From NCBI GenBank assembly GCA_010405405.1, contig MU004234.1, positions 2,709,988 to 2,773,987 on the forward strand: 64,000 nucleotides of DNA, read 5' to 3'. Below are positions 1 to 64,000 of the stretch, in pieces (positions within the stretch are counted from its first letter, which is position 1; the number at the start of each line of letters is the position of its first letter). Source of the DNA: Microthyrium microscopicum (taxonomy: Eukaryota; Ascomycota; Dothideomycetes; Microthyriales; Microthyriaceae). The position numbers and the translations under genes are program-made. Below the pieces are notes generated by a model. That model ran no database searches and was not told the DNA's origin. It saw only the letters and a program-made list of their open reading frames with translations.

Positions 1-340
1 TGCGTGGTTCTAACAAGGCCAAGGCCGAGCGAGACCGCCGTCAGAATGGTATTCCAAGCCATGATTGGCATCGCACAAAGACTGAAAGGTCGCGAAAGAG
101 ATTCTTCCTAGTCGCACCCAGAGAGCCGTACGTTGAGAAATCCAAGCCAATGGACTACAAGGAATGGTTGACTTCGATGAAAATCCCCCATCTCGACCAG
201 AAGATAAGTATCCAAGAAATATATAGATTGCACTGGCCTCAATATGGGTATGTCAGATTAAGCTTTTTCCTTTAATTGAAGAACAATTGGTTAATTGGAG
301 CCAGTGTAGGACTTTGATTGACATAAAGAACCGTATTTGA
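1..340 (+). CDS. 3' end of an unrecognised gene (partial)
   Basis: A frame beginning at base 3 is open from the window edge and reads as a strongly basic, charged segment, then a segment rich in Trp, Tyr and Ile. An intron with a GTATGT donor at 248 and a TAG acceptor ending at 309 (62 bases) would join it to a short last exon ending in TGA at 338-340. About 92 codons are visible. I do not recognise the family and see no catalytic motif. The intron length and signals match the other genes here, which is the main support for it being real. The 5' part lies outside the window. Confidence 0.45.
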
Positions 341-905
341 GCAATCATTACCTATCTCGCTTTCGTACTTTTCAGAAGGTCTAAGCTCTACCAGAACTTG
401 GCTTATGATTAAGATCTCTTAATCAAGGCTTACGCCTAATTTGATGTTATGAAACCAGGTAGGTGAACAGAGCTTGGAGCAGGTGAGCTTTGAAAGCCAA
501 TCAGAATCACGACGTACCTAATATATATTATAGACATCCGAACTGATCGGTTCAACGAAGCATCGTTCACAACCCTAGCCGAATAGATGGCCTGCAGGCC
601 TTCATAATTCCCCAAGATCGGTCAGCCGAAGTGTACGACCGTATTTATAGTACGATCAAAAACCTGCTCATTACTGGTCCCCAATATGTGTGGGGCTATC
701 ATGTTGCGATGCATAATACCGACAGGATGAAACTATTTTTGTTCCCTGGATCGAGTTTGCCGTCAGTATATTTATTATACCTATGTGCGCCTGCATGTGA
801 TGCTTCCTTCGCCTCTTTACCTTAAGAAAGTTCTGTAAGTCTGAGGGTTCCTTCGCATTCCAAATCACAACTCTCCTTCTGTCTCACGCCATTCCTTCAA
901 GCAAC
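341..905. other. intergenic, upstream of the cytochrome gene
   Basis: No convincing reading frame. Two overlapping opposite frames of about 65 codons (631-868) have no recognisable content. It presumably holds the promoter of the gene at 906. Confidence 0.5.
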
Positions 906-1742
906 ATGAAGCTTCTGAGCCTTGCCCTCCTTGCTACGGCAGGCTATGTTTCTGCTCAAGACGCTGAGGCAGCAAAAGCCTTCACTGATCCAGCCACGGG
1001 AATTTCCTTCCAGGCAATTACCAGTGCAAAAGGCACAAAATTTGGTATTGCATTACCGAAAACTGGGAGCAAAGATTTGATCGGCTTTTTGGTACGTGGT
1101 TCTATCATTAGGGTGGTTCGCAAGCGATATGACTTGTGCAATAAACGAAGTGGCAATGATATATCGAATTTATGCTAACCAGTTTCTAGTCTGCTCCAAA
1201 GGGCATGTCCTACACAGGCGGAGTTCTGGGTACTAAGATGAATGGCACTGTAAGCTAGCATCTCCTGTTCACCACGGCCTTGGACTATGTCCATGTTTGT
1301 TGCACTGGCTAATTGTCTCCGCTGTTAGGTCCTTCTCGTCGCCTGGCCTAATGGCAATAGCATGATGGGCTCTATCCGCAAGGTGCCGGACGGTCCCAAA
1401 GGGCATGCCTCACCAGTAGAGTTGAAAACTGACATATCAATGGCTGTAATCCCTAAAGGATCATTCGTTGCGCCGTCCGGTGACTGGCAGTACACATTCG
1501 TCTGCACCGGCTGTCTTGGTCGCAAGGACGTTTATCCTGCCACAGCTGCCAAGGAGACTCTAGCATGGGCAGTTAGCACGACACCATTGACAGAGCCAGC
1601 GAAGCAAGATGGCCCACTAAACCATCATCATGCAGGAAGTGGAAGATTCACAGTGGACATGGTCAGTGCACGACATGAGAAATACGATCAATGGGCAAAG
1701 ACAGCAAAGACAGCTACCAAGGCTACATACCTACTCAGATAG
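906..1742 (+). CDS. secreted CDH-like cytochrome domain protein
   Basis: Three exons (906-1091, 1190-1249, 1329-1742) give 219 residues. Both introns (98 and 79 bases) have GTACGT/GTAAGC donors, a GCTAAC or GCTAAT branch site and TAG acceptors. The start is supported by a clean signal peptide (MKLLSLALLATAGYVSAQ). The mature protein matches the b-type cytochrome (DOMON-like) domain of cellobiose dehydrogenase: a V-L-L-V-A-W-P-N-G strand, a C-T-G-C pair near residues 136-139, a L-A-W-A-V-S strand and a late L-N-H-H-H...F-T-V-D-M segment. In that family the haem iron is held by one Met and one His; candidates are the Met residues after PNG and the His cluster, which I cannot assign exactly. There is no flavin dehydrogenase domain, so it is a stand-alone cytochrome. 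It may pass electrons to extracellular oxidases such as LPMOs, but that is inference. Confidence 0.85.
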
Positions 1743-2464
1743 AAATCTAGACTTAATTAAGCGGTTCTCCACATTATCTAGCATTACTACCACGTGGTCC
1801 GACTTTCTAATTGCTTTAAGCGAACAGAATGGGAGATCTAGAATGATGATCCCTGCGAACGATTGTGGCGTGCAAAATTACCAGGTCCCTGAATACTATA
1901 TCCTACCGCTGAGAAATAGGAGTTTATGGTTTGACCATGATCATTACGTACTTAATCTGGGGAAAGACAAGGATCAAGCTACAACTTCAAGGGACTTAAT
2001 AATAAAGGCTGAGAATGGCAAGATTGGAAAATGATGAGGCTGAATCACCATCAGGCTGAAGATAATGCGTCGCCTTGGCAGCCTCATGTATAGTTATGAT
2101 ACGTTACCAAAAAAGATTAAAGAGTTATAAACGATGTAGGATTGGTCTACTTGAATGCCGCGACTAGCATAATTAAGCCACATTCCAGATAAGAAATTCG
2201 ACGTCTTTCAACTTATACCTACCTTAACTGGCCTACCCTCATCAACTGCGATGGCTCCTATACAACACGCTCTGCTTTAAGTGCTTGATCTAACACATTG
2301 ACCTTAGAATCGCACATTTTATCAAATGTAATGGAAAGTATGACACCTTACAACCGGTAGCGTTCATGGGAGCCAGCGAAGCTGATAGGAGCACGGCATT
2401 TATTTTGTCGATCAGTTGAGCTGAGTTCTTAAAACTTTAAGGGCCCGTTCCCAACGAATATCGT
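1743..2464. other. intergenic, no gene seen
   Basis: A 134-codon frame at 1630-2034 overlaps the cytochrome's last exon in another frame and shows no family features. I see nothing else. Confidence 0.5.
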
Positions 2465-2710
2465 ATGTTCCACATCTCGTATCCTTCTAGTGGTGAGTGC
2501 GACTCCGGCAATGAAGACCTCGGCCTCCCTGACAACAGCTACATTGCTCACCATGAAAAAGTACAACTCTGCATGCTCTGTTCAAGCATCTTTGAGGACC
2601 CCAGCCAAAACTTGATCCATCATTATTCAGCGAGGGAGGATCTATTGAGATCGTCTTCACATGCTCCTTGTGTCAAATATCGTCAATCTCACCCCAGTCA
2701 AGGTTTCTGA
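2465..2710 (+). pseudogene. possible remnant of a HET-domain protein N-terminus
   Basis: An 81-codon frame contains a L-C-x-L-C-x-x-I-F run followed by H-H-Y-S, a D-L-L-R-S-S run and a later Cys. This resembles the Cys-rich lead region that precedes the HET domain in many fungal heterokaryon-incompatibility proteins (C-x2-C-x2-I-F ... HH-x-S ... DL-x2-S-A ... C-x2-C). No HET domain proper follows within the next kilobase, so if the resemblance is real this is a stump. It could also be a chance frame. Confidence 0.3.
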
Positions 2711-3873
2711 CGCCGCTCGTCACAATCCTTAGGCTCAAGTAGGAATCAAAGATGTTTCTCCTCTGAAAAGCATGACCTGCGCAAGATTATTGGTCCTGAG
2801 CTGCTCTTATAGAACACAAATCTTGGGTGTCCTCATTTCTTGTTCTATATGCATGGAGCGAATTCTCCTTTTGACTATGACTCAAGACGACAACAACCAC
2901 GACAAAAAGCTGGATTTATAAAGCACTGTCACCAATTATTTGACTGATTGCTACTGCGAAGCGCATGGGTGCAGTCATGAGCAAGAGCCAGGTGATTTTC
3001 GCGGGAAGATGTGTCATATTTGAAGAAGGTATGATCACAGGAAGGTATTTGGTTGCTTTGATGGCGTTGCAAAGCAGGCCCTATATATAAGTAGATACCT
3101 GTCATAGCGGGCGATGGAAGTAGAAAAAGCAACAGCCTGATACATTTAAGAAAACCTGGTATATCGAGAAGATAGAAGCGGTCTGTAGCCTTCGATGTTG
3201 TCAACACATGAGACGGAGGTAATCTCTAGTCGATATATCTCCTCCTCGGTCTAATCGACTGTACTTGTGGCTGGTATTTCCTAAAAGTGTACTGCGCCAT
3301 CATTTTCTCTATTTCCCTCCCCCACAAATACGGTAGTCTGGAAGATTTAGCCTCATGGATTATACCGCATACACTCTCACGAACTTCATTCTATGGAGGT
3401 AATACTTAGAGAGCTCATTGTTCTTCGCAATGAGAGACTGTGAATAAATGGGAGAGTCCGCGAACAATACTCGACAGAAATGCTCGAATCTGCGATACAC
3501 TCCTCTGTTTCCCATCAAAACTTAGAGATCTGCATTCTTTTATTAAGTCATTCCCATTTGATGAGCTCAAAAATGCTATACTCCTTCTGGTTTGGCGTTC
3601 CAAAATGTCTACCTTTGGTGAATTGAACTTCTGCGCACAACGTCGCATTATCATTCACGACGCCAAGAGCCTAACATCATTCACCGAACCCATTTCGCTG
3701 ACTTGGCGATGGATATCTATGAGGTATCAACTGCAGACTCCTTATCTTCGCTTTTCGTGACATTCTATTCATCCTTCTCTGTCATCAGCTCTATCCCATC
3801 CTTTATCTCCACCTTCTTATACGATTCAATTCCCGCATCAACTTCGCCAGCGATAACCTACAATTTCTCCATA
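2711..3873. other. intergenic, upstream of the first CCCH-RBR gene
   Basis: Several short frames on both strands overlap each other and show no recognisable content. The frame of the downstream gene is open back to 3703, but the paralogue shows that translation starts at 3874. Confidence 0.45.
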
Positions 3874-6751
3874 ATGGTTGTCTGTAAGTTCTTCCGTAGA
3901 GGATTTTGCTTTCGAGGCGAAAACTGCCGCTACAAGCACGAAATTGACACCCTGAACACTGCCGGACCAGCGACCAGTGGAATCGCAACTCATTTAGAGA
4001 GCCTCGATAGGTATGTCTTTATGCTCCTTGTTCCTCATCTCTTTGTTTATACTGCGCCTTTTGTATCTCTCCCACAAAACTATATTGTACGCTCCTTGGC
4101 GCAAACTAATTGAACCCCACAGAACCGACAAAGCAAACATCCCTTGCCGGTTCTTTGTCCGAGGAAACTGTAATCGTGGAGATAGATGTCTCTTCAGACA
4201 TAGTCTGAGCCTTGATAATGCGCCTGTTCCGCAAAACTCCATACCCAATGAACGAACTCGCACTCATTGCCGGCGCTTTCCCCCGAGTGGATGCGCAGAT
4301 GGCGATGATTGCTCATCCATACACCAAGAAAACAATCTAGCGTGTCTTGGAGCGCAGCTCAAGGTTAGTCTCCTGCTGCTTAATTTTTATGAAAACAATT
4401 ATGCTAAACTCCTCGTGCACAGAATCATGACCGTGACAATTTCAGGCGCATCATTGCTGGCGCATTGGTTAAATTTGCAGACGCTGGCGGAGTAGAAGAT
4501 ATATCGCTGCCATCCGACTAAATCTTGATTCGTTTGTCACCTCTTCCAATCGATTCTACTTGTTCAACAGTTATCGCACTGTTAAAGGGAATTGACATTG
4601 TGCTTCCAGATGCTTTGATTGAAATTTCTCAGGAGCGCAACACTCTCATCACCCAAGCCAAGATATATACAAAAGATTCCAGTCTAGCCAGCACTCTTCA
4701 GGTCACCGATGGTATCCCACGTGAGCACGCCATTTCGGGTATGGCTCTCCGTTTCACGAAATTGCCCGTATATACTCTACCTGGAATGCGACTTAAGGGA
4801 ATTGACAGTCGGAAGATTCAAATTTCATGGCGCAGCTCAACACGCACTGTTTGGCTAAGCTTCAAGCTTGAGTCGCAGGCAGTGCGTGTCTCTAAAAGAT
4901 TCCAAGACGAAGTATATGACATAAAAGGATCGACGGTGAACGCAACTACAGGAGCCGAAGTGCTTAATCCTCACAAGCGCCCCAAATTGACCGTGGAATT
5001 GACCAATGTGCCAAATGACGCAGATCAATCTAGCATTAACGCTGCTATTTCAGAGGCAAACGACAAACCGAGTTACATTTCACTCGCTCGGCTCACCTAC
5101 GATGCCACCTTCGAAGAGGTGGTATCGCTACTCGGTTTCAGACTCGCAAATTTCGGCGACGTTGTTGCCCTTGACAGTCTTGCAGCGCCATTGTCCAAGT
5201 ATGCAAAGGTTAGAGCAACATTCAAGAGCAGTGCAGAAGCCTCTCTGGCAGCAGCCGCCTTGAACACTGAGCGTCAAAATTTTCTGGGCGGTGGCAAGCT
5301 CTCAGTCAAGATCGTGCATACTCTAAAAGCAAAAATACTCACTGCCACGTTTGACGTTCTCCGCAACCAACTGGAGTTTCTGGCATTCAGATTCTTCTTG
5401 TGGAATAAAGAGACCGCGCTCCACTTTCATCGCAACACTGATTTCTATCAACGACTTACCGCAATTCGCATTGAGGCTGCCAGTGCTAAAGGAGTCACTG
5501 AGGTCAATATCGCTTTGCAAAAGATTCTCGGCGGAACGATTGCAAGAGATGCAGATAATTCTTTGCTGTGGCTTCCTCTATCGGACCAAAACGATTGGGC
5601 ACTGCAAAAGGTTCGAAAGCTACAGAGCGACTTGCAAGTTAAGATTGTCCGCGATAACCGAAAGAAGCAACTTCACATATTGGGTCCACCAGAACAAATA
5701 GATGCTGCAGTTGCAGCACTGACGCGTATCATCAACGAAGAACGGTCTGAGCTGGGCAAAGCTACTATATCCAACATTAAGACATCCTCAAGCTCAGTGC
5801 AATCAAGCAAAAATGGAAACGAGGACTGCGTTATTTGTTGGTCTGGAGCTGAGGACCCAGTCACAACTTCTTGCGGGCATATATATTGCGAGGAATGCTT
5901 AGAAAATCTTTGCATGGAAGGGGATTTGGGTGACGCTTACACTGTAATCTGTCTGGGTGACTCAGGACAGTGTCAGAAGCCACTCGAACTAGAAGAACTT
6001 CACTCGATTCTACCATCAGTGGTGTTCAACGCCATGCTAGAGCATGCCTTCGACTCGAAGGTTCGGAAGAATCCAGACAGCTTTCATTACTGTCCCACAC
6101 CAGACTGTGGCTTCGTATATCGGTCCACATCAACTGCTCATACTCATTGGTTGTAACAAGTGTCTTCAGTACATTTGCACGAGCTGCCATGATTCACATC
6201 CCAACAACTCATGTGCTGAGTTCCAATATATCAAGTCGGGGAGCCAGCAAGCTTTCGAGGAGTACAAGAAGGCCAACAATATGAAAGAGTGCCCGCGCTG
6301 TACTCTGACAATGGAGAAAATTGATGGATGCAACCATATGTCCTGCCCATCATGTGGTGCTCACGTTTGTTGGGTCTGCTTGGATCATTTCGAAGCTGCC
6401 ACAGAGTGCTACGATCATCTCATTGAGGTTCATGGACATATTGGCCTGGTGGATCATCCAGCCGAGGAGGTCATGCCTGACGAAGACTTTGCGCCAGACC
6501 AGATACCTGATGAGGAGCTTTTCTTGAATTTCAATCTGGCTGGACGACATGCTGCTGGGGAGGATCTGGATATTCTTCTTGCACAGTGGAACCTTACAGA
6601 TCTGCTTGCCACTGTAACCTTTGCTGCTCTCGGAATGACTGAGGAGGACATCACACTTTTGCGTGCCCTAGCGGCAAATCAGGCTGCCTTACAAGATGAT
6701 GGCCTCGTCAACGACGAGGAAGCAGGAATGGATGCATATCAGCCTCAATAG
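3874..6751 (+). pseudogene. CCCH zinc finger + RBR (RING-IBR-RING) E3 ligase-like gene, disrupted
   Basis: This is a paralogue of the gene at 7901. Exons begin at 3874, 4123 and 4423, with introns 4011-4122 (GTATGT..ACTAAT..CAG) and 4364-4422 (GTTAGT..GCTAAAC..CAG). Three CCCH fingers follow each other, each C-x7-C-x5-C-x3-H. RNA-binding-like and KH-like stretches come next, then RING1 (from Cys codon 5826), an IBR and a RING2/Rcat whose catalytic-type Cys in D-G-C-N-H-M is codon 6329-6331. Two lesions stand out against the paralogue. One is an in-frame TAA at 4519-4521, where the paralogue has a Tyr codon in an otherwise colinear D-[Y]-x6-LPIDST alignment. The other is a frame change between the IBR Cys codons at 6106 and 6152. 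No GT..AG pair between 6106 and 6152 would restore the frame and keep the Cys ligands. Sequencing error cannot be excluded, but two lesions favour a recent pseudogene. Confidence 0.75.
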
Positions 6752-7900
6752 AGCTCCTCTTATAGTGCTATCGTGCGTCTTCGGCTACTTCTCTGCGCGT
6801 TGGTCGGCAGTATTCCAAGGGTTCAGAGGCTATCAACGATACAAAGAAAGCGACACGCTTGCCACTACCGCCACTAAACAAGAAATGCTGTGTTTCTCAT
6901 CCTACTTGTAAGGGCATTAATATCGAATGCATTCTCTGAGGATTGGAGCTCTGGATAATACAAGAAGGCAGATAATGGATATTGTCCTGATACAGTAGCA
7001 AGTCGCTCGGTTTACTCCACCTTTGAGTTAAAATGCCCAAGATACCTAGGTACCTGTTAGATCAGGAAGCAGGACGATAGAGAATAAGATTAAAGATACA
7101 ACAATCAAATGAGCTGACCTCATCTGATCTTTTGCGGCCCAGTAAACAACTCTAGCTGGAAGTCACTCTTGGCGCGGTGCCAATGACGGACGGCGCAGAC
7201 CAGGTTCCGTCCGGTACGCGGGCGAATACTGGACGGGGAGTGCCCGCGACTGGGTTAGGGGAAGACTATCTTTTATGAATAAAATGACGGCTGTGATTTT
7301 GGGGCGGGCGAACATTTCGGGCAAGATTAGGATGTGCTGCAGGAGAATCGTTTGGGGTTGAAGGACCATAAGGCTGAGAAATGCGGCTTTGACGACTAGT
7401 ATATCTTGGCAGCCTCACCAGTACAGTGGAGCGATCAGAATAAAGTAAGTTCGGTATCAAAGGGGGTCAGAAAGCGGATGCGTTCTTACGAATTGCTTTA
7501 TTGGTTGCCCATTCAGTAGATCGATAAGGAACATATTTTCATGGTGGAGTGGTGGCTTGAGAGTGAGAAACGCTCTTCGAGACCCGCCATCACTGCAGGG
7601 TTTTGAATGCCTCTAGCCGAAATGTTATAGGTGAATGCCGACAAATGAGAGCAAAGCTACCTCTACAAATGTTGGAGCTGTCAAGCCGGTGATTGAGGTG
7701 GTGCTGTGCTAACCTCTACAAGCTTGTGCTCCAGGGGCTGCGCTGCTTTTCGGTTTCTTCCTCTGTTAAATCTCGCTTCACCAGCGCTCGCGGTGTACCT
7801 TCAGTCTTTATCCCCTCAAAGCTTTACCCATCCTCCAGCTTTGTCGTCATCATTCTAGTTCTTATCGTTTATTCACGGTCAGAGTGTTGAAACAATTGAT
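6752..7900. other. intergenic between the two CCCH-RBR paralogues
   Basis: A GC-richer patch at about 7160-7280 and a few short frames, none with recognisable content. The sequence just before 7901 is pyrimidine-rich, as fungal promoters often are. Confidence 0.45.
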
Positions 7901-10227
7901 ATGACCGTTTGCAAATTCTTCAAGGCAGGTGAATGCAACAAGGTGAGATTTCCCCGTCAATTCCAATCTCTCAACAGAATTTTGGGCTCCATCCCATAGA
8001 ATATGACGCTGATCAAGGATATGGTTACCGCTAGACGCAATTGCTTTGATTATAACGTTGTACTAACTAATTCCAGGGTCGCGACTGTCCATATCAACAT
8101 CCAGAGCCAGGTCCAGTTACACGAGTCATAGATGGGGCTCTAGTGCAGTTTGCAAGTTCTGGCTCTGTTGAAGATGTCTCTTTCGCGTCTGATTACACTT
8201 CTTTTCATATATCGAAGCTTCCGATCGACTCGACACCAGACACTATTGTGGAACTACTTCAATGCCTCGATTTATTGGTGAAGAAGTCTCATGTTCGAAT
8301 ATTCAAAGATCAAGACACAATGGCTTTGCATGCAAACATCACCACAAAAGACCGTAGTTTGGCTTCGCTTCTTAAGGAAATCAACCACATTGAGGGCTTG
8401 AGGACGCTATCGGATGCAGCTTTGGAAGTCAAGGAAGTAACTGTTTATAGTGTACCAGGAGGACAACTTCGGCGTATTGATAGCCGCAAAGTTCAGTGCT
8501 CGTGGCAACGTCCAACTCGAGAAGTAATCTTGATATTTGGTCAACAGCAGATAGCAGACCGAGTGCGCCAAAAGTTTCAGGACAACGTCTATACAATACG
8601 AAGCGTCAAGGTATCCGTCGCTGAAGAGCCTCAAGAGATGCTAGCAAATCATCGCGAGCTGTACACAACACTTCGGCTACAGAATGTTCCCGTTGAAGCA
8701 GATCAAGACGTTATCAAGGCTTCTATTCGTCACGTAGGAGATCAGCCGGACAACATCACACTGTTGGAGCCTTCTTACCGCAACAATTTCACAAAGGTCG
8801 TGGCAGCGCTTTCTGAGAAGTTCTCAGCTCTGGGTAATATTCGAGATGCCCATCCTCTTATGCAACTTCACGCACAACGATTCCAGATGCGAGTAACCTA
8901 CTGCGACGAACAACATGCTACAGTTGCAGCAAGACTCCTACAAGGTCAGATGCAGGAAGTCCTCGGTGGCGAGCCCATTGAAGTGAATGTCCTCCATTCA
9001 ACGAAGTCCAAGGTTTGCACTGAAATTTTCGATGTTCTTACTACCCGGTTGGCACAGCTGAAGTCAGACCTCAAAGATATGGGCCTTGACGTCAATATAT
9101 ATCACTATCGCAATGCCGGCTATTTGAAGCGATTCACGACGCTGAAGATTGAGGGCGCTTCTATCAAAGCAGTCGCCTATACTGATGAACAGCTCCAAAA
9201 AATCATGCAAGGAGAGATTATGTGTGATCAAGATGGCAAAGCACTCTGGTGTCCCTCTTTGGAATACGAAAGCGGCACATTACGGCGAATTCAAGACCTT
9301 CAGACCCCGCTTGGCGTTAAGGTTATTCGCAAGAAGTATTCGAAACATCTTCAGATCTTCGGTCCGCTCGCCAATTGCAGCGAAGCATTACTTCTAGTGA
9401 AGACCATCGTGGAGGATGAATACCCTGAGAATAGTAGATCCGCTAAAATAGATGCGGATACTGAACTGGGCGAGAAGCCTGCAGAAAACGAGTGTCAAAC
9501 CCAAAGTTGTGCAGTGTGCTGGACCGAGGCGGACACTCCAATAACTACATCTTGTGGCCATGTGTATTGTTTGGATTGTCTCGAAAACATGTGCAAGGCT
9601 GGAGACAGCGGCACTGACTTTGCAATTACTTGTCAAGGTGCAAGCGGCAATTGCGATCGACCTCTCCAATTGCCTGAGCTTCAATCGCTGTTGCAACCTT
9701 CAGTACTGGAAGATGTACTCAGGATATCCTTTCTGTCCTACATCAGCAAACATTCGAATGATTTCCACCATTGTCCCATAGCAGATTGCTCTGGGATCTA
9801 TCGAGTAGCTTCTAAGCAGCTTATGCGTCGATGTGGAATTTGCTTGGAAGAACATTGCGCGATGTGCCATCATCAGCACCCAGACATATCTTGTGCGCAG
9901 TTCCGGGCCAATAATGCCGAAGACAAACAATTCGAAGAATTGAAAACTCAGATGGGTCTGCAAGATTGCCCAAACTGCTACATGACCATTGAGAAGTCTG
10001 ATGGGTGCAATCACATTACCTGCAAATGCGGGGCACATATATGCTGGGCTTGCTTGAAGCATTTCGAAACTTCAGGCGAGTGTTATGGCCATCTAAGAAA
10101 GGTACACGGAGGGTTTGGAATAGCGGCGGGCAACCACGAAGCCTATCATGGAGATGATGAAGAAGAAGAAGACGACGATGACTGGGTGTTCGGACTTTTC
10201 GACGATGACGAGTTGGCGGCCATGTAG
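7901..10227 (+). CDS. CCCH zinc finger + RBR (RING-IBR-RING) E3 ubiquitin ligase-like protein
   Basis: Two exons (7901-7942, 8077-10227) give 730 residues. The 134-base intron has a GTGAGA donor, an ACTAAC branch site and a CAG acceptor, and it splits the single CCCH finger (C4-x7-C12-x5-C18-x3-H22). The middle holds two stretches that read like RRM folds (around LPIDST, and around L-x-L-x-N-V-P) and a KH-like segment (V-x-K-V-I-R-K ... L-x-I-F-G-P). RING1 begins at C492, the IBR at about C580 and RING2 at C645. The Rcat Cys is C658 in D-G-C-N-H-I-T-C. In RBR ligases this Cys takes ubiquitin from E2 as a thioester before transfer, so it is probably an active HECT/RING hybrid ligase. The C-terminus is a run of Asp/Glu. 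RNA-binding domains joined to an RBR suggest ubiquitination on RNA or ribosomes; that is inference. Confidence 0.87.
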
Positions 10228-10806
10228 GAATCACGTCGCCCTGCGCCTTGTACCAAATTCGACAGCCATGATGAGATGTGTTGGCTCATAGCATACAGAA
10301 CCTCCGTCGGACTTTGGACGGGAAATCAGGGGCTGGCGAGACTTATTGTTAGCACGAAGATTTTCAAGAATAAAAATATCGTCGGGCTCCAAATTATGGC
10401 CAATTAGTTCATGTCCGCAAAGTAGGCATTAATAGTCTGAGTAAAACGAAACTTGAATAGGCTAAATACGATATGGGCTGGGCAATTTGCCAATCATCAG
10501 TCAAACACTGCAGCTTTTCAGCTCACCAGGCTGTGGATTCGCCCTCATAATAAGCGGAAATCTTATGGAAATTGTAGGGCTTGATATAATGTGATATTTC
10601 AAGAGTAAAACTTATGTATTGTGGGCAGTTGCTACAGGTAGAATGAATTTTTTCCGAGCTACTCAATGAAAACAACACGTTCCCCAACACCTAAGTGTCT
10701 AGATGGGTTATCAATCTACAGATCTGGTCCATTACTAGGGCTAGCATTAAATAACCTTCGCTTAGGAACAATTACGGTCACCCTTCCTATCGCCAAACAC
10801 GATTAT
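10228..10806. other. intergenic, downstream of the RBR gene
   Basis: No coding signal seen on either strand. It separates the convergent RBR gene and the minus-strand Cys/His array. Confidence 0.45.
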
Positions 10807-11068
10807 TTACTTTGCCCATTGGGCCCACTGCAGCGTATACGAGCCGTCAGGATCCTGTCCTCCTTCAAGAGGAGGCTGAACTTGCAGACTCCATGCCAAG
10901 ACGTTGACACATTTTTTTCAAGGACCAAAAGTCTAATTCTGTTCATGAATTGAATTTTGTTGATCACAGGCCCAGCCTAATGTAGAGCTTGTGGCAATTA
11001 GCTGCGATGTTGTCTGGATCTTCGGGGTGTGTGCAATCCCGAAAGACTCGTCCACTATTCAAACACAT
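10807..11068 (-). pseudogene. array member A, decayed Cys/His protein
   Basis: The N-terminal half (ATG at 11066-11068) reads M-C ... V-F-R-D-C-T-H-P-E-D ... N-C, matching the family, and closes at a TGA near 10973. In another frame, further on, a segment ending at TAA 10807-10809 reads C-V-N-V-L-A-W then Q-P-P-L-E-G-G-Q-D-P and G-S-Y-T-L-Q-W. This matches the C-terminal half of the neighbour at 11364. I found no GT..AG intron of reasonable size joining the two halves, so this looks like a broken copy, although an unusual intron cannot be ruled out. Confidence 0.55.
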
Positions 11069-11363
11069 CCTTATAAGGATAAGACCAGACGAGGCTGTTT
11101 GACATGTTAAGAAATTCAAAGAATAAACGAAGGGCTGGGTAATACAGGTAGTTTGGACATTACAGTCGGGGATGATGGAGACGTTGCATTTATAGAACAT
11201 AGTTCAAAGTGATAGGAAAGCAGTTCTATCTAGAAGTCGCCTGTTGTGGCTTGAAAGCATTGGCTCCCATCAACAATTCAAGATAGTACTCTAGTGACTG
11301 AAAGAGCATGTATTTCCTGTCAATTGGACTGTTACCGCCCTTAATGTCACTTGGTATGGGAGC

Positions 11364-11558
11364 TCAACGCGGCCACAGTCTCCACTTCAACGAATATGAG
11401 CCGTTGAAATTAGGATCCAGTCCTCCCTCAATAGGGGGTCCAACGCCCATATTCCACCGGTAAACGCCAATACATTTTGGGCGGCATTGTAATGCGATAT
11501 CCAGTTCATCTTCTGGATGTCCGCAAGCCTGGAAGACTTTCCCATTATTCTTACACAT
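11364..11558 (-). CDS. array member B, small Cys/His protein
   Basis: A 64-residue frame begins M-C-K-N-N-G-K-V-F-Q-A-C-G-H-P-E, with C2, C12, H14 and E16 in the family register, followed by C25-x3-C29. After that it diverges. In place of the W-x2-G-x-C-x2-C end it has G-P-P-I-E-G-G-L-D-P ... G-S-Y-S-L-K-W, shared only with member A. A and B therefore form a subgroup lacking the last Cys pair. Soluble, no signal peptide. Function unknown. The size is small, but homology to seven neighbours makes it more than a chance frame. Confidence 0.55.
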   Translation of the reverse strand: MCKNNGKVFQACGHPEDELDIALQCRPKCIGVYRWNMGVGPPIEGGLDPNFNGSYSLKWRLWPR

Positions 11559-11933
11559 TTACTGTATTGTTAACCTTTAAAACGTTCCCTGCCTTCCTTA
11601 TAATCAACTGAGTAATGATAAAAGAATCGGTACGGAAAATGAAGCGACCTAGTAAGGGAGGGCAGACAAATTGGTATTTATAAATATGGATGGCTATGAG
11701 TACAACTAAGATTGTTAAACAATGATTACCTATAGTAAGTAGTTAATCTAACATTTCAGAGAGTATAGATGACTTTTGAACATAACTGGACAAATTTGCA
11801 AGTAAAGTGAGTGAGCTTTCACTAGGATGTACCACCCTCTCCATGAGCAATAGGCCGAAATGTCTGATTTTAAATGTTTAGCTGTTTTTACAAACACTGA
11901 ACAACCAGTTATCATCAGCCAGTCCGAAAATCT

Positions 11934-12143
11934 TTACAAAAGAAACAATACATTATCCGGGTACGTCAGATTCCACGTTGCTAAACAGTTTCCACAATAT
12001 CCTGGAATCCAGTTCTGATCAGTCAGTGGTGTAACCTTTGCACAGATCTCTCCTGAAGCCCAGTAGTCGGAGCAGTAATAGGCAATATCATGAGCATTCT
12101 CTGGGTGGCAACAGCGGTAAACTCGTCCGCGATGCTTACACTT
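11934..12143 (-). pseudogene. array member C, Cys/His protein without a start codon
   Basis: An open frame reads K-C-K ... G-R-V-Y-R-C-C-H-P-E-N ... C ... G-E-I-C-A-K-V-T-P ... W-I-P-G-Y-C-G-N-C and ends at TAA 11934-11936. From the fourth Cys on, spacing is identical to the intact members, with seven fewer residues in the N-terminal loop. The codon where relatives have ATG is AAG (12141-12143), and the frame meets a stop upstream before any ATG. Either the start was lost or an upstream exon supplies it. Apart from this it looks well kept. Confidence 0.6.
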
Positions 12144-12792
12144 TTTGATATGGATGAAGTGAAGGTAGACAAAACGCTAATGCGATCTGCTGTATTCAGA
12201 CAGTGTGTATGTGAATATGATTGAGACGTAGATTCAGATGGCTGCCATCTGACTATTTGTAGTTTGGCAATCTGGTGATATTCACTTTCGTGGATATCTA
12301 TATTAACTAATCACTTTTTACTTAAACAGCTTTGAAGAACAGGAAGTTGCTGTGACGGTAGGCAAAGAATCACCCTAAATACTACTAAACAAAAAATGTT
12401 CTATTGTTACATTCCCTGGCCAGTTCTGCCTCAGAGGCCATAGCAAATTTCCTCTCCAAGGTAAGAACGGTTGATGAGGGTCTTTTGACCATTTTTGCGA
12501 ATAACATCCTATCTTGGGTTATACTAGCAGAAGTGGCGTTCTCCCGTCAGCTATGGTGGCTGCCATCGTGCATTATAACAAGATGGTACTGTGTTTCCCA
12601 GCATATTCGAGGCAATCACAGTTCAGTGGGCCATTGATAGTCAAGCTGATTAACATGCACCTTTGCTTAGCTTCCCGAGCCGGCACCTGAGATGTGGTTA
12701 AGTCATGAGTTGGCAGGATAGGTGGTCTCATTAGAAATGAGACTGTTATGGCTTATGATAAGGCTGATCAGAAGGAAGAGTTACATTCGCTA
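12144..12792. other. spacer within the array, no member found
   Basis: This is the longest spacer of the array. I translated it looking for the C-x-H-P-E and W-x2-G-x-C-x2-C signatures on the minus strand and found neither. A 77-codon plus-strand frame at 12404-12637 has no recognisable content. Confidence 0.45.
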
Positions 12793-13038
12793 TCAAAGAA
12801 AATAATCTCCAGTCTCATCAGCCGGATCTACTCCAGCGTTCCAGCCCTGTACCTGAATACAATGCGGACAATACCCCTGAATCCAAGCATTCCAGTCTGC
12901 GGGGTGGACTTGCGCACAAACATGACCAATTTGCTTTGCTAATGGACATATCGTACAAAGCTTCTCATCAGCTAGTTCTTGTGGATAACTTTCCCAGTGG
13001 CGACAGCCACGCCACACTCTGCTGTAAACTAAGCACAT
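12793..13038 (-). CDS. array member D, small Cys/His protein
   Basis: 81 residues. C2, C12, H14, E16, C28, C31, C41, P46, W52, G55, C57 and C60 fit the family grid; P-H sits inside the final C-P-H-C. A tail of about 20 residues rich in Asp and Gly follows. An AT-rich TATA-like stretch lies about 115-130 bases upstream on the minus strand. Not secreted by appearance. The Cys/His set would suit two zinc ions, for example as a small treble-clef or ribbon fold, but that is inference from spacing alone. Confidence 0.65.
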   Translation of the reverse strand: MCLVYSRVWRGCRHWESYPQELADEKLCTICPLAKQIGHVCAQVHPADWNAWIQGYCPHCIQVQGWNAGVDPADETGDYFL

Positions 13039-13433
13039 ATCATAGGTAGAGCCTAGTATTCACCAGAGATCGGTAGGTTGTAGGTGTACTTCAGCAATTG
13101 CTTGATATGTTGGATTTATGAAGGATAAAGAGAATGGCGTCTATCATTTAGATTCCTTTAATTATATACTACGATGTAGATAATCGATGATGGATAAATG
13201 CAATAGTGAGAGCCCCCATTACTGACTAAAAGTAACGTATGATGTCTTCACATATTGGAAATGAACTAGTAACGCAAGATTTTGGACTCAGATATATAAC
13301 AAGAGGGTACAAAATAAGACCCGAAGGTTACAGTGAGGGTCTAGGCATTGGATACACGAAAGCCATGAAGAAAAAGGAAACCCAGAAGAGCGGTTTACAT
13401 TATTGGAAGCGCCAAAATTCGTCCCTATATTAT

Positions 13434-13652
13434 CTAAAGTAAAGACAGGAAGCTATTGGACTGCATCAGAACACAATATGGGCATATCCCCTCAAGCCAA
13501 TGATCGTTTCCCACTGGTATAACTTTTGAACATGGACGACCAGCTCGCCAGGCCTGCGAACAAACATCGTGACAGTGTATGCCCTCTAATTTGCGCGGAT
13601 GTCCTTCCGGGTGGCTGCAGCCACGATACACCTTTGCCCAGACGGTACACAT
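13434..13652 (-). CDS. array member E, small Cys/His protein
   Basis: 72 residues. Together with D it defines the family spacing: C2, C12-x-H14-x-E16, C27-x3-C31, C41-S-K-V-I-P46, W52-L-E-G55-x-C57-P-Y-C60. A TATAAATA-like box lies about 115-130 bases upstream of the ATG on the minus strand. No signal peptide or membrane segment. This copy keeps every position shared by the group, so it is the best representative. Confidence 0.68.
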   Translation of the reverse strand: MCTVWAKVYRGCSHPEGHPRKLEGIHCHDVCSQAWRAGRPCSKVIPVGNDHWLEGICPYCVLMQSNSFLSLL

Positions 13653-14032
13653 CTTGGCCGGGACTATCGTCTAGTGGGTTGATGTTATAAAGCTCAAATT
13701 ACCAAATCGGTGTAATATTGGTTGGATTTCAGACAAGATGTGAGACAATTGGTTCCTACCGCCTGAATATTTATACGCCAGTATCTACATCACTGCATAT
13801 ATGAATGACAGGGCCGCCATCTGAACAACTGAATGGCTCGGAGACACAACTATCAACGAAAAGCCTGAGCATATCCTTGCATATCCTTGCATATCATCAC
13901 TATAACTACCCAAAGTCGTTCCCACTCTCAGAAGCCCAGGACCCATTTATCTAATCCAGTGGAAAGGTCTAAACTGATCAGACTACTCACTACATACTCT
14001 AGAGTGTTTTCCAACACTTCCATTCTTATCTA

Positions 14033-14263
14033 TCATTCTGCTTGTACAACATCATTGTTTTTCCAGAAATCTCTCAAAATACAACAGCGGGGACAAAGCT
14101 CGTCAAGCCACCGGTGCTCATGCCATGATTCCGCTTTCATATAATACTCGCCCGTTTCGAGCGCTGTTGAACAGGGCGTGTGGATGGATCGAGGGTATCA
14201 AGGGTAGGAAAGTTGAATATGGTGTTTACACTCCCCATGGACTACATTCCAAACTTTATACAT
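14033..14263 (-). pseudogene. array member H, Cys/His protein with an in-frame stop
   Basis: 77 codons from ATG 14261-14263 to TGA 14033-14035. It is colinear with member F: both start M-Y, both have R-S-I-H-T-P-C at residues 25-31, and both have W52-L-D and C57-x2-C60. A TGA at 14198-14200 interrupts it at codon 22, and the Cys at position 41 is a Tyr. H and F are each other's closest relatives and next-door neighbours, so H is a degenerating tandem duplicate. Confidence 0.65.
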
Positions 14264-14395
14264 ACTGCGTGGTAGGTATGGACGGACAAGTTTGTGTTGA
14301 ATAAGTGTAAATTGGGTTGATATTGAGAATGAGGACTACGAATCAGATTGTGAGAACTGTACTATATACACCACACAGTCTCCAAATTTCTACCA

Positions 14396-14650
14396 CTAGC
14401 CTATATTACTACCCAACGGCGGAAAGTCATCTTCATTCCAAGTGCCATCCTTCTTAGCATTCTCTTCATCGCAGCCTGCACAGAGCCCATCGAGCCATAT
14501 GCTTTCATTGTATGGCTGCACTTTTAGACAATGCCGTCTCCTTTGAGAAGCTATATGGCAAGGTGTGTGGATACTGCGGACAAAGCCAGGCAAGAAAAGT
14601 AGGCCATCATATTGACAGTCACTATGGATTAGGTTTGAAACTATATACAT
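14396..14650 (-). CDS. array member F, divergent Cys/His protein
   Basis: 84 residues in the family register: C12, C31, C41-L-K-V-x-P46, W52-L-D-G55-L-C57-A-G-C60. It lacks C2 (Tyr), H14 (Tyr) and the Cys at 27, so only one of the presumed metal sites could be complete. The acidic tail ends E-D-D-F-P-P-L-G-S. It may be diverging in function or decaying; the frame itself is intact. Confidence 0.58.
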   Translation of the reverse strand: MYIVSNLIHSDCQYDGLLFLPGFVRSIHTPCHIASQRRRHCLKVQPYNESIWLDGLCAGCDEENAKKDGTWNEDDFPPLGSNIG

Positions 14651-14849
14651 GTTGATTTGTTGGGAAGATTGGTGCTAGATACGAACTGAGTTGGGTTGTT
14701 CTTAAACGGATGAAATATTTGTGGGGTTGCTATCTAGGCATAAATGGTAATGTAATGTGAGGGTAGTAGTGTTTGTAGTTGATGGTTTAAATTAACTTCA
14801 TCAAAGAATAACTAACCGTTTGCTGGATCACCACCATCAGTGAATCTGC

Positions 14850-15107
14850 CTAGACAGCTCTCCTAAGATATTCACTCTCAGTAGTGGCAATGAACTTCTT
14901 GATACCAAGACACCAATCACATTTCCCATCCAGCCACTTGCCCTCTCCATATACACTTGGTTCCTCCGGTTCAGCTCTCGCACAATGCCTCGCCGTCTTT
15001 TTCGCGCTCTCACAGAGTTTCCAGCAAAGTTCGTGGGCTGGTATTTCAGGATATAGTTCCGGGTGACCGCAGTCGCGATGGATGGGTAGGATGCTAGTAC
15101 ACATCAA
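14850..15107 (-). CDS. array member G, small Cys/His protein
   Basis: 85 residues from the first of two adjacent Met codons; the second (15102-15104) is the one that aligns with the family start. From that Met, C2, C12, H14, E16, C27, C31, C41 and P46 fall exactly on the grid, followed by a five-residue insert and W-L-D-G-K-C-D-W-C. A TATAAG box lies at 15148-15153, about 40 bases upstream. It is the first gene of the array in transcriptional order, with no further member detected upstream. Confidence 0.65.
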   Translation of the reverse strand: MMCTSILPIHRDCGHPELYPEIPAHELCWKLCESAKKTARHCARAEPEEPSVYGEGKWLDGKCDWCLGIKKFIATTESEYLRRAV

Positions 15108-15752
15108 GACCTCCGCAGAGAGAAATCAGAAATGCATATGATAGATTCTTATAAATGTGGTTGAGTGAGATGTTGGATTATAAATGTAGTGTATGGGCAT
15201 TTAATGTGGGACCGTGAGAAATGGGATATTTTTCAAGCCATGATATAAATTCCAGCAAGGTTATTTGTTATGTATGTGATGTAAAGGTGCAGTAAACACG
15301 ATGTCTGCGATAACATGACGGCAAGGTAAAACGAGACAGTCTGATAAGGGGCACTTATGACAATACTAGCAGTTTTGGTGCTTTGAACAACATTCTCTAG
15401 TCACTGGAACATTGTAATTATTACAAGTGTGGACGAAGGTATCTCAAAAGATAAAGATACTAACAAACTTAATCATAGCGGCTGAGACACTGCGCTTATA
15501 TGGCCAACAACAAACATCATCAAAGCCACATCATAAGCCAGAGGATGCCACGAATCCAGCTGTGTGCTCAAACTAAGGGTGAGACTTATGACAAGATCAA
15601 GTTTAGGAGCCCAAAGTCACTAGTTTCCATTGTGCATTGGTCGGGATGTAATCAATCACAGGTTAAGTTCATCGTTATTATCAAATTCCATTATATTTGC
15701 TTGTATGTGACAACTTCCTCTTGCTCTTTCCATTCTACTGCCGCTACCAAGC
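15108..15752. other. intergenic between the array and the CFEM gene
   Basis: No array member or other gene seen. A 91-codon plus-strand frame (15500-15775) runs antisense into the CFEM gene's last exon and shows no family features. Confidence 0.45.
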
Positions 15753-16145
15753 TTACATTTTACAAACAGTACTGATAAGCGATTTGATGCTCGCTTGATC
15801 TCCTGCAGCTGGACAGGCCGTTGGTATACATTCTTTGATGGCCGACTGAGTTTCTGCCGCCTTACAAAAGCAGTCCACGTCTAACGATAGAATAAGAACT
15901 CGAATCAGTGACAATTCTCTCTGGAGAATACTTACCTATGCCGCATTTGCCAGTGACTTTGGTAACGATAGTAGTTGCGCAAGAAAAAGCACTTGATCCA
16001 GTTAGCGATTGCTGGCCTGCACCGAATATGGTAATTCTTACCAAGTAGGAACCTTGTATTGGCTCAACTGGCCCATAATATCGCTGGCTTGGGGGTGGGC
16101 GACGACTAGGCCTGCAATCGAAAGGATGACAACAGAGAGCTTCAT
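15753..16145 (-). CDS. small secreted CFEM-domain protein
   Basis: Three exons (16145-16042, 15991-15936, 15880-15753; introns of 50 and 55 bases) give 95 residues. Donors are GTAAGA and GTAAGT, intron 1 has a GCTAAC branch site, and both end in AG. The start is fixed by a signal peptide (M-K-L-S-V-V-I-L-S-I-A-G-L-V-V-A). The mature part carries eight Cys in CFEM order: V-P-T-C-A-F-S-C, then x11-C, x4-C-F-C, x11-C, x4-C, x16-C, with the Asp two residues before the C-F-C motif that binds haem iron in Csa2-type CFEM proteins. There is no C-terminal hydrophobic tail, so it should be released rather than GPI-anchored. Likely roles are haem or iron capture, or an effector; the sequence does not choose. 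Confidence 0.85.
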
Positions 16146-17389
16146 GGTGACAGAATTGAAAGAAAGGTGATCTGGATTCGGCGGTCAAGTCAAGGTGTTA
16201 TGCCTCTGATTTTCATTATTTGCATTGGGATCATGGCTTTTCTTATAGCAGAAGATCTTTCGGATTTTTTAGTTCGAATGTTGATACAAGTTTCATGTCG
16301 CCGTTGAGCACGTAGAGTTTGAAGGGCGATAAAGCAAGGCAAATTAAACCGGAGTAGCGCTATTATCAAGTCGCGACCTCTTCAAACGTGGAAGAACATT
16401 TTCATGCTTCGTCTAATAGTGCTACAGTGTAATTCGGTGTAGAATGTAACCAGTGCTGAAAGATCATGTGGGAAAACTTTAACGATAAATGGGCTTTAGT
16501 ATATCGAGGGTACGTGTGACCTATTCGCCCTAGTCGTTCCAAGCTGATATCTTCTCTAGATATAATCACTAACCCGTTCTTCCGTATATCACTGCCAGTC
16601 CTAGTCTATTATGTCCTGCAATGGCAAGACTGTTTGGTTCTAAAAGATCAGTGAGCCAACTTGCCATTAACTCTGCTCCTTCCGGGTCACATTGCGCTGA
16701 TATCTGGGAGTTGATTTACACTTATGCTTCCAAATTTGCCATCTGTATGGACACTGTTGCACCTTCTCCTTCCCACGGGTAGAAAATAGCACAAATAGAA
16801 CACTACCTCCTAGTTCGTGGCGCGATTTACCTCATATAGGGTGCTAGTGTCAAACTCAATTATATAAATAATTGAGAACCCTACTACCCGCAGATTGTCA
16901 TGAGAACCAACAGCCCGTTATACCACCGGATTATACGCCAGTCACAAAGCTGCACGCTGAAAGAGGGCACAGAGTTAAATGCTAATGCCAGGGATAGCTT
17001 TGTAGACAGTCAGTATCTTAAAGTCTGAGAGCAATGTAGTAAAGCCACTCCTACGTGTATTACTTAATGAGTACGATCATATGGATGATTTGGTGAAAAC
17101 TGTCGGTCGAGTAGCGTCTTTGGCTCGTGTAGAACAAGATTTTTTCTGACATCAGGAAATGAAGAGAAGTGAACCCTGAGGAGTTGTTTTTAAGTCGTGG
17201 AAGCTTTGATAAAATATACTTCGATGTAAGTCCGCTGAGTATCGAGAACACATCATTAAACTTTCACAGAAGGACTAGAGGGTCTATGATGTCTACTGCT
17301 TGAGACCAACTTATCCTCACACAATCCTTCACATTTCGATCGATCAGGGACGCTTTGGAGTGGTTATTAAGCTCATTAGATATGAATCA
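16146..17389. other. intergenic, no gene seen
   Basis: 1.2 kb between two minus-strand genes. Short frames only (for example 17060-17251, minus), with nothing recognisable. It contains the CFEM promoter and the 3' flank of the alpha-galactosidase gene. Confidence 0.45.
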
Positions 17390-19018
17390 CTAGTGTAACA
17401 TTGTCCCACTAGGAAGACTGTAAACCTGACTATCCAATTCGTCTCCGCAAACGACGACAAACGGATAGGTGTTGTATAGACATTTCTTCGCTTTCGTGGC
17501 GTGGTTGACCAGATTGCCAGACTTGTAGTATGCCCAGAGTTGTTTCTTGTCCTCAGGATTACAACCTACCATGCTCACACCTCCATCTGCTTTAAGACAA
17601 AGCGAGGGGGCTGACAGTGGACTTATGAGACCTTGAGAAGAAACCCCCCAAACCTGAGAATCTGTACCCGCGCAGTCCTGAAAAAGGATGCTTGCTGCAA
17701 TATGAGTCATACATTTACGAGTAGCTGAGTTGAATATCATGCCCGTTGGAGTCGCAGTTGGGACCTTGAAGAATCGATACATGGCGGTGGCATGGCCAGG
17801 AAGCTCGATGGCAATGACGGTTGTGACAGTTTGATTGGAGCCTGTCCAGAGATCTTTGACGGTGTATTTGCCATCTCTTGTCAATCCAACCCTTTCGACG
17901 TTTATACTAGTCGAGGCGGTTTTGTTGCTGCGATTGAGCACTGTGAGCAATCGATCTCCACCTGCTAAGTTCTTGGTCAAAACATCCCAGTTCCCATCTT
18001 GGCTAACCAGAGTTGCTTGTAGTGCCAGAGGATCTTGATCGATAGCGATGATATCTTTGTTAGTCAGATAGGTAATTTCTTTAGGTGAAAGATCCTGGAC
18101 ATTTGCGCTGATGATCAAAGGGGCAGAAAAGGCGGACCATAAAGCGAATTGCGATTTCTTCTCTTCCAGTGTCAACCATGGCCAATCAGCAATGATAAAA
18201 TCGGGATCGTTGTAGAATCCAGGCTGCTGATATCTAGCCAAAAGGACGTTATGCGCGTAATTGTTCATGATGCTTTTCCAATATTCGGTAGGCTCGTAGA
18301 GACCAAAAACATCAATATCATTTGAATGTCTTGCAAGTTCTCCGTAGAGAGGCGCCCATGCCATCACTCTGTACCAATCCGATTCATTGTTTTGCTTTGG
18401 AAAATCTGAATCACCAGAGAAGTATGCTGGCGCTGATTCCGAGAAGACCATAGGTTTGGACAAGTTTGACAGGACATCATGCCAACGACCATAGATAACT
18501 TGATAAGTTTGCTGTAAAGTTTTTCCTTTATACGGATCGACATTGCATCCATCAAGTTTAAGATAGTTTATTCCCCAGCTGGAGAATGTCTGCGCGTCGG
18601 TGGCTTCGTAGCCGAGTGAGCCTGGGTACCCTCCGCAGGTTTTGTTCCCAGCATCTTCATAGATACCAAAGTGAAATCCTTTCGACTTGACATAATTTAC
18701 AAGCCATGGAATGCCTTGCGGGAAGAGAGTGGTATTCCATTGCAACAGGCCTTGATCGCTTCGGGAGGTTTGCATCCAGCAATCATCTAGATTCAGACGA
18801 TTATAGCCAGCTGCGAGTAGGCCTTTGCTGACCATCGCATCCGCGGTAGTTGTAAATAGAGATTCATTCAGTCCACATTGAAAGCGTGCCCAATTATTAA
18901 ATCCCATTGGTGGGGTTGGAGAAACGAGGGGGTTGGTGATAGATCCATGAACTAGGCGAAGAGCTGTAGTAACAAGGAAGGCCAGGAAAAATGCCAAAGA
19001 GTGATTGATGATGGCCAT
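17390..19018 (-). CDS. secreted alpha-galactosidase, GH27 with C-terminal ricin-B-like (CBM13) domain
   Basis: A single exon of 542 residues. Signal peptide at about residues 1-25. The GH27 barrel starts at P-T-P-P-M-G-F-N-N-W (34-43) and includes N-L-D-D-C-W (76-81). The nucleophile is D156 in L-K-L-D-G-C, and the acid/base is D234 in R-H-S-N-D-I (R-x-S-x-D). A beta-sandwich with L-P-G-H-A-T-A-M follows. The last 120 residues form a trefoil-like lectin domain with Q-x-W repeats (S-Q-V-W, K-Q-L-W), which probably binds galactosides. It hydrolyses terminal alpha-1,6-galactose from galactomannan, raffinose or similar plant polymers outside the cell. All catalytic residues are present, so I expect an active enzyme. 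Confidence 0.95.
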   Translation of the reverse strand: MAIINHSLAFFLAFLVTTALRLVHGSITNPLVSPTPPMGFNNWARFQCGLNESLFTTTADAMVSKGLLAAGYNRLNLDDCWMQTSRSDQGLLQWNTTLFPQGIPWLVNYVKSKGFHFGIYEDAGNKTCGGYPGSLGYEATDAQTFSSWGINYLKLDGCNVDPYKGKTLQQTYQVIYGRWHDVLSNLSKPMVFSESAPAYFSGDSDFPKQNNESDWYRVMAWAPLYGELARHSNDIDVFGLYEPTEYWKSIMNNYAHNVLLARYQQPGFYNDPDFIIADWPWLTLEEKKSQFALWSAFSAPLIISANVQDLSPKEITYLTNKDIIAIDQDPLALQATLVSQDGNWDVLTKNLAGGDRLLTVLNRSNKTASTSINVERVGLTRDGKYTVKDLWTGSNQTVTTVIAIELPGHATAMYRFFKVPTATPTGMIFNSATRKCMTHIAASILFQDCAGTDSQVWGVSSQGLISPLSAPSLCLKADGGVSMVGCNPEDKKQLWAYYKSGNLVNHATKAKKCLYNTYPFVVVCGDELDSQVYSLPSGTMLH

Positions 19019-19880
19019 TGCATTTCATAGACCTACGGGACTGGTCAAAGGGCTGTCAAGCTTGAAACTCCCGTGGTGTTGAAGTTGACGACCAGTTGTC
19101 TTCTGCTACACAGGTAGTTGCCAGTTGGATCTTGAATTCTCTGACTCTAATCAATATTTAGAGTGGGTCAAAGCTTGCTATAATGAGTTGTGAGTAACAT
19201 TATTATGTTACCCTAGTATTATTTAAGCGGAAATAGGCTGGATCCTTTCTACCGATGATGGTCATTTTCTTATCCAATAAGATTCTTCTGGATATAGTAC
19301 TTTCGTGTATACGCGAAAAATGTCCGTCGATTATGCAAAACCATTTTATGTGGATGTATTCATACTAATAAATTTCAATTGTGCGTACGAAAAGAACAGT
19401 GTGCGCTCAGATCAAATGCCAAATACAGTACTTACTGACCCTTGAGTTCTGTTCAGCCGGATTGATAAAGGTGGCCGAAAAGAACTAATTCGTGTTGAAA
19501 AATTGTTGTGTAACGCTTTACTTCTTCAATATCGGTCGGATGTAGGCTTCATGTCAATCGGGACCTATGAAAACAGTATTGCAGCGAATTAAGGCCGATT
19601 TGCCTGATACCGCCAGTTTGAACTTGGTGTGAGCGATTGGTCAAGTTCTACTGCCATAACATATCTTGATCAATAGTTGAAGATAAACAGACTGTCAAAC
19701 GATGGTTAAAAATGTCATATATACCGAACATTGATCTTTGTTGCTCAAGTTCACAGGTATGAGTTTCAAGAATCAACCGTTTTCAATCCAAATCTTTACA
19801 TCCACATCATAAATCAAAAGTCACTATCCCTGCCGTTTCAAAACTGCCCGGAGTCCCCTAGGGGCCAGCAATACTAGAAA
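19019..19880. other. promoter-side intergenic of the alpha-galactosidase gene
   Basis: 860 bases without a gene, between two divergent loci. AT-rich, with no clear repeat. Confidence 0.45.
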
Positions 19881-20835
19881 ATGTGCCCATCGACGTCCTT
19901 TTGGAGCAAACTACGGGGGCGGTGGAGTGCTTCCAAAAGAATCCATCCAAACTCTGGAAAGAATGGGCATTTCCTTGAAGAAACTCAAGTGGAAAAGAAA
20001 ATGGAGGGCGAGAAACACACAGAGCACTTTCAAATCAATCACTGCGCCGTGAAAGCAAAACCAGGCATGTCACTAGAAATATTACCTACCGATTTCAAAG
20101 AGAAGACGACAGAGTATCGAACAAATGGTTTCGCGGGAAGCCAAAACGATATGAACAGTACTAGTTCTTCAAAGACTCTAGCCTTGGAGTACGGGATCGC
20201 GAAGGGTCGATCGGATGTTGTGGAAGCAAAGGGCACGAGGATTTCGCTTGGAGAAATAGAATCAACAGTCCCTAGGCGTCATATGCGAGAGGTCGATTAG
20301 ACCTGCCTCATGATTACGATGACGAAAACGTTGTAGAATTCCATTTTTACGGTGGTTCCAGTCGTGCGATGTTGCTTGACAATAAAGAAATCGATGATTG
20401 GAGCACGAATACGCCTGCAATTTGAATTACGAATGTTATGGACCAAATCATTACTTCAAAGCTAAGGCCCGCTTGTCCGCCTACAGTTCATGTGAAAAGT
20501 TGAAGACGATAAACATTTGCTATTTCCTCAATAGTCTCCCTCTCAAGAAACTTAATAGATATAAAAGTGACTCGAATCGCTTTAAGCAGTTGGCCGCCAT
20601 GCTCAGCACGAAGGAGAATTTGCCACTTTGGAACAAGCTGCTTCCTTTACGCGAAGGTTTGAGCTTCAATTTGGTAGTGTGCTGCATTGAATGTACCACA
20701 CCCTCTTCTCTGCATTAGATTTAAGCGAAATTGAGCAGGAGATGAACCCAAGTCCTGTTATTATTGCAACTACAAAAAGAGAGCCAGCCAAGAAGCCAAC
20801 CAAAAAGGTACGGTCCAATAATGCCGGAGCATTCG
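19881..20835 (+). pseudogene. decayed gene of unknown family
   Basis: Coding-like segments follow one another in different frames. A 139-codon frame from ATG 19881 is Lys/Glu/Ser-rich. At about 20285 a second frame takes over (an acidic D-Y-D-D-E-N-V-V-E-F-H-F-Y-G-G segment). A third runs at 20398-20718, and a last Lys/Pro-rich stretch runs up to the MITE, whose first bases supply a stop. No GT..AG introns link them neatly. I read this as one old gene with several frameshifts. I do not recognise the family, and the parts could instead be separate chance frames. Confidence 0.4.
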
Positions 20836-20837
20836 TA

Positions 20838-21056
20838 CCGTAGAGAATCCTGCAGATGCAGGTTGTTTAAACCTATTTGAGATTTCAAATTTGGGGCTTA
20901 CTAAGTCCCAGTTTGCTGGCTCTCTCGTATCGAATGTGCGGTAATCCAGCTATTCGATTACCAAAGTGCCAGTTCATGAAACATGATTGGTGAAATATTC
21001 AAAATTTGAAATCCCGAATAGGCTTAGACAACCTGCATCTGCAGGATTCTCTACGG
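20838..21056. mobile_element. MITE with about 55-bp terminal inverted repeats, TA-flanked
   Basis: 219 bp. The left arm starting CCGTAGAGAATCC and the right arm ending in its complement are identical for 29 bases. They continue matching to about base 55 with four differences, all transitions, and the left arm has T or A where the right implies C or G. TA dinucleotides flank both ends (20836-20837 and 21057-21058), as expected for Tc1/mariner/pogo-class insertion. The interior of roughly 110 bases has no coding capacity, so it is non-autonomous. Confidence 0.88.
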
Positions 21057-21058
21057 TA

Positions 21059-22217
21059 CTCTCTATACTAATACGACGCTGAATGGCACCAACCATAGTA
21101 AAAAGGAAGTTAACAGTACATAGATCAGAGTGGTGAAAAAAAAATTGCTAATAATATTGGAACACGAGAGATGACAAACTATATCGGCATATAATCAACA
21201 AAGTGTTCGAGCGTAGACAACCGAAACATCATACGTTCTAATCAAACCAGCAGCATTTGCCTGGTACCCTTCACAAGAATTGTTCCTAAGTGCAGTTGCA
21301 GTTGCACAAGCAAAAGCTAAAATCATTCCGGCATTGACAGCACTCAAAGAGGGTTTCTCAAATCGCATTCTGGAGACGCCAGTTAAACGACGAGTTGAAC
21401 AAAACAATTAGTAAGATGAATGAGAACCTGGCTTTGAAGACACTTGCCCAGGAACCAATTTCGATAGACTCTGGGGGTGTATCTATTTACATTCATGTTT
21501 ACAGTACTACCAAAGTGTCTATTATCATAAAGAGACGGGCGTTATTGAAGTAAGCTCAACAGAGCCTGATCGACGGCCATCACATACACCTCAATGTATG
21601 TTTTCTAGTTATCCTTTCTCTCGTTATTTCTTAATTGGGGTTGATCAAATTTGGCAGCTCAAAGGGGGTGATGCTGGAGGGGGATAATGAGAGCCGCATG
21701 GTTGGGGCAGCCAAACAGCAGAAGACTTCCCAATTGGGCAGATCACAAGTCTATCACGGCCCGCCATGACGGTTTTTTGGTGGTTGACGCCACTTTCTTG
21801 ATGGGATCTGCATAATTCCCGATGGTGCATCAAACCTTCAGGTTGAATCAGTCCTCGAGAGTCGAGAAGGTTGTTACTGAGCTCAGTAATGAATTCAATC
21901 TCTTCGCGGCAGTTGATTTTTTGGTTGTTCATGGCAAATTAAGTATGTGTTCCTCGTTTAGATGGGCATTTACTGGTTAAGCCAAAGAAATTGAAATAGG
22001 CTTAGTGTTATCTTGGTAGCCTCCATCGCCCCTCAATAATAATACGATACGGTGCTCTACTCAACACCGTTGGCTACCACCGTTGTGCGTGGAAAATTCT
22101 TGCGTTTTGTCTCTGGCCAACCATCTCTTGTGGTTCTATCAACTCCGTCAACTTTCCCATCAATTGTTTCTGCATGTTTCTATACCCATTCTCAGCCTCG
22201 ATTTGTCAGCAAGAAGG
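21059..22217. other. intergenic, upstream of the ATRR-type gene
   Basis: Two minus-strand frames (21195-21407, 21645-21932) lack family features. The frame of the downstream gene is open back to 22083 but has no ATG before 22218. Confidence 0.45.
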
Positions 22218-25200
22218 ATGCCTATTATTGATACCACCAAAGACTTGAATTGTCTCTTCAATCTTCAAGTTCAGGCTTCGCCTGATGCCATTGCTCTTGA
22301 GGACGAGACCACAATATTGACATATGCTCAATTGGATGTCAAGGTCACCTCACTCGCTACACATCTGCGTACATTTGGAGTTGGACGAGACTCTTTAGTT
22401 GGAGTGCTTTTGTCTCGCAGCGCTGATTATGTGATTGCTTGTCTTGCCGCTCTCCGAGCTGGCGGCGCCTTTCTTGTCCTAGAGCTTGCCTACCCTCCCA
22501 GCTTGTTGGCCGATGTCATTGATGACGCTAAACCAGCGGTTATCGTAACTCATACTGCCCATGCTAGCCAGATCACTTCTACCACACCCCTGATTGTTCT
22601 CCAGGATCATGTCAGTGGATTAGATTGGTTCCCTCCCAACAATGAGCCTCACAATTCATCAGCTCTGCCGGCTGATGATGACTTGGACCGGCTTGCCTTT
22701 GCTTCATATTCATCTGGTACAACTGGCCGACCCAAAGGAATTGCGAATCCTCATCGAGCGGCTGTATTGTCGTATGATTTGAGATTTGGAGTCAACGATC
22801 TCGGTCCTGGCGACCGCGTCGCTTGTAACGTGTTTTTTGTTTGGGAAATTTTGCGACCTCTACTTAGAGGAGCAACAGTAGTTGTCGTACCTGACGAGAC
22901 TAGCTATGACACAATTGCTTTGGTAGAGCTATTGTCTTCTCGACGTGTAACGGAAACTCTTATGACTCCAACATTGCTTGCTGCTGTTCTCGCCAGACAT
23001 CCTGACATTGGCAACCTTCTTCCAGATCTACGAACTTTGTGGTTTAATGGCGAAGTAGTCACTACAGATCTTGTTCGCCGCGCTATGAAGTCTCTTCCAA
23101 AAGCTCGTCTCCTCAATTGCTACAGCGCAAGTGAGACTCATGAAATTGCCTGCGGAGATATTCGAGATATGCTTGATACATCGGTACCCTATTGTCCGGT
23201 TGGTCCACCTTTGGACCCGAAACATGCATACATATTGAGTGATGAGGGTAAAAGAGTTGCGGATGGAGTCAGTGGGGAGTTGTTTGTCGGAGGGCCTCTT
23301 TTGGCTCGCGGATACATCAATCTACCGGAAACTACTGCAGCAGCTTTCTTGCCTGATCCTTTCGACACCTCACCTGGAGCTCGCATGTATAGGACTGGAG
23401 ATACTGGGCGAATATTACCGACTGGAATCCTAGAGATTACTGGACGTGTAGGGTCTATGATAAAGATTCGAGGATATTCTGTTGTTCCTGGTAAAATCGA
23501 GCGTGCAATTGTAGAGCACTTTGCTGTCAGTAATTGCGTCGTGATTGCTGTTGGTGATGGGCTCGATCGTCAATTGGTAGCTTATATCGTTCACGACAAG
23601 CAAGAACAAGATGAGCGTACTCAACTCGAGATCGATGACACAGGATTTAGTCCAATCGCACGTGGAGTGTTAACATCGTCGTTGGCACAATACATGATAC
23701 CAGCATTTTGGGTACCAATGGACGAGCTTCCCACCCACGAAGTTTCCGGAAAGGTTGATTTAAATCGGCTGCCATCTCCAACATCGACCAAATCACGAAG
23801 CGCAACAATGCAGAACGGCAAAGGACTACAACGAGATACGAATGTCAACACAAAGACCATTGCGGAACTTTGGGCAGCTTCTTTGAGTCTTTCAGCTAAC
23901 TCCATCATCTCAAAAACGGACCCCAACTTCTTTGACCTCGGAGGCCATAGTTTATTGTTGGCAAATCTTGCTAGTAGAATGACTACGTATTTCGGCTTTT
24001 CAGTGCCTCTAGCTCGTCTAGCAGGTATGCCGACTCTTGAGGGACATCTGCAGGTTGTGATATCTGCTCGCGATGGCCACACATCCTCAGTACAAGCTAA
24101 TCTGCCTGCAATTTTGAAAGCAGACTCGGTTCTTCCAGCAGAGTTCAAGCCTGTGCAAGCGGCATTTTGTCCTATTCGCAAAGCAGAGACAATTTTCCTG
24201 ACAGGTGCAACTGGATTTCTTGGTGGAGTGCTTCTTCAAGAGCTTTTGGAAGCAACTCAAGCTCGTATTATCTGCCTTGTACGCTTTACTGACCCGTCTG
24301 AGGGTGGTAGTGCCCCAGGAATGGCTAGAATTCGTCGAAACCTCTTGGACCTTGGCCTCTGGAAAGACTGGATGCCAAATCGCATCGAGATTCTTGGTGG
24401 GAACTTATCTCTGAAACGAATGGGGCTTTCCGCCACAGACTTTGAGAAGATATCTAAGCGTATTCATGTGATTATACATGCTGGGGCTACCGTCAATCTC
24501 GTTTATCCATATGCTGCACTGAAAGCCGCAAATGTTGACGGTACCAAGGAAATTCTACGACTTGCTTGCGCCGGCGGTTCTACATTACAATATGTATCGA
24601 CAAACAGCGTCTTGCCACCATCAACGGAAGGCTGGTCCGAGGATACAGCAATTGATATTGCCACTGTCTCAGACAAACTCATCGATGGTTACAGTCAGAC
24701 CAAATGGGTAGCCGAAGAACTTATCCATGAAGCTGCTCGCCGTGGATTACCCGTAGGTATTCTAAGACCAGGCACAATAAGTGGTCATAGTAGCTCCGGT
24801 ACGACCAACACATATGATTTACTCAACGCAATTATTGTAGAGTCTCTTCATATTGGCCATCATCCAGATATTCCCGGCTGGAAAGCAGAAATGACACCAG
24901 TTGATTTTGTATGCAAGGCCATTGTCACACTTGCAGATCAACAACAATCAAGCCAGCACATATATCACCTCAGCGAGCCGCATCCCATTGAGATGGCAGC
25001 TCTCTTTGCTATTTTAAATGGCATGGGCTATGGAACTAAACCATTAGCTTGGGATGAGTGGATTGACTTATGGAATGATTCGCGAGGCTCTATCAAAGGT
25101 GGCGAAGGAGCATTTACCGTTGATATTATTCGCGGTGGTGTCCCAACAGCGGAATTTTTGAGGTGCATTACTCTGCTCAACGATACCGGTACAATAGCGG

Positions 25201-26081
25201 CTCTTGGGACTCTTCAGCGTCCGGGAGTTGATGAAGCACTTCTTGAAACATATACTCGTCATTGGTACGCACGCGGTTGGCTACCTCGGCCTCCACCTCC
25301 TCGCCATGGTTTCTGTGAAGGTACGAAACTGACCACACGAGGGCCACTTTATGGACGTGTAGCGGTTGTCACTGGCGCATCTTCTGGTATTGGTGCCGCC
25401 GTGGCTACCGCTCTGGCCAAAGAAGGGGTACATGTTGCTCTTGCTTCGCGGAGGGTGGAAGTATTGAACGATTTGAAGAAAAGACTTCTAGGGCATGGTA
25501 ACAAAATCGTAGCCCATGGAACAGACGTTACAGATCCAAAACAGGTGAACTCTCTTATGGAAACCACCACTGAACAACTTGGTCCTATTGATATCTTGGT
25601 ATCTTGTGCTGGTGTCATGTACTACACTATGATGGCCAATGTGAAGAGCTGGGAATGGAATCAGACAGTTGACGTGAATTGCAAAGGCTTGCTTCATTGT
25701 TTGGCATCGACTGTTCCTTCCATGCTATCTCGAGGCTCTGGTCATATTGTTGCCATATCGTCTGATGCTGGTCGCAAGGTCTTTCCAGGACTTGGTGTTT
25801 ACTCTGCAAGCAAGTTTTTCGTGGAAGGAACTCTCCAGGCACTTCGTTTAGAAACAGCTGGAACTGGGCTCAGAGTTACCAGTGTTCAGCCAGGAAATAC
25901 TGCCACTGATTTGCTTTCCATGTCTACCGACGAAGAGGCGATCAAGAAATATGCTCAACCGACTGGTGCCAAAGTTCTGGACCCGGAAGATGTGGCATCG
26001 TCGATAATATATGCTCTTCAACAGCCTCAACACGTTGCCATCAACGAAGTGCTCATAGAGCCAAGGGATGAGCCAATTTAA
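22218..26081 (+). CDS. NRPS-like carboxylic acid reductase, A-T-R-SDR (ATRR/NPS10 type)
   Basis: A single exon of 1287 residues from the first ATG in frame. Domain order: adenylation (A3 motif S-Y-S-S-G-T-T-G-R-P-K-G); carrier protein (F-D-L-G-G-H-S, phosphopantetheine Ser578); thioester reductase (T-G-A-T-G-F-L-G from about 662, Y825-x3-K829); and a separate C-terminal short-chain dehydrogenase (T-G-A-S-S-G-I-G from about 1052, Y1195-x3-K1199). The same four-domain layout and similar size are known from Aspergillus ATRR, which reduces glycine betaine through the aldehyde to choline, and from the NPS10 group. In the A domain the usual F-D-x-S core is F-F-V-W-E, so the Asp that holds an alpha-amino group is missing, as expected if the substrate has no free amine. 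Betaine reduction is therefore a good inference, not proven. All catalytic residues are intact. Confidence 0.9.
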   Translation: MPIIDTTKDLNCLFNLQVQASPDAIALEDETTILTYAQLDVKVTSLATHLRTFGVGRDSLVGVLLSRSADYVIACLAALRAGGAFLVLELAYPPSLLADVIDDAKPAVIVTHTAHASQITSTTPLIVLQDHVSGLDWFPPNNEPHNSSALPADDDLDRLAFASYSSGTTGRPKGIANPHRAAVLSYDLRFGVNDLGPGDRVACNVFFVWEILRPLLRGATVVVVPDETSYDTIALVELLSSRRVTETLMTPTLLAAVLARHPDIGNLLPDLRTLWFNGEVVTTDLVRRAMKSLPKARLLNCYSASETHEIACGDIRDMLDTSVPYCPVGPPLDPKHAYILSDEGKRVADGVSGELFVGGPLLARGYINLPETTAAAFLPDPFDTSPGARMYRTGDTGRILPTGILEITGRVGSMIKIRGYSVVPGKIERAIVEHFAVSNCVVIAVGDGLDRQLVAYIVHDKQEQDERTQLEIDDTGFSPIARGVLTSSLAQYMIPAFWVPMDELPTHEVSGKVDLNRLPSPTSTKSRSATMQNGKGLQRDTNVNTKTIAELWAASLSLSANSIISKTDPNFFDLGGHSLLLANLASRMTTYFGFSVPLARLAGMPTLEGHLQVVISARDGHTSSVQANLPAILKADSVLPAEFKPVQAAFCPIRKAETIFLTGATGFLGGVLLQELLEATQARIICLVRFTDPSEGGSAPGMARIRRNLLDLGLWKDWMPNRIEILGGNLSLKRMGLSATDFEKISKRIHVIIHAGATVNLVYPYAALKAANVDGTKEILRLACAGGSTLQYVSTNSVLPPSTEGWSEDTAIDIATVSDKLIDGYSQTKWVAEELIHEAARRGLPVGILRPGTISGHSSSGTTNTYDLLNAIIVESLHIGHHPDIPGWKAEMTPVDFVCKAIVTLADQQQSSQHIYHLSEPHPIEMAALFAILNGMGYGTKPLAWDEWIDLWNDSRGSIKGGEGAFTVDIIRGGVPTAEFLRCITLLNDTGTIAALGTLQRPGVDEALLETYTRHWYARGWLPRPPPPRHGFCEGTKLTTRGPLYGRVAVVTGASSGIGAAVATALAKEGVHVALASRRVEVLNDLKKRLLGHGNKIVAHGTDVTDPKQVNSLMETTTEQLGPIDILVSCAGVMYYTMMANVKSWEWNQTVDVNCKGLLHCLASTVPSMLSRGSGHIVAISSDAGRKVFPGLGVYSASKFFVEGTLQALRLETAGTGLRVTSVQPGNTATDLLSMSTDEEAIKKYAQPTGAKVLDPEDVASSIIYALQQPQHVAINEVLIEPRDEPI

Positions 26082-26287
26082 AATGTTCTCATGACTACAA
26101 GAAGAGATCGAGCTGCATACAATACAGGAGACGAATTATAAATGAAGTATGGATTTTACATGAATATATACCCAGAACAACCACTTAATCGTCTCCTTAG
26201 CGATTCTTGTGGTTACTTTGCGTAGACCTGCTATGCGAAAAGAATGGTAGTCCTATGAACAATAAAAGATAACATCCATTCCCTACT

Positions 26288-26888
26288 CTAGGACAAAATC
26301 CAAGCAAGAGCGACTGTAACGAAAGCTAGCGCACCACTATATTGAACAGCCTTGTTGCCGCTGCTCATTGACATTCCAGATGGCATCGACATGCCGGGCA
26401 TAGTTCCTGTCATACCGGGCATGGTCATGCCAGGCATCGAGCTCATGGACCCGCTGCTCATATCCATGGGGGGAATCTTGACCATGATTCCCTTTGCGAG
26501 TGAATCTACCTGTGGTGTATATGTTCCCTCTTCAAAGGGGCATTTCATGCCAACTTGCATCATAGCTAACTCCAATTAGCATTGGCCTTGCAAAGAAGCC
26601 TTGAGAATTCATACCTTCATCCTCCGATTTGTTCATCATGATGCAGGACATGCAGAGTCCTCCGATTGAGGCAACATCGAATGATGTGTTGGAGCATACG
26701 CACTTCTCTGCCATGGCGCTCACTGGGGTCTTTGTTGCCATACAGCCGGTCATGAGTTCCATGACTGGTTTGCAGATGGTGTTGCATTGAGCCGGCATGG
26801 CTGCCATTGGCATTGGCATTGTTGGTGCCATTGTTTGTGCCATAACTTGTGATGCCATAGCAATGGAGAATATGACTGTGGAGATCAT
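26288..26888 (-). CDS. secreted Cys-rich, Met-rich protein with GPI-like tail (CFEM-like)
   Basis: Two exons (26888-26615, 26553-26288) with a 61-base intron (GTATGA donor, GCTAAT branch, AAG acceptor) give 179 residues. I start at the Met that opens a signal peptide (M-I-S-T-V-I-F-S-I-A-M-A-S); an ATG 14 codons upstream is possible. The N-terminal half has eight Cys: C-x3-C-x9-C-x13-C-V-C-x13-C-x2-C, then one more before P-F. The C-x-C recalls CFEM, but the spacing is looser. The C-terminal half is a Met/Ser/Gly/Pro run with M-P-G-M repeats, then a hydrophobic tail like a GPI signal. Met clusters of this kind bind Cu(I) in copper transporters and chaperones, so cell-surface copper binding is possible. 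Confidence 0.75.
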
Positions 26889-27040
26889 TTTGGCGAAAGA
26901 AAGTGGAATAGAAAATTGATACTGGAACATTGATTATTTACGAGAACTGGAGCAACATCGACAGAGATATATGTCCCCATCCTCGATTTGGCTCCGCTCA
27001 TAGTGAATGTTCGGTGCATGAACTTGCTGGTTTCCTGTTT

Positions 27041-27489
27041 CTAGAACTCTTGGCCTAAGCAAAGATCTGCTGGACTGGTGGCTGTGATACGAAAGAAGTT
27101 TGCTGCACAGAAGGGAAGATCACATGGAAGGGTTTTGTCATACAGAAAAGGCAATCTAGGCTGTCTTGAGTTCAGCATGTTTCCATGGAGGAACAGCATA
27201 TAAGGCCGAGCTAAGAATTCTTCAGGGACAACGATGCCCAAGGGGGTTCAGGTTGGATCTTGGTCTTGACCGGGCAATTTCGAGTCTTCATTATGCCATA
27301 GCTTTGATATGAGCGTTCGAAGTACCAGTCGCAATCACCGTGGTAGATTATCCAGCTGTATAGCGCCCGAAACTTGGCTCTGACTTCACAAAAGTGAAAA
27401 AGACTTGGGCCCGCTGGGCAGAGGCTTTTTGTTTGACCCTGAGTTTCACGATAGTTTTCCTGGGGTGTTCTGTGAATGCGCTCGCTCAT
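27041..27489 (-). pseudogene. possible frameshifted gene of unknown family
   Basis: Two minus-strand frames (27489-27211 and 27241-27041) overlap and read like one protein that changes frame near 27230. The first part is Tyr/Trp/Cys-rich (Y-S-W-I-I-Y-H-G-D-C-D-W-Y-F), and the second ends C-L-G-Q-E-F. There is no intron signal at the overlap. I do not recognise a family, and this may be chance. Confidence 0.25.
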
Positions 27490-28305
27490 CTATACTTCTA
27501 GGCCGAGACTGTATACTCAGAATTTAGTACTGATCCAGTGCCAGGAGTTGATGTTGATCTTGTTTCACCTTGCCAGAACATTACTGCCCATGTGTATCTG
27601 CCATTTTCCCGACATGAGAATACTTGGAATTAATGCCTAATAGTTGACTTTGCAAGAAACAGAACTGATAGTTGTGATCAGCCCAATTGTTTGGCAACAT
27701 GAAACCACTATTTGGATTCTGGATTTGCAACCCTGATTCTGGTGGCAGTCGAAGGTAATGTCAACAGAAAATCCTCGGGTTAAAAACTATCGACATGGAA
27801 TCCCAAGAAAAAGATATCGAAATGTGCCAAAATTCTTCAGTTCCCCTCGAATGCCATTGTGCTAAAATACTGTCCAAAGACACTGGCGTATTCGATGCCG
27901 CGTGAAACCGTATTTCAGAGATACGACACTGAATCCTCACAATAGGTAAAGGTTTATGGAAAACAAGTCAGTACCCTAACATTGGATTGTCATCGCTGGC
28001 TTAGAGGATGATGGCAGACCGGCGACCGCAAAGTAGAGTACAGTAGTGACTTACCAGTGCCACCCGTGAGCCTATTATCTCTATTTGTGTTGCTTGAGAT
28101 ACATTCCCCGCATTTTTAGAGCTAGGCTGTGCTGTGTTGTGTGTCTTTCGCTCCTGGCTGATTGCTTGACTTGTTGCATCTTGGGAACTACATTTGATGC
28201 TCCTAATTTCCTAATACATTGCCAGAAATTGCGCTGGGATTCTAGACTGAAGTGTTTGAATGAAGATTGGCCTAAAATTCTGTGACTTTTCCATCTCTTT
28301 GTAAA
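27490..28305. other. intergenic, no gene seen
   Basis: About 800 bases. A 66-codon plus-strand frame at 28085-28285 has no recognisable content. Confidence 0.45.
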
Positions 28306-28992
28306 ATGGCAGCATCAGCCTCTTTCAAAATCCATGCAAAGCCAGGTACTGACATTTGGCGAAAGCCACCTCACGCCGATGTGTTCAATGGTAAGTCTCT
28401 GTCCGTCCAATATTTGATCTATGCACTGGTGCTAACAATCACAGCTCCAACGGCCATTCCACCAGGAGTGAAATCAACCTCGGGGCCTCTCAACACTTTT
28501 GTTTCGGTGCAAGCGTCGGTGTCATTTGCGTGGAAGGAGCGTTATGATCAAGCAGGATTGCTACTGTGCCTTCGAAAGCGGTCAGTCAGTGAGGAGCAAT
28601 CAGTGGAATTGACAACAGCACCACCAGCCAAATGGATCAAAACTGGAATCGAGTTCTATAATGGCAAGCCTATGCTTTCTACCGTAGCCTGTGATGCATG
28701 GGCAGATTGGAGTGTTACCCCAAGAACTATGGGTGCCGGTGCATCTGCAACGGCAACGTGGACAACGCTCTCAATTGAAAAGGAACAAGATGAGAATGGT
28801 GTGAGTCTCTGGGTATATCACATCGATGATCTTGGGGAGAAGATACCCTTGCGTGAAATTACCTGGGTTTTTGGACATGATCCAGATCGGTGGAACATCG
28901 AGGTTCTGGCCATGGCAGCGAGGCCAGAGAAGAGTGCTATTGATATATTGGAGGTTTCCATCAAAGACATGGCAATAGAGTGGAACAATTGA
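28306..28992 (+). CDS. DUF1349 (concanavalin A-like) protein
   Basis: Two exons (28306-28390, 28445-28992) give 210 residues. The 54-base intron (GTAAGT, GCTAAC, CAG) is a multiple of three, so the frame stays open through it and could mislead a naive call. The ATG at 28306 opens M-A-A-S-A-S-F-K-I-H. The fold signature runs D-I-W-R-K-P-P, F-V-S-V-Q-A-S-V-S-F, Y-D-Q-A-G-L-L-L, W-I-K-T-G-I-E-F-Y-N-G-K-P, D-W-S-V, then a late V-F-G-H-D-P strand. This is the small soluble DUF1349 family, which includes yeast Ree1, linked to enolase regulation. No signal peptide, so probably cytosolic. Exact role unknown. Confidence 0.82.
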   Translation: MAASASFKIHAKPGTDIWRKPPHADVFNGKSLSVQYLIYALVLTITAPTAIPPGVKSTSGPLNTFVSVQASVSFAWKERYDQAGLLLCLRKRSVSEEQSVELTTAPPAKWIKTGIEFYNGKPMLSTVACDAWADWSVTPRTMGAGASATATWTTLSIEKEQDENGVSLWVYHIDDLGEKIPLREITWVFGHDPDRWNIEVLAMAARPEKSAIDILEVSIKDMAIEWNN

Positions 28993-29591
28993 GATTCACC
29001 GTTAGGTCGCAAGTCCATGATATGCACCTCAAAGAGAACATGTACAGCAAGAACCTCAAACGCACTCGATGAGACCAGCACAATACATCTCTAGACTCAT
29101 GGAGTAGAACTTGCTATCATTTCAAATTCTAGACCATCTCTACGAAGCAACATGCATTGAGTCGCATATGAGCCGTCGTAACAGCAAATCAGTATTGAAA
29201 GGTTTCCCGCTCAAATCTTTGTATTCCAAAGAAAAGCGGGTTAAGATCCAATAGCCATACAGAATGTGTGCCATCAGTCTTTGGCTTGCATGTGTTGCGG
29301 AAGTATTTCGTTCTTCGCCTACATATTGGCCCCCAAAACTCGACCCCAACTATTTCGGACCCCAAAGCTCTCCCGATTAGGCATTGAGCACCAAACTATC
29401 TACAACACCGGAATCAGGCTGCAGTACACGTGGATCTGATGGCAAGCAGTTGGGGTGGCAGTGTTGATCTTCACAATCGCGAATCGTCCACCATATAAAT
29501 CAGTCAACATTTCCTTTATTTGATATAGAACTCCTACTTCCAGCTAAGACGTTCCAGATATATCCAATCAAGCCATACGAAAACATCCGCC
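28993..29591. promoter_or_regulatory. intergenic with TATA box of the thioredoxin gene
   Basis: A TATAAAT box lies near 29494, about 95 bases before the ATG at 29592, followed by a pyrimidine-containing leader and a good A-rich start context. I see no gene in this stretch. Confidence 0.45.
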
Positions 29592-30260
29592 ATGACTGAA
29601 CCATACTGGACTGTCAGTGACGAGGCCAGCCTCGAAACCCTCACTTCAGAAAACACGTTCGTCCTAGTCGATTTCTTCGCCGACTGGTGTCCTGCCTGTC
29701 AAAAAATTGCTCCAGACTTCTCCGAGCTCGCCATGAACTATAACGATGAGGGCACACTCACCTTTGCCAGGGTGGACACGGAAGCAGCAAAAGATCTGGC
29801 TATAGCATACAACATTGAGTCTATTCCTACCTTCATCCTCTTCAAGAATGGAGCGATTGTAGACAGTGTCCAGGGAGCTGATCTGAATGCTGTTATCGAC
29901 ATGGTCAACAATCAAGAAGATGTAACATCAACTCTGCAGCTCACGAGTGTAGAAGTTACCACGGTGGAAGTTACCAAGATAACAACAATGACTGCGGAAC
30001 TAGAAGTGGCTGAAGATGACGAGGATACCGAGGAGGTAGAAGCTACTGAAGAAGACGGCGAGGAAGAAGGGGTGGAAGAGGACACTGAAGAGGTTTATGT
30101 TCAGGAAACCGAAGAGATCTATGTTGAAGAAGATGTCGAAGTTGAGGACGATGTTGAAGTTGAGGACGATGTTGAAGTTGAGGAAGATGTTGAAGTTGAG
30201 GAAGATGTTGAAGTTGAAGAAGACACTGAAATAGTTGAGGAAGAGGAGGAGGAAGAGTAA
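29592..30260 (+). CDS. thioredoxin with long acidic repeat tail
   Basis: A single exon of 222 residues. Residues 1-108 are a complete thioredoxin fold: F-V-L-V-D-F-F-A-D-W-C-P-A-C-Q with the redox pair C33/C36, the F-A-R-V-D-T strand, and cis-Pro P79 in E-S-I-P-T-F. The active site is W-C-P-A-C, not the common W-C-G-P-C, which should shift its redox potential. From about 140 to the end the protein is almost only Glu, Asp, Val and Thr, including near-perfect hexapeptide repeats V-E-V-E-[ED]-D. No signal peptide, so it is expected in the cytosol or nucleus. The tail could mediate binding to basic partners or act as a histone-chaperone-like surface; that is inference. Confidence 0.9.
   Translation: MTEPYWTVSDEASLETLTSENTFVLVDFFADWCPACQKIAPDFSELAMNYNDEGTLTFARVDTEAAKDLAIAYNIESIPTFILFKNGAIVDSVQGADLNAVIDMVNNQEDVTSTLQLTSVEVTTVEVTKITTMTAELEVAEDDEDTEEVEATEEDGEEEGVEEDTEEVYVQETEEIYVEEDVEVEDDVEVEDDVEVEEDVEVEEDVEVEEDTEIVEEEEEEE
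30127..30228 (+). repeat. in-frame 18-base tandem repeat encoding V-E-V-E-[ED]-D
   Basis: Five to six copies of an 18-base unit (GATGTTGAAGTTGAGGAA-like) differ at one or two bases each. Slippage in multiples of 18 would lengthen or shorten the acidic tail without breaking the frame, so length polymorphism between isolates is likely. Confidence 0.8.
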
Positions 30261-30863
30261 CTGCAATCATAAATTCCTGTCTTGATATCAACCCCAGAGC
30301 AGGATGATGGCAGGCAAGGCAGTATGACGGCTAGCAACTGGGTATTAGTGAAATGATGGCTTCATCTGCAAATCCTTCCGTTGACAAAGTACAAGTCTTC
30401 TTCATTTTCTACTTCGCTGCTTTCATCTTATATTGGTTTTCTAATTCTGTTGGTTTTTGTGTATTTGTTGGATTTTCCACTCCAGTTTCAAATGGTCATA
30501 CAGAATAGAAGCCATGCAAAGAAGCAGACAACGGGTTGGCAGAATGAATGGCGCGCTCCCATTAGCCTCGTTGGCTCCCAGAGGCCACATTTCTTTATTG
30601 AGTGCTTTATTTATCATGAAGGACGTTCAGACTCGAAAGGCGTATCGAATACAATGGGCATTATAGTACCTGTTATTAAGAGCGTTCGTGGCAGCCATCG
30701 GAGCTGATGGGTTGAATCAAGTCGAAATAAAACATTGACTGTGTTGATACTTCATTTTTCAATGAAGGAAATCACACTGCACCTCAGGCTGGCCATAGGC
30801 GTCCTTTCTTGTCTGTCTTAGTATCTCCATGCAGCAAAGTTGCCATCTCCAGCTCTTGAGGCC
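30261..30863. other. intergenic, no gene seen
   Basis: A plus-strand frame at 30381-30707 has a hydrophobic start but no homology I can see. Otherwise empty. Confidence 0.4.
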
Positions 30864-31741
30864 ATGACAAATTCTTTTACGTATAATAGGACCACTTTCT
30901 TACTGGATGGCAAGCCTTTTCAGATCATCGGAGGGCAAATGGATCCACAAAGATTTCCGCCCGAGTATTGCAGAGATCGGTCACTACCAAGGTATGGAAA
31001 CGCTAGGTCAGTGTTATTGCTATATTCTTTACGAGCATGTGGTAACACAGCCAGCAACTGGATTTGTTCAGCCGAAATATCGTGCTCGTGATCGAGTCTT
31101 AGTATATGTGAATCGAATCCGTCGGGGAATCATTGACAGTCAGTACGAAAACCCTCCAAATGTGTATGTGACGTTGGAATTCGGGAGATACGATGCAATT
31201 GTTCATCGAATTCTTGGAAGAGTTGATTATCATTCTCGTGGGAACCCATACACTAATCATGTACACGACACATTCAAAGTAATTATGGGAAATGTCATAA
31301 CTCATAGCTGGAAATGTCACACTTGATGGATGGGAGATCTTTCCCTTGCCCATGGAGGAAATATCATTCTTGGATGAAGCACCGAAGGCAAATGATTTCG
31401 ATACCAAAGCAGGAAGTCCGCCAGTTATTTATCAAGGATCTTTTGTGATGGAAGGAGCTGAGAAAACGAACAATCCTGCTTTGCCAGATACATATCTCGA
31501 AATTCCCAAAGGTCCGAGGGGTGTGGTCTGGATCAATGTCTTCAATCTGGGTCGCTATTGGTACGTGGGTCCTCAGAAATCGCTCTATCTGCCCGGCACG
31601 CTTATCAAACCCGGCAAGGAGAATACAATAGTTGTCTTGGAGCTAGAACCAGGTCTAAGAAATGGCAGTATGATGGCCTTTGGATCAGTTGAGCGAGCCT
31701 GGGGCAAGAATCTGGACATTAACTGTTCAAATTGTGTATGA
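30864..31741 (+). pseudogene. GH35 beta-galactosidase pseudogene, centre deleted
   Basis: The start reads like a GH35 N-terminus (F-L-L-D-G-K-P-F-Q-I-I-G-G-Q-M-D, then R-F-P-P-E-Y). After about 45 codons the homology jumps to the C-terminal jelly-roll domains (A-R-D-R-V-L-V-Y-V-N-R, L-G-R-V-D-Y) and, in a further frame from 31346, to the last domain (P-D-T-Y-L-E-I-P-K-G, G-V-V-W-I-N-V-F-N-L-G-R-Y-W). The catalytic barrel with both Glu residues is absent, so about two-thirds of a usual 600-plus-residue enzyme is missing, and there are frameshifts. It cannot be a working galactosidase. It once may have complemented the alpha-galactosidase at 17390. Confidence 0.85.
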
Positions 31742-31928
31742 TAGAGCTTGTAGATAAAGAGTATACCACAGATCTAAGGAGACCGCAAAATGAGATTGCC
31801 GTTCCGAATGTAGATAGGTTGATATTTTACATGTAAGGCACAAAAGCTAAAGTATGTGACATCAGTCTCCGCGGAAGATGAAAGCAAATGTCCGAATCTG
31901 GTTGGATCTTTGTTTTCTCAAGGCGCTT

Positions 31929-33748
31929 CTATGCTTGGTATTTGAACCCGCCTGCGCGTTTCCAGAACCCATACGGGTCCATTTGCCTCTGTATCTGACT
32001 GAGCCTTTGGACATTTTTGTAACTCGAAGTAACTTCTTGATCGTAGGCGGCATCGTTCATAAACAAGGGCACATATGTTTCCGATACAATGCTGGAGCTC
32101 GTCTTATTGGTAATGATTCTCTTTTCAACCATATCCGTCAGGCTTTTGCCTATTTGCCACACGAGCTTGTCATCTTCTGCCTTATTCCAAACAAAGTTAA
32201 GTTCGATGATGAAGCGATTCTTGTCCTGCGACGAAAGCCCCATCGCATTCCCTCCTCTTTTCTCAGATTGTTTGCCGATAAGGTTTGGAAAGGCCTGGAA
32301 CGCGAGAGTTCCCATGCTGATGTAGCTTTTGCTAGTCAAAGAATTGGTGAGATTCGAAAAAGCGCTTTCAATCTCTTTGTAGACATCGGGGCGGTCAGTC
32401 ATATAAGGTAGGGTGAGACTACGGAACGATGTCCTTAAACCTGTTGCATCTGCACCTAAGCTATTGAAAGCAAGTAGCTCTGGGTATGTTCGTGTTTTGC
32501 ATAGATCAAGTGTTGGCTTGATATCGCCTAACTTGCCGAAGGCGCCTTTGGGTGGAGTTGCACCGTCGTAGAAGAAGTACACCATATAAAACGAAGAATT
32601 GAAAAGTATATGAGCCGAGTCAACGATGATTGCAGCTTTGGGATCTGCGCTCGGGTTCCCAACAAACTCGTGGAAGCCTTGTAAGATTTGATCGCGGTAC
32701 CCGCTTGTGAAGATACGATATCCGCCCCATACTTGGTCAATAGGATGAGTGTTGAGGGTGAATTGAGTCACGATGCCTGCTAATGTCAATTGTGCTAATA
32801 TCAAAGGAAGTTTCAAGACTGTACCTACCTAGTTGTTCTCCGCTCCCTCGTAGTGCAACTGCAAGGTCTGGATGGCTTTCTGGAGTAACGTGGACAACTG
32901 AGCCATTTGCTGTGACAAGCTCCCAGCCGACCACATTCTAAATGCTGTTAGTGGCTGCTTCCAGGGTTTTCAAGAATACAGACATCTGCGGCCAGACCAT
33001 ATTGAGCACTTAAAAATGAAAGACCTCCTTGTGTCAAATAGCCACCGATTCCAACTATGCCAAGTCGGCCACCCACAGCTGTCACGCCCTCTTTGGCCAG
33101 TGGAGTGATTACATCAGTCCCTGTTATCAAAGTGCATTAGCCATAGCAACCGTGGGACAGTATCGGGTGAGGAATTAGGAGGAGCTTTGGAATGGAGAAG
33201 GACATACAAGGCCCACCAGGCTTGACGAATGCGACTTTCTTATCGGCCGCGAGGGTTGTACCTCTCATATTATTCAATGATAGTAGAACACCATCACTGA
33301 TACTAGAATGACCAGGGTTGGGATCATGCCCGCTATCTCTTGTCAATGAAATGGTTCTTTTGAGTAATTGGCGGTAAGGCGTGGTAAGGATAGATTATGA
33401 AGTAAGGAAACACAACAAAAATATATTCACTTACCCGCTCTTGATTACAAACTTCACATCGGGGAATTGATGCAGTGCTTTGACAGTAGCAGAGACATGT
33501 TCTGCAGTTATGGGAAGCACAATACATGTTGGCTTAATGTCTCGAAGTGCAACATTCCAATATGTCTTCAACTCGGCGTCATAAGCTTTTTTTGATAATC
33601 CACTTGCAAATGCGATTTGATCGGGGACGACATTTGCAATTGCTTGACACGCTTGTTCCGTTCGTGCAGGCGGAGCACCTGAAGCTTGTTGAAAGTCAAG
33701 CAGCAAAGCGATCAGAGTAGCTAACCGCGGAAGAGATTTGAGAGGCAT
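31929..33748 (-). CDS. secreted FAD-linked oxidoreductase (PCMH / berberine-bridge-like)
   Basis: Five exons (33748-33435, 33332-33208, 33120-32984, 32937-32829, 32776-31929; introns 102, 87, 46 and 52 bases) give 510 residues. Intron 3 has an unusual GTCTGT donor but a good CACTAAC branch and TTTAG acceptor. A signal peptide precedes A-P-P-A-R-T. The FAD-binding half shows V-I-K-S-G-G-H-D, V-K-P-G-G-P-W-T-D-V and G-R-L-G-I-V-G-I-G-G-Y-L-T-Q-G-G, and later N-V-V-G-W-E-L-V-T-A-N-G. The end D-P-Y-G-F-W-K-R-A-G-G-F-K is the BBE C-terminal motif. The S-G-G-H His may carry FAD. The Cys of bicovalent members is absent from the G-R-L-G-I-V-G loop. It probably oxidises a sugar or secondary metabolite outside the cell; the substrate is unknown. 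Confidence 0.9.
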
Positions 33749-34843
33749 TATAGTAAAAAGTAGTTGAAAAGTTTGTTCTAACGACCTGGAGCCAAGAAGG
33801 GTGTTTCATGCTTTTCTACAACTCGAAACTGCAAGCCGCCTCGTGGATTATTGCTCAAACTATTGCTCAAATAGGTACAAGTAGATTACTCACAGGTAAT
33901 GTTTCTACAAAGATCATGCTGATATCACAAGTGACGTATAGAGAAGCTTTGCCTAGGAAGAGCACTCCATGCCGAACCCGAATGCTGAGCTCGACTTGTT
34001 TGCACGTGTTGATTACACAGGTAGCTGCGACAAAATCTAAGTATTCTCCGAACCCTTATTTAAAAAAACAGTCTAAAAAGTATGATCTGTTCATACCTGA
34101 TGAATGCGAATGAACTTCGGAACGAGCTAGGACTTTCAACATTTTCGGAGAACATGTGAGATACGCTAGGAATACATTCACTCACAACGGGTCGTTCCGT
34201 GAGCGGAGGTCTCATCCCAGAAGATAGAGGGCTCGCGGTGACTTATGACAGGATCTCATTCCAGGTTCGATTATGTTCTACCAATCTGATATCGTCAAAC
34301 AAGAGATTTGCCATCGCACAGGGCACGTCTACGGGTCGTTCCGCGAGCGACGTCTATGCGCTGGGAAATCAATATATTGATTGATTCTTACCAACTTTTT
34401 TAACGCAGACCTGGAAAACTGTCAGGCGGTTGGTTCGTAGGCTGTGTCTCTGGCTGGTTGTAGTGCAGAGGTTCAACCCGGCTTATAGGTATGCCGTCAC
34501 TAATCAAGATGGATCTCTAGTTCAATAGCCTGGAATGTCTTTCTAGCGGATATCTATCAAAGTTCAGGCGAATGGCACCTAGGATACTGGTCTCGCTAAT
34601 GGATGCTCGCCACCAGGATGATTTCGTTTCACAAATATCACTTTGAATGGGTAGGTGCTATTGCCTCAATGATACATAAGATAAGTAACTTCTATTGCGC
34701 ACTGATGAATGAGAAAGTTCTATCCGTTCCTAATGAAATTTGAAAGCTTGTCTGACAAGACTTCCGCACATTAGATATCTAATACTGCTTGAGGTATCCG
34801 ACCAGAGATCCGTGCCACGGTCAGAAGTGACTAGTCTTTCAAC
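33749..34843. other. intergenic between divergent genes, with a 19-base direct repeat
   Basis: Upstream of both the FAD oxidase (minus) and the SURNod19 gene (plus). It contains two copies of ACGGGTCGTTCCGTGAGCG, at 34187-34205 and, with one mismatch, at 34331-34349. No convincing gene; a 101-codon plus-strand frame at 33808 has no recognisable content. Confidence 0.5.
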
Positions 34844-36375
34844 ATGTTGATTTTACTGTTGTTAGCCAGCTTTACGGCACAGAGTTTGGCTTTGCCATCT
34901 ACCCTCACTCACTGTAAAGTCTCGAATCAAAGGGATAGGAATACTTCTGACTTTCACAGACACCAAAAGAGATGGTCCAGGTGGTCACAGTAAAGACGAG
35001 CCTGGTATGGCGGGTATGGATCATAGCGGCATGTCTGGCGGCGGCATGTCTGGCGGTGGTATGGCAGGTGGGCTGGCAGACATCTTGTTACAATCCCCGT
35101 ACACTCAGAAGCTACTGAACATGGTAGTTGGAGTATTTCCAGTCATGAAGACTGCCAAAAGCGATTTGAATATGCCATCGACTTTCAAAAGGCAGGGAGC
35201 TAAAAAGGCAAATATACGATTTGGGCCATTCGATATTGTTGATGCAAAGACAAGAGCCAAGACCAAGAATCCAAGTCTTCTTGCCATGGATCCTGGCGGA
35301 ACCAGTTTCATGAATAAGATTACAGATTTTCCGAAAGACATCAGCCTTCTGGACGCGGTTGTAAAGCTGGTGTATGAAGATGGTTCACCTGCTGCTGTGG
35401 CCAATGGAATTTACAATCATCATGTTGCTTTCTTGAACACAGCAAAGTTACCCCCGGCAATGGCAGCATGTCCAGGCCAGGCAGCAAAACTGGGCGTTCC
35501 AGTTTCTGTGTTTGTAGCAACAGGCGAGGATGGAAACAGCTACAATTATACACCCGACCTTCCTGGTTTCAACAGCGGTTATTATATTGGACCAAACGAT
35601 GGCATCGCTGTTCTTGCAGAGATTGTTAATTACACGAACGAAACGAAAAAGGTCTACGCAAGTGTAGACTACAACTATGTGTCCGGCAAGCCAAAGTATG
35701 ATGTTAGCAGTGTGACACTGAGTGTCACCCAGTGCAATTCCAACGCCAATGTTGGTATCAAACCAGAGAAAGGTCAAATGGTTTTTGGGATGGCTAGCAA
35801 GAATATGACTGTTCAGATGGATGGATATATCTTTGCCGTGCGAGGTCATCTTCATGACGGGGGTGATTATGTTGGATTGGAGGTCAATGGCAAGCCAGTG
35901 TGCAAGTCCAAAGCAATCTACGGAGGTGAGATATCTCTATAAGCTGCTGAAATTCCATGCTAACAACTTTCAGGCAAAGAAGGAACTTCTGCAGCTGGTG
36001 ATTGGCAAACAGTCTCAGACATGTCCACTTGCAAGGACCCAGTACCAGTCAAGAAGGGTGATCTGCTTGTTGTCAATGCGAAATACGATTTAAAGTCGCA
36101 CCCTGCGTATGTTTCAATCATTATAGAGGCCAGAGGTTGAATGCTAATCGCTTGATAGTCGATCACACAGTGGAGGAGGAGAAGCAGAAGAGATGGGCTT
36201 AGCTATGTTCACATTTGCTACAACAACGGATTCCGGAAAATCTGCTCCAGCCACTCCTTCTGCGCCGGCCTTGTCCGCCCCAAATTCTTCTGCCTCCTCA
36301 GCGGGAGATGGTGGTCTGGGTAGCTTGCTATCTTCTGCTATAGGTGGCATATTTGGCGCTTCGAGACCGGTTTGA
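34844..36375 (+). CDS. secreted SURNod19-family protein with Met/His-rich N-terminus
   Basis: Four exons (34844-34913, 34960-35925, 35974-36106, 36159-36375; introns 46, 48 and 52 bases) give 461 residues. Exon 1 encodes a signal peptide (M-L-I-L-L-L-L-A-S-F-T-A-Q-S-L-A). After it comes a Gly/Met/His run (G-M-A-G-M-D-H-S-G-M-S-G-G-G-M) of the kind that binds copper. The body matches SURNod19: N-H-H-V-A-F, G-Y-Y-I-G-P-N-D, R-G-H-L-H-D-G-G-D-Y-V-G-L, then S-D-M-S-T-C and Y-D-L-K-S-H-P. A late E-M-G-L-A-M-F-T-F-A strand and a Ser/Ala/Gly-rich tail with a weak hydrophobic end follow. The conserved HH and H-x-H groups suggest a metal site. Biochemical role unknown; the plant founder is a stress- and nodulation-induced protein. 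Confidence 0.85.
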
Positions 36376-37013
36376 TTTCCAAAAGTCATTACAGGGTTTA
36401 CCTGAGCTACTAAGAGCCGAGAGAGACATATTGTAGAGAACTTTCCTCTATTTCATGAGGACTAGAAGTTCTTCTTGGAGGCTGGTCATTCATTTACATG
36501 CTTCGTTAAAATATACCATTCGCTATTGTTCAATCATTTCTCGCGTATGGGCTATCAAGTAAGGAAACCATTTTTATGATTGACTGTAAGATTTGCCTCA
36601 AACACGTTATGATTTGGTGACAGGAAAGGTGTCTTTCAATTAAATGCAGTGACTACCACTTTGCGCTTGGAAGAGAGATTTTTATGCAGATTGTGTTCAT
36701 CAGCTGTCTCTTATGGCATTGGCGAAATGCACGCGCCGGTGACTGCGACTAAATGCCACGACTGGGGCTGATCTACTCTATATTGGACTTACCGAAGGAG
36801 GGTTATGATGTCTGCATAATTCTTCATTGGATAGCCCTGCTCCACTGTTTTGACTTTATGAAACTGCGATAAATACCTCCTCAAAATATTCGAAGGGTGC
36901 AAAGTTGAGTCTACAGTCAATGTTTCATTTTTTCTCGTAACTTGGAATGACATCGTTGCCTTTTGCCCCAGTCAATACTAAATAATTCAATTGACTGTGA
37001 GCAGACAGCTCTG
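36376..37013. other. intergenic, promoter side of the regulator gene
   Basis: No gene or repeat seen in about 640 bases. Confidence 0.45.
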
Positions 37014-38270
37014 ATGAGTGACAGCACGTTTGAACCTGGGCACAAGAAGTCTCGCAAGGGTTGTAAGCAATGTAGGAGGAAACACGTCAAGGTACTCACT
37101 TTCTTGAAAGAAGCTTAGAAACACATCTGCGATTCTGGTTATATAACTTACACTCATACTAGTGCGATGAACGGATTCCATGCGGACGATGCGTTCGAAG
37201 AAAAGAGGAATGTGATCTTCTTGTTCCCCAAAGATTAGCATCCGAGGACTCTTTGACACAAGAATCAGTTGAAGTGAGTGCTATCAGGGCTTGCAAAAGA
37301 AAAAGAATGACACCACTAATCAATGAAATAGACATTGAACAGACTCATATATGTTATGCATCATTACACCCTCTACACAGCAGATAGCTTGATCGACAAT
37401 GCAGAAATACAAAGGCTATGGAAATATGTCTTTCCGGAAGAGGCTTTACGCCATCCATTTCTTACACAAGGTCTCTTGGCAATATCAGCGTTACATCTCA
37501 CGTCTACGAGGCCGATAGAAAGATTAATTTGGACACCATTGGCATTGAAACACCAAAGCAGAGCTCTGCAACTCTTTCGTGCGACACTTCCTTGTGTTAA
37601 CCAAGAGAATTGCCATGCTCAATTTGCTCTGTCGATTTTGATAAGCGTCACATCGATGGCATTTTGCAGCTATGGAACAGCACTCGGGCCCGGTCAAAGT
37701 CTTCCCATCAACGATGTCACTGAAGCTTTTACCTTGATCCGAGGGGTCGGTGAACTCTTGAGTGTTGCTACTGAATGGCTTACCGCTGGTCCTTTAAGTA
37801 CAATACTCACCACTCATTTCGAAGATGCTCCCGAAAATTCGGCAACTAATCGAGTCATTGATCTGAGTCCTATCAAAAATCTAAGCCGGATGGTACAGGA
37901 AATGTGTCCAGATCTTGACGTGCAGCGAGATCTGTATTCATCGATTCATATCTTGGAATATGTCTACTCGCAGGTTCTTAAAGGCCAAGGCCGCGAGATT
38001 GGCAAAAATCCCGGGGTAGGCTGGCAATGGCCAAGTGGAGTCAGTCCAGGATATACGGCTCTGTTACTAGATTCTCACGGTGGTGCCTTAGTGATCTACG
38101 CCCACTTTTCTTTACTCAGTTATACTTGGAGAGACAAGTGGTATCTTAACGGATGGGCCGAACGATCCATCGCCGCGATCGTGAAACATCTTTCTTCCGA
38201 GTGGTTGCAGTGGGTTGAATGGCCTATCGAACAAGTGAAAAATGGATTTCCTATTTTTAAAGAAGAGTAG
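37014..38270 (+). CDS. Zn2Cys6 transcription factor (sterol-uptake-control-like)
   Basis: Three exons (37014-37091, 37163-37273, 37332-38270; introns 71 and 58 bases) give 375 residues. The start lies just before a basic lead and the Zn2Cys6 cluster C-K-Q-C-x6-C-x6-C-G-R-C-x6-C, which is split by intron 1. After a short linker comes H-H-Y-T-L-Y-T-A-D-S-L and then H-P-F-L-T-Q-G-L-L-A-I-S-A-L-H-L, the start of the helical regulatory region of Upc2/SUC2-like and related fungal regulators. It ends rather soon (375 residues), at K-E-E, about 130 bases before the AT-rich repeat block. A nuclear DNA-binding regulator; target genes cannot be read from the sequence. Confidence 0.88.
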
Positions 38271-39290
38271 AGAAAGACACCAATCACTTTCCCTTCTTAA
38301 AGTTTGCGAATAAAGGTGTGTAGGAAGCGCAGCGCATTTGATACCTTTATAAAGTTTAAGAGATCCAGAACTTACAAGGCCCATGGAAGCGTTACTATTA
38401 CTAGTAATAAAGTACTCGCTACTTGTGGATCTAACCCCTACCTCTAGTAGTAGGCGCTAGCTTAGTGTAACAAGCTACGGAACTTAAGTAAGTAGATAAT
38501 TAGATTATATTCTAGAATCTACGAATAAGAGAGAGAGGGAAGAAGATTTAGAAGAGCTATAGATCTATAAGGAAAGTAAGGCTACTTAGTAAATCCTTAA
38601 GTATACTAACCTCCTTAAGTTTAGTACGTAATCTTATAATAAGATCTTTCTTATAATACTACTATAGAGCTTATAAAGAAAAATTATTATATAATTCCTT
38701 TCTTTAGTATAGCTTTTTAAGCTATAGACTATTAATTATATTTATTTTTCTAATCTATTTTATTCTAATCTAGTTTAGTCTAGTTTAGTCTAGTCTAATT
38801 TAGTCTAGTCTAATAAACTTTTAGTAATAAATAATATTTTAATCCTTCTATAGTATAATACTAATTACTAGTTATTTAGAGTATCTTAACCTTTAGCTTA
38901 CTAAGATAACTATTAAGAAGTATTAATAAATCTTAAAATATTTTTAGAATACTCTAGTTCTTAAGTCTTAGTAGTCTAGTAGTTAGTAATCTTATTAATA
39001 TAGAGAAATTAGTAGTATAATTATTTATACTTTTTAATTAGTAGAAATACTATTAAAATTATAATTAATACTATTATTAGTAAGCTTTAATATTAATAGT
39101 ATTTAGGTAAGATATAAGCTTAGCTTACTAGAGTACTAAGTATAAAACTTAGTAATAAACTCTAGTATATTCTTAGTAGCTATTTAATTATACTATTTAG
39201 CTTTATTATAACTAGTATACTTAATTTTATATTATAGCTTCTTATATTAACTAGTAAAGTAGCTATTAATAATAGTATTAATAGACTATT
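38271..39290. other. boundary from gene-rich to RIP-affected AT-rich DNA
   Basis: Base composition changes abruptly near 38390. From there CpA and TpG almost vanish while TpA, CTAG and TTAG abound. Part of this stretch (38690-38820, with TCTAGTCTAG-like runs) resembles, in inverted orientation, the sequence at 55260-55360, so it probably holds a fragment of the same retroelement family. No gene seen. Confidence 0.6.
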
Positions 39291-39516
39291 TATATAAGGA
39301 ATCCTTATAAGTTTAGTATTATAGTATTTAGATACTAAGATCTAATTCTATAAATAAGATTTCTTTATCTTATTTAGAGTTAGTATATTTAAGAATATTC
39401 TAAGCTTCTACTTCTTTATATTTATAGCTATATTTCTAGATCTCTTCTTTTTATACTTAGATTCTATAATACTAGCTACTTTCTACTTACCTAATTATAC
39501 TTATTAGCTCCTTATA
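39291..39516 (+). repeat. LTR-like repeat, left copy of the outer gypsy fossil
   Basis: About 226 bp, matching 55357-55582 over its length. It begins TATATAAGG and ends CCTTATA-like. The exact ends are blurred by mutation. Confidence 0.7.
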
Positions 39517-42500
39517 TAATCTAAGTACCTCTATACTAATTTTATACTCTATATATAAAAATTATATATTATTAATAAATATATAGAAGTATTTATTAAT
39601 TCCTATCTTAATCGTAATTATACTATAAATCTAACTAATTAGTATTTAGTAATACTACCTTTAATTAGAATTAGCGTTACTAAAGATACTAGTAAATTTA
39701 TAAATACTAACTAGAGTAACGTAAATTTAGTATTATTTACTAGAATAAAGACTACTTAGAAGCCTAAGCTTTACCTTATAGTATTCTTTTTAGATTTATA
39801 GAAGCGTTTATACTACTTTCTTTCTATTAACTATAAAATATACTTATCTTATTCTTTATTAATTTATATTTATTAAATCTATTAAATTAGTTCTAATTTA
39901 TTAAGAAGTACTATATTATTTAGCTACGTATTACTATAAGTAAGGCGCTATATATTCCTAGTCTTAAACTAGTATTAAGTAACTCTTATATTACTTATAA
40001 GTATAGTAGCGTTAATATTTAAAGTTACTTAGTTTTGCTTTATTATAGTAGAAATAGCTACTTTACTAAAAAGCTAGTCGTCTTAGATATAAAAACTAAT
40101 TAATAGTCTACCGTTATGTTAACGCTATAGTAAGAGAGTATCTTAATAGTTAAATCTATTAAAAAGTTACCTCTATTACCTAAAGTAGCTTTAAATAATA
40201 AAGATAAGAAATTTCTTTATTAAAATACCTAAGTTAGTATTAATATTTAATAACTTTATAAAATTATTACTAAACTATTAACTATAGTACCTATTACGTT
40301 AGTAAGTATAATAAAAGAGCTAATATTAAAAAGTAAAAAGGTAATAATCTCTAATACTATTATTAGTAGTTTACTAGATAAAAATATATTAGAAGTAAGA
40401 TTACTTATTAATATTTACTATTAGCTAAAATTACTAGCGTATAAAAAAGAACTTTATAATATTTCTATATTATTTCTACTCTATTTATTCTTAGAATTAG
40501 TAGACCTTAATAGTAAAGTTACTTTACTTACTAGTATAAAGCTTTTATTTATATAGATATTATATAAAGTAAGACTAAAGATAAAGAAGTAAATATTAGT
40601 AATTCTTTAGAATAATTCTAATAATTCTATTACTCTTTAGAAATATTATATATTAATATCTAATAGTAAATATCTAGACTAATATATTAAGTTTATAAAA
40701 AAAGATTAATTCTTTAAATAACTATATATTATATTAGTAATTAATTAAACTATAGTATTACGTTACTAGTTTACTTAAAAACTTTAAAATTAGCTAGTAG
40801 AAAAACTTATAAATACTAATATAGAAGTAGGTTAACTAAATAAATTAGTAGACGTACTATAAAAAGAGATAGCTACTTATTAATAGATAATAATAAATCT
40901 TAAAGTACTTACTAGCTAAATTTACTATAACTATAAGTTAGTACTAGCTACTACTTATTTAAATAAATAAGTAGCTTTTACTAAATTAATAAAGAAGCGT
41001 AATACTAATCTATAATATTATAAGTTAGTTATTAATCTTTACTACTAAATCTAAGAGCTTAAGAATAAACTTTAAGTAAATATAAATTAAGCTTAAGTTA
41101 ACTTAGAAGATTTAAAGAATAACTTTTTATTAAGTTACTTTATATTATAAGTAATATATCTAGTAGTTTTATACTTTTAACTCTAAGCCTAAGGAATATA
41201 TTATATCTTATTATTATTAGTAGCTAATAGTAGCTTTCTAGTAATACTTATAAAGTTTAAAGAACCTAGTAATTTTAAAGGTAAACCTATATACTATAAA
41301 TAATAAAAGAAGAAAATATTAGATATATTTCTTAATAAGAATATATATCTTTATATTTCTACTAAAAAGAAGAAGATTAAGTTTATTTATATTTATTATA
41401 CTAACTTAGTCTATAGTATTATAGTTATATAAAGAGATTATAAGTTAAAGAATCTTTACTATACTATAAAAGAGATATAGATAGACTTAAATAGATACTA
41501 CTACTTTAAGAATACTTTTAAAGATACTAAGATATAGTTAAAGTCTTTAGATACTAAGATAAAAAATATAAAAAGTCTTTAGGCTTTTATTACTTACTTT
41601 TTAATAAATTTAGTAAATATAGAACTATTAAAATATAAGAAGATTATTAAATTATAAGATTTTATTAACTATAAGTTTATAGACCTACTAGTAAGCTAGT
41701 ATTTTAGTAGTTTTACTATATTTTATACTTAACTCTATCTAATTATATACTAAATTAATTATAAGCTTACTACTATAAATAATAACTTCTATAGCTATAA
41801 TAATAATTAGTTTATTAATAAAGGAACTTAAAATAATAAAAATAATAATGTTAACTATTCTATAAACGTTTTTAATACTTTAAAAATAAATAAACGTTAC
41901 GTCTATTATAAATAGAAGGGTTACTACTACTTTAATAAGACTACCTTATATAAAGATTAGGAATCCTTATCTAATAATAAGATTAAAGCCTTAGTTATAT
42001 ATTTAGTAGCAATATTTATAAAAGTTTAAAAAGAATAGTAATTCTCTATAGAGAATACTACTAAAAATAACGACTATTAATCTTTAAATTAGATACTCTT
42101 TTACTAAGCTATAAGAAAAAGCTAAATAAGATTAAAGTATATAATAAAAGAAAAAAATATACTTTTAATACTAAAATTAAGTACGTAAAGGATATATTCT
42201 ATTAATATAATAAGGAATAGTACTAAAATACTAAGAAAGCTAAAAAAATATTTTATTAAATAGAAGAAGACTATAAGAATATAAAAGAAAAGATATAAGA
42301 GAAGACTAAGAAAATACTTAGTTACCTTTATTAGTATATTTAGTACTTTAAGTATAAAGATACTATTTATAAGAAATACGTCTTACTAGTATACTTATAT
42401 ACTATTTATATTTTACTAGCCTTTATTATACTAGTAGTATAACCTTAGAATATTAAAAAGAAAGATTTTATTATTAAATTATAATAGATTACTATTAGCT

Positions 42501-43394
42501 TAGTATTTATACTATAGTATTTAACTTACTTGAATACTAGTATTTTAATTAATACTAGTAGTAGCGTAATAAGAATTATTAATCCTTATTATCTTTAGTA
42601 ATATAGTATTTCTACTTTTTAACTTATATATCTATACTTAGTAATACTTACTAATAGTAAGTTAGTATTTATAGTTAATAAAGCTATTATCCTTAACTTA
42701 CGTATTAGATACTACGTTAAGTAAATTAGCTATTTTATTATAAAAGTAGCTTCTTATAATCTAATTTTAAAAGTACCCTAGCTAGATTAATATAAAGTTA
42801 ACTTATATAAAGGTTTAAGAATATTAACTTTCTATAGTATAAAATATATTATAAATTATATTATATTATAATGCCTAATTACTATAAACCTAAAAGAATA
42901 ATTTATAAACTTAGAATTACCTAAAGAATTAGATATTACTTTTATATTTATAATAGTATTTAAGAAATTAATAAAGTATAAAGATACTATTATTAATATA
43001 TTTTAGTTTAAAGATTTTAATAACGAAAAAGAAAAGAAACCTTCTAATAGTAATAAAAATAATAATAATAGATTTGCTATAAACCTTACTATATATACTA
43101 TATTAGAGAAAGATTATCTTAAGTAGTAAGATAAATAAGATTACTCTTACTTATTAAAAGAGAAGATCTTAAAACTTATTTTAAAATATTTCTACTAATA
43201 TTTTAAAGTCTTTAATTTAAAGCGTTTAGATATCTTTATACTTTACTATAATAAATATAACTATACTATTAACTTTATTCCTAATACTAAAATTTTAAAA
43301 TACTAACTAATATTAATATTATTAAAGTAAGTCTTAGTTATTAAATAATATATTAAAAGTTTACTTTAATAAGGTTTTACTATAAGTTTAAAAT

Positions 43395-43712
43395 TATAAA
43401 GGATAGTTTGAAGCAAGGGAAATAGATTCTAAGAACTAGTATCAAGACAAGACTAATACTTAATCTCTCTAGAGATCAAGTCTACCTCTTTACTTATGCT
43501 CCTCTCTATCTCCTCTTTGGTAAGGCCACCTCTCCTTCTTGTCCTTAGCTCTATTTAGCTTCGTCTCGTTATAGTAGAGGATAGGCACTATCTGCGTTGA
43601 CCCAGCGGTTCGCTGGCGAAGAGCCTTCCTATAGCATACCACGAGAGTAGAGAGAGCGAGGAAGTGGCGGGATGCCTGCGCCTCTATGGCGAGTCTACAA
43701 GGGTCCGTAACA
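43395..43712 (-). repeat. 3' LTR of the chromovirus fossil
   Basis: 318 bp, the same length as the other LTR. By eye the two differ at roughly two dozen sites, all transitions, with no indels, the signature expected of RIP rather than slow neutral drift. Confidence 0.88.
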
Positions 43713-44123
43713 GAGCCTCCTCCCCCGAAGGAAGTCACCCCCAACGACCCAGCTATCATGCCTTCCTCTTTTGGCGGGTATAGTCTCAACCCACGGTATT
43801 CCTACCTCTAGAGTCACCACAGCACCCGCCATGTAGGCAACAACAACTCTGTTTATTATAATAGTATCGCGCGCACACACAACACCAAAACATTTTAGAA
43901 CTACGACACTCCATCTTCTCAACACTACAACCTCTTCTTCTCACAAGCAATCTGCAAGCATATCGCCTGCCCGAAATCTTAAAAGTTTTTAAAACTACGT
44001 CTCTCCAGAGTCCTCAATTTAACTCGCACCCTTTCCGCGCTCTATCCGCACTCTCTTCGCCTATCTCCAACATTTTCAACTTTTTAACGTGCGTTCCAGC
44101 AGCGTTTCAATTGTTCTCCCACA

Positions 44124-46320
44124 ATGTCTTCCCGTCGTCATTCCAGCGGTTCGCGTGGCGGTGGTTCATCCCGTCAGGACCCTATCGACGTCGATTCCTT
44201 CAATAATGACGACTTCATCAACGACGGCAATTCGCAGGAGAGTAAGCAGTTGGTCAACCTTAACCCGGGCAATTGTTCTCCAGGAACATATTACGCCTTT
44301 CAGGAGTTCCAACAATCTCAGCAACATAGCAGCCAACCTTCTAAGCGTACGACTCGCCAGCGTTCCACCGCTCCTCGCACTCCGCAGGGTCCTCAGCACG
44401 CCCTCAAGGGGCTTAAGTTACGCGATCGTAACTTGGTCCAACTTGCCAACCAGGCAGCCCTCTTAGAGCCTCAGGGAGGCTTATCAACCCCTCACGTCTC
44501 ATCGCCCTTAGGCCGCATCATTGCCAGTGCCAATCCGCCATTCGTTTCTCGTTTAGCCCAACGTGGCATCAATAGCTTTCATCACCCACTCCAAGTACCT
44601 CCCGGTACTGCTACGATTGACTTAACCGCCAACCCTACTCCGCAGCTAACCCACACTCCGCGCGCCTCTCAGGCCAACGGAAAACGTCATCGCGAGGACA
44701 CTCCATCGCCAGAGCCTTCGCAGCCACCTACCACTCGTCCCACAATCAAGAAGCGGACCACTCGCTAGGGCACTCCCACGCCACCCCGTGCGTCGTCCCC
44801 AGATAATAAGGAGTCCAAGTCGGATGACTTACCTAGTAAGCCAGGAGATGCGGACCTAAGTCCCACAGCCCAGACTGCTCAGCAGCAGGCCTTCGTGGTA
44901 AGTATATCGCAAGCGACTCGCCTAATTCTTTTGCTAACTTATGCCTTTACAAAATATTACTCAGATTGCATCCCGCTCTCAAGCCGCACCCACTCCGCTT
45001 CTCTTCCCATGTTGCCTCCAATGTTCGCAAAACATCATCAATAATGTAGTCTACCGTCGTCCCAATAGTAGCTATATCCCACAAGGTGCCGCGTACGGTC
45101 GCAAGGACAACTTTACCAAGTGCCGTTATTATACCCACTAGAAGCACCATTACGATGTCGTAAGTGTCTTATTAGCGACTTAGATGCGGCTTGCGTGCTA
45201 ACCTCTATTCAGGTGCCTATAGTCTTCAATAAGGTCGTAAATAACCTAATCCACTTGCGTGTCTACCTTACGTCTCTTAACCCTATAAGTTCCATCGTAG
45301 TTGTTACGCCTTCAGGTTCCTTTGTTAAGTTTCATCAGCGTAGTAATGCGTACCACATCTATAACGAGGAGTTGACGCGTTGTCAACAAGCCTATAACAC
45401 TTCCGTCACGGCTTAGCGTTATATAGAGGGTCACCTAGGAGGCCATAGCCGTCCCACAGCCTCAAACATAGTGTTCCACATTCACGCCATACTTAGTCGC
45501 ATTAGAGATACACTAGAGCAGGCCAATAATATCTAGCGTCTCAGTGTAGGTTCTCCTACGTTTTATCTACAAGTCGTGCTCCTACTAACTATTATTCCCA
45601 GAATCATCTTCCGCCCATGTCCTACACTCAGTCGCAAGTTCAAGCACCCGTCTAGCCCATAGGAATCTACCCAGAAGGCTTCAAGCCACTTAATCCTCAC
45701 CAGGAGCCAGGTCTCACCGCTAACGACCCTCCGTCATCTCCACCCACTAGCGGTCCACCTACGCAAGGTAATCGTCCTCACGTCCACTTCTCATCTCCTT
45801 TAGTCTAAAACGGGAAGGACATCGCTATGTCTAAGGCCCACGTGCCTCCCAAATTCATCCTAGACGTTAGTACCTCGCGCTCCGCAGTACATCCGCCTAC
45901 TATAGAGGAGGTTAAGGACGAGGAGACAAGTAGTATACGGACTAAGTGGTCTAATAAAGAGACTATGCCGCCCTTCTATAGCTCCTCTCCAGCTGCCCAA
46001 GCTCAGGCTCAACATGCCAACGAAATAGCCCACTCTCTCCACTAATTCCAGCAGCGTCGTGCCGCTAGCGGAGTAACCACCCGCTATAATCCAGATAGTA
46101 GTATCAATTCCATCAGCACCAATCCTAGCCATCTTCGTCCTCCTCCCGCGCCTACAGCGCCTACGACCCGCAATGTTCCTTCACCTACTCGCCCATCTAC
46201 TAATAGCGCGCTAATTACTCTAGCCGCATCCATTACGCACTCCTTTCCTAGTAGTCCCAAAGTAACTAATAGTATCCAACGCCTACTTTTAAAGTTGTGG
46301 CGTCCCAACATGTAGAGTTA
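44124..46320 (+). other. antisense coding-like block inside the chromovirus fossil
   Basis: Lies opposite to the element's own genes, between the chromodomain and the 3' LTR. It starts with a 214-codon open frame (44124-44768) rich in Ser, Pro, Gln and Arg (low complexity, probably disordered) and continues as coding-like sequence to about 46.3 kb. Two segments have full intron signals on this strand: about 44898-44965 and 45159-45211, each GTAAGT ... GCTAAC ... CAG. Later parts are broken in several places. I do not recognise a family. It may be a captured host gene or an element-specific extra gene. Confidence 0.55.
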
Positions 46321-49300
46321 GGGTCTAGCAATTAGGTTGCGTTTTAGTTGCGTGAACACTACATTTGTTTATTTCTTTAGGCGCAAGTCGCCAGTCTTAA
46401 TATCTTTTAGGACTAGCCTTTTTATCGACTCGCTATCTATAGTTATAGCGTTTAGGAAAAATTCTTGTTTTTTATTATGTTCGCCAGTAGTCCGCTCTTT
46501 CTGTCTCTATAGAGGATAGTCCTTTTTTTTACAGCACCAGCCTGCTAGTCTCTCATGAGACCCCTTAATTTTGTTTAGGTTTTATTTGCGTCTTGCTAGC
46601 GGTTCACCTAGCTATAATTTTTGCTATTTCTATTTTTAGTTTTCTATTTTTTATCCTGCTAGTTGGTTGCTTTTCTATAGCGAATAAAAAGCGTATAAAA
46701 ATCTCCTTTCTTTCGTAACGCCTTTCTTTATAGTTTTATTCTTCTCTTTTTCTTTTCTTCATAACAGTAAACTTAGGTCTACTAGCTTCTTTAAAAACCT
46801 TAATCAAGTCTCGTGCGTTCTTACAGTCTTCTTCTCGTTCCTAAGAGTCGTAGGTTAGAAAGTAGCCTTGCCAACGAATAAAGTATTTAACTTTCTCTTT
46901 CCGTTTCCTCTTGTCCAAGATAGCTCTTACCTCCCATTCCTCTTTATCTTCCAGCTCAATAGCTGCAAGAAGCTCTGGTTCTTCTTAACCTTCTCTTTGA
47001 TAATACGGCTCAAGTTTAGACACATAGAAGACGTCGTAGATTCGGTAGCCTATTAGGAGGTTTAGTCAATAAGCTTATTCTCTAACTACGTCTCAGATGC
47101 TAAATAGTCCTATGTAGCAAGGAGCTAGCTTCTTACTTAGTAGTTTAAGTTTAATGTTCTCTATTAATAGTAGGACCTTATCTCCTATACAAAATGACAT
47201 TAAGGTATGCTTCTTATTATAGAACTTAGCTTAGTATTCTATTGCTTTTCCCTAACGTTCTGCTATCTTTTCTTAGTCTTATTCCATTCTTACTACTCTT
47301 TGCTTTACTACCGCTACCTTACTTCCCTCTTCTTCAAGCCTATCCTTAGAGTCTACAAGAAAGTCTACTAAGAGGGTTGGTTTATATTCCATTTTGGCTA
47401 TATTTAGGGTGCAGTTAAGTATTTCATTGTAAGACGCATTCATTACCTATTATGCCATAGGCAGGAGGCTCAACCAGTTCGTCTGGTTTTTAGTAGTAAA
47501 GGCTTGCAGGTAATATCTCAGTACTAAGTTTTGCCGCTCAGTCTAGCCATCAGTTTGTGGATGCCAGGCTGTAGATAGCCTGCGTTTTACCTTTCTTACC
47601 TAGCATAGTTTAGTCCAAAATTCACTTATAAAGACAGATCCTCTATCTAATATAATGCCTGCTAGTAGGCCTTTTTCTAAGAAAACTCTTCTTTCTACAA
47701 GTTCCGCTAGCTCTTTAGCGATTACATCTTTTATAGTTTCAATATACCTTGTTTGTTTAGTATACCAATCCACAATTACTAGTACGGCGTCAAACGTCAT
47801 AAGTCTACGTTTGCAAGGCGGTAAACCTATAATAAAGTCTATAGTGATTTCTTGCTATAGTCAGGTTAGTTGAGGTAGAGACTTCAACTCGCTATAGGGT
47901 CGATACCATCTCGCTTTTATTCTTTAGCAAACTAGGCAAGTCTTTACGTACGCCTATACGTCCTCTTCTATCTTTGGCTAGTAAAACTATTTGTAGAGTA
48001 GTTTTATAGTGCCTTAGACTCCTAAGTATCCTGCTAGTAGGTCATTATAGTACATTACTAAGAGTTTGTCTCTTAAGGCGGGCTCATAGGGTATATATAG
48101 TCAGCCCTTATAGCAGAGGTAGTCTCTTTAGACTAACTAAGTGTTCTTTAGCTATTAGGTCTCTTTAGACTCTAGCTACGTATTAAGTACTTCTTAGATG
48201 CGCCTAAGTTCCTTATCGCCATCTTAGGCGACTCAGACTAAGGTAATTAGCGCGTCTAGAGCTTCTTTATCTACAATATACAGGTCTTATATTGCTTCTC
48301 TTACTATGATTCTCAGGATGTAGACGTAGTCTAGAGTAGCAACTACTTTCTAGGAGCTAAGAAAGTCTTCGCTCTCCTTACTTATGGCATCTTAGCTACT
48401 TATTTGCTTATAAGGCATCTCGCCTATCCCTAACACGTTTAGTGCTAGGTAGTACTTAATATTAGACATCTCGTCTATAAGGTCATACTTATTTATCATT
48501 AGCGTCTCGCTAGCGAGTTGCTTTATTAGCTTAAGACTATTCACGAAGACTAGCTTTTTCTATTCCTCCTCTAAGAGGAGTCCTAGCTTCTTCTAAAGAG
48601 TAGGCAGCAAGTCATTCGTAGCCCGTTCTATAGTAGCATAGTTGGGTCGTCTTAACGGCGCATCTACAGGATTTGTCTTTCCGCTTTAATGCCTAATGTA
48701 GAAGTTATACTTTGCTAATACGATCGCCCAGCGCGCTTGGCGCCCATTTAAGTTCTTTTATTTCATAAACCCTACTAGGTTATTATAGTTAGTCAGAATC
48801 TCAATAGGGTAGTAACTACCCTTAAGGTAATGTTACCAATGTTCCACAGCCTTAATAATGGCAAGGAGCTCCTAGTCATAGGTTTAATAGTTAATCTTAG
48901 CCTCTATTAATTTCCTTAACTAGAAAGCAACAAGGTGCCATCAGCTATCTTTCTACAGCTAGGAAAGGATACCTGCGACAGCATACTAGGACGCATTAGT
49001 TTTAAGGCGGATCCTCTTCTCTAAGTCAAAATATGCGAGGATAGGGGCTTTGCTAAAGGCTACGCGGAGCGTACGAAACGCTTACACCGCTTCCTCCGTC
49101 TAGATAAAAGGTCCGTATTTCCTTCCAAGTTGCATACCCTTAAGCGAGTTAGTCAAGGGTTTTACTACCTTCAAGTAGCCTTCAATAAACCTACAGTAGA
49201 AATTTATAAAGCTAATAAACACTTATATATCGTTATAGCTCCTAGGCTCTAGCCATTTCGTAATAGACTTAACTCGACTAAGATCTATTTTTACTCCTTT

Positions 49301-51845
49301 TATAGAGACTACAAAACCAAGGAATTCTACCTCGTTAGTAAAGAATTAGCACTTCTTAGGATTAGTATAAAGCCTAGCGGCTAGCAGGTGTTCTAACATG
49401 GTACGCACGTTGCGAACGTGATCCTTATATATTTTAGAGAAGACAAAGATATCGTTAAGGTAGACGATACAGATAATATCTAAGAGTCCTACTAATACTT
49501 TATAAATGTAGGCTTAGAACATAGCTAGGGCGTTAGTAAGTCTAAAAGGCATAACTTAGTATTTATAGTGTCCATATTGAGTGCAGAATACTATCTTCCA
49601 TTAATCTTGTTCTCTAACAGGTATCCAGGTATAGGCGTCCTTAAGGTCCATCTTAGTATAGTATGCCACTCCACTAAGTCAATCTAATATCTCGCTTATC
49701 AAAGGGAGTGGGTAACGATTCTTAATAGTAACTACGTTAAGCAGGCGGTAGTCTACACAAAGTCGTAATCCTCCGTCCTTCTTAGGCACGAAGAGTATAG
49801 GTACTCCAGCTAGGCTAGTTAATTCCTAGATCCAGCCTTTTGCAAGGGCTAACTCAAGGTATTCCCACAGTGCCTCAAGTTCCGTTACCAACAAGTTGTA
49901 GATAGGTCCGAAAAAAGGGTCCACGGTTGTCTCAATAGCATGTTCAATGCCTTTAGGGATAGATTCATTCTCATCCCCAGCCTCAACTTAAGAGGCTAAA
50001 TCCTACAACTCTTGCGGCAGTCCATTCTCCAGATTGATATCCGCCTACGAGCTTAGCTCAAAGCTAACACCAGAGATCTCTACCTTCCTGCCATTCAAGT
50101 ACAGGTGCTCATCAAATTTTATAGTTAGTTCAAATACCTCGCTGCATTCTTGCAGCCCTTCCTCAAATATGCTCTAGTCCATAATCTCATATTTTGGCTT
50201 CTCTTTCCCGAATAGCCACTTCTTCTGCCCTAGGTAGATAGAGATATCGTATTTCTCTTGTAGGGGGGTTCCCCATACTACAGGGCAGGTATGTTTAGTC
50301 CAATCGAAAGAAAAGAAATAGTATTCAACGTCCTTATAGATACCAGAAGAGTCCTTACAATAAAAACGCAGCTAATACGCACCATGACATTTGCTTCCCG
50401 TCATGTCGTCAGTAAAACCCATAGCTTGGATGCTTTCTACAGTCACTTTCTTAAGGCTACAGCGTTACGCAAGTTGTTCATTAATAATGTTAATTTAACT
50501 ACTAGTATCTAAAAGGACGTTTACAGATCAGTCTCCCATAGTAAGAGGAAGGTTAGCTATTATCCAAATCTATGCCCCTATAGTCTAATCTAGTGTCACG
50601 AGGATGAGGTTCTTAACCCCCGCAATACTCACTCTTTTCCTAGGTCAATTCCAGATCCCAACGAGAGGGGGATAGTATTTAGGTTCCCCCTCTAGCCTCT
50701 ATGTCCTAAGAAACCTCCTCGCCCTTAGGTAGCCCAAGGGCCTCTCAGAGGCTCATTGCACTCATTTATATAATATCTAAACAGGTTACAATTATAATAA
50801 GTAATTCCCTCGTACGTCTTGCTATCTTTTCCAGGCTTTGTACTTACTAGCGGGCGAGTTAATGGCGCATACCCTACACGACCTCCACGCCCCTATTATT
50901 CACTTTGGCCACCTTGCGAATTATAATTCGATCATAGGGGTCAAGGATTAACGTCACCTAGTAGGTCTTCTCGCGAGCGCTTGTGGGTAATTTGCCAAAA
51001 GCGTTCGGTAGCGTTAACTATGTCCAGTCTAGTAGTTAGGATGTGCTCCATCAATTCAATCTATTTCTATAGTTCTAGGGTTAGCTTAGCAAGGAATTTC
51101 AAGTATTGTTTATCTCCTTCGCGAGTCGTATCAACACCAAGTTAGGTCTCTAGCAAGTCTAAGTAGGCATTAAACTCTACAAGAGTCTAGGTAGAACGCT
51201 ACTTAACTTCTTCAAGTTTCTTAGTGACCAAAAGTTTAGCTACAGTAGGGTAAGCGTATTAATATTAGAGCTATTTTATAAACTTCTCCCAAGTCTAAGT
51301 TGGCAGCTTAATCTTCTTTTTCTTTAGGTTTTATTAAGTTTGTAGGTTAGGACTCATGAACTAGCTAGCCTATCTAATGTAGCTTTCTTGTATAGCGAAT
51401 TGAGAGGGTACCAAATAGAAAGCGTTTTCCGCGCCCACAGTCTAGTCGATAAGTTCTTATTAAGTCTTGCGTTGAAGAACCGTAAGGTTAGTAGGTTTTA
51501 GTTCTCTTAGTTAAGAAGGAGGAGGAGGATTCTGTTAGGAGGCCTACAATAAGGCTGTAATCTCGTTATAAAGCTATTATATCTTAGCTACGCGTGCCTA
51601 TTCTTATTCGTTAATTTAAGCTATTGCTACATAAAAGGCAGCTAAAGCGGCTTCTAAGTCTATTAGTAGTAGTAGGCTATTATATTAACTTAAGTTATTA
51701 TCTAAGTTATTATCTAAGTTATTATCTAGGTCTTTATCTTCATCTTCGCCTCCATTTCGGCCTCCATTAGAGTTCCTCGTACCCCTCATCATTATAAGGA
51801 TCTATCAGGCTTGCTACCATATAGTACGTTGAGAAGTATTAGAAT

Positions 51846-52163
51846 TATAAAGGATAGTTTAAAGCAAGGGAAATAGATTCTAAGAACTAGTATCAAGACA
51901 AGACTAATACTTAATCTCTCTAGAGATCAAGTCTACCTCTTTACTTATACTCCTCTCTATCTCCTCTTTAGTAAGGCCACCTCTCCTTCTTATCCTCAGC
52001 TCTATTCAGCTTCGTCTCGTTATAGTAAAGGGTAGGCACTATCTGCATTAACCCAGCAGTTCGCTGGCGAAGAGCCTTCCTATAGCGTACTGCGAAAGTA
52101 GAGAGAGCGAGGAGGTAGCAGGATGCCTGCGCCTCTATAGCGAGTCTGCAGGGGTCCGTGACA
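51846..52163 (-). repeat. 5' LTR of the chromovirus fossil
   Basis: 318 bp, followed on the minus strand by the primer-site region and the gag start near 51793. AAAAT follows it on the plus strand. Confidence 0.88.
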
Positions 52164-53726
52164 AAAATCTTAGTATACTATATTTATACTTTATATAAGT
52201 AAACTAGAAGAAAGTATTTATATCTATATTAATTACTATAGCCTAAATAATATTACTATTAAAAATAGTAACGTCTTATTACTTATTAGTAAGATACTTA
52301 TACGCTTTATAAAAGTAAAATATTACTTTAAGTTTAATATTATTATTATCTTTAAATATATTTATATTAAACTTAGAGATAAATATAAAATAGTATTCTT
52401 AATACGCTATAGCCTATTTAAGTTTAAAGTACTACCTTTAAGCCTTATAGAGAGACTAAGAATATTCTAAATATATATTAATTATATACTAATATAGTTT
52501 TTAAATAATTTTATAATAATATATTTAGATAATATTCTAGTATTTAGTAAAATACTAGAAGAATATAATACTTATATATATTTAGTACTAAACGTATTAA
52601 AATATATAGACTTATTTCTTAATATTAAGAAGTTAGAGTTTATTATTTAAAAGGTAAAATACCTAGGTTTAATTATTACTATAAAAGGTATTAAAATAGA
52701 CTCCTTAAAGGTTAATACTATAGTTAATTAAGAATAACTAAGTTATCTTAAAGATATATAAGTATTCTTTAGATTTACTAACTTTTATTAATAGTTTATA
52801 TTTAATTACTCTACTATAGTAATACTATTAATAAATCTTACTTAGAAGGATACTTTAGCTATATTTTCTAAGGACCTTAATAAGCTTAAGAAATAAGCCT
52901 TTAAGAAACTAAAAGTAGACTTTATTAGTATACTAATACTTTAGTACTTTAATTATACTAAGGAAACTTAAATAAAGATAAATATATTTAATTAGGCTTA
53001 TACTACTATATTATTATAAAAAAATATAAATAGTAATTTAAGACTAGTTATCTTCTTTTTTAAAAAGATATTATTAGTAGAATATAATTATAATATTTAT
53101 AATAAAGAACTACTTATTATTATCTACGCTTTTAAAAAGTAGAAACCTAAGTTATTTAGTACTAAAGATATTATAAAAGTATTTTTAGATTACTAGAATG
53201 TTTAAATCTTTATAAAAACTAAAAAGCTTATATGCTATTAAATATACTAAACTAAATTCTTATTATAATTCTACTTTTTAATTAAATACTACTCTAGTAA
53301 AGATAATAGTAAAGCTAATGCTTTAATTTAAAAATTATAAGATATACTCTAAAGTAATAAAGACCTACGAATTAAGTAATAGTATTAACTACTTCTATTC
53401 TTATATTAATTTAGTACTAAATAAGTTATTAAGCTAGTTATAATCCTTATTAATCTAATTACCTTATTCTTTATATAGATAGCTATACTTACGTTAAATA
53501 AGTTAGATATTACTATAATAAGAGAGTTTAATTTAGAACTTATTATAGAGAGTTTTTAAAATAAAGCTTTAGCTAGCTTAGATAATTTACTACTAATTAA
53601 TACTAAATCCTTAGACTTTAACTTAGAATAGTTTATATAGAAAGTAATAAAGGTAAGTAAGAAAGATAAGTTACTGATTATAATTTAACTAGTAAAGATA
53701 TAGAAAGACTACTTCTTATCTTTTAG

Positions 53727-54166
53727 NNNNNNNNNNNNNNNNNNNNNNNNNNNNNNNNNNNNNNNNNNNNNNNNNNNNNNNNNNNNNNNNNNNNNNNNNN
53801 NNNNNNNNNNNNNNNNNNNNNNNNNNNNNNNNNNNNNNNNNNNNNNNNNNNNNNNNNNNNNNNNNNNNNNNNNNNNNNNNNNNNNNNNNNNNNNNNNNNN
53901 NNNNNNNNNNNNNNNNNNNNNNNNNNNNNNNNNNNNNNNNNNNNNNNNNNNNNNNNNNNNNNNNNNNNNNNNNNNNNNNNNNNNNNNNNNNNNNNNNNNN
54001 NNNNNNNNNNNNNNNNNNNNNNNNNNNNNNNNNNNNNNNNNNNNNNNNNNNNNNNNNNNNNNNNNNNNNNNNNNNNNNNNNNNNNNNNNNNNNNNNNNNN
54101 NNNNNNNNNNNNNNNNNNNNNNNNNNNNNNNNNNNNNNNNNNNNNNNNNNNNNNNNNNNNNNNNNN
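53727..54166. other. assembly gap (440 N)
   Basis: Unknown bases within the integrase region of the outer gypsy fossil. A scaffolding gap is unsurprising in repeat DNA. Confidence 1.
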
Positions 54167-55356
54167 CTACCTTAAAATAGTATCTTAGATTCTTTATTAA
54201 TTAGAATTAGGATAATTAGGTAGCCTTATTACTATTTACTAAATTTATAGTAAATTTTACTATAAATACTACTACTAGTTTTATATCTTTTAAAATATAA
54301 AATAGTTTTCTACTAAAATTAGAACTTAAGTCTACTTACTATTTACTACCTAAAGTATTATACGCTTTTATTATAGCATATAAAAAAGTTATTACTACTA
54401 ATTAAGTATAGAATAGTTAAGAAAAGCTTTATAAGTTCTTAAAGAAGTAATTAGTATAAGCTTAAGCTTAATAAAAGCTTTATACTAATAAGTATTAATA
54501 TTTAGTACTAGATCTTTATTTTAGAGACTAGGTATAACTTAATATTTAAAATTATAATATAACTTACCCTTTAAAAATACTTAATAGTAAAAGTACTAGT
54601 TTCTTTAAGATATTACGTAAAATTAATAAAGTAACTTATAAATTAGATCTTCTTAAATTAATAAAGATATACCTAGTATTTTATACCTAGCTATTATATC
54701 TAATTAATAATAATATATATTTATTATAGAAATTAAACTTACTTTTAGTAGTTATTAGTAAAAAAGAAGGTAAAAAAGAATAGCTTATTAATACTATTAT
54801 TAATAGTAAATAGGATAGTAGAGGTAAAAATAAAGTACTTAAATATAAAATTAAATAAATAGAATTTTATAATAAAACTTAGTAGCTTTAGAAAAATACT
54901 ATTAATATACTTAATACTATATTAGAATTCTATAGGCTTTATTCTTAGAAGCCTAGTCTATATCCTTTTTAATTCTTACTAGTAAATAAAGTTAAAGAAG
55001 AAAATTATAATACTAATAATCTATTTATAGATTAGAATTATATAGTATAAAAAGTATTATATTTATTTATTTTTACTAATAGTATTATACTCCTAGTTTA
55101 GTTTTTAATTTATACTATTAAAAAAATTATAAAATATTATAAACTAGCTTAAATAGATATTCTCTTTTTTATTAAATAGATTTAAATAGTACTAAGATAA
55201 ATAAATAGTATATTACTATATTCCTTAGTAGTAATATATATAAAGGAGTTTTATATTTATATAGACTAGCTTAGCTTAGCCTAGATTAGCTTAGACTAGA
55301 CTAGAATAGATTAAATTAGAATATAGCCTATAAGGTTTATTTTAGAAAAGGAAAGT

Positions 55357-55582
55357 TATATAAGAAATCTTTATAAGTTTAGTATTATAGTATTTAGATA
55401 CTAAGATCTAATCCTATAGATAAGATCTCTTTATCCTATTTAGGGTTAGTATATTTAAGGATATTCTAGGCTTCTACTTCTTTATATTTATAGCTATATT
55501 TCTAGATTTCTTCTCTTTATGCTTAGATTCTATAATACTAGCTACTTTCTACTTACGTAATTACGCTTATTAGCTTCTTATA
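55357..55582 (+). repeat. LTR-like repeat, right copy
   Basis: Direct repeat of 39291-39516. Because minus-strand gypsy sequence begins immediately to its right, this copy could instead belong to that neighbour. Confidence 0.65.
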
Positions 55583-57472
55583 ATTTATTATTATTTATAG
55601 TTTCTTTAATAACTACTAGTAGTAAATTAGTATATTTAAGTAGCTTAGTATTATCTATAATATAGTAAAGGACCTAAGCGTAAAAGATATTATATATTTT
55701 TATAGAAGTAAGAAGATTAAGTTTATAAGTAATAGTATTAATTTTCTTAATTATATAAAAGGAGCCTATATTCTTATTATTTAGAGTCTTTAAAGAATAT
55801 AAAGTAGAGTAGTTCTATATATCTAAATAAACTTAGTTACTTAGTAATAGGTTTAGAGCTATATAGTAGTAATAGTTAGTATATTCTACCTATTAAGCTT
55901 ATACTTAAATTAATTACTTTATTAAATAATTATATATCTTAGTATAACTCTTTTATATTATATCTATATTAATAGCTTCCTTATTAGTAGCTATAGAGAT
56001 ATTTATAGATTTTAAAAAGTTATATAAGGACTTAAGGCCTAATTAAGGATTAAATCTATTTTAAGCTTTAAAAGATATAACTCCTATAATAGTATTTATA
56101 GTAGAATTAATTATAAATTTAGTAAAAAATAGAAGAGCTACTTAGTTATTTTAATCCTAATTAATAAATATATATAAGAACTACTTAAATATAATAACTA
56201 AGATTTTTGTTATATTATTAGTTTTAAAGTAAAATACTATACTAAGATAAAGTATTATATTTATATATTTATATAAGTACTTTTAAAATATAAAGGTAAA
56301 TTAGCTACTATAATCTAAAAGAATTATTAATAGTTAGCTAATAAGCTTTTATATATAGTTAATAAAGGCTAATACTATTAAGTTTATAGATAAGTCTAGT
56401 AATAAAATAAAGTATTAGGTCTATATATATTAATTAATAACTATTATAACGTACTAGTAGATTACGTCTTAGTATAAATAGTAAAGTAGTAAAATAGTAA
56501 AATTAATAGAGATATTAAACTATATATACTTAGAGAAAGGGAATTAATATAGGAAGCTTTACTTCTTTTAGTAAATAAGTTTAGTAAATATATATTTATA
56601 ACTCTTAATAAAGCTCTTAACGTCTTATAATATTTTAGGCTACTAGTAGTTCTCTTATAGGTAGTAGTAAGTTATTATAGCTCTACTATAGCTTATAGCT
56701 TTATAGCTATACGTACTTTATATAGTACGTTACTAAAGCTTTCCTTAAGAAATAAAGATTTAGTTATAATAAAGAATTATTTTATTAGTAGCTACTATAT
56801 AGTCTATAAGCTTAATTTATTCTTATTCTAAAGTACTAAAAAGTAAAAAGAGTTATTAGTTAGTTTTAGCGTAGTAGATAGTAATTATTATTTTATTATA
56901 CTTTATTATATTTATAATATTTTATAAAAACTAGTTACTATTAAAATCTAGAAATAGGTTATCTTTTAAGAAATTAAGTAGCTTACTCTTAAGCGTCTTA
57001 TTATTACTAAAAGACTCTTTTATAGGATTAAGTAGCTTATCTATAAGATTAGAAATATCTAACTTATTCTAAGTAATAGTAGCTAAGTATAGTATTAAAA
57101 GGTAAGTAGGTTTAATAAGTAATATAGCTAACTTTACTATGTATTTTATATTAAATTAATATAAGAATAGTAAAGAATAGACTTACTAAGATATATAGAA
57201 GTTATTATTACTTTATAGTATATTTTATAATTAGTAGGTAAGAGTATCTACCTTTTTATTAGCTATATCTAGTTAGTACTTTATTTTAAAGTAAAACTAG
57301 AAAAAAAACTTAGCCTATTTAGCTTATTATTAAGAAAGACGTTTTATTATTATAAATATTTAAAGATTATAGTAATTAGAGAATACTTAAATAGAGTTAA
57401 TAAAACTAAATAGCTCTAGTTCTTATTCCTTAAATATATAAATAATAGTTAGAAGTTCTTTATTATAAATAT
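55583..57472 (-). mobile_element. minus-strand Ty3/gypsy fossil fragment
   Basis: Read on the minus strand, the right end (about 57.2-57.47 kb) resembles RNase H, and the part near 55.7-55.9 kb resembles the integrase C-terminal region. The 5' part is cut off where the next LTR begins at 57473. Heavily mutated throughout. Confidence 0.6.
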
Positions 57473-57700
57473 TATATAAGGATTCTTTACTAAAGTATAA
57501 TAGCTTTAGTATTAAGCTAGATCTTTATAAAATTCTAGCGGCGCTAGTCCTAATTAGGGCTAGCGTCTCTAAGGATTTACTAAGTATTATCTTTTTCTTT
57601 TCTTAGTATAAATTCTACTCTATCTTTCTCTCTTTCTTTATATACTAAATTATTAAATATTATTTATTCTTTACTTAATTATGTACTTATTAAATTCTTA
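57473..57700 (+). repeat. LTR-like repeat, left copy
   Basis: Starts TATATAAGGATTC and contains the GC-richer palindromic stretch CTAGCGGCGCTAG. Matches 63592-63810 over its length. Confidence 0.75.
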
Positions 57701-60700
57701 TATAATCTAGCGTACTTATTAAACTAAAAAAGTAACTTTAAAATTATTTATATATTTATTCTTAGAGATTAGTACTTCTAGATTTTAAAATCTATACTTA
57801 AGAAATAGCTTATATACGTTCTTACTTATAGACTTCTTAATATAGTTAGGTAGTATATTTTTACTACTTTCTAAAATACTAATTAATTATTTTTAATAAA
57901 GTATTTAATATAAATACTTAAATTTTATAGTAGTCTAAGCTCTTAGAACTTCTCTATTTAGCTATATAGAACCTTTACTTTTCTGCCTTTTTCTATACTA
58001 CTAACTTATATTCTAATTACCTTTAATTTATTAATCTATTTATCCTTAGTAATTAAGAAATTATTTAATTATTATTACTTATTATTACTTCTATATAACT
58101 ACTTATTAATAAAACTATAAATCCTCTTAAAGAGTTTCCTCTCTTAGCGTCTTTAAGCCTTAATATAACTACTTATTCTTAATTATAGTCTATATTTCCT
58201 TAATACTAAGACGAAATAGTTCTAAGCTTTTCTTAAAGCTACTATATATTGGTTATTAACTACTATTAAAATTAAGATCCTAAAGGCTTATTTATAAAAA
58301 AAGTAGTAGTAAATACGTAGAACTTTATATAAGCTACTATTTAAATCTTTTAATAAGAAAAGAATAAGCGCTAGCTATTATATATTAATTCTAATAAAGA
58401 TAATAATCTCTTACTTTTTAATCTATTTACTTATAGCTAAGTAAACTAAAAGTTAATCTTATTACCTATTTAGTATATACCTAGTAGTAAATTCTTATAA
58501 CTAATTAAAACTATAGTATTTACTACGCTCTTAATAGAATTAGTTATTTTAGTAATACTTTTAGCTTTCTATAAGAATATATAAGAAGTAAAAGAAGAAA
58601 AAGTATTTAAAGGAATCTATCTTATTATATTAGTCTAGTTATAAGAAATATAGCTCTAAAATAATAGTTATAAAAAGATCTCTCTAGCTTTCTAAAATAA
58701 CTACTTAGTAGTTAATAATATAGTACGTATTATATTCTTTTAAGTCTTCTAAAGCCTTCTCTAAATATAAGCCTATAAAGATTTAAAAGTAGCTATACTA
58801 AAAAGTCCTTTAAACTTATTACTATTATTTCGTTATTAAGAACTTAATTCTACTACTAGAGTATTTAAAGATTACTATCTAATTTATAATACTTAAAAGC
58901 TAAAGTAAGAAGTTATATAGAAAGATTCTTAACTTCTATTTAATTAGATTTATACTACTTTAGCTATAAACTAAGCTATAGTAATATACTATTAATTTTA
59001 CTATAATAAATTATAAAAGAGTAATATCTAAAATACTAAGTTTTTAAAAAAGATTTAAGATTTTATAAATAAAGTAAATAACTTAAAAGGCTCTATAATT
59101 AACTATAAAGTAGAAGTAGATAAGTTTTTCTTAGAAGTTAAAGAACTTTAAATTAGTATAATTAATTACTATAAACTTACTTTTAATTATTATTAACTAT
59201 AGTATAATATCTAGATAGTAGAAAATTATACTACTTCTATAGAAGTAAAGTTAGTATATTATATAAAATAATTCTAAGAATATTATAAGTAAATATAACT
59301 TTAAAATACTATTATTATAAATCTTAATATTAAGAATAAATCTTTTACTTAATGTTTTTATACTATAAAGTAGTAAATATAAGATCTTCTAATTTTTATA
59401 AAATCTTATAATATACTAGCTTTTATATATTTAAAAGATAAAGAAGATACTAAATTACTTAATAATATATTATATTAACTTATAGCTACTTAATCTAACC
59501 TAGTATAAATATATTTTATATTATTTTTCTTAGAAGTAAGGTCTAACTCTTTAAATAATACTATTCTATATATTAGTTAACTTTATTATATAGTTAAATA
59601 GTATAATAATAAAAATAAAAGTAAATATTATTAATAAAAGAATTAGGTATTAAACGTTCTAGAAGAAAATACTTAGTTTTACCTAACTAATAAAAAAAAG
59701 ATTTAGTTTATTTATAATAACTTAGATAATTTAGTATAGTCTTTAATATTATATTACTTAGACTATAACTCTATAAGTCTTTATCTTACTATTAATAATA
59801 TATAGAAGAACCTAAATGCTTATAATAAAGTAATAAATAAATATAATATTATAAAGTAATAGCTCTATTTAGTAGACGCTAAGATAAAAACTATAGAAGA
59901 CCTAATAGAATTCTTAGGCTACTTTTTAGAAAAGACTAAAGACGTAAACTTAAAGAATTATAATAAAGTGACTAAACTATATTTACTTTTTTTAGAATAA
60001 TTTATTTACTTTCTAATAAGACGTAATATTAAAACCTATTTAGAATTCTATATATATCTATATAATATAGAGTAAAACCTAAACTTCCTAAAGTAAAATA
60101 ATAATAATAATTCTAATATTAATAACTCTAATAGTAGTAGCATTAATAATAATAACTTAACTAATAATTTAAGGAATTAGAATAGAGACGTCTATAATAA
60201 TAATAGTTAAAATAGTAATAAATATTTATACTATTCTAATAATTTTTTCTAGCCTTATAAGTATAAAATAAATATTCTAAGTATAGTAAAAAAGGCTATA
60301 TCTTAGAATAAAAGGATACTCTTTATAAATAAAAGACTTACTTAATAGATAATAAAATTTAACTAAAAGTTTTAGTAATACTTACTATTATTATAAACGT
60401 TTTATAGATAAAAATACTTAATATATACTTATATAAGTATTTAAACTAAATACTCTACTTTACTAATATAAGGAAAAACTAAACTTATAAAAAGTATATA
60501 ATTAGTAAAAGAAATATAAATTAGGCTAAATTTAAAATAGGATTTAAGAACTAGAAGCTTAGTAAGCTAACTTAAATCTACTACTAGAAGTATATTATAT
60601 TATTTAACTATTTATAGTAGTAATTAATTTAGAATAACTACTACTAAATAATATTAACTATATATCTTTTATAGAGCTATAATAGATAATAGTTAAAGGT

Positions 60701-62059
60701 ATATTAATTCTAAAGGCTAACGTTTTTAAGAAATATAATATACTAATTAATACTAGTAGTAGTATACTTAAAATTATTTATACTTGCTTTATTAAATAGT
60801 ATAATATACTAAAAATATAGTTTAATTAACTATATTTAATAAAGCTTATAAATAAGAAGACTATTATTAAAATTAATAAAGCTATACTAGTTACTATATA
60901 TATTAAGAGTTATATTAAATAAATATATTATTTTATTATAGAAATAGCTACTTATAATCTTATTCTTAGTAATTCTTAGATCTAACTTTATAAAGTATAC
61001 CTAAAAGAAGATAAGAAAACTATTATATTTAACTCTTATTATTATCTTTATAACTATATTTTAATATAGTACTTTATTAAAGTTAATACTTATAGTTAAT
61101 ATAATTTTATTATAAAACTTTTTAAAATAAAGAAGTAATAGTTATATCTATATATATTATAGTAATATTAGTAAAGTAAAAAGAATAGAAAGTAGAAGTT
61201 CTTTATTTTAAGGACTTTACTAAGCCTAAAGAAAAGAAACTACTAGATAGCTCTTTACTAAAGAGCTTTTTAATAAAAGAACTAGAACTATTTAATTTCT
61301 TAGAAATATTAGACCTAATCTTCTTTATAAATAACGTAGTAATTAATCTATTTACTATTTTAAAGTACGACTTTAAAAAGTAGTAAAAGAAATATAAATA
61401 ACTTTATCTTACTTATAAAGAACTTTGTAAAATAATTCTAGAAGAGTTTTATTACTATTTTAAAGTCTTTAATTTATAGAAAGTAGATAAATTACTACTC
61501 TACTACCTAGGTTTTAATTATTTTATTAATCTTATACTAAATACTACTATACTTAAATAATATAGTACTAGTATAAATCTAAAATAAAATTTTGTTATTA
61601 AATAGTATTTAGAAAGTCTATTAAGAAAAAGCTTTATATATTCTTCTAAATTATACTTTATAGTATTAATATTATACGTATATAAATCTAGAAAAAGTAT
61701 TTAAGTCTATATTAATTATTAAGGTTTTAATAAAATCTCTTATAAAAATAAGAATATACTATTACTACTTTTTAATACTTTAGTAAAGCTATATTAAGTA
61801 TAGTACTATAATAAATTTAATATTATTATAGCTTATAAGTAAATATAAATTAAACTTAGAAATAAGTATAAAATAGTATTTTCTATATAATATAGTCTTT
61901 ATAAGTTTATTATTATATCTTTTAAATTAATAAGTACTCCTAGTACCTTTTAAGTATATATTAACTATATCTTAATAAAGTATCTTAATAACTTTACTAT
62001 AGTTTATATAAATAATATTCTTATTTTTAGTAAAATATATAAAGAATATATAATTTATA

Positions 62060-62860
62060 TTAGTAAAAGTTAAGCTCTACTAGTAGTTCTAGTAGGTATC
62101 TACTAAGACGTTAGTCTGTTAGTCTATATCTAATATATTAGGTTAACTTATTATCTAAGGACTACTAGGACTACTAGGATGGGAGCTAGATTTTAGTAGG
62201 AGTTAATAGGGATCTTTAGCTTAGTAAGGAATATTAAAACTAATAATAAAATTCTCTAAGTCTAATCTTTCCTTCCTTATAGATTACTAGCTATCTAGCT
62301 AAATGTAGCTATTATTTTATTGCCTATACGTATAAATTATAGGTTTTATAAGTATTTTAAAAGAACTAGCTAAATCCGTTAAGGTTCTATAGAGTTAGTA
62401 AGAATAGAAGATATAAAACACTACTTAAACTTTAGATTATTAAGCTATACTTTTTATATTTAGGCTACACTTAGTAATAATGCTTTAATAATCTATAACC
62501 TATATATAATAATACTTGTCTTAACGAGCTCTATCTAATAGTGTTACTTATATTATTATAGATAGCCTAATTAGGATATTATTATAAAAGTTATTTTTAG
62601 TAAAATGATAATTACTACATCTTGACGGCTATTAGGGCTAGGGTAATATAAATTACATAATAACATAGCCCTAATCTAGGGCTATAAAACAGTATTTAAA
62701 TTATACGCTAGGCCTTACTAGGAAATAAAATAATAATAGAAACGTTTTTAATCTAATAATAGTAGACTTATAGAACCTACTAGGACCTACTAGGACTTAT
62801 AGAATTTCTTAGAACTACTAGGATATCTCCTCTTTCTAAGCTAAGCTTAACTTTTACTAA
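62060..62860. mobile_element. 801-bp non-autonomous DNA element, TA-flanked
   Basis: Splits the reverse transcriptase region of the gypsy fossil. Ends are inverted repeats of about 17 bases (TTAGTAAAAGTTAAGCT and its complement), with TA on both sides (62058-62059, 62861-62862), as for Tc1/mariner-class insertion. The interior carries several CTACTAGGAC-type subrepeats near both ends. It has no long frame. CpA and TpG are clearly commoner than in the flanks, so it arrived after most of the RIP there. Confidence 0.75.
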
Positions 62861-63591
62861 TATATATATACTTAGTACTTAATAAACTAGAGAAAGCTAG
62901 TCTATATCTTAATATCTATAAATTAGAGTTTATTACTATAGAAGTAAAATATCTAGAACTAATTATTACTATAGAGAGTATTAAGATAAACCTAATAAAA
63001 ATAAAATTAGTATTAGAATAAAAATAACTATTATATATAAAAGACGTTTAAGCTTTTCTTAGTTTTACTAACTTCTATTATTATTTTATATAAAGATACT
63101 TAGAAATTACTATACTTCTTATAGCTTTAATAAAAAAGGATATTATAACTATCTTTTTATAAAATATTAGAAGTCCTAAGGACTAGGCGTTTAATAAACT
63201 AAAAAAGGTATTTATAATAGTACTTATTTTAAAATACTTTAACTATACTAAGAAAACTTAGCTTAAAACTAATATATTAAACTAAATATATATAAAAGTA
63301 TTATTTTAAAAAGATAATAATAAAGATCTATATCTTATAGTATTTCTATTAAAGAAGATATCTCTAGCTAAGTATAACTATAATATTTATAACTATAATA
63401 TTTATAATAAAGAGCTTCTTATAATTATATATACTTTTAAGAAATAGGAACTAGAGCTATTTTCTACTAATAATCTTATTAAAGTATTCTTTAACTATTA
63501 AAATCTATAAATATTTATAACTATTAAGAAGCTTTTATACTATTAAGTATACTAAATAGAATTCTTATTATAGTTCTACTTTATATAAGGA

Positions 63592-63810
63592 TTCCTTACT
63601 AAAGTATAATAGCTTTAGTATTAAGCTAGATCTTAAACAAAGATCTAGCGGCGCTAGTCCTAATTGAGACTAGCGTCCCTAAGGATCTTCTAAGTATTAC
63701 CTTTTTCTTTCCTTAGTATAAATTTTACTCTACCTCTCTCTCTTCCTTTATATACTAGATTATTAAATATTATTTATTCTTTATTTAATTACGTATCTAT
63801 TAGATCCTTA
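63592..63810 (+). repeat. LTR-like repeat, right copy
   Basis: Matches 57473-57700. It begins directly within RNase H-like sequence on its left. Confidence 0.75.
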
Positions 63811-64000
63811 ATATATGCTTAATATAATCGCTTACCTATTAAATAAACTTAAGGTATATTATATATAGATATTAAGATTTATATTTACTAATTAAATTAA
63901 ATATTCTTATTAAATTTAGTATGTCTTCTAATTCCCTAGAAAAAAATAATAAGTATATTTTTTTATATAAAAATACTTACTATTTTACGCTATATCTAGC
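63811..64000 (+). other. sequence after the last LTR, possible start of another gypsy copy
   Basis: AT-rich. A short frame from ATG 63921 is open to the window edge and could be a gag start, which would make the LTR at 63592 a 5' LTR. Too short to decide. Confidence 0.3.

Follow-up and report, generated by a model that had tools for sequence, protein, structure and literature searches.

Microthyrium microscopicum carries an unnamed family of small proteins that is dispersed through its genome and extends beyond the local tandem array in the window, the whole 64,000-nucleotide stretch of DNA analysed here. In the stretches read, 35 frames scored at least 17 bits, distributed over five arrays and single sites, and the best reversed control reached 10.8 bits; within each array, all such frames (n=35) share one strand. 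Sequence comparison places the homology between arrays above chance: in single-protein searches, a member in the window retrieves with E 5e-7 a copy at a distance of 2.28 Mb, and other cross-array matches were obtained at E 6e-11 and 3e-7. Profiles for cross-array searches were built without the target array. The profile of array C5 alone, which has three open genes at 443.8-445.6 kb, reached C1 (1e-5) and C3 (2.5e-4), the highest-ranking reversed sequence standing at 0.84, and that of C9 alone found C5:445323 at 3e-6 and the window copy at 13652 at 4e-4 (best reversed sequence 0.07). The C5-C9 array links are nonetheless partly weak, the C9-only profile giving only 0.002-0.037 on three of the four window copies and 0.073 on one C3 copy, level with its reversed control at 0.07.

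Two further frames were seen at the margins of the family. At C9:308.5 kb lies a divergent frame of the form M-C...G-H-H...C...C...C-x2-C that scores 8.7 bits, under the control, and would violate the one-strand rule if it were a true member. The candidate at C1:1584618 (E 0.158) was rejected, as it sits inside an 892-aa frame, a size unlike that of the family.

The array in the window

The original prediction described a minus-strand array of eight copies, and this array is real. A profile search of the window recovered eight related copies at 10967-15104, all on the minus strand (Table 1), with whole-frame scores of 14.7-67.3 bits against 10.8 bits for the best reversed-frame control. The profile matches span 14853-15104, 14399-14650, 14036-14263 (in two pieces), 13437-13652, 12796-13038, 11937-12176, 11367-11558 and 10967-11068. 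Four of the eight are open full-length frames and four are relics, in keeping with the broken genes that had been proposed nearby. Fast divergence is also borne out, by identities of 25-32% to the first window member, and C12, C31, C41, P46, W52, G55, C57 and C60 are, as had been stated, at invariant residue numbers in frames 12793, 13434 and 14396. The pattern itself had been drawn too broadly: instead of being common to all eight frames, the full M-C...C-x-H-x-E together with the later cysteines is found in three (15104, 13652 and 13038), and the C-x3-C and [KQR]-V-x-P motifs hold as local features and not across the family.

Table 1. Copies of the family in the window array
Feature	Coordinates	Strand	Description
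Intact copy	14850..15104	-	84 aa from ATG, all seven Cys/His, 59.8 bits
Open copy	14396..14650	-	84 aa, residue 2 is Tyr, His14 absent, 67.3 bits
Relic, two recognisable pieces	14036..14263	-	In-frame stop; 22.7 and 12.0 bits
Intact copy	13434..13652	-	72 aa, all seven Cys/His, 64.8 bits, TATA motif at -123
Intact copy	12793..13038	-	81 aa, all seven Cys/His, 62.1 bits, TATA motif at -130
Relic	11937..12176	-	Open frame with most of the grid, first Cys without preceding start Met; 29.0 bits
Half copy	11364..11558	-	M-C...C-G-H-P-E present, second half unrecognisable; 17.0 bits, TATA motif at -124
Half copy	10964..11068	-	M-C...C-T-H-P-E present, second half lost; 14.7 bits

Downstream of the last half copy, positions 10825-10875 resemble 11382-11438. 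A possible extra half copy at 11200 (M-F-Y-K-C) went unreported by the profile and was left out of the count, and a frame at 26933 (16.1 bits) was rejected because its middle alone matches and its opening, judged by eye, is signal-like.

Local expansion, which had also been proposed, is unsupported. The family is genome-wide, and the four window rows are scattered on the tree, where they form no single group: three label changes were counted against a shuffled mean of 3.9, a value as low being reached in 43 of 500 shuffles. DNA likeness inside the window array is limited to one short stretch (73.7% over 57 bases). Because the window rows do not group and so little DNA remains alike, the array appears to be an old one, half of it decayed. 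The best reading is of a family kept by old birth-and-death. With four of its eight copies broken, the window array may be dispensable.

A conserved grid of six cysteines and one histidine

Family members are proteins of about 50-86 aa built on the grid M-C-x(8,9)-C-x-H-xn-C-xn-C-xn-C-x2-C. The near-invariant columns are C2, C12-x-H14, C31, C41 and C57-x2-C60, that is six Cys and one His, and each of these seven is kept in 27-29 of the 29 alignment rows; in the two that lack C60, the cysteine stands one residue further on. Everywhere else in the alignment, Cys, His, Asp or Glu occupies a column in 15 of 29 rows at most. Codons are mixed, TGT/TGC or CAT/CAC, at all seven positions, and TATA motifs occur upstream of 19 of the 31 copies, where a Markov model gives a mean of 3.6 and a maximum of 8 in 500. 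As for dN/dS between members, a comparison put forward with the original prediction, the 12 most similar of the 465 pairs all have pN smaller than pS. Taken together, the mixed cysteine codons, the TATA motifs and the excess of pS over pN indicate that the family copies are genes. In the closest pair dN is 0.36 and dS 0.63, and several dS values are saturated, so that constraint outside the seven Cys/His sites is loose.

AlphaFold predicted with confidence for the 13652 copy a small fold of helices and strands (pLDDT 86.7, pTM 0.70, the first ten residues at 93); a second model, built for a C9 copy, scores lower (pLDDT 79.6, pTM 0.50) and its strands are longer. Each member is most likely one compact domain. 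The predicted fold, for which a treble-clef or zinc-ribbon relationship was considered, had no significant match among PDB structures, a PDB sequence search returned two weak matches (best E 0.48), and a viral structure library yielded nothing significant (best E 3.9).

The view that the family belongs to no named one agrees with the Pfam searches, in which none of 29 members reached a curated cut-off. Below threshold, nine families matched one member each (best E 0.009), and one relic frame gave E 0.0085, its 17.1 bits falling short of the cut-off of 27. When a single member was used to query a protein collection, no candidate shared three 5-residue words with it, and the 29-row alignment drew 32 candidates, none at E <=10; because the search matches exact words and uses no more than 100 of them across all rows, it argues only weakly for absence. 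In a control search of the same collection, the NRPS-like protein of the window retrieved 3093 proteins at E <=1e-50, with 7980 scored. Among the 120 matches listed, those with species names are fungal, and the top match, leaving aside the window protein itself, is 69% identical; the named relatives among them (64-69%) come from several classes of filamentous ascomycetes. The collection thus includes fungal proteins, but apparently none of a close relative. Five pattern matches in viral contigs yielded no confirmed member, and scanning the window for Rfam families and tRNAs gave no matches. In a literature search that covered a minority of subscription journals, titles and the openings of abstracts gave no description of the family. 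There are presumably uncharacterised Pezizomycotina proteins that open MC...CGH, possibly the same family in other fungi.

Candidate zinc modules and competing readings

A named origin close at hand is RING or IBR debris from the duplicated RBR genes adjoining at 3622-10227, which PF00097 (RING) and PF01485 (IBR) match. Both domains use eight Cys/His for two zinc ions, with a mid C-x-H and a terminal C-x2-C, and the family shares these last two features; the C-G-H typical of RING fingers and the adjacent RBR pair also speak for debris. A RING finger, however, is defined by C-x2-C, then C-x-H-x2-C-x2-C, then C-x2-C, and the family columns do not follow this pattern: the first C-x2-C is missing and the ligands C2, C31 and C41 stand singly. 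Moreover, hhalign gave a profile-profile probability of 0.2% against the two RBR proteins, and no RING or IBR model was found in any of 29 members at E 10, in a search whose filters drop most matches above 0.1. This origin is already disfavoured and appears extremely unlikely.

From the ligand grid alone we infer zinc binding, and an intracellular location is plausible because a cysteine stands at residue 2. An alternative is that members are cysteine-rich effector-like or antifungal proteins that are stabilised by disulfides and leave the cell by a non-classical route. Their small size, the 6-7 cysteines that most of them have, their fast evolution, the arrays and the broken copies would agree with this; the RIP-marked AT-rich blocks that the window holds, in a genome itself RIP-marked, and the hydrophobic start of C9:274826, a counterpoint to intracellular location, would also suit secretion. 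(The densest hydrophobic 15-residue stretch of members holds 7-10 such residues.) Against secretion, Met immediately precedes C2 in 31 of the 32 profile matches beginning at C2, so that signal cleavage would lose the first ligand, and conservation of His14 and C-x2-C equals that of the remaining cysteines, which fits metal better than disulfides. Secretion appears improbable. Metallothioneins, which mostly lack structure and abound in C-x-C, resemble the family in being short, cysteine-rich and multi-copy, and TATA motifs would fit such metal buffers; yet C-x-C is present in only 3 of 31 members, the spacing follows a regular pattern and AlphaFold predicts helices and strands, at pLDDT 86.7, which makes a buffering role very improbable.

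We tentatively favour, at somewhat less than an even chance, stand-alone intracellular zinc modules that bind partner proteins as adaptors or inhibitors. The six Cys and one His would hold the domain together by binding metal, two zinc ions being most likely, and the chain would begin with Cys once Met is normally removed, the first Cys being residue 2. Each copy is an open frame without interruption, and most have a TATA motif of their own; copies would be gained and lost within head-to-tail arrays. The constant putative metal core bears a surface that varies freely among copies, with net charges from -17 to +10, and this combination makes specific, stoichiometric partner binding the likeliest activity.

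Nucleic-acid binding is a common role among small zinc folds, and one member has a net charge of +10, as small transcription or RNA regulators might. The extremes of net charge in the set of 31 members are nevertheless -17 and +10, the other 29 lying between -4 and +5, and no majority column is a conserved basic one, so this role is rather doubtful. Conflict genes (incompatibility, anti-virus or anti-transposon), in which variety is the function, would account for birth-and-death arrays, very unequal surfaces and broken copies; they seem unlikely, as no common partner gene was seen by eye among the frames flanking four other sites and pN exceeds pS in none of the 12 pairs shown.

For adaptors or inhibitors, a comparison is offered by Anti-TRAP (AT) of Bacillus subtilis, whose cysteine-rich fold, of the DnaJ type, contains two C-x2-C pairs and for which neither C-x-H nor a tandem family is known. 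The likeness lies in small size, stand-alone nature and the N-terminus, and the inhibitor role of the fungal family would follow by analogy alone with a bacterial protein. AT is a small stand-alone zinc-binding protein that binds and blocks another regulator, its free N-terminal amine matters for ion pairs in the dodecamer, and its trimer forms through a C-terminal helix (PMC11255114). In the Anti-TRAP manner, the free-standing modules would bind their partners inside the cell.

The near-invariance of seven Cys/His, the absence of an eighth side chain conserved to that degree and the Cys at residue 2 led us to consider the chain's own free amino group as eighth ligand of a candidate, undescribed two-zinc module. 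Although unlikely, this arrangement would have the exposed N-terminal Cys bind one zinc through thiolate and amine. In TIMP metalloproteinase inhibitors, which act by binding, the amine of the mature N-terminal Cys chelates zinc; TIMPs are secreted, disulfide-bonded and larger, and the zinc belongs to the target, so that they are an analogy for the amine idea alone. If the amine does serve, N-terminal acetylation, Cys oxidation or Met retention would disable the second site, and a whole family of small proteins would have its fold gated by N-terminal processing.

Some thirty open copies of a very small gene that matches no Pfam family occur in one fungus. The singly searched member found no counterpart in a collection that lists another protein of the window, and annotation may therefore miss such genes, whether they are overlooked or omitted for small size. 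If other filamentous ascomycetes share the family, one profile would put a name to many 'hypothetical' proteins, and the constant cysteine at the N-terminus is a handle for a direct biochemical test.

Copies in the window and elsewhere in the genome

A profile built from 29 members of the family (small Cys/His proteins of 50–86 residues) was run against 7992 stop-to-stop frames from 263 kb of genome stretches, window included, with a best score of 10.8 bits for reversed frames. It recovered the array of eight minus-strand copies described in the original prediction, as four open frames that were themselves profile rows (67.3, 64.8, 62.1 and 59.8 bits) and four relics that were not (29.0, 22.7, 17.0 and 14.7 bits). 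The residue numbering proposed for three named frames was correct, while the pattern said to be common to all eight is complete in three. Behind both half copies, 10825–10875 resembles 11382–11438 (73.7% over 57 bases); the shared stretch may be another kind of small gene or a tail passed between the copies. A 133-aa minus-strand frame at 26535–26933, with a signal-like start and several cysteines by eye, matched the profile weakly (16.1 bits) and was judged unrelated.

Searches of the genome (36.9 Mb in 20 contigs) with single members gave the first matches outside the window, on the same contig (C5:443808, E 5e-7) and on contigs C9 (306964, E 0.0019; 342843, E 0.0028), C12 (117113, E 0.031), C1 (3012751, E 0.125) and C3 (1135796, E 0.14). 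Weak matches were firmed up by inspection of the sites and further searches, C1 from C3 at 3e-7 and C9 within C9. By best stretch, 35 frames scored at least 17 bits (29 profile rows and six outside the profile): 16 plus and six minus on C9, six minus in the window, and three plus, three plus and one minus at the other sites, and thus one strand per array. A divergent frame at C9:308352, on the strand opposite to the neighboring array, may be a further member. Directly ahead of the C3 array lies a 320-aa frame (L017:153-1115) that looks SMI1/KNR4 (SUKH)-like by eye.

Family sites and neighboring genes (window positions unless a contig is given)
Feature	Position	Strand	Basis or content
Adjacent duplicated E3-like gene pair	3622-6751 and 8071-10227	+	RING then IBR (RBR) domains in both
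Alpha-galactosidase (Melibiase_2), C-terminal ricin-type lectin domain	17390-19024	-	domain match
Adenylation-carrier-reductase-SDR protein (NRPS-like), single open frame	22020-26081	+	domains, relatives
Three family genes	C5:443.8-445.6 kb		
Thirteen family frames and weaker ones	C9:271.5-279.5 kb		
Six family frames	C9:305.0-307.8 kb		
Divergent M-C...C-x2-C frame, 136 aa	C9:308352 (~308.5 kb)	+	8.7 bits, under control
Three family frames	C3:1135.8-1138.1 kb		
Single copies	C1; C9:342.8 kb		
Degenerate piece	C12:117 kb		

The window (C5:2709988–2773987), of which 440 bases are N, ends 716 bases short of the end of its contig (2774703 bases long); no TTAGGG pairs were found in it. AT-rich blocks near the contig end, at 38500–44000 (GC 0.22) and 52000–64000 (GC 0.19), carry a strong RIP-type signature (TpA/ApT 1.66 and 1.62; (CpA+TpG)/(ApC+GpT) 0.13 and 0.06), which is absent from the array region at 10.6–15.3 kb (0.83 and 1.28). 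The E3-like frames that were compared share 35% identity, and CCCH zinc fingers precede RING and IBR in those of the first gene. Kinship of the family with these RBR proteins was considered and gave no profile-profile match. Among the matches listed for the NRPS-like enzyme, the named relatives are from filamentous ascomycetes and one carries the name glycine betaine reductase ATRR. Taken with the RIP-type blocks, these relatives suggest that the fungus belongs to Pezizomycotina.

Relatedness of the arrays and evidence for genes

Profiles built without a given array recover much of that array. The C9-only profile (reversed best 0.07) found C5:445323 (3.2e-6), the 13652 copy of the window (4.1e-4), C5:443754 (4.8e-4), the remaining three open window copies (0.002, 0.012 and 0.037) and, on C3, one copy at 0.015 and another at 0.073, the latter not above the control. 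The C5-only profile (reversed best 0.84) found C1 (1e-5), C3 (2.5e-4, and 0.0036 twice) and C9 copies (0.008, 0.014 and 0.067), and the C3/C1 profile (reversed best 0.32) found C5:444804 (2.3e-5), C5:445323 (5.3e-5) and window copies (0.0017–0.011). On a 30-row tree with several long branches and four of 27 inner branches well supported, the arrays interleave, with 13 label changes in total against a shuffled mean of 16.8. One C9 array, C9a, clusters (4 changes vs 9.8, a value reached by none of 500 shuffles), the other, C9b, does so little (5 vs 5.7; 128 of 500), and C3 and the second C5 array not at all. Window copies hardly group (3 vs 3.9; 43 of 500), so the earlier proposal that the family is locally expanding is unsupported for the window.

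Each of the seven Cys/His columns is kept in 27–29 of 29 rows with mixed codons (e.g. C12, 14 TGC and 15 TGT; C57, 6 and 23), and the two rows lacking C60 have Cys one residue later. Of 465 pairs, the 12 with the highest similarity all have a pN lower than pS; the closest pair has dN 0.36 and dS 0.63. In three of the 12 dS is saturated, and one contains a relic. TATA[AT]A[AT] lies 20–160 bases upstream of 19 of 31 copies (500 Markov resamples gave a mean of 3.6 and a maximum of 8, and the motif occurred in 210 of 2000 random windows), including three of five scanned in the window (13652, 13038 and 11558).

No member passed a Pfam cut-off, in agreement with the original prediction, which could match the pattern to no named family, and the titles and abstract openings returned by a literature search described no such family. 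We do not call it categorically new, mainly because other Pezizomycotina may have comparable, likewise unnamed MC...CGH proteins.

Predicted fold, ligand count and proposed function

The AlphaFold model of the 13652 copy with 29 rows (pLDDT 86.7, pTM 0.70) is confident from residue 1, with C57-x2-C60 opening the last helix; that of a C9 copy with 25 rows has longer strands (pLDDT 79.6, pTM 0.50). Neither solved structures nor viral structure models gave a good match, but with folds of this small size the lack of a match carries little weight. The seven near-invariant ligands, together with the compactness of the predicted fold, point to a domain held together by metal, probably with two metal ions.

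Because the search patterns required Met and, right after it, one of Cys, Tyr, Phe and Trp, the Met column was removed from the profile to lessen circularity. The Met-less profile gave 38 matches at E 0.05, 32 of which start at the first Cys. Met stands immediately ahead of that Cys in 31 of the 32 (28 training rows and three from outside, C9:271034, 272889 and 278948), the exception being relic 12176, and in three of the 32 the open frame contains an additional Met farther upstream. Met-Cys is also present in the single copy at C9:342.8 kb, but there the open frame is longer and has an ATG upstream of it. Methionine aminopeptidases cleave a Met that precedes Cys. An eighth ligand column is absent: in the next best column, 15 of 29 rows have Cys, His, Asp or Glu. 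Given this absence, the seven side-chain ligands and the Cys at residue 2, the amino group of the mature chain is a candidate to complete the second metal site. The odd ligand count would be explained equally well by water, by a partner, or by one zinc only, with the remaining cysteines in a structural role.

Net charge ranges from −17 to +10 and the only majority residues beyond the seven, after Met1, are Gly13, Ala34 and Gly55. An enzyme site, or a surface for nucleic acids that is uniform among copies, is therefore less likely than a fixed core whose binding surface varies. Anti-TRAP (PMC11255114) shows that a small zinc protein on its own can work by blocking a partner, and that the amine at its N-terminus can play a part. 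By analogy, the fixed metal core of these proteins would bear a variable surface that binds partners, and they may act by blocking a partner protein in the manner of Anti-TRAP.
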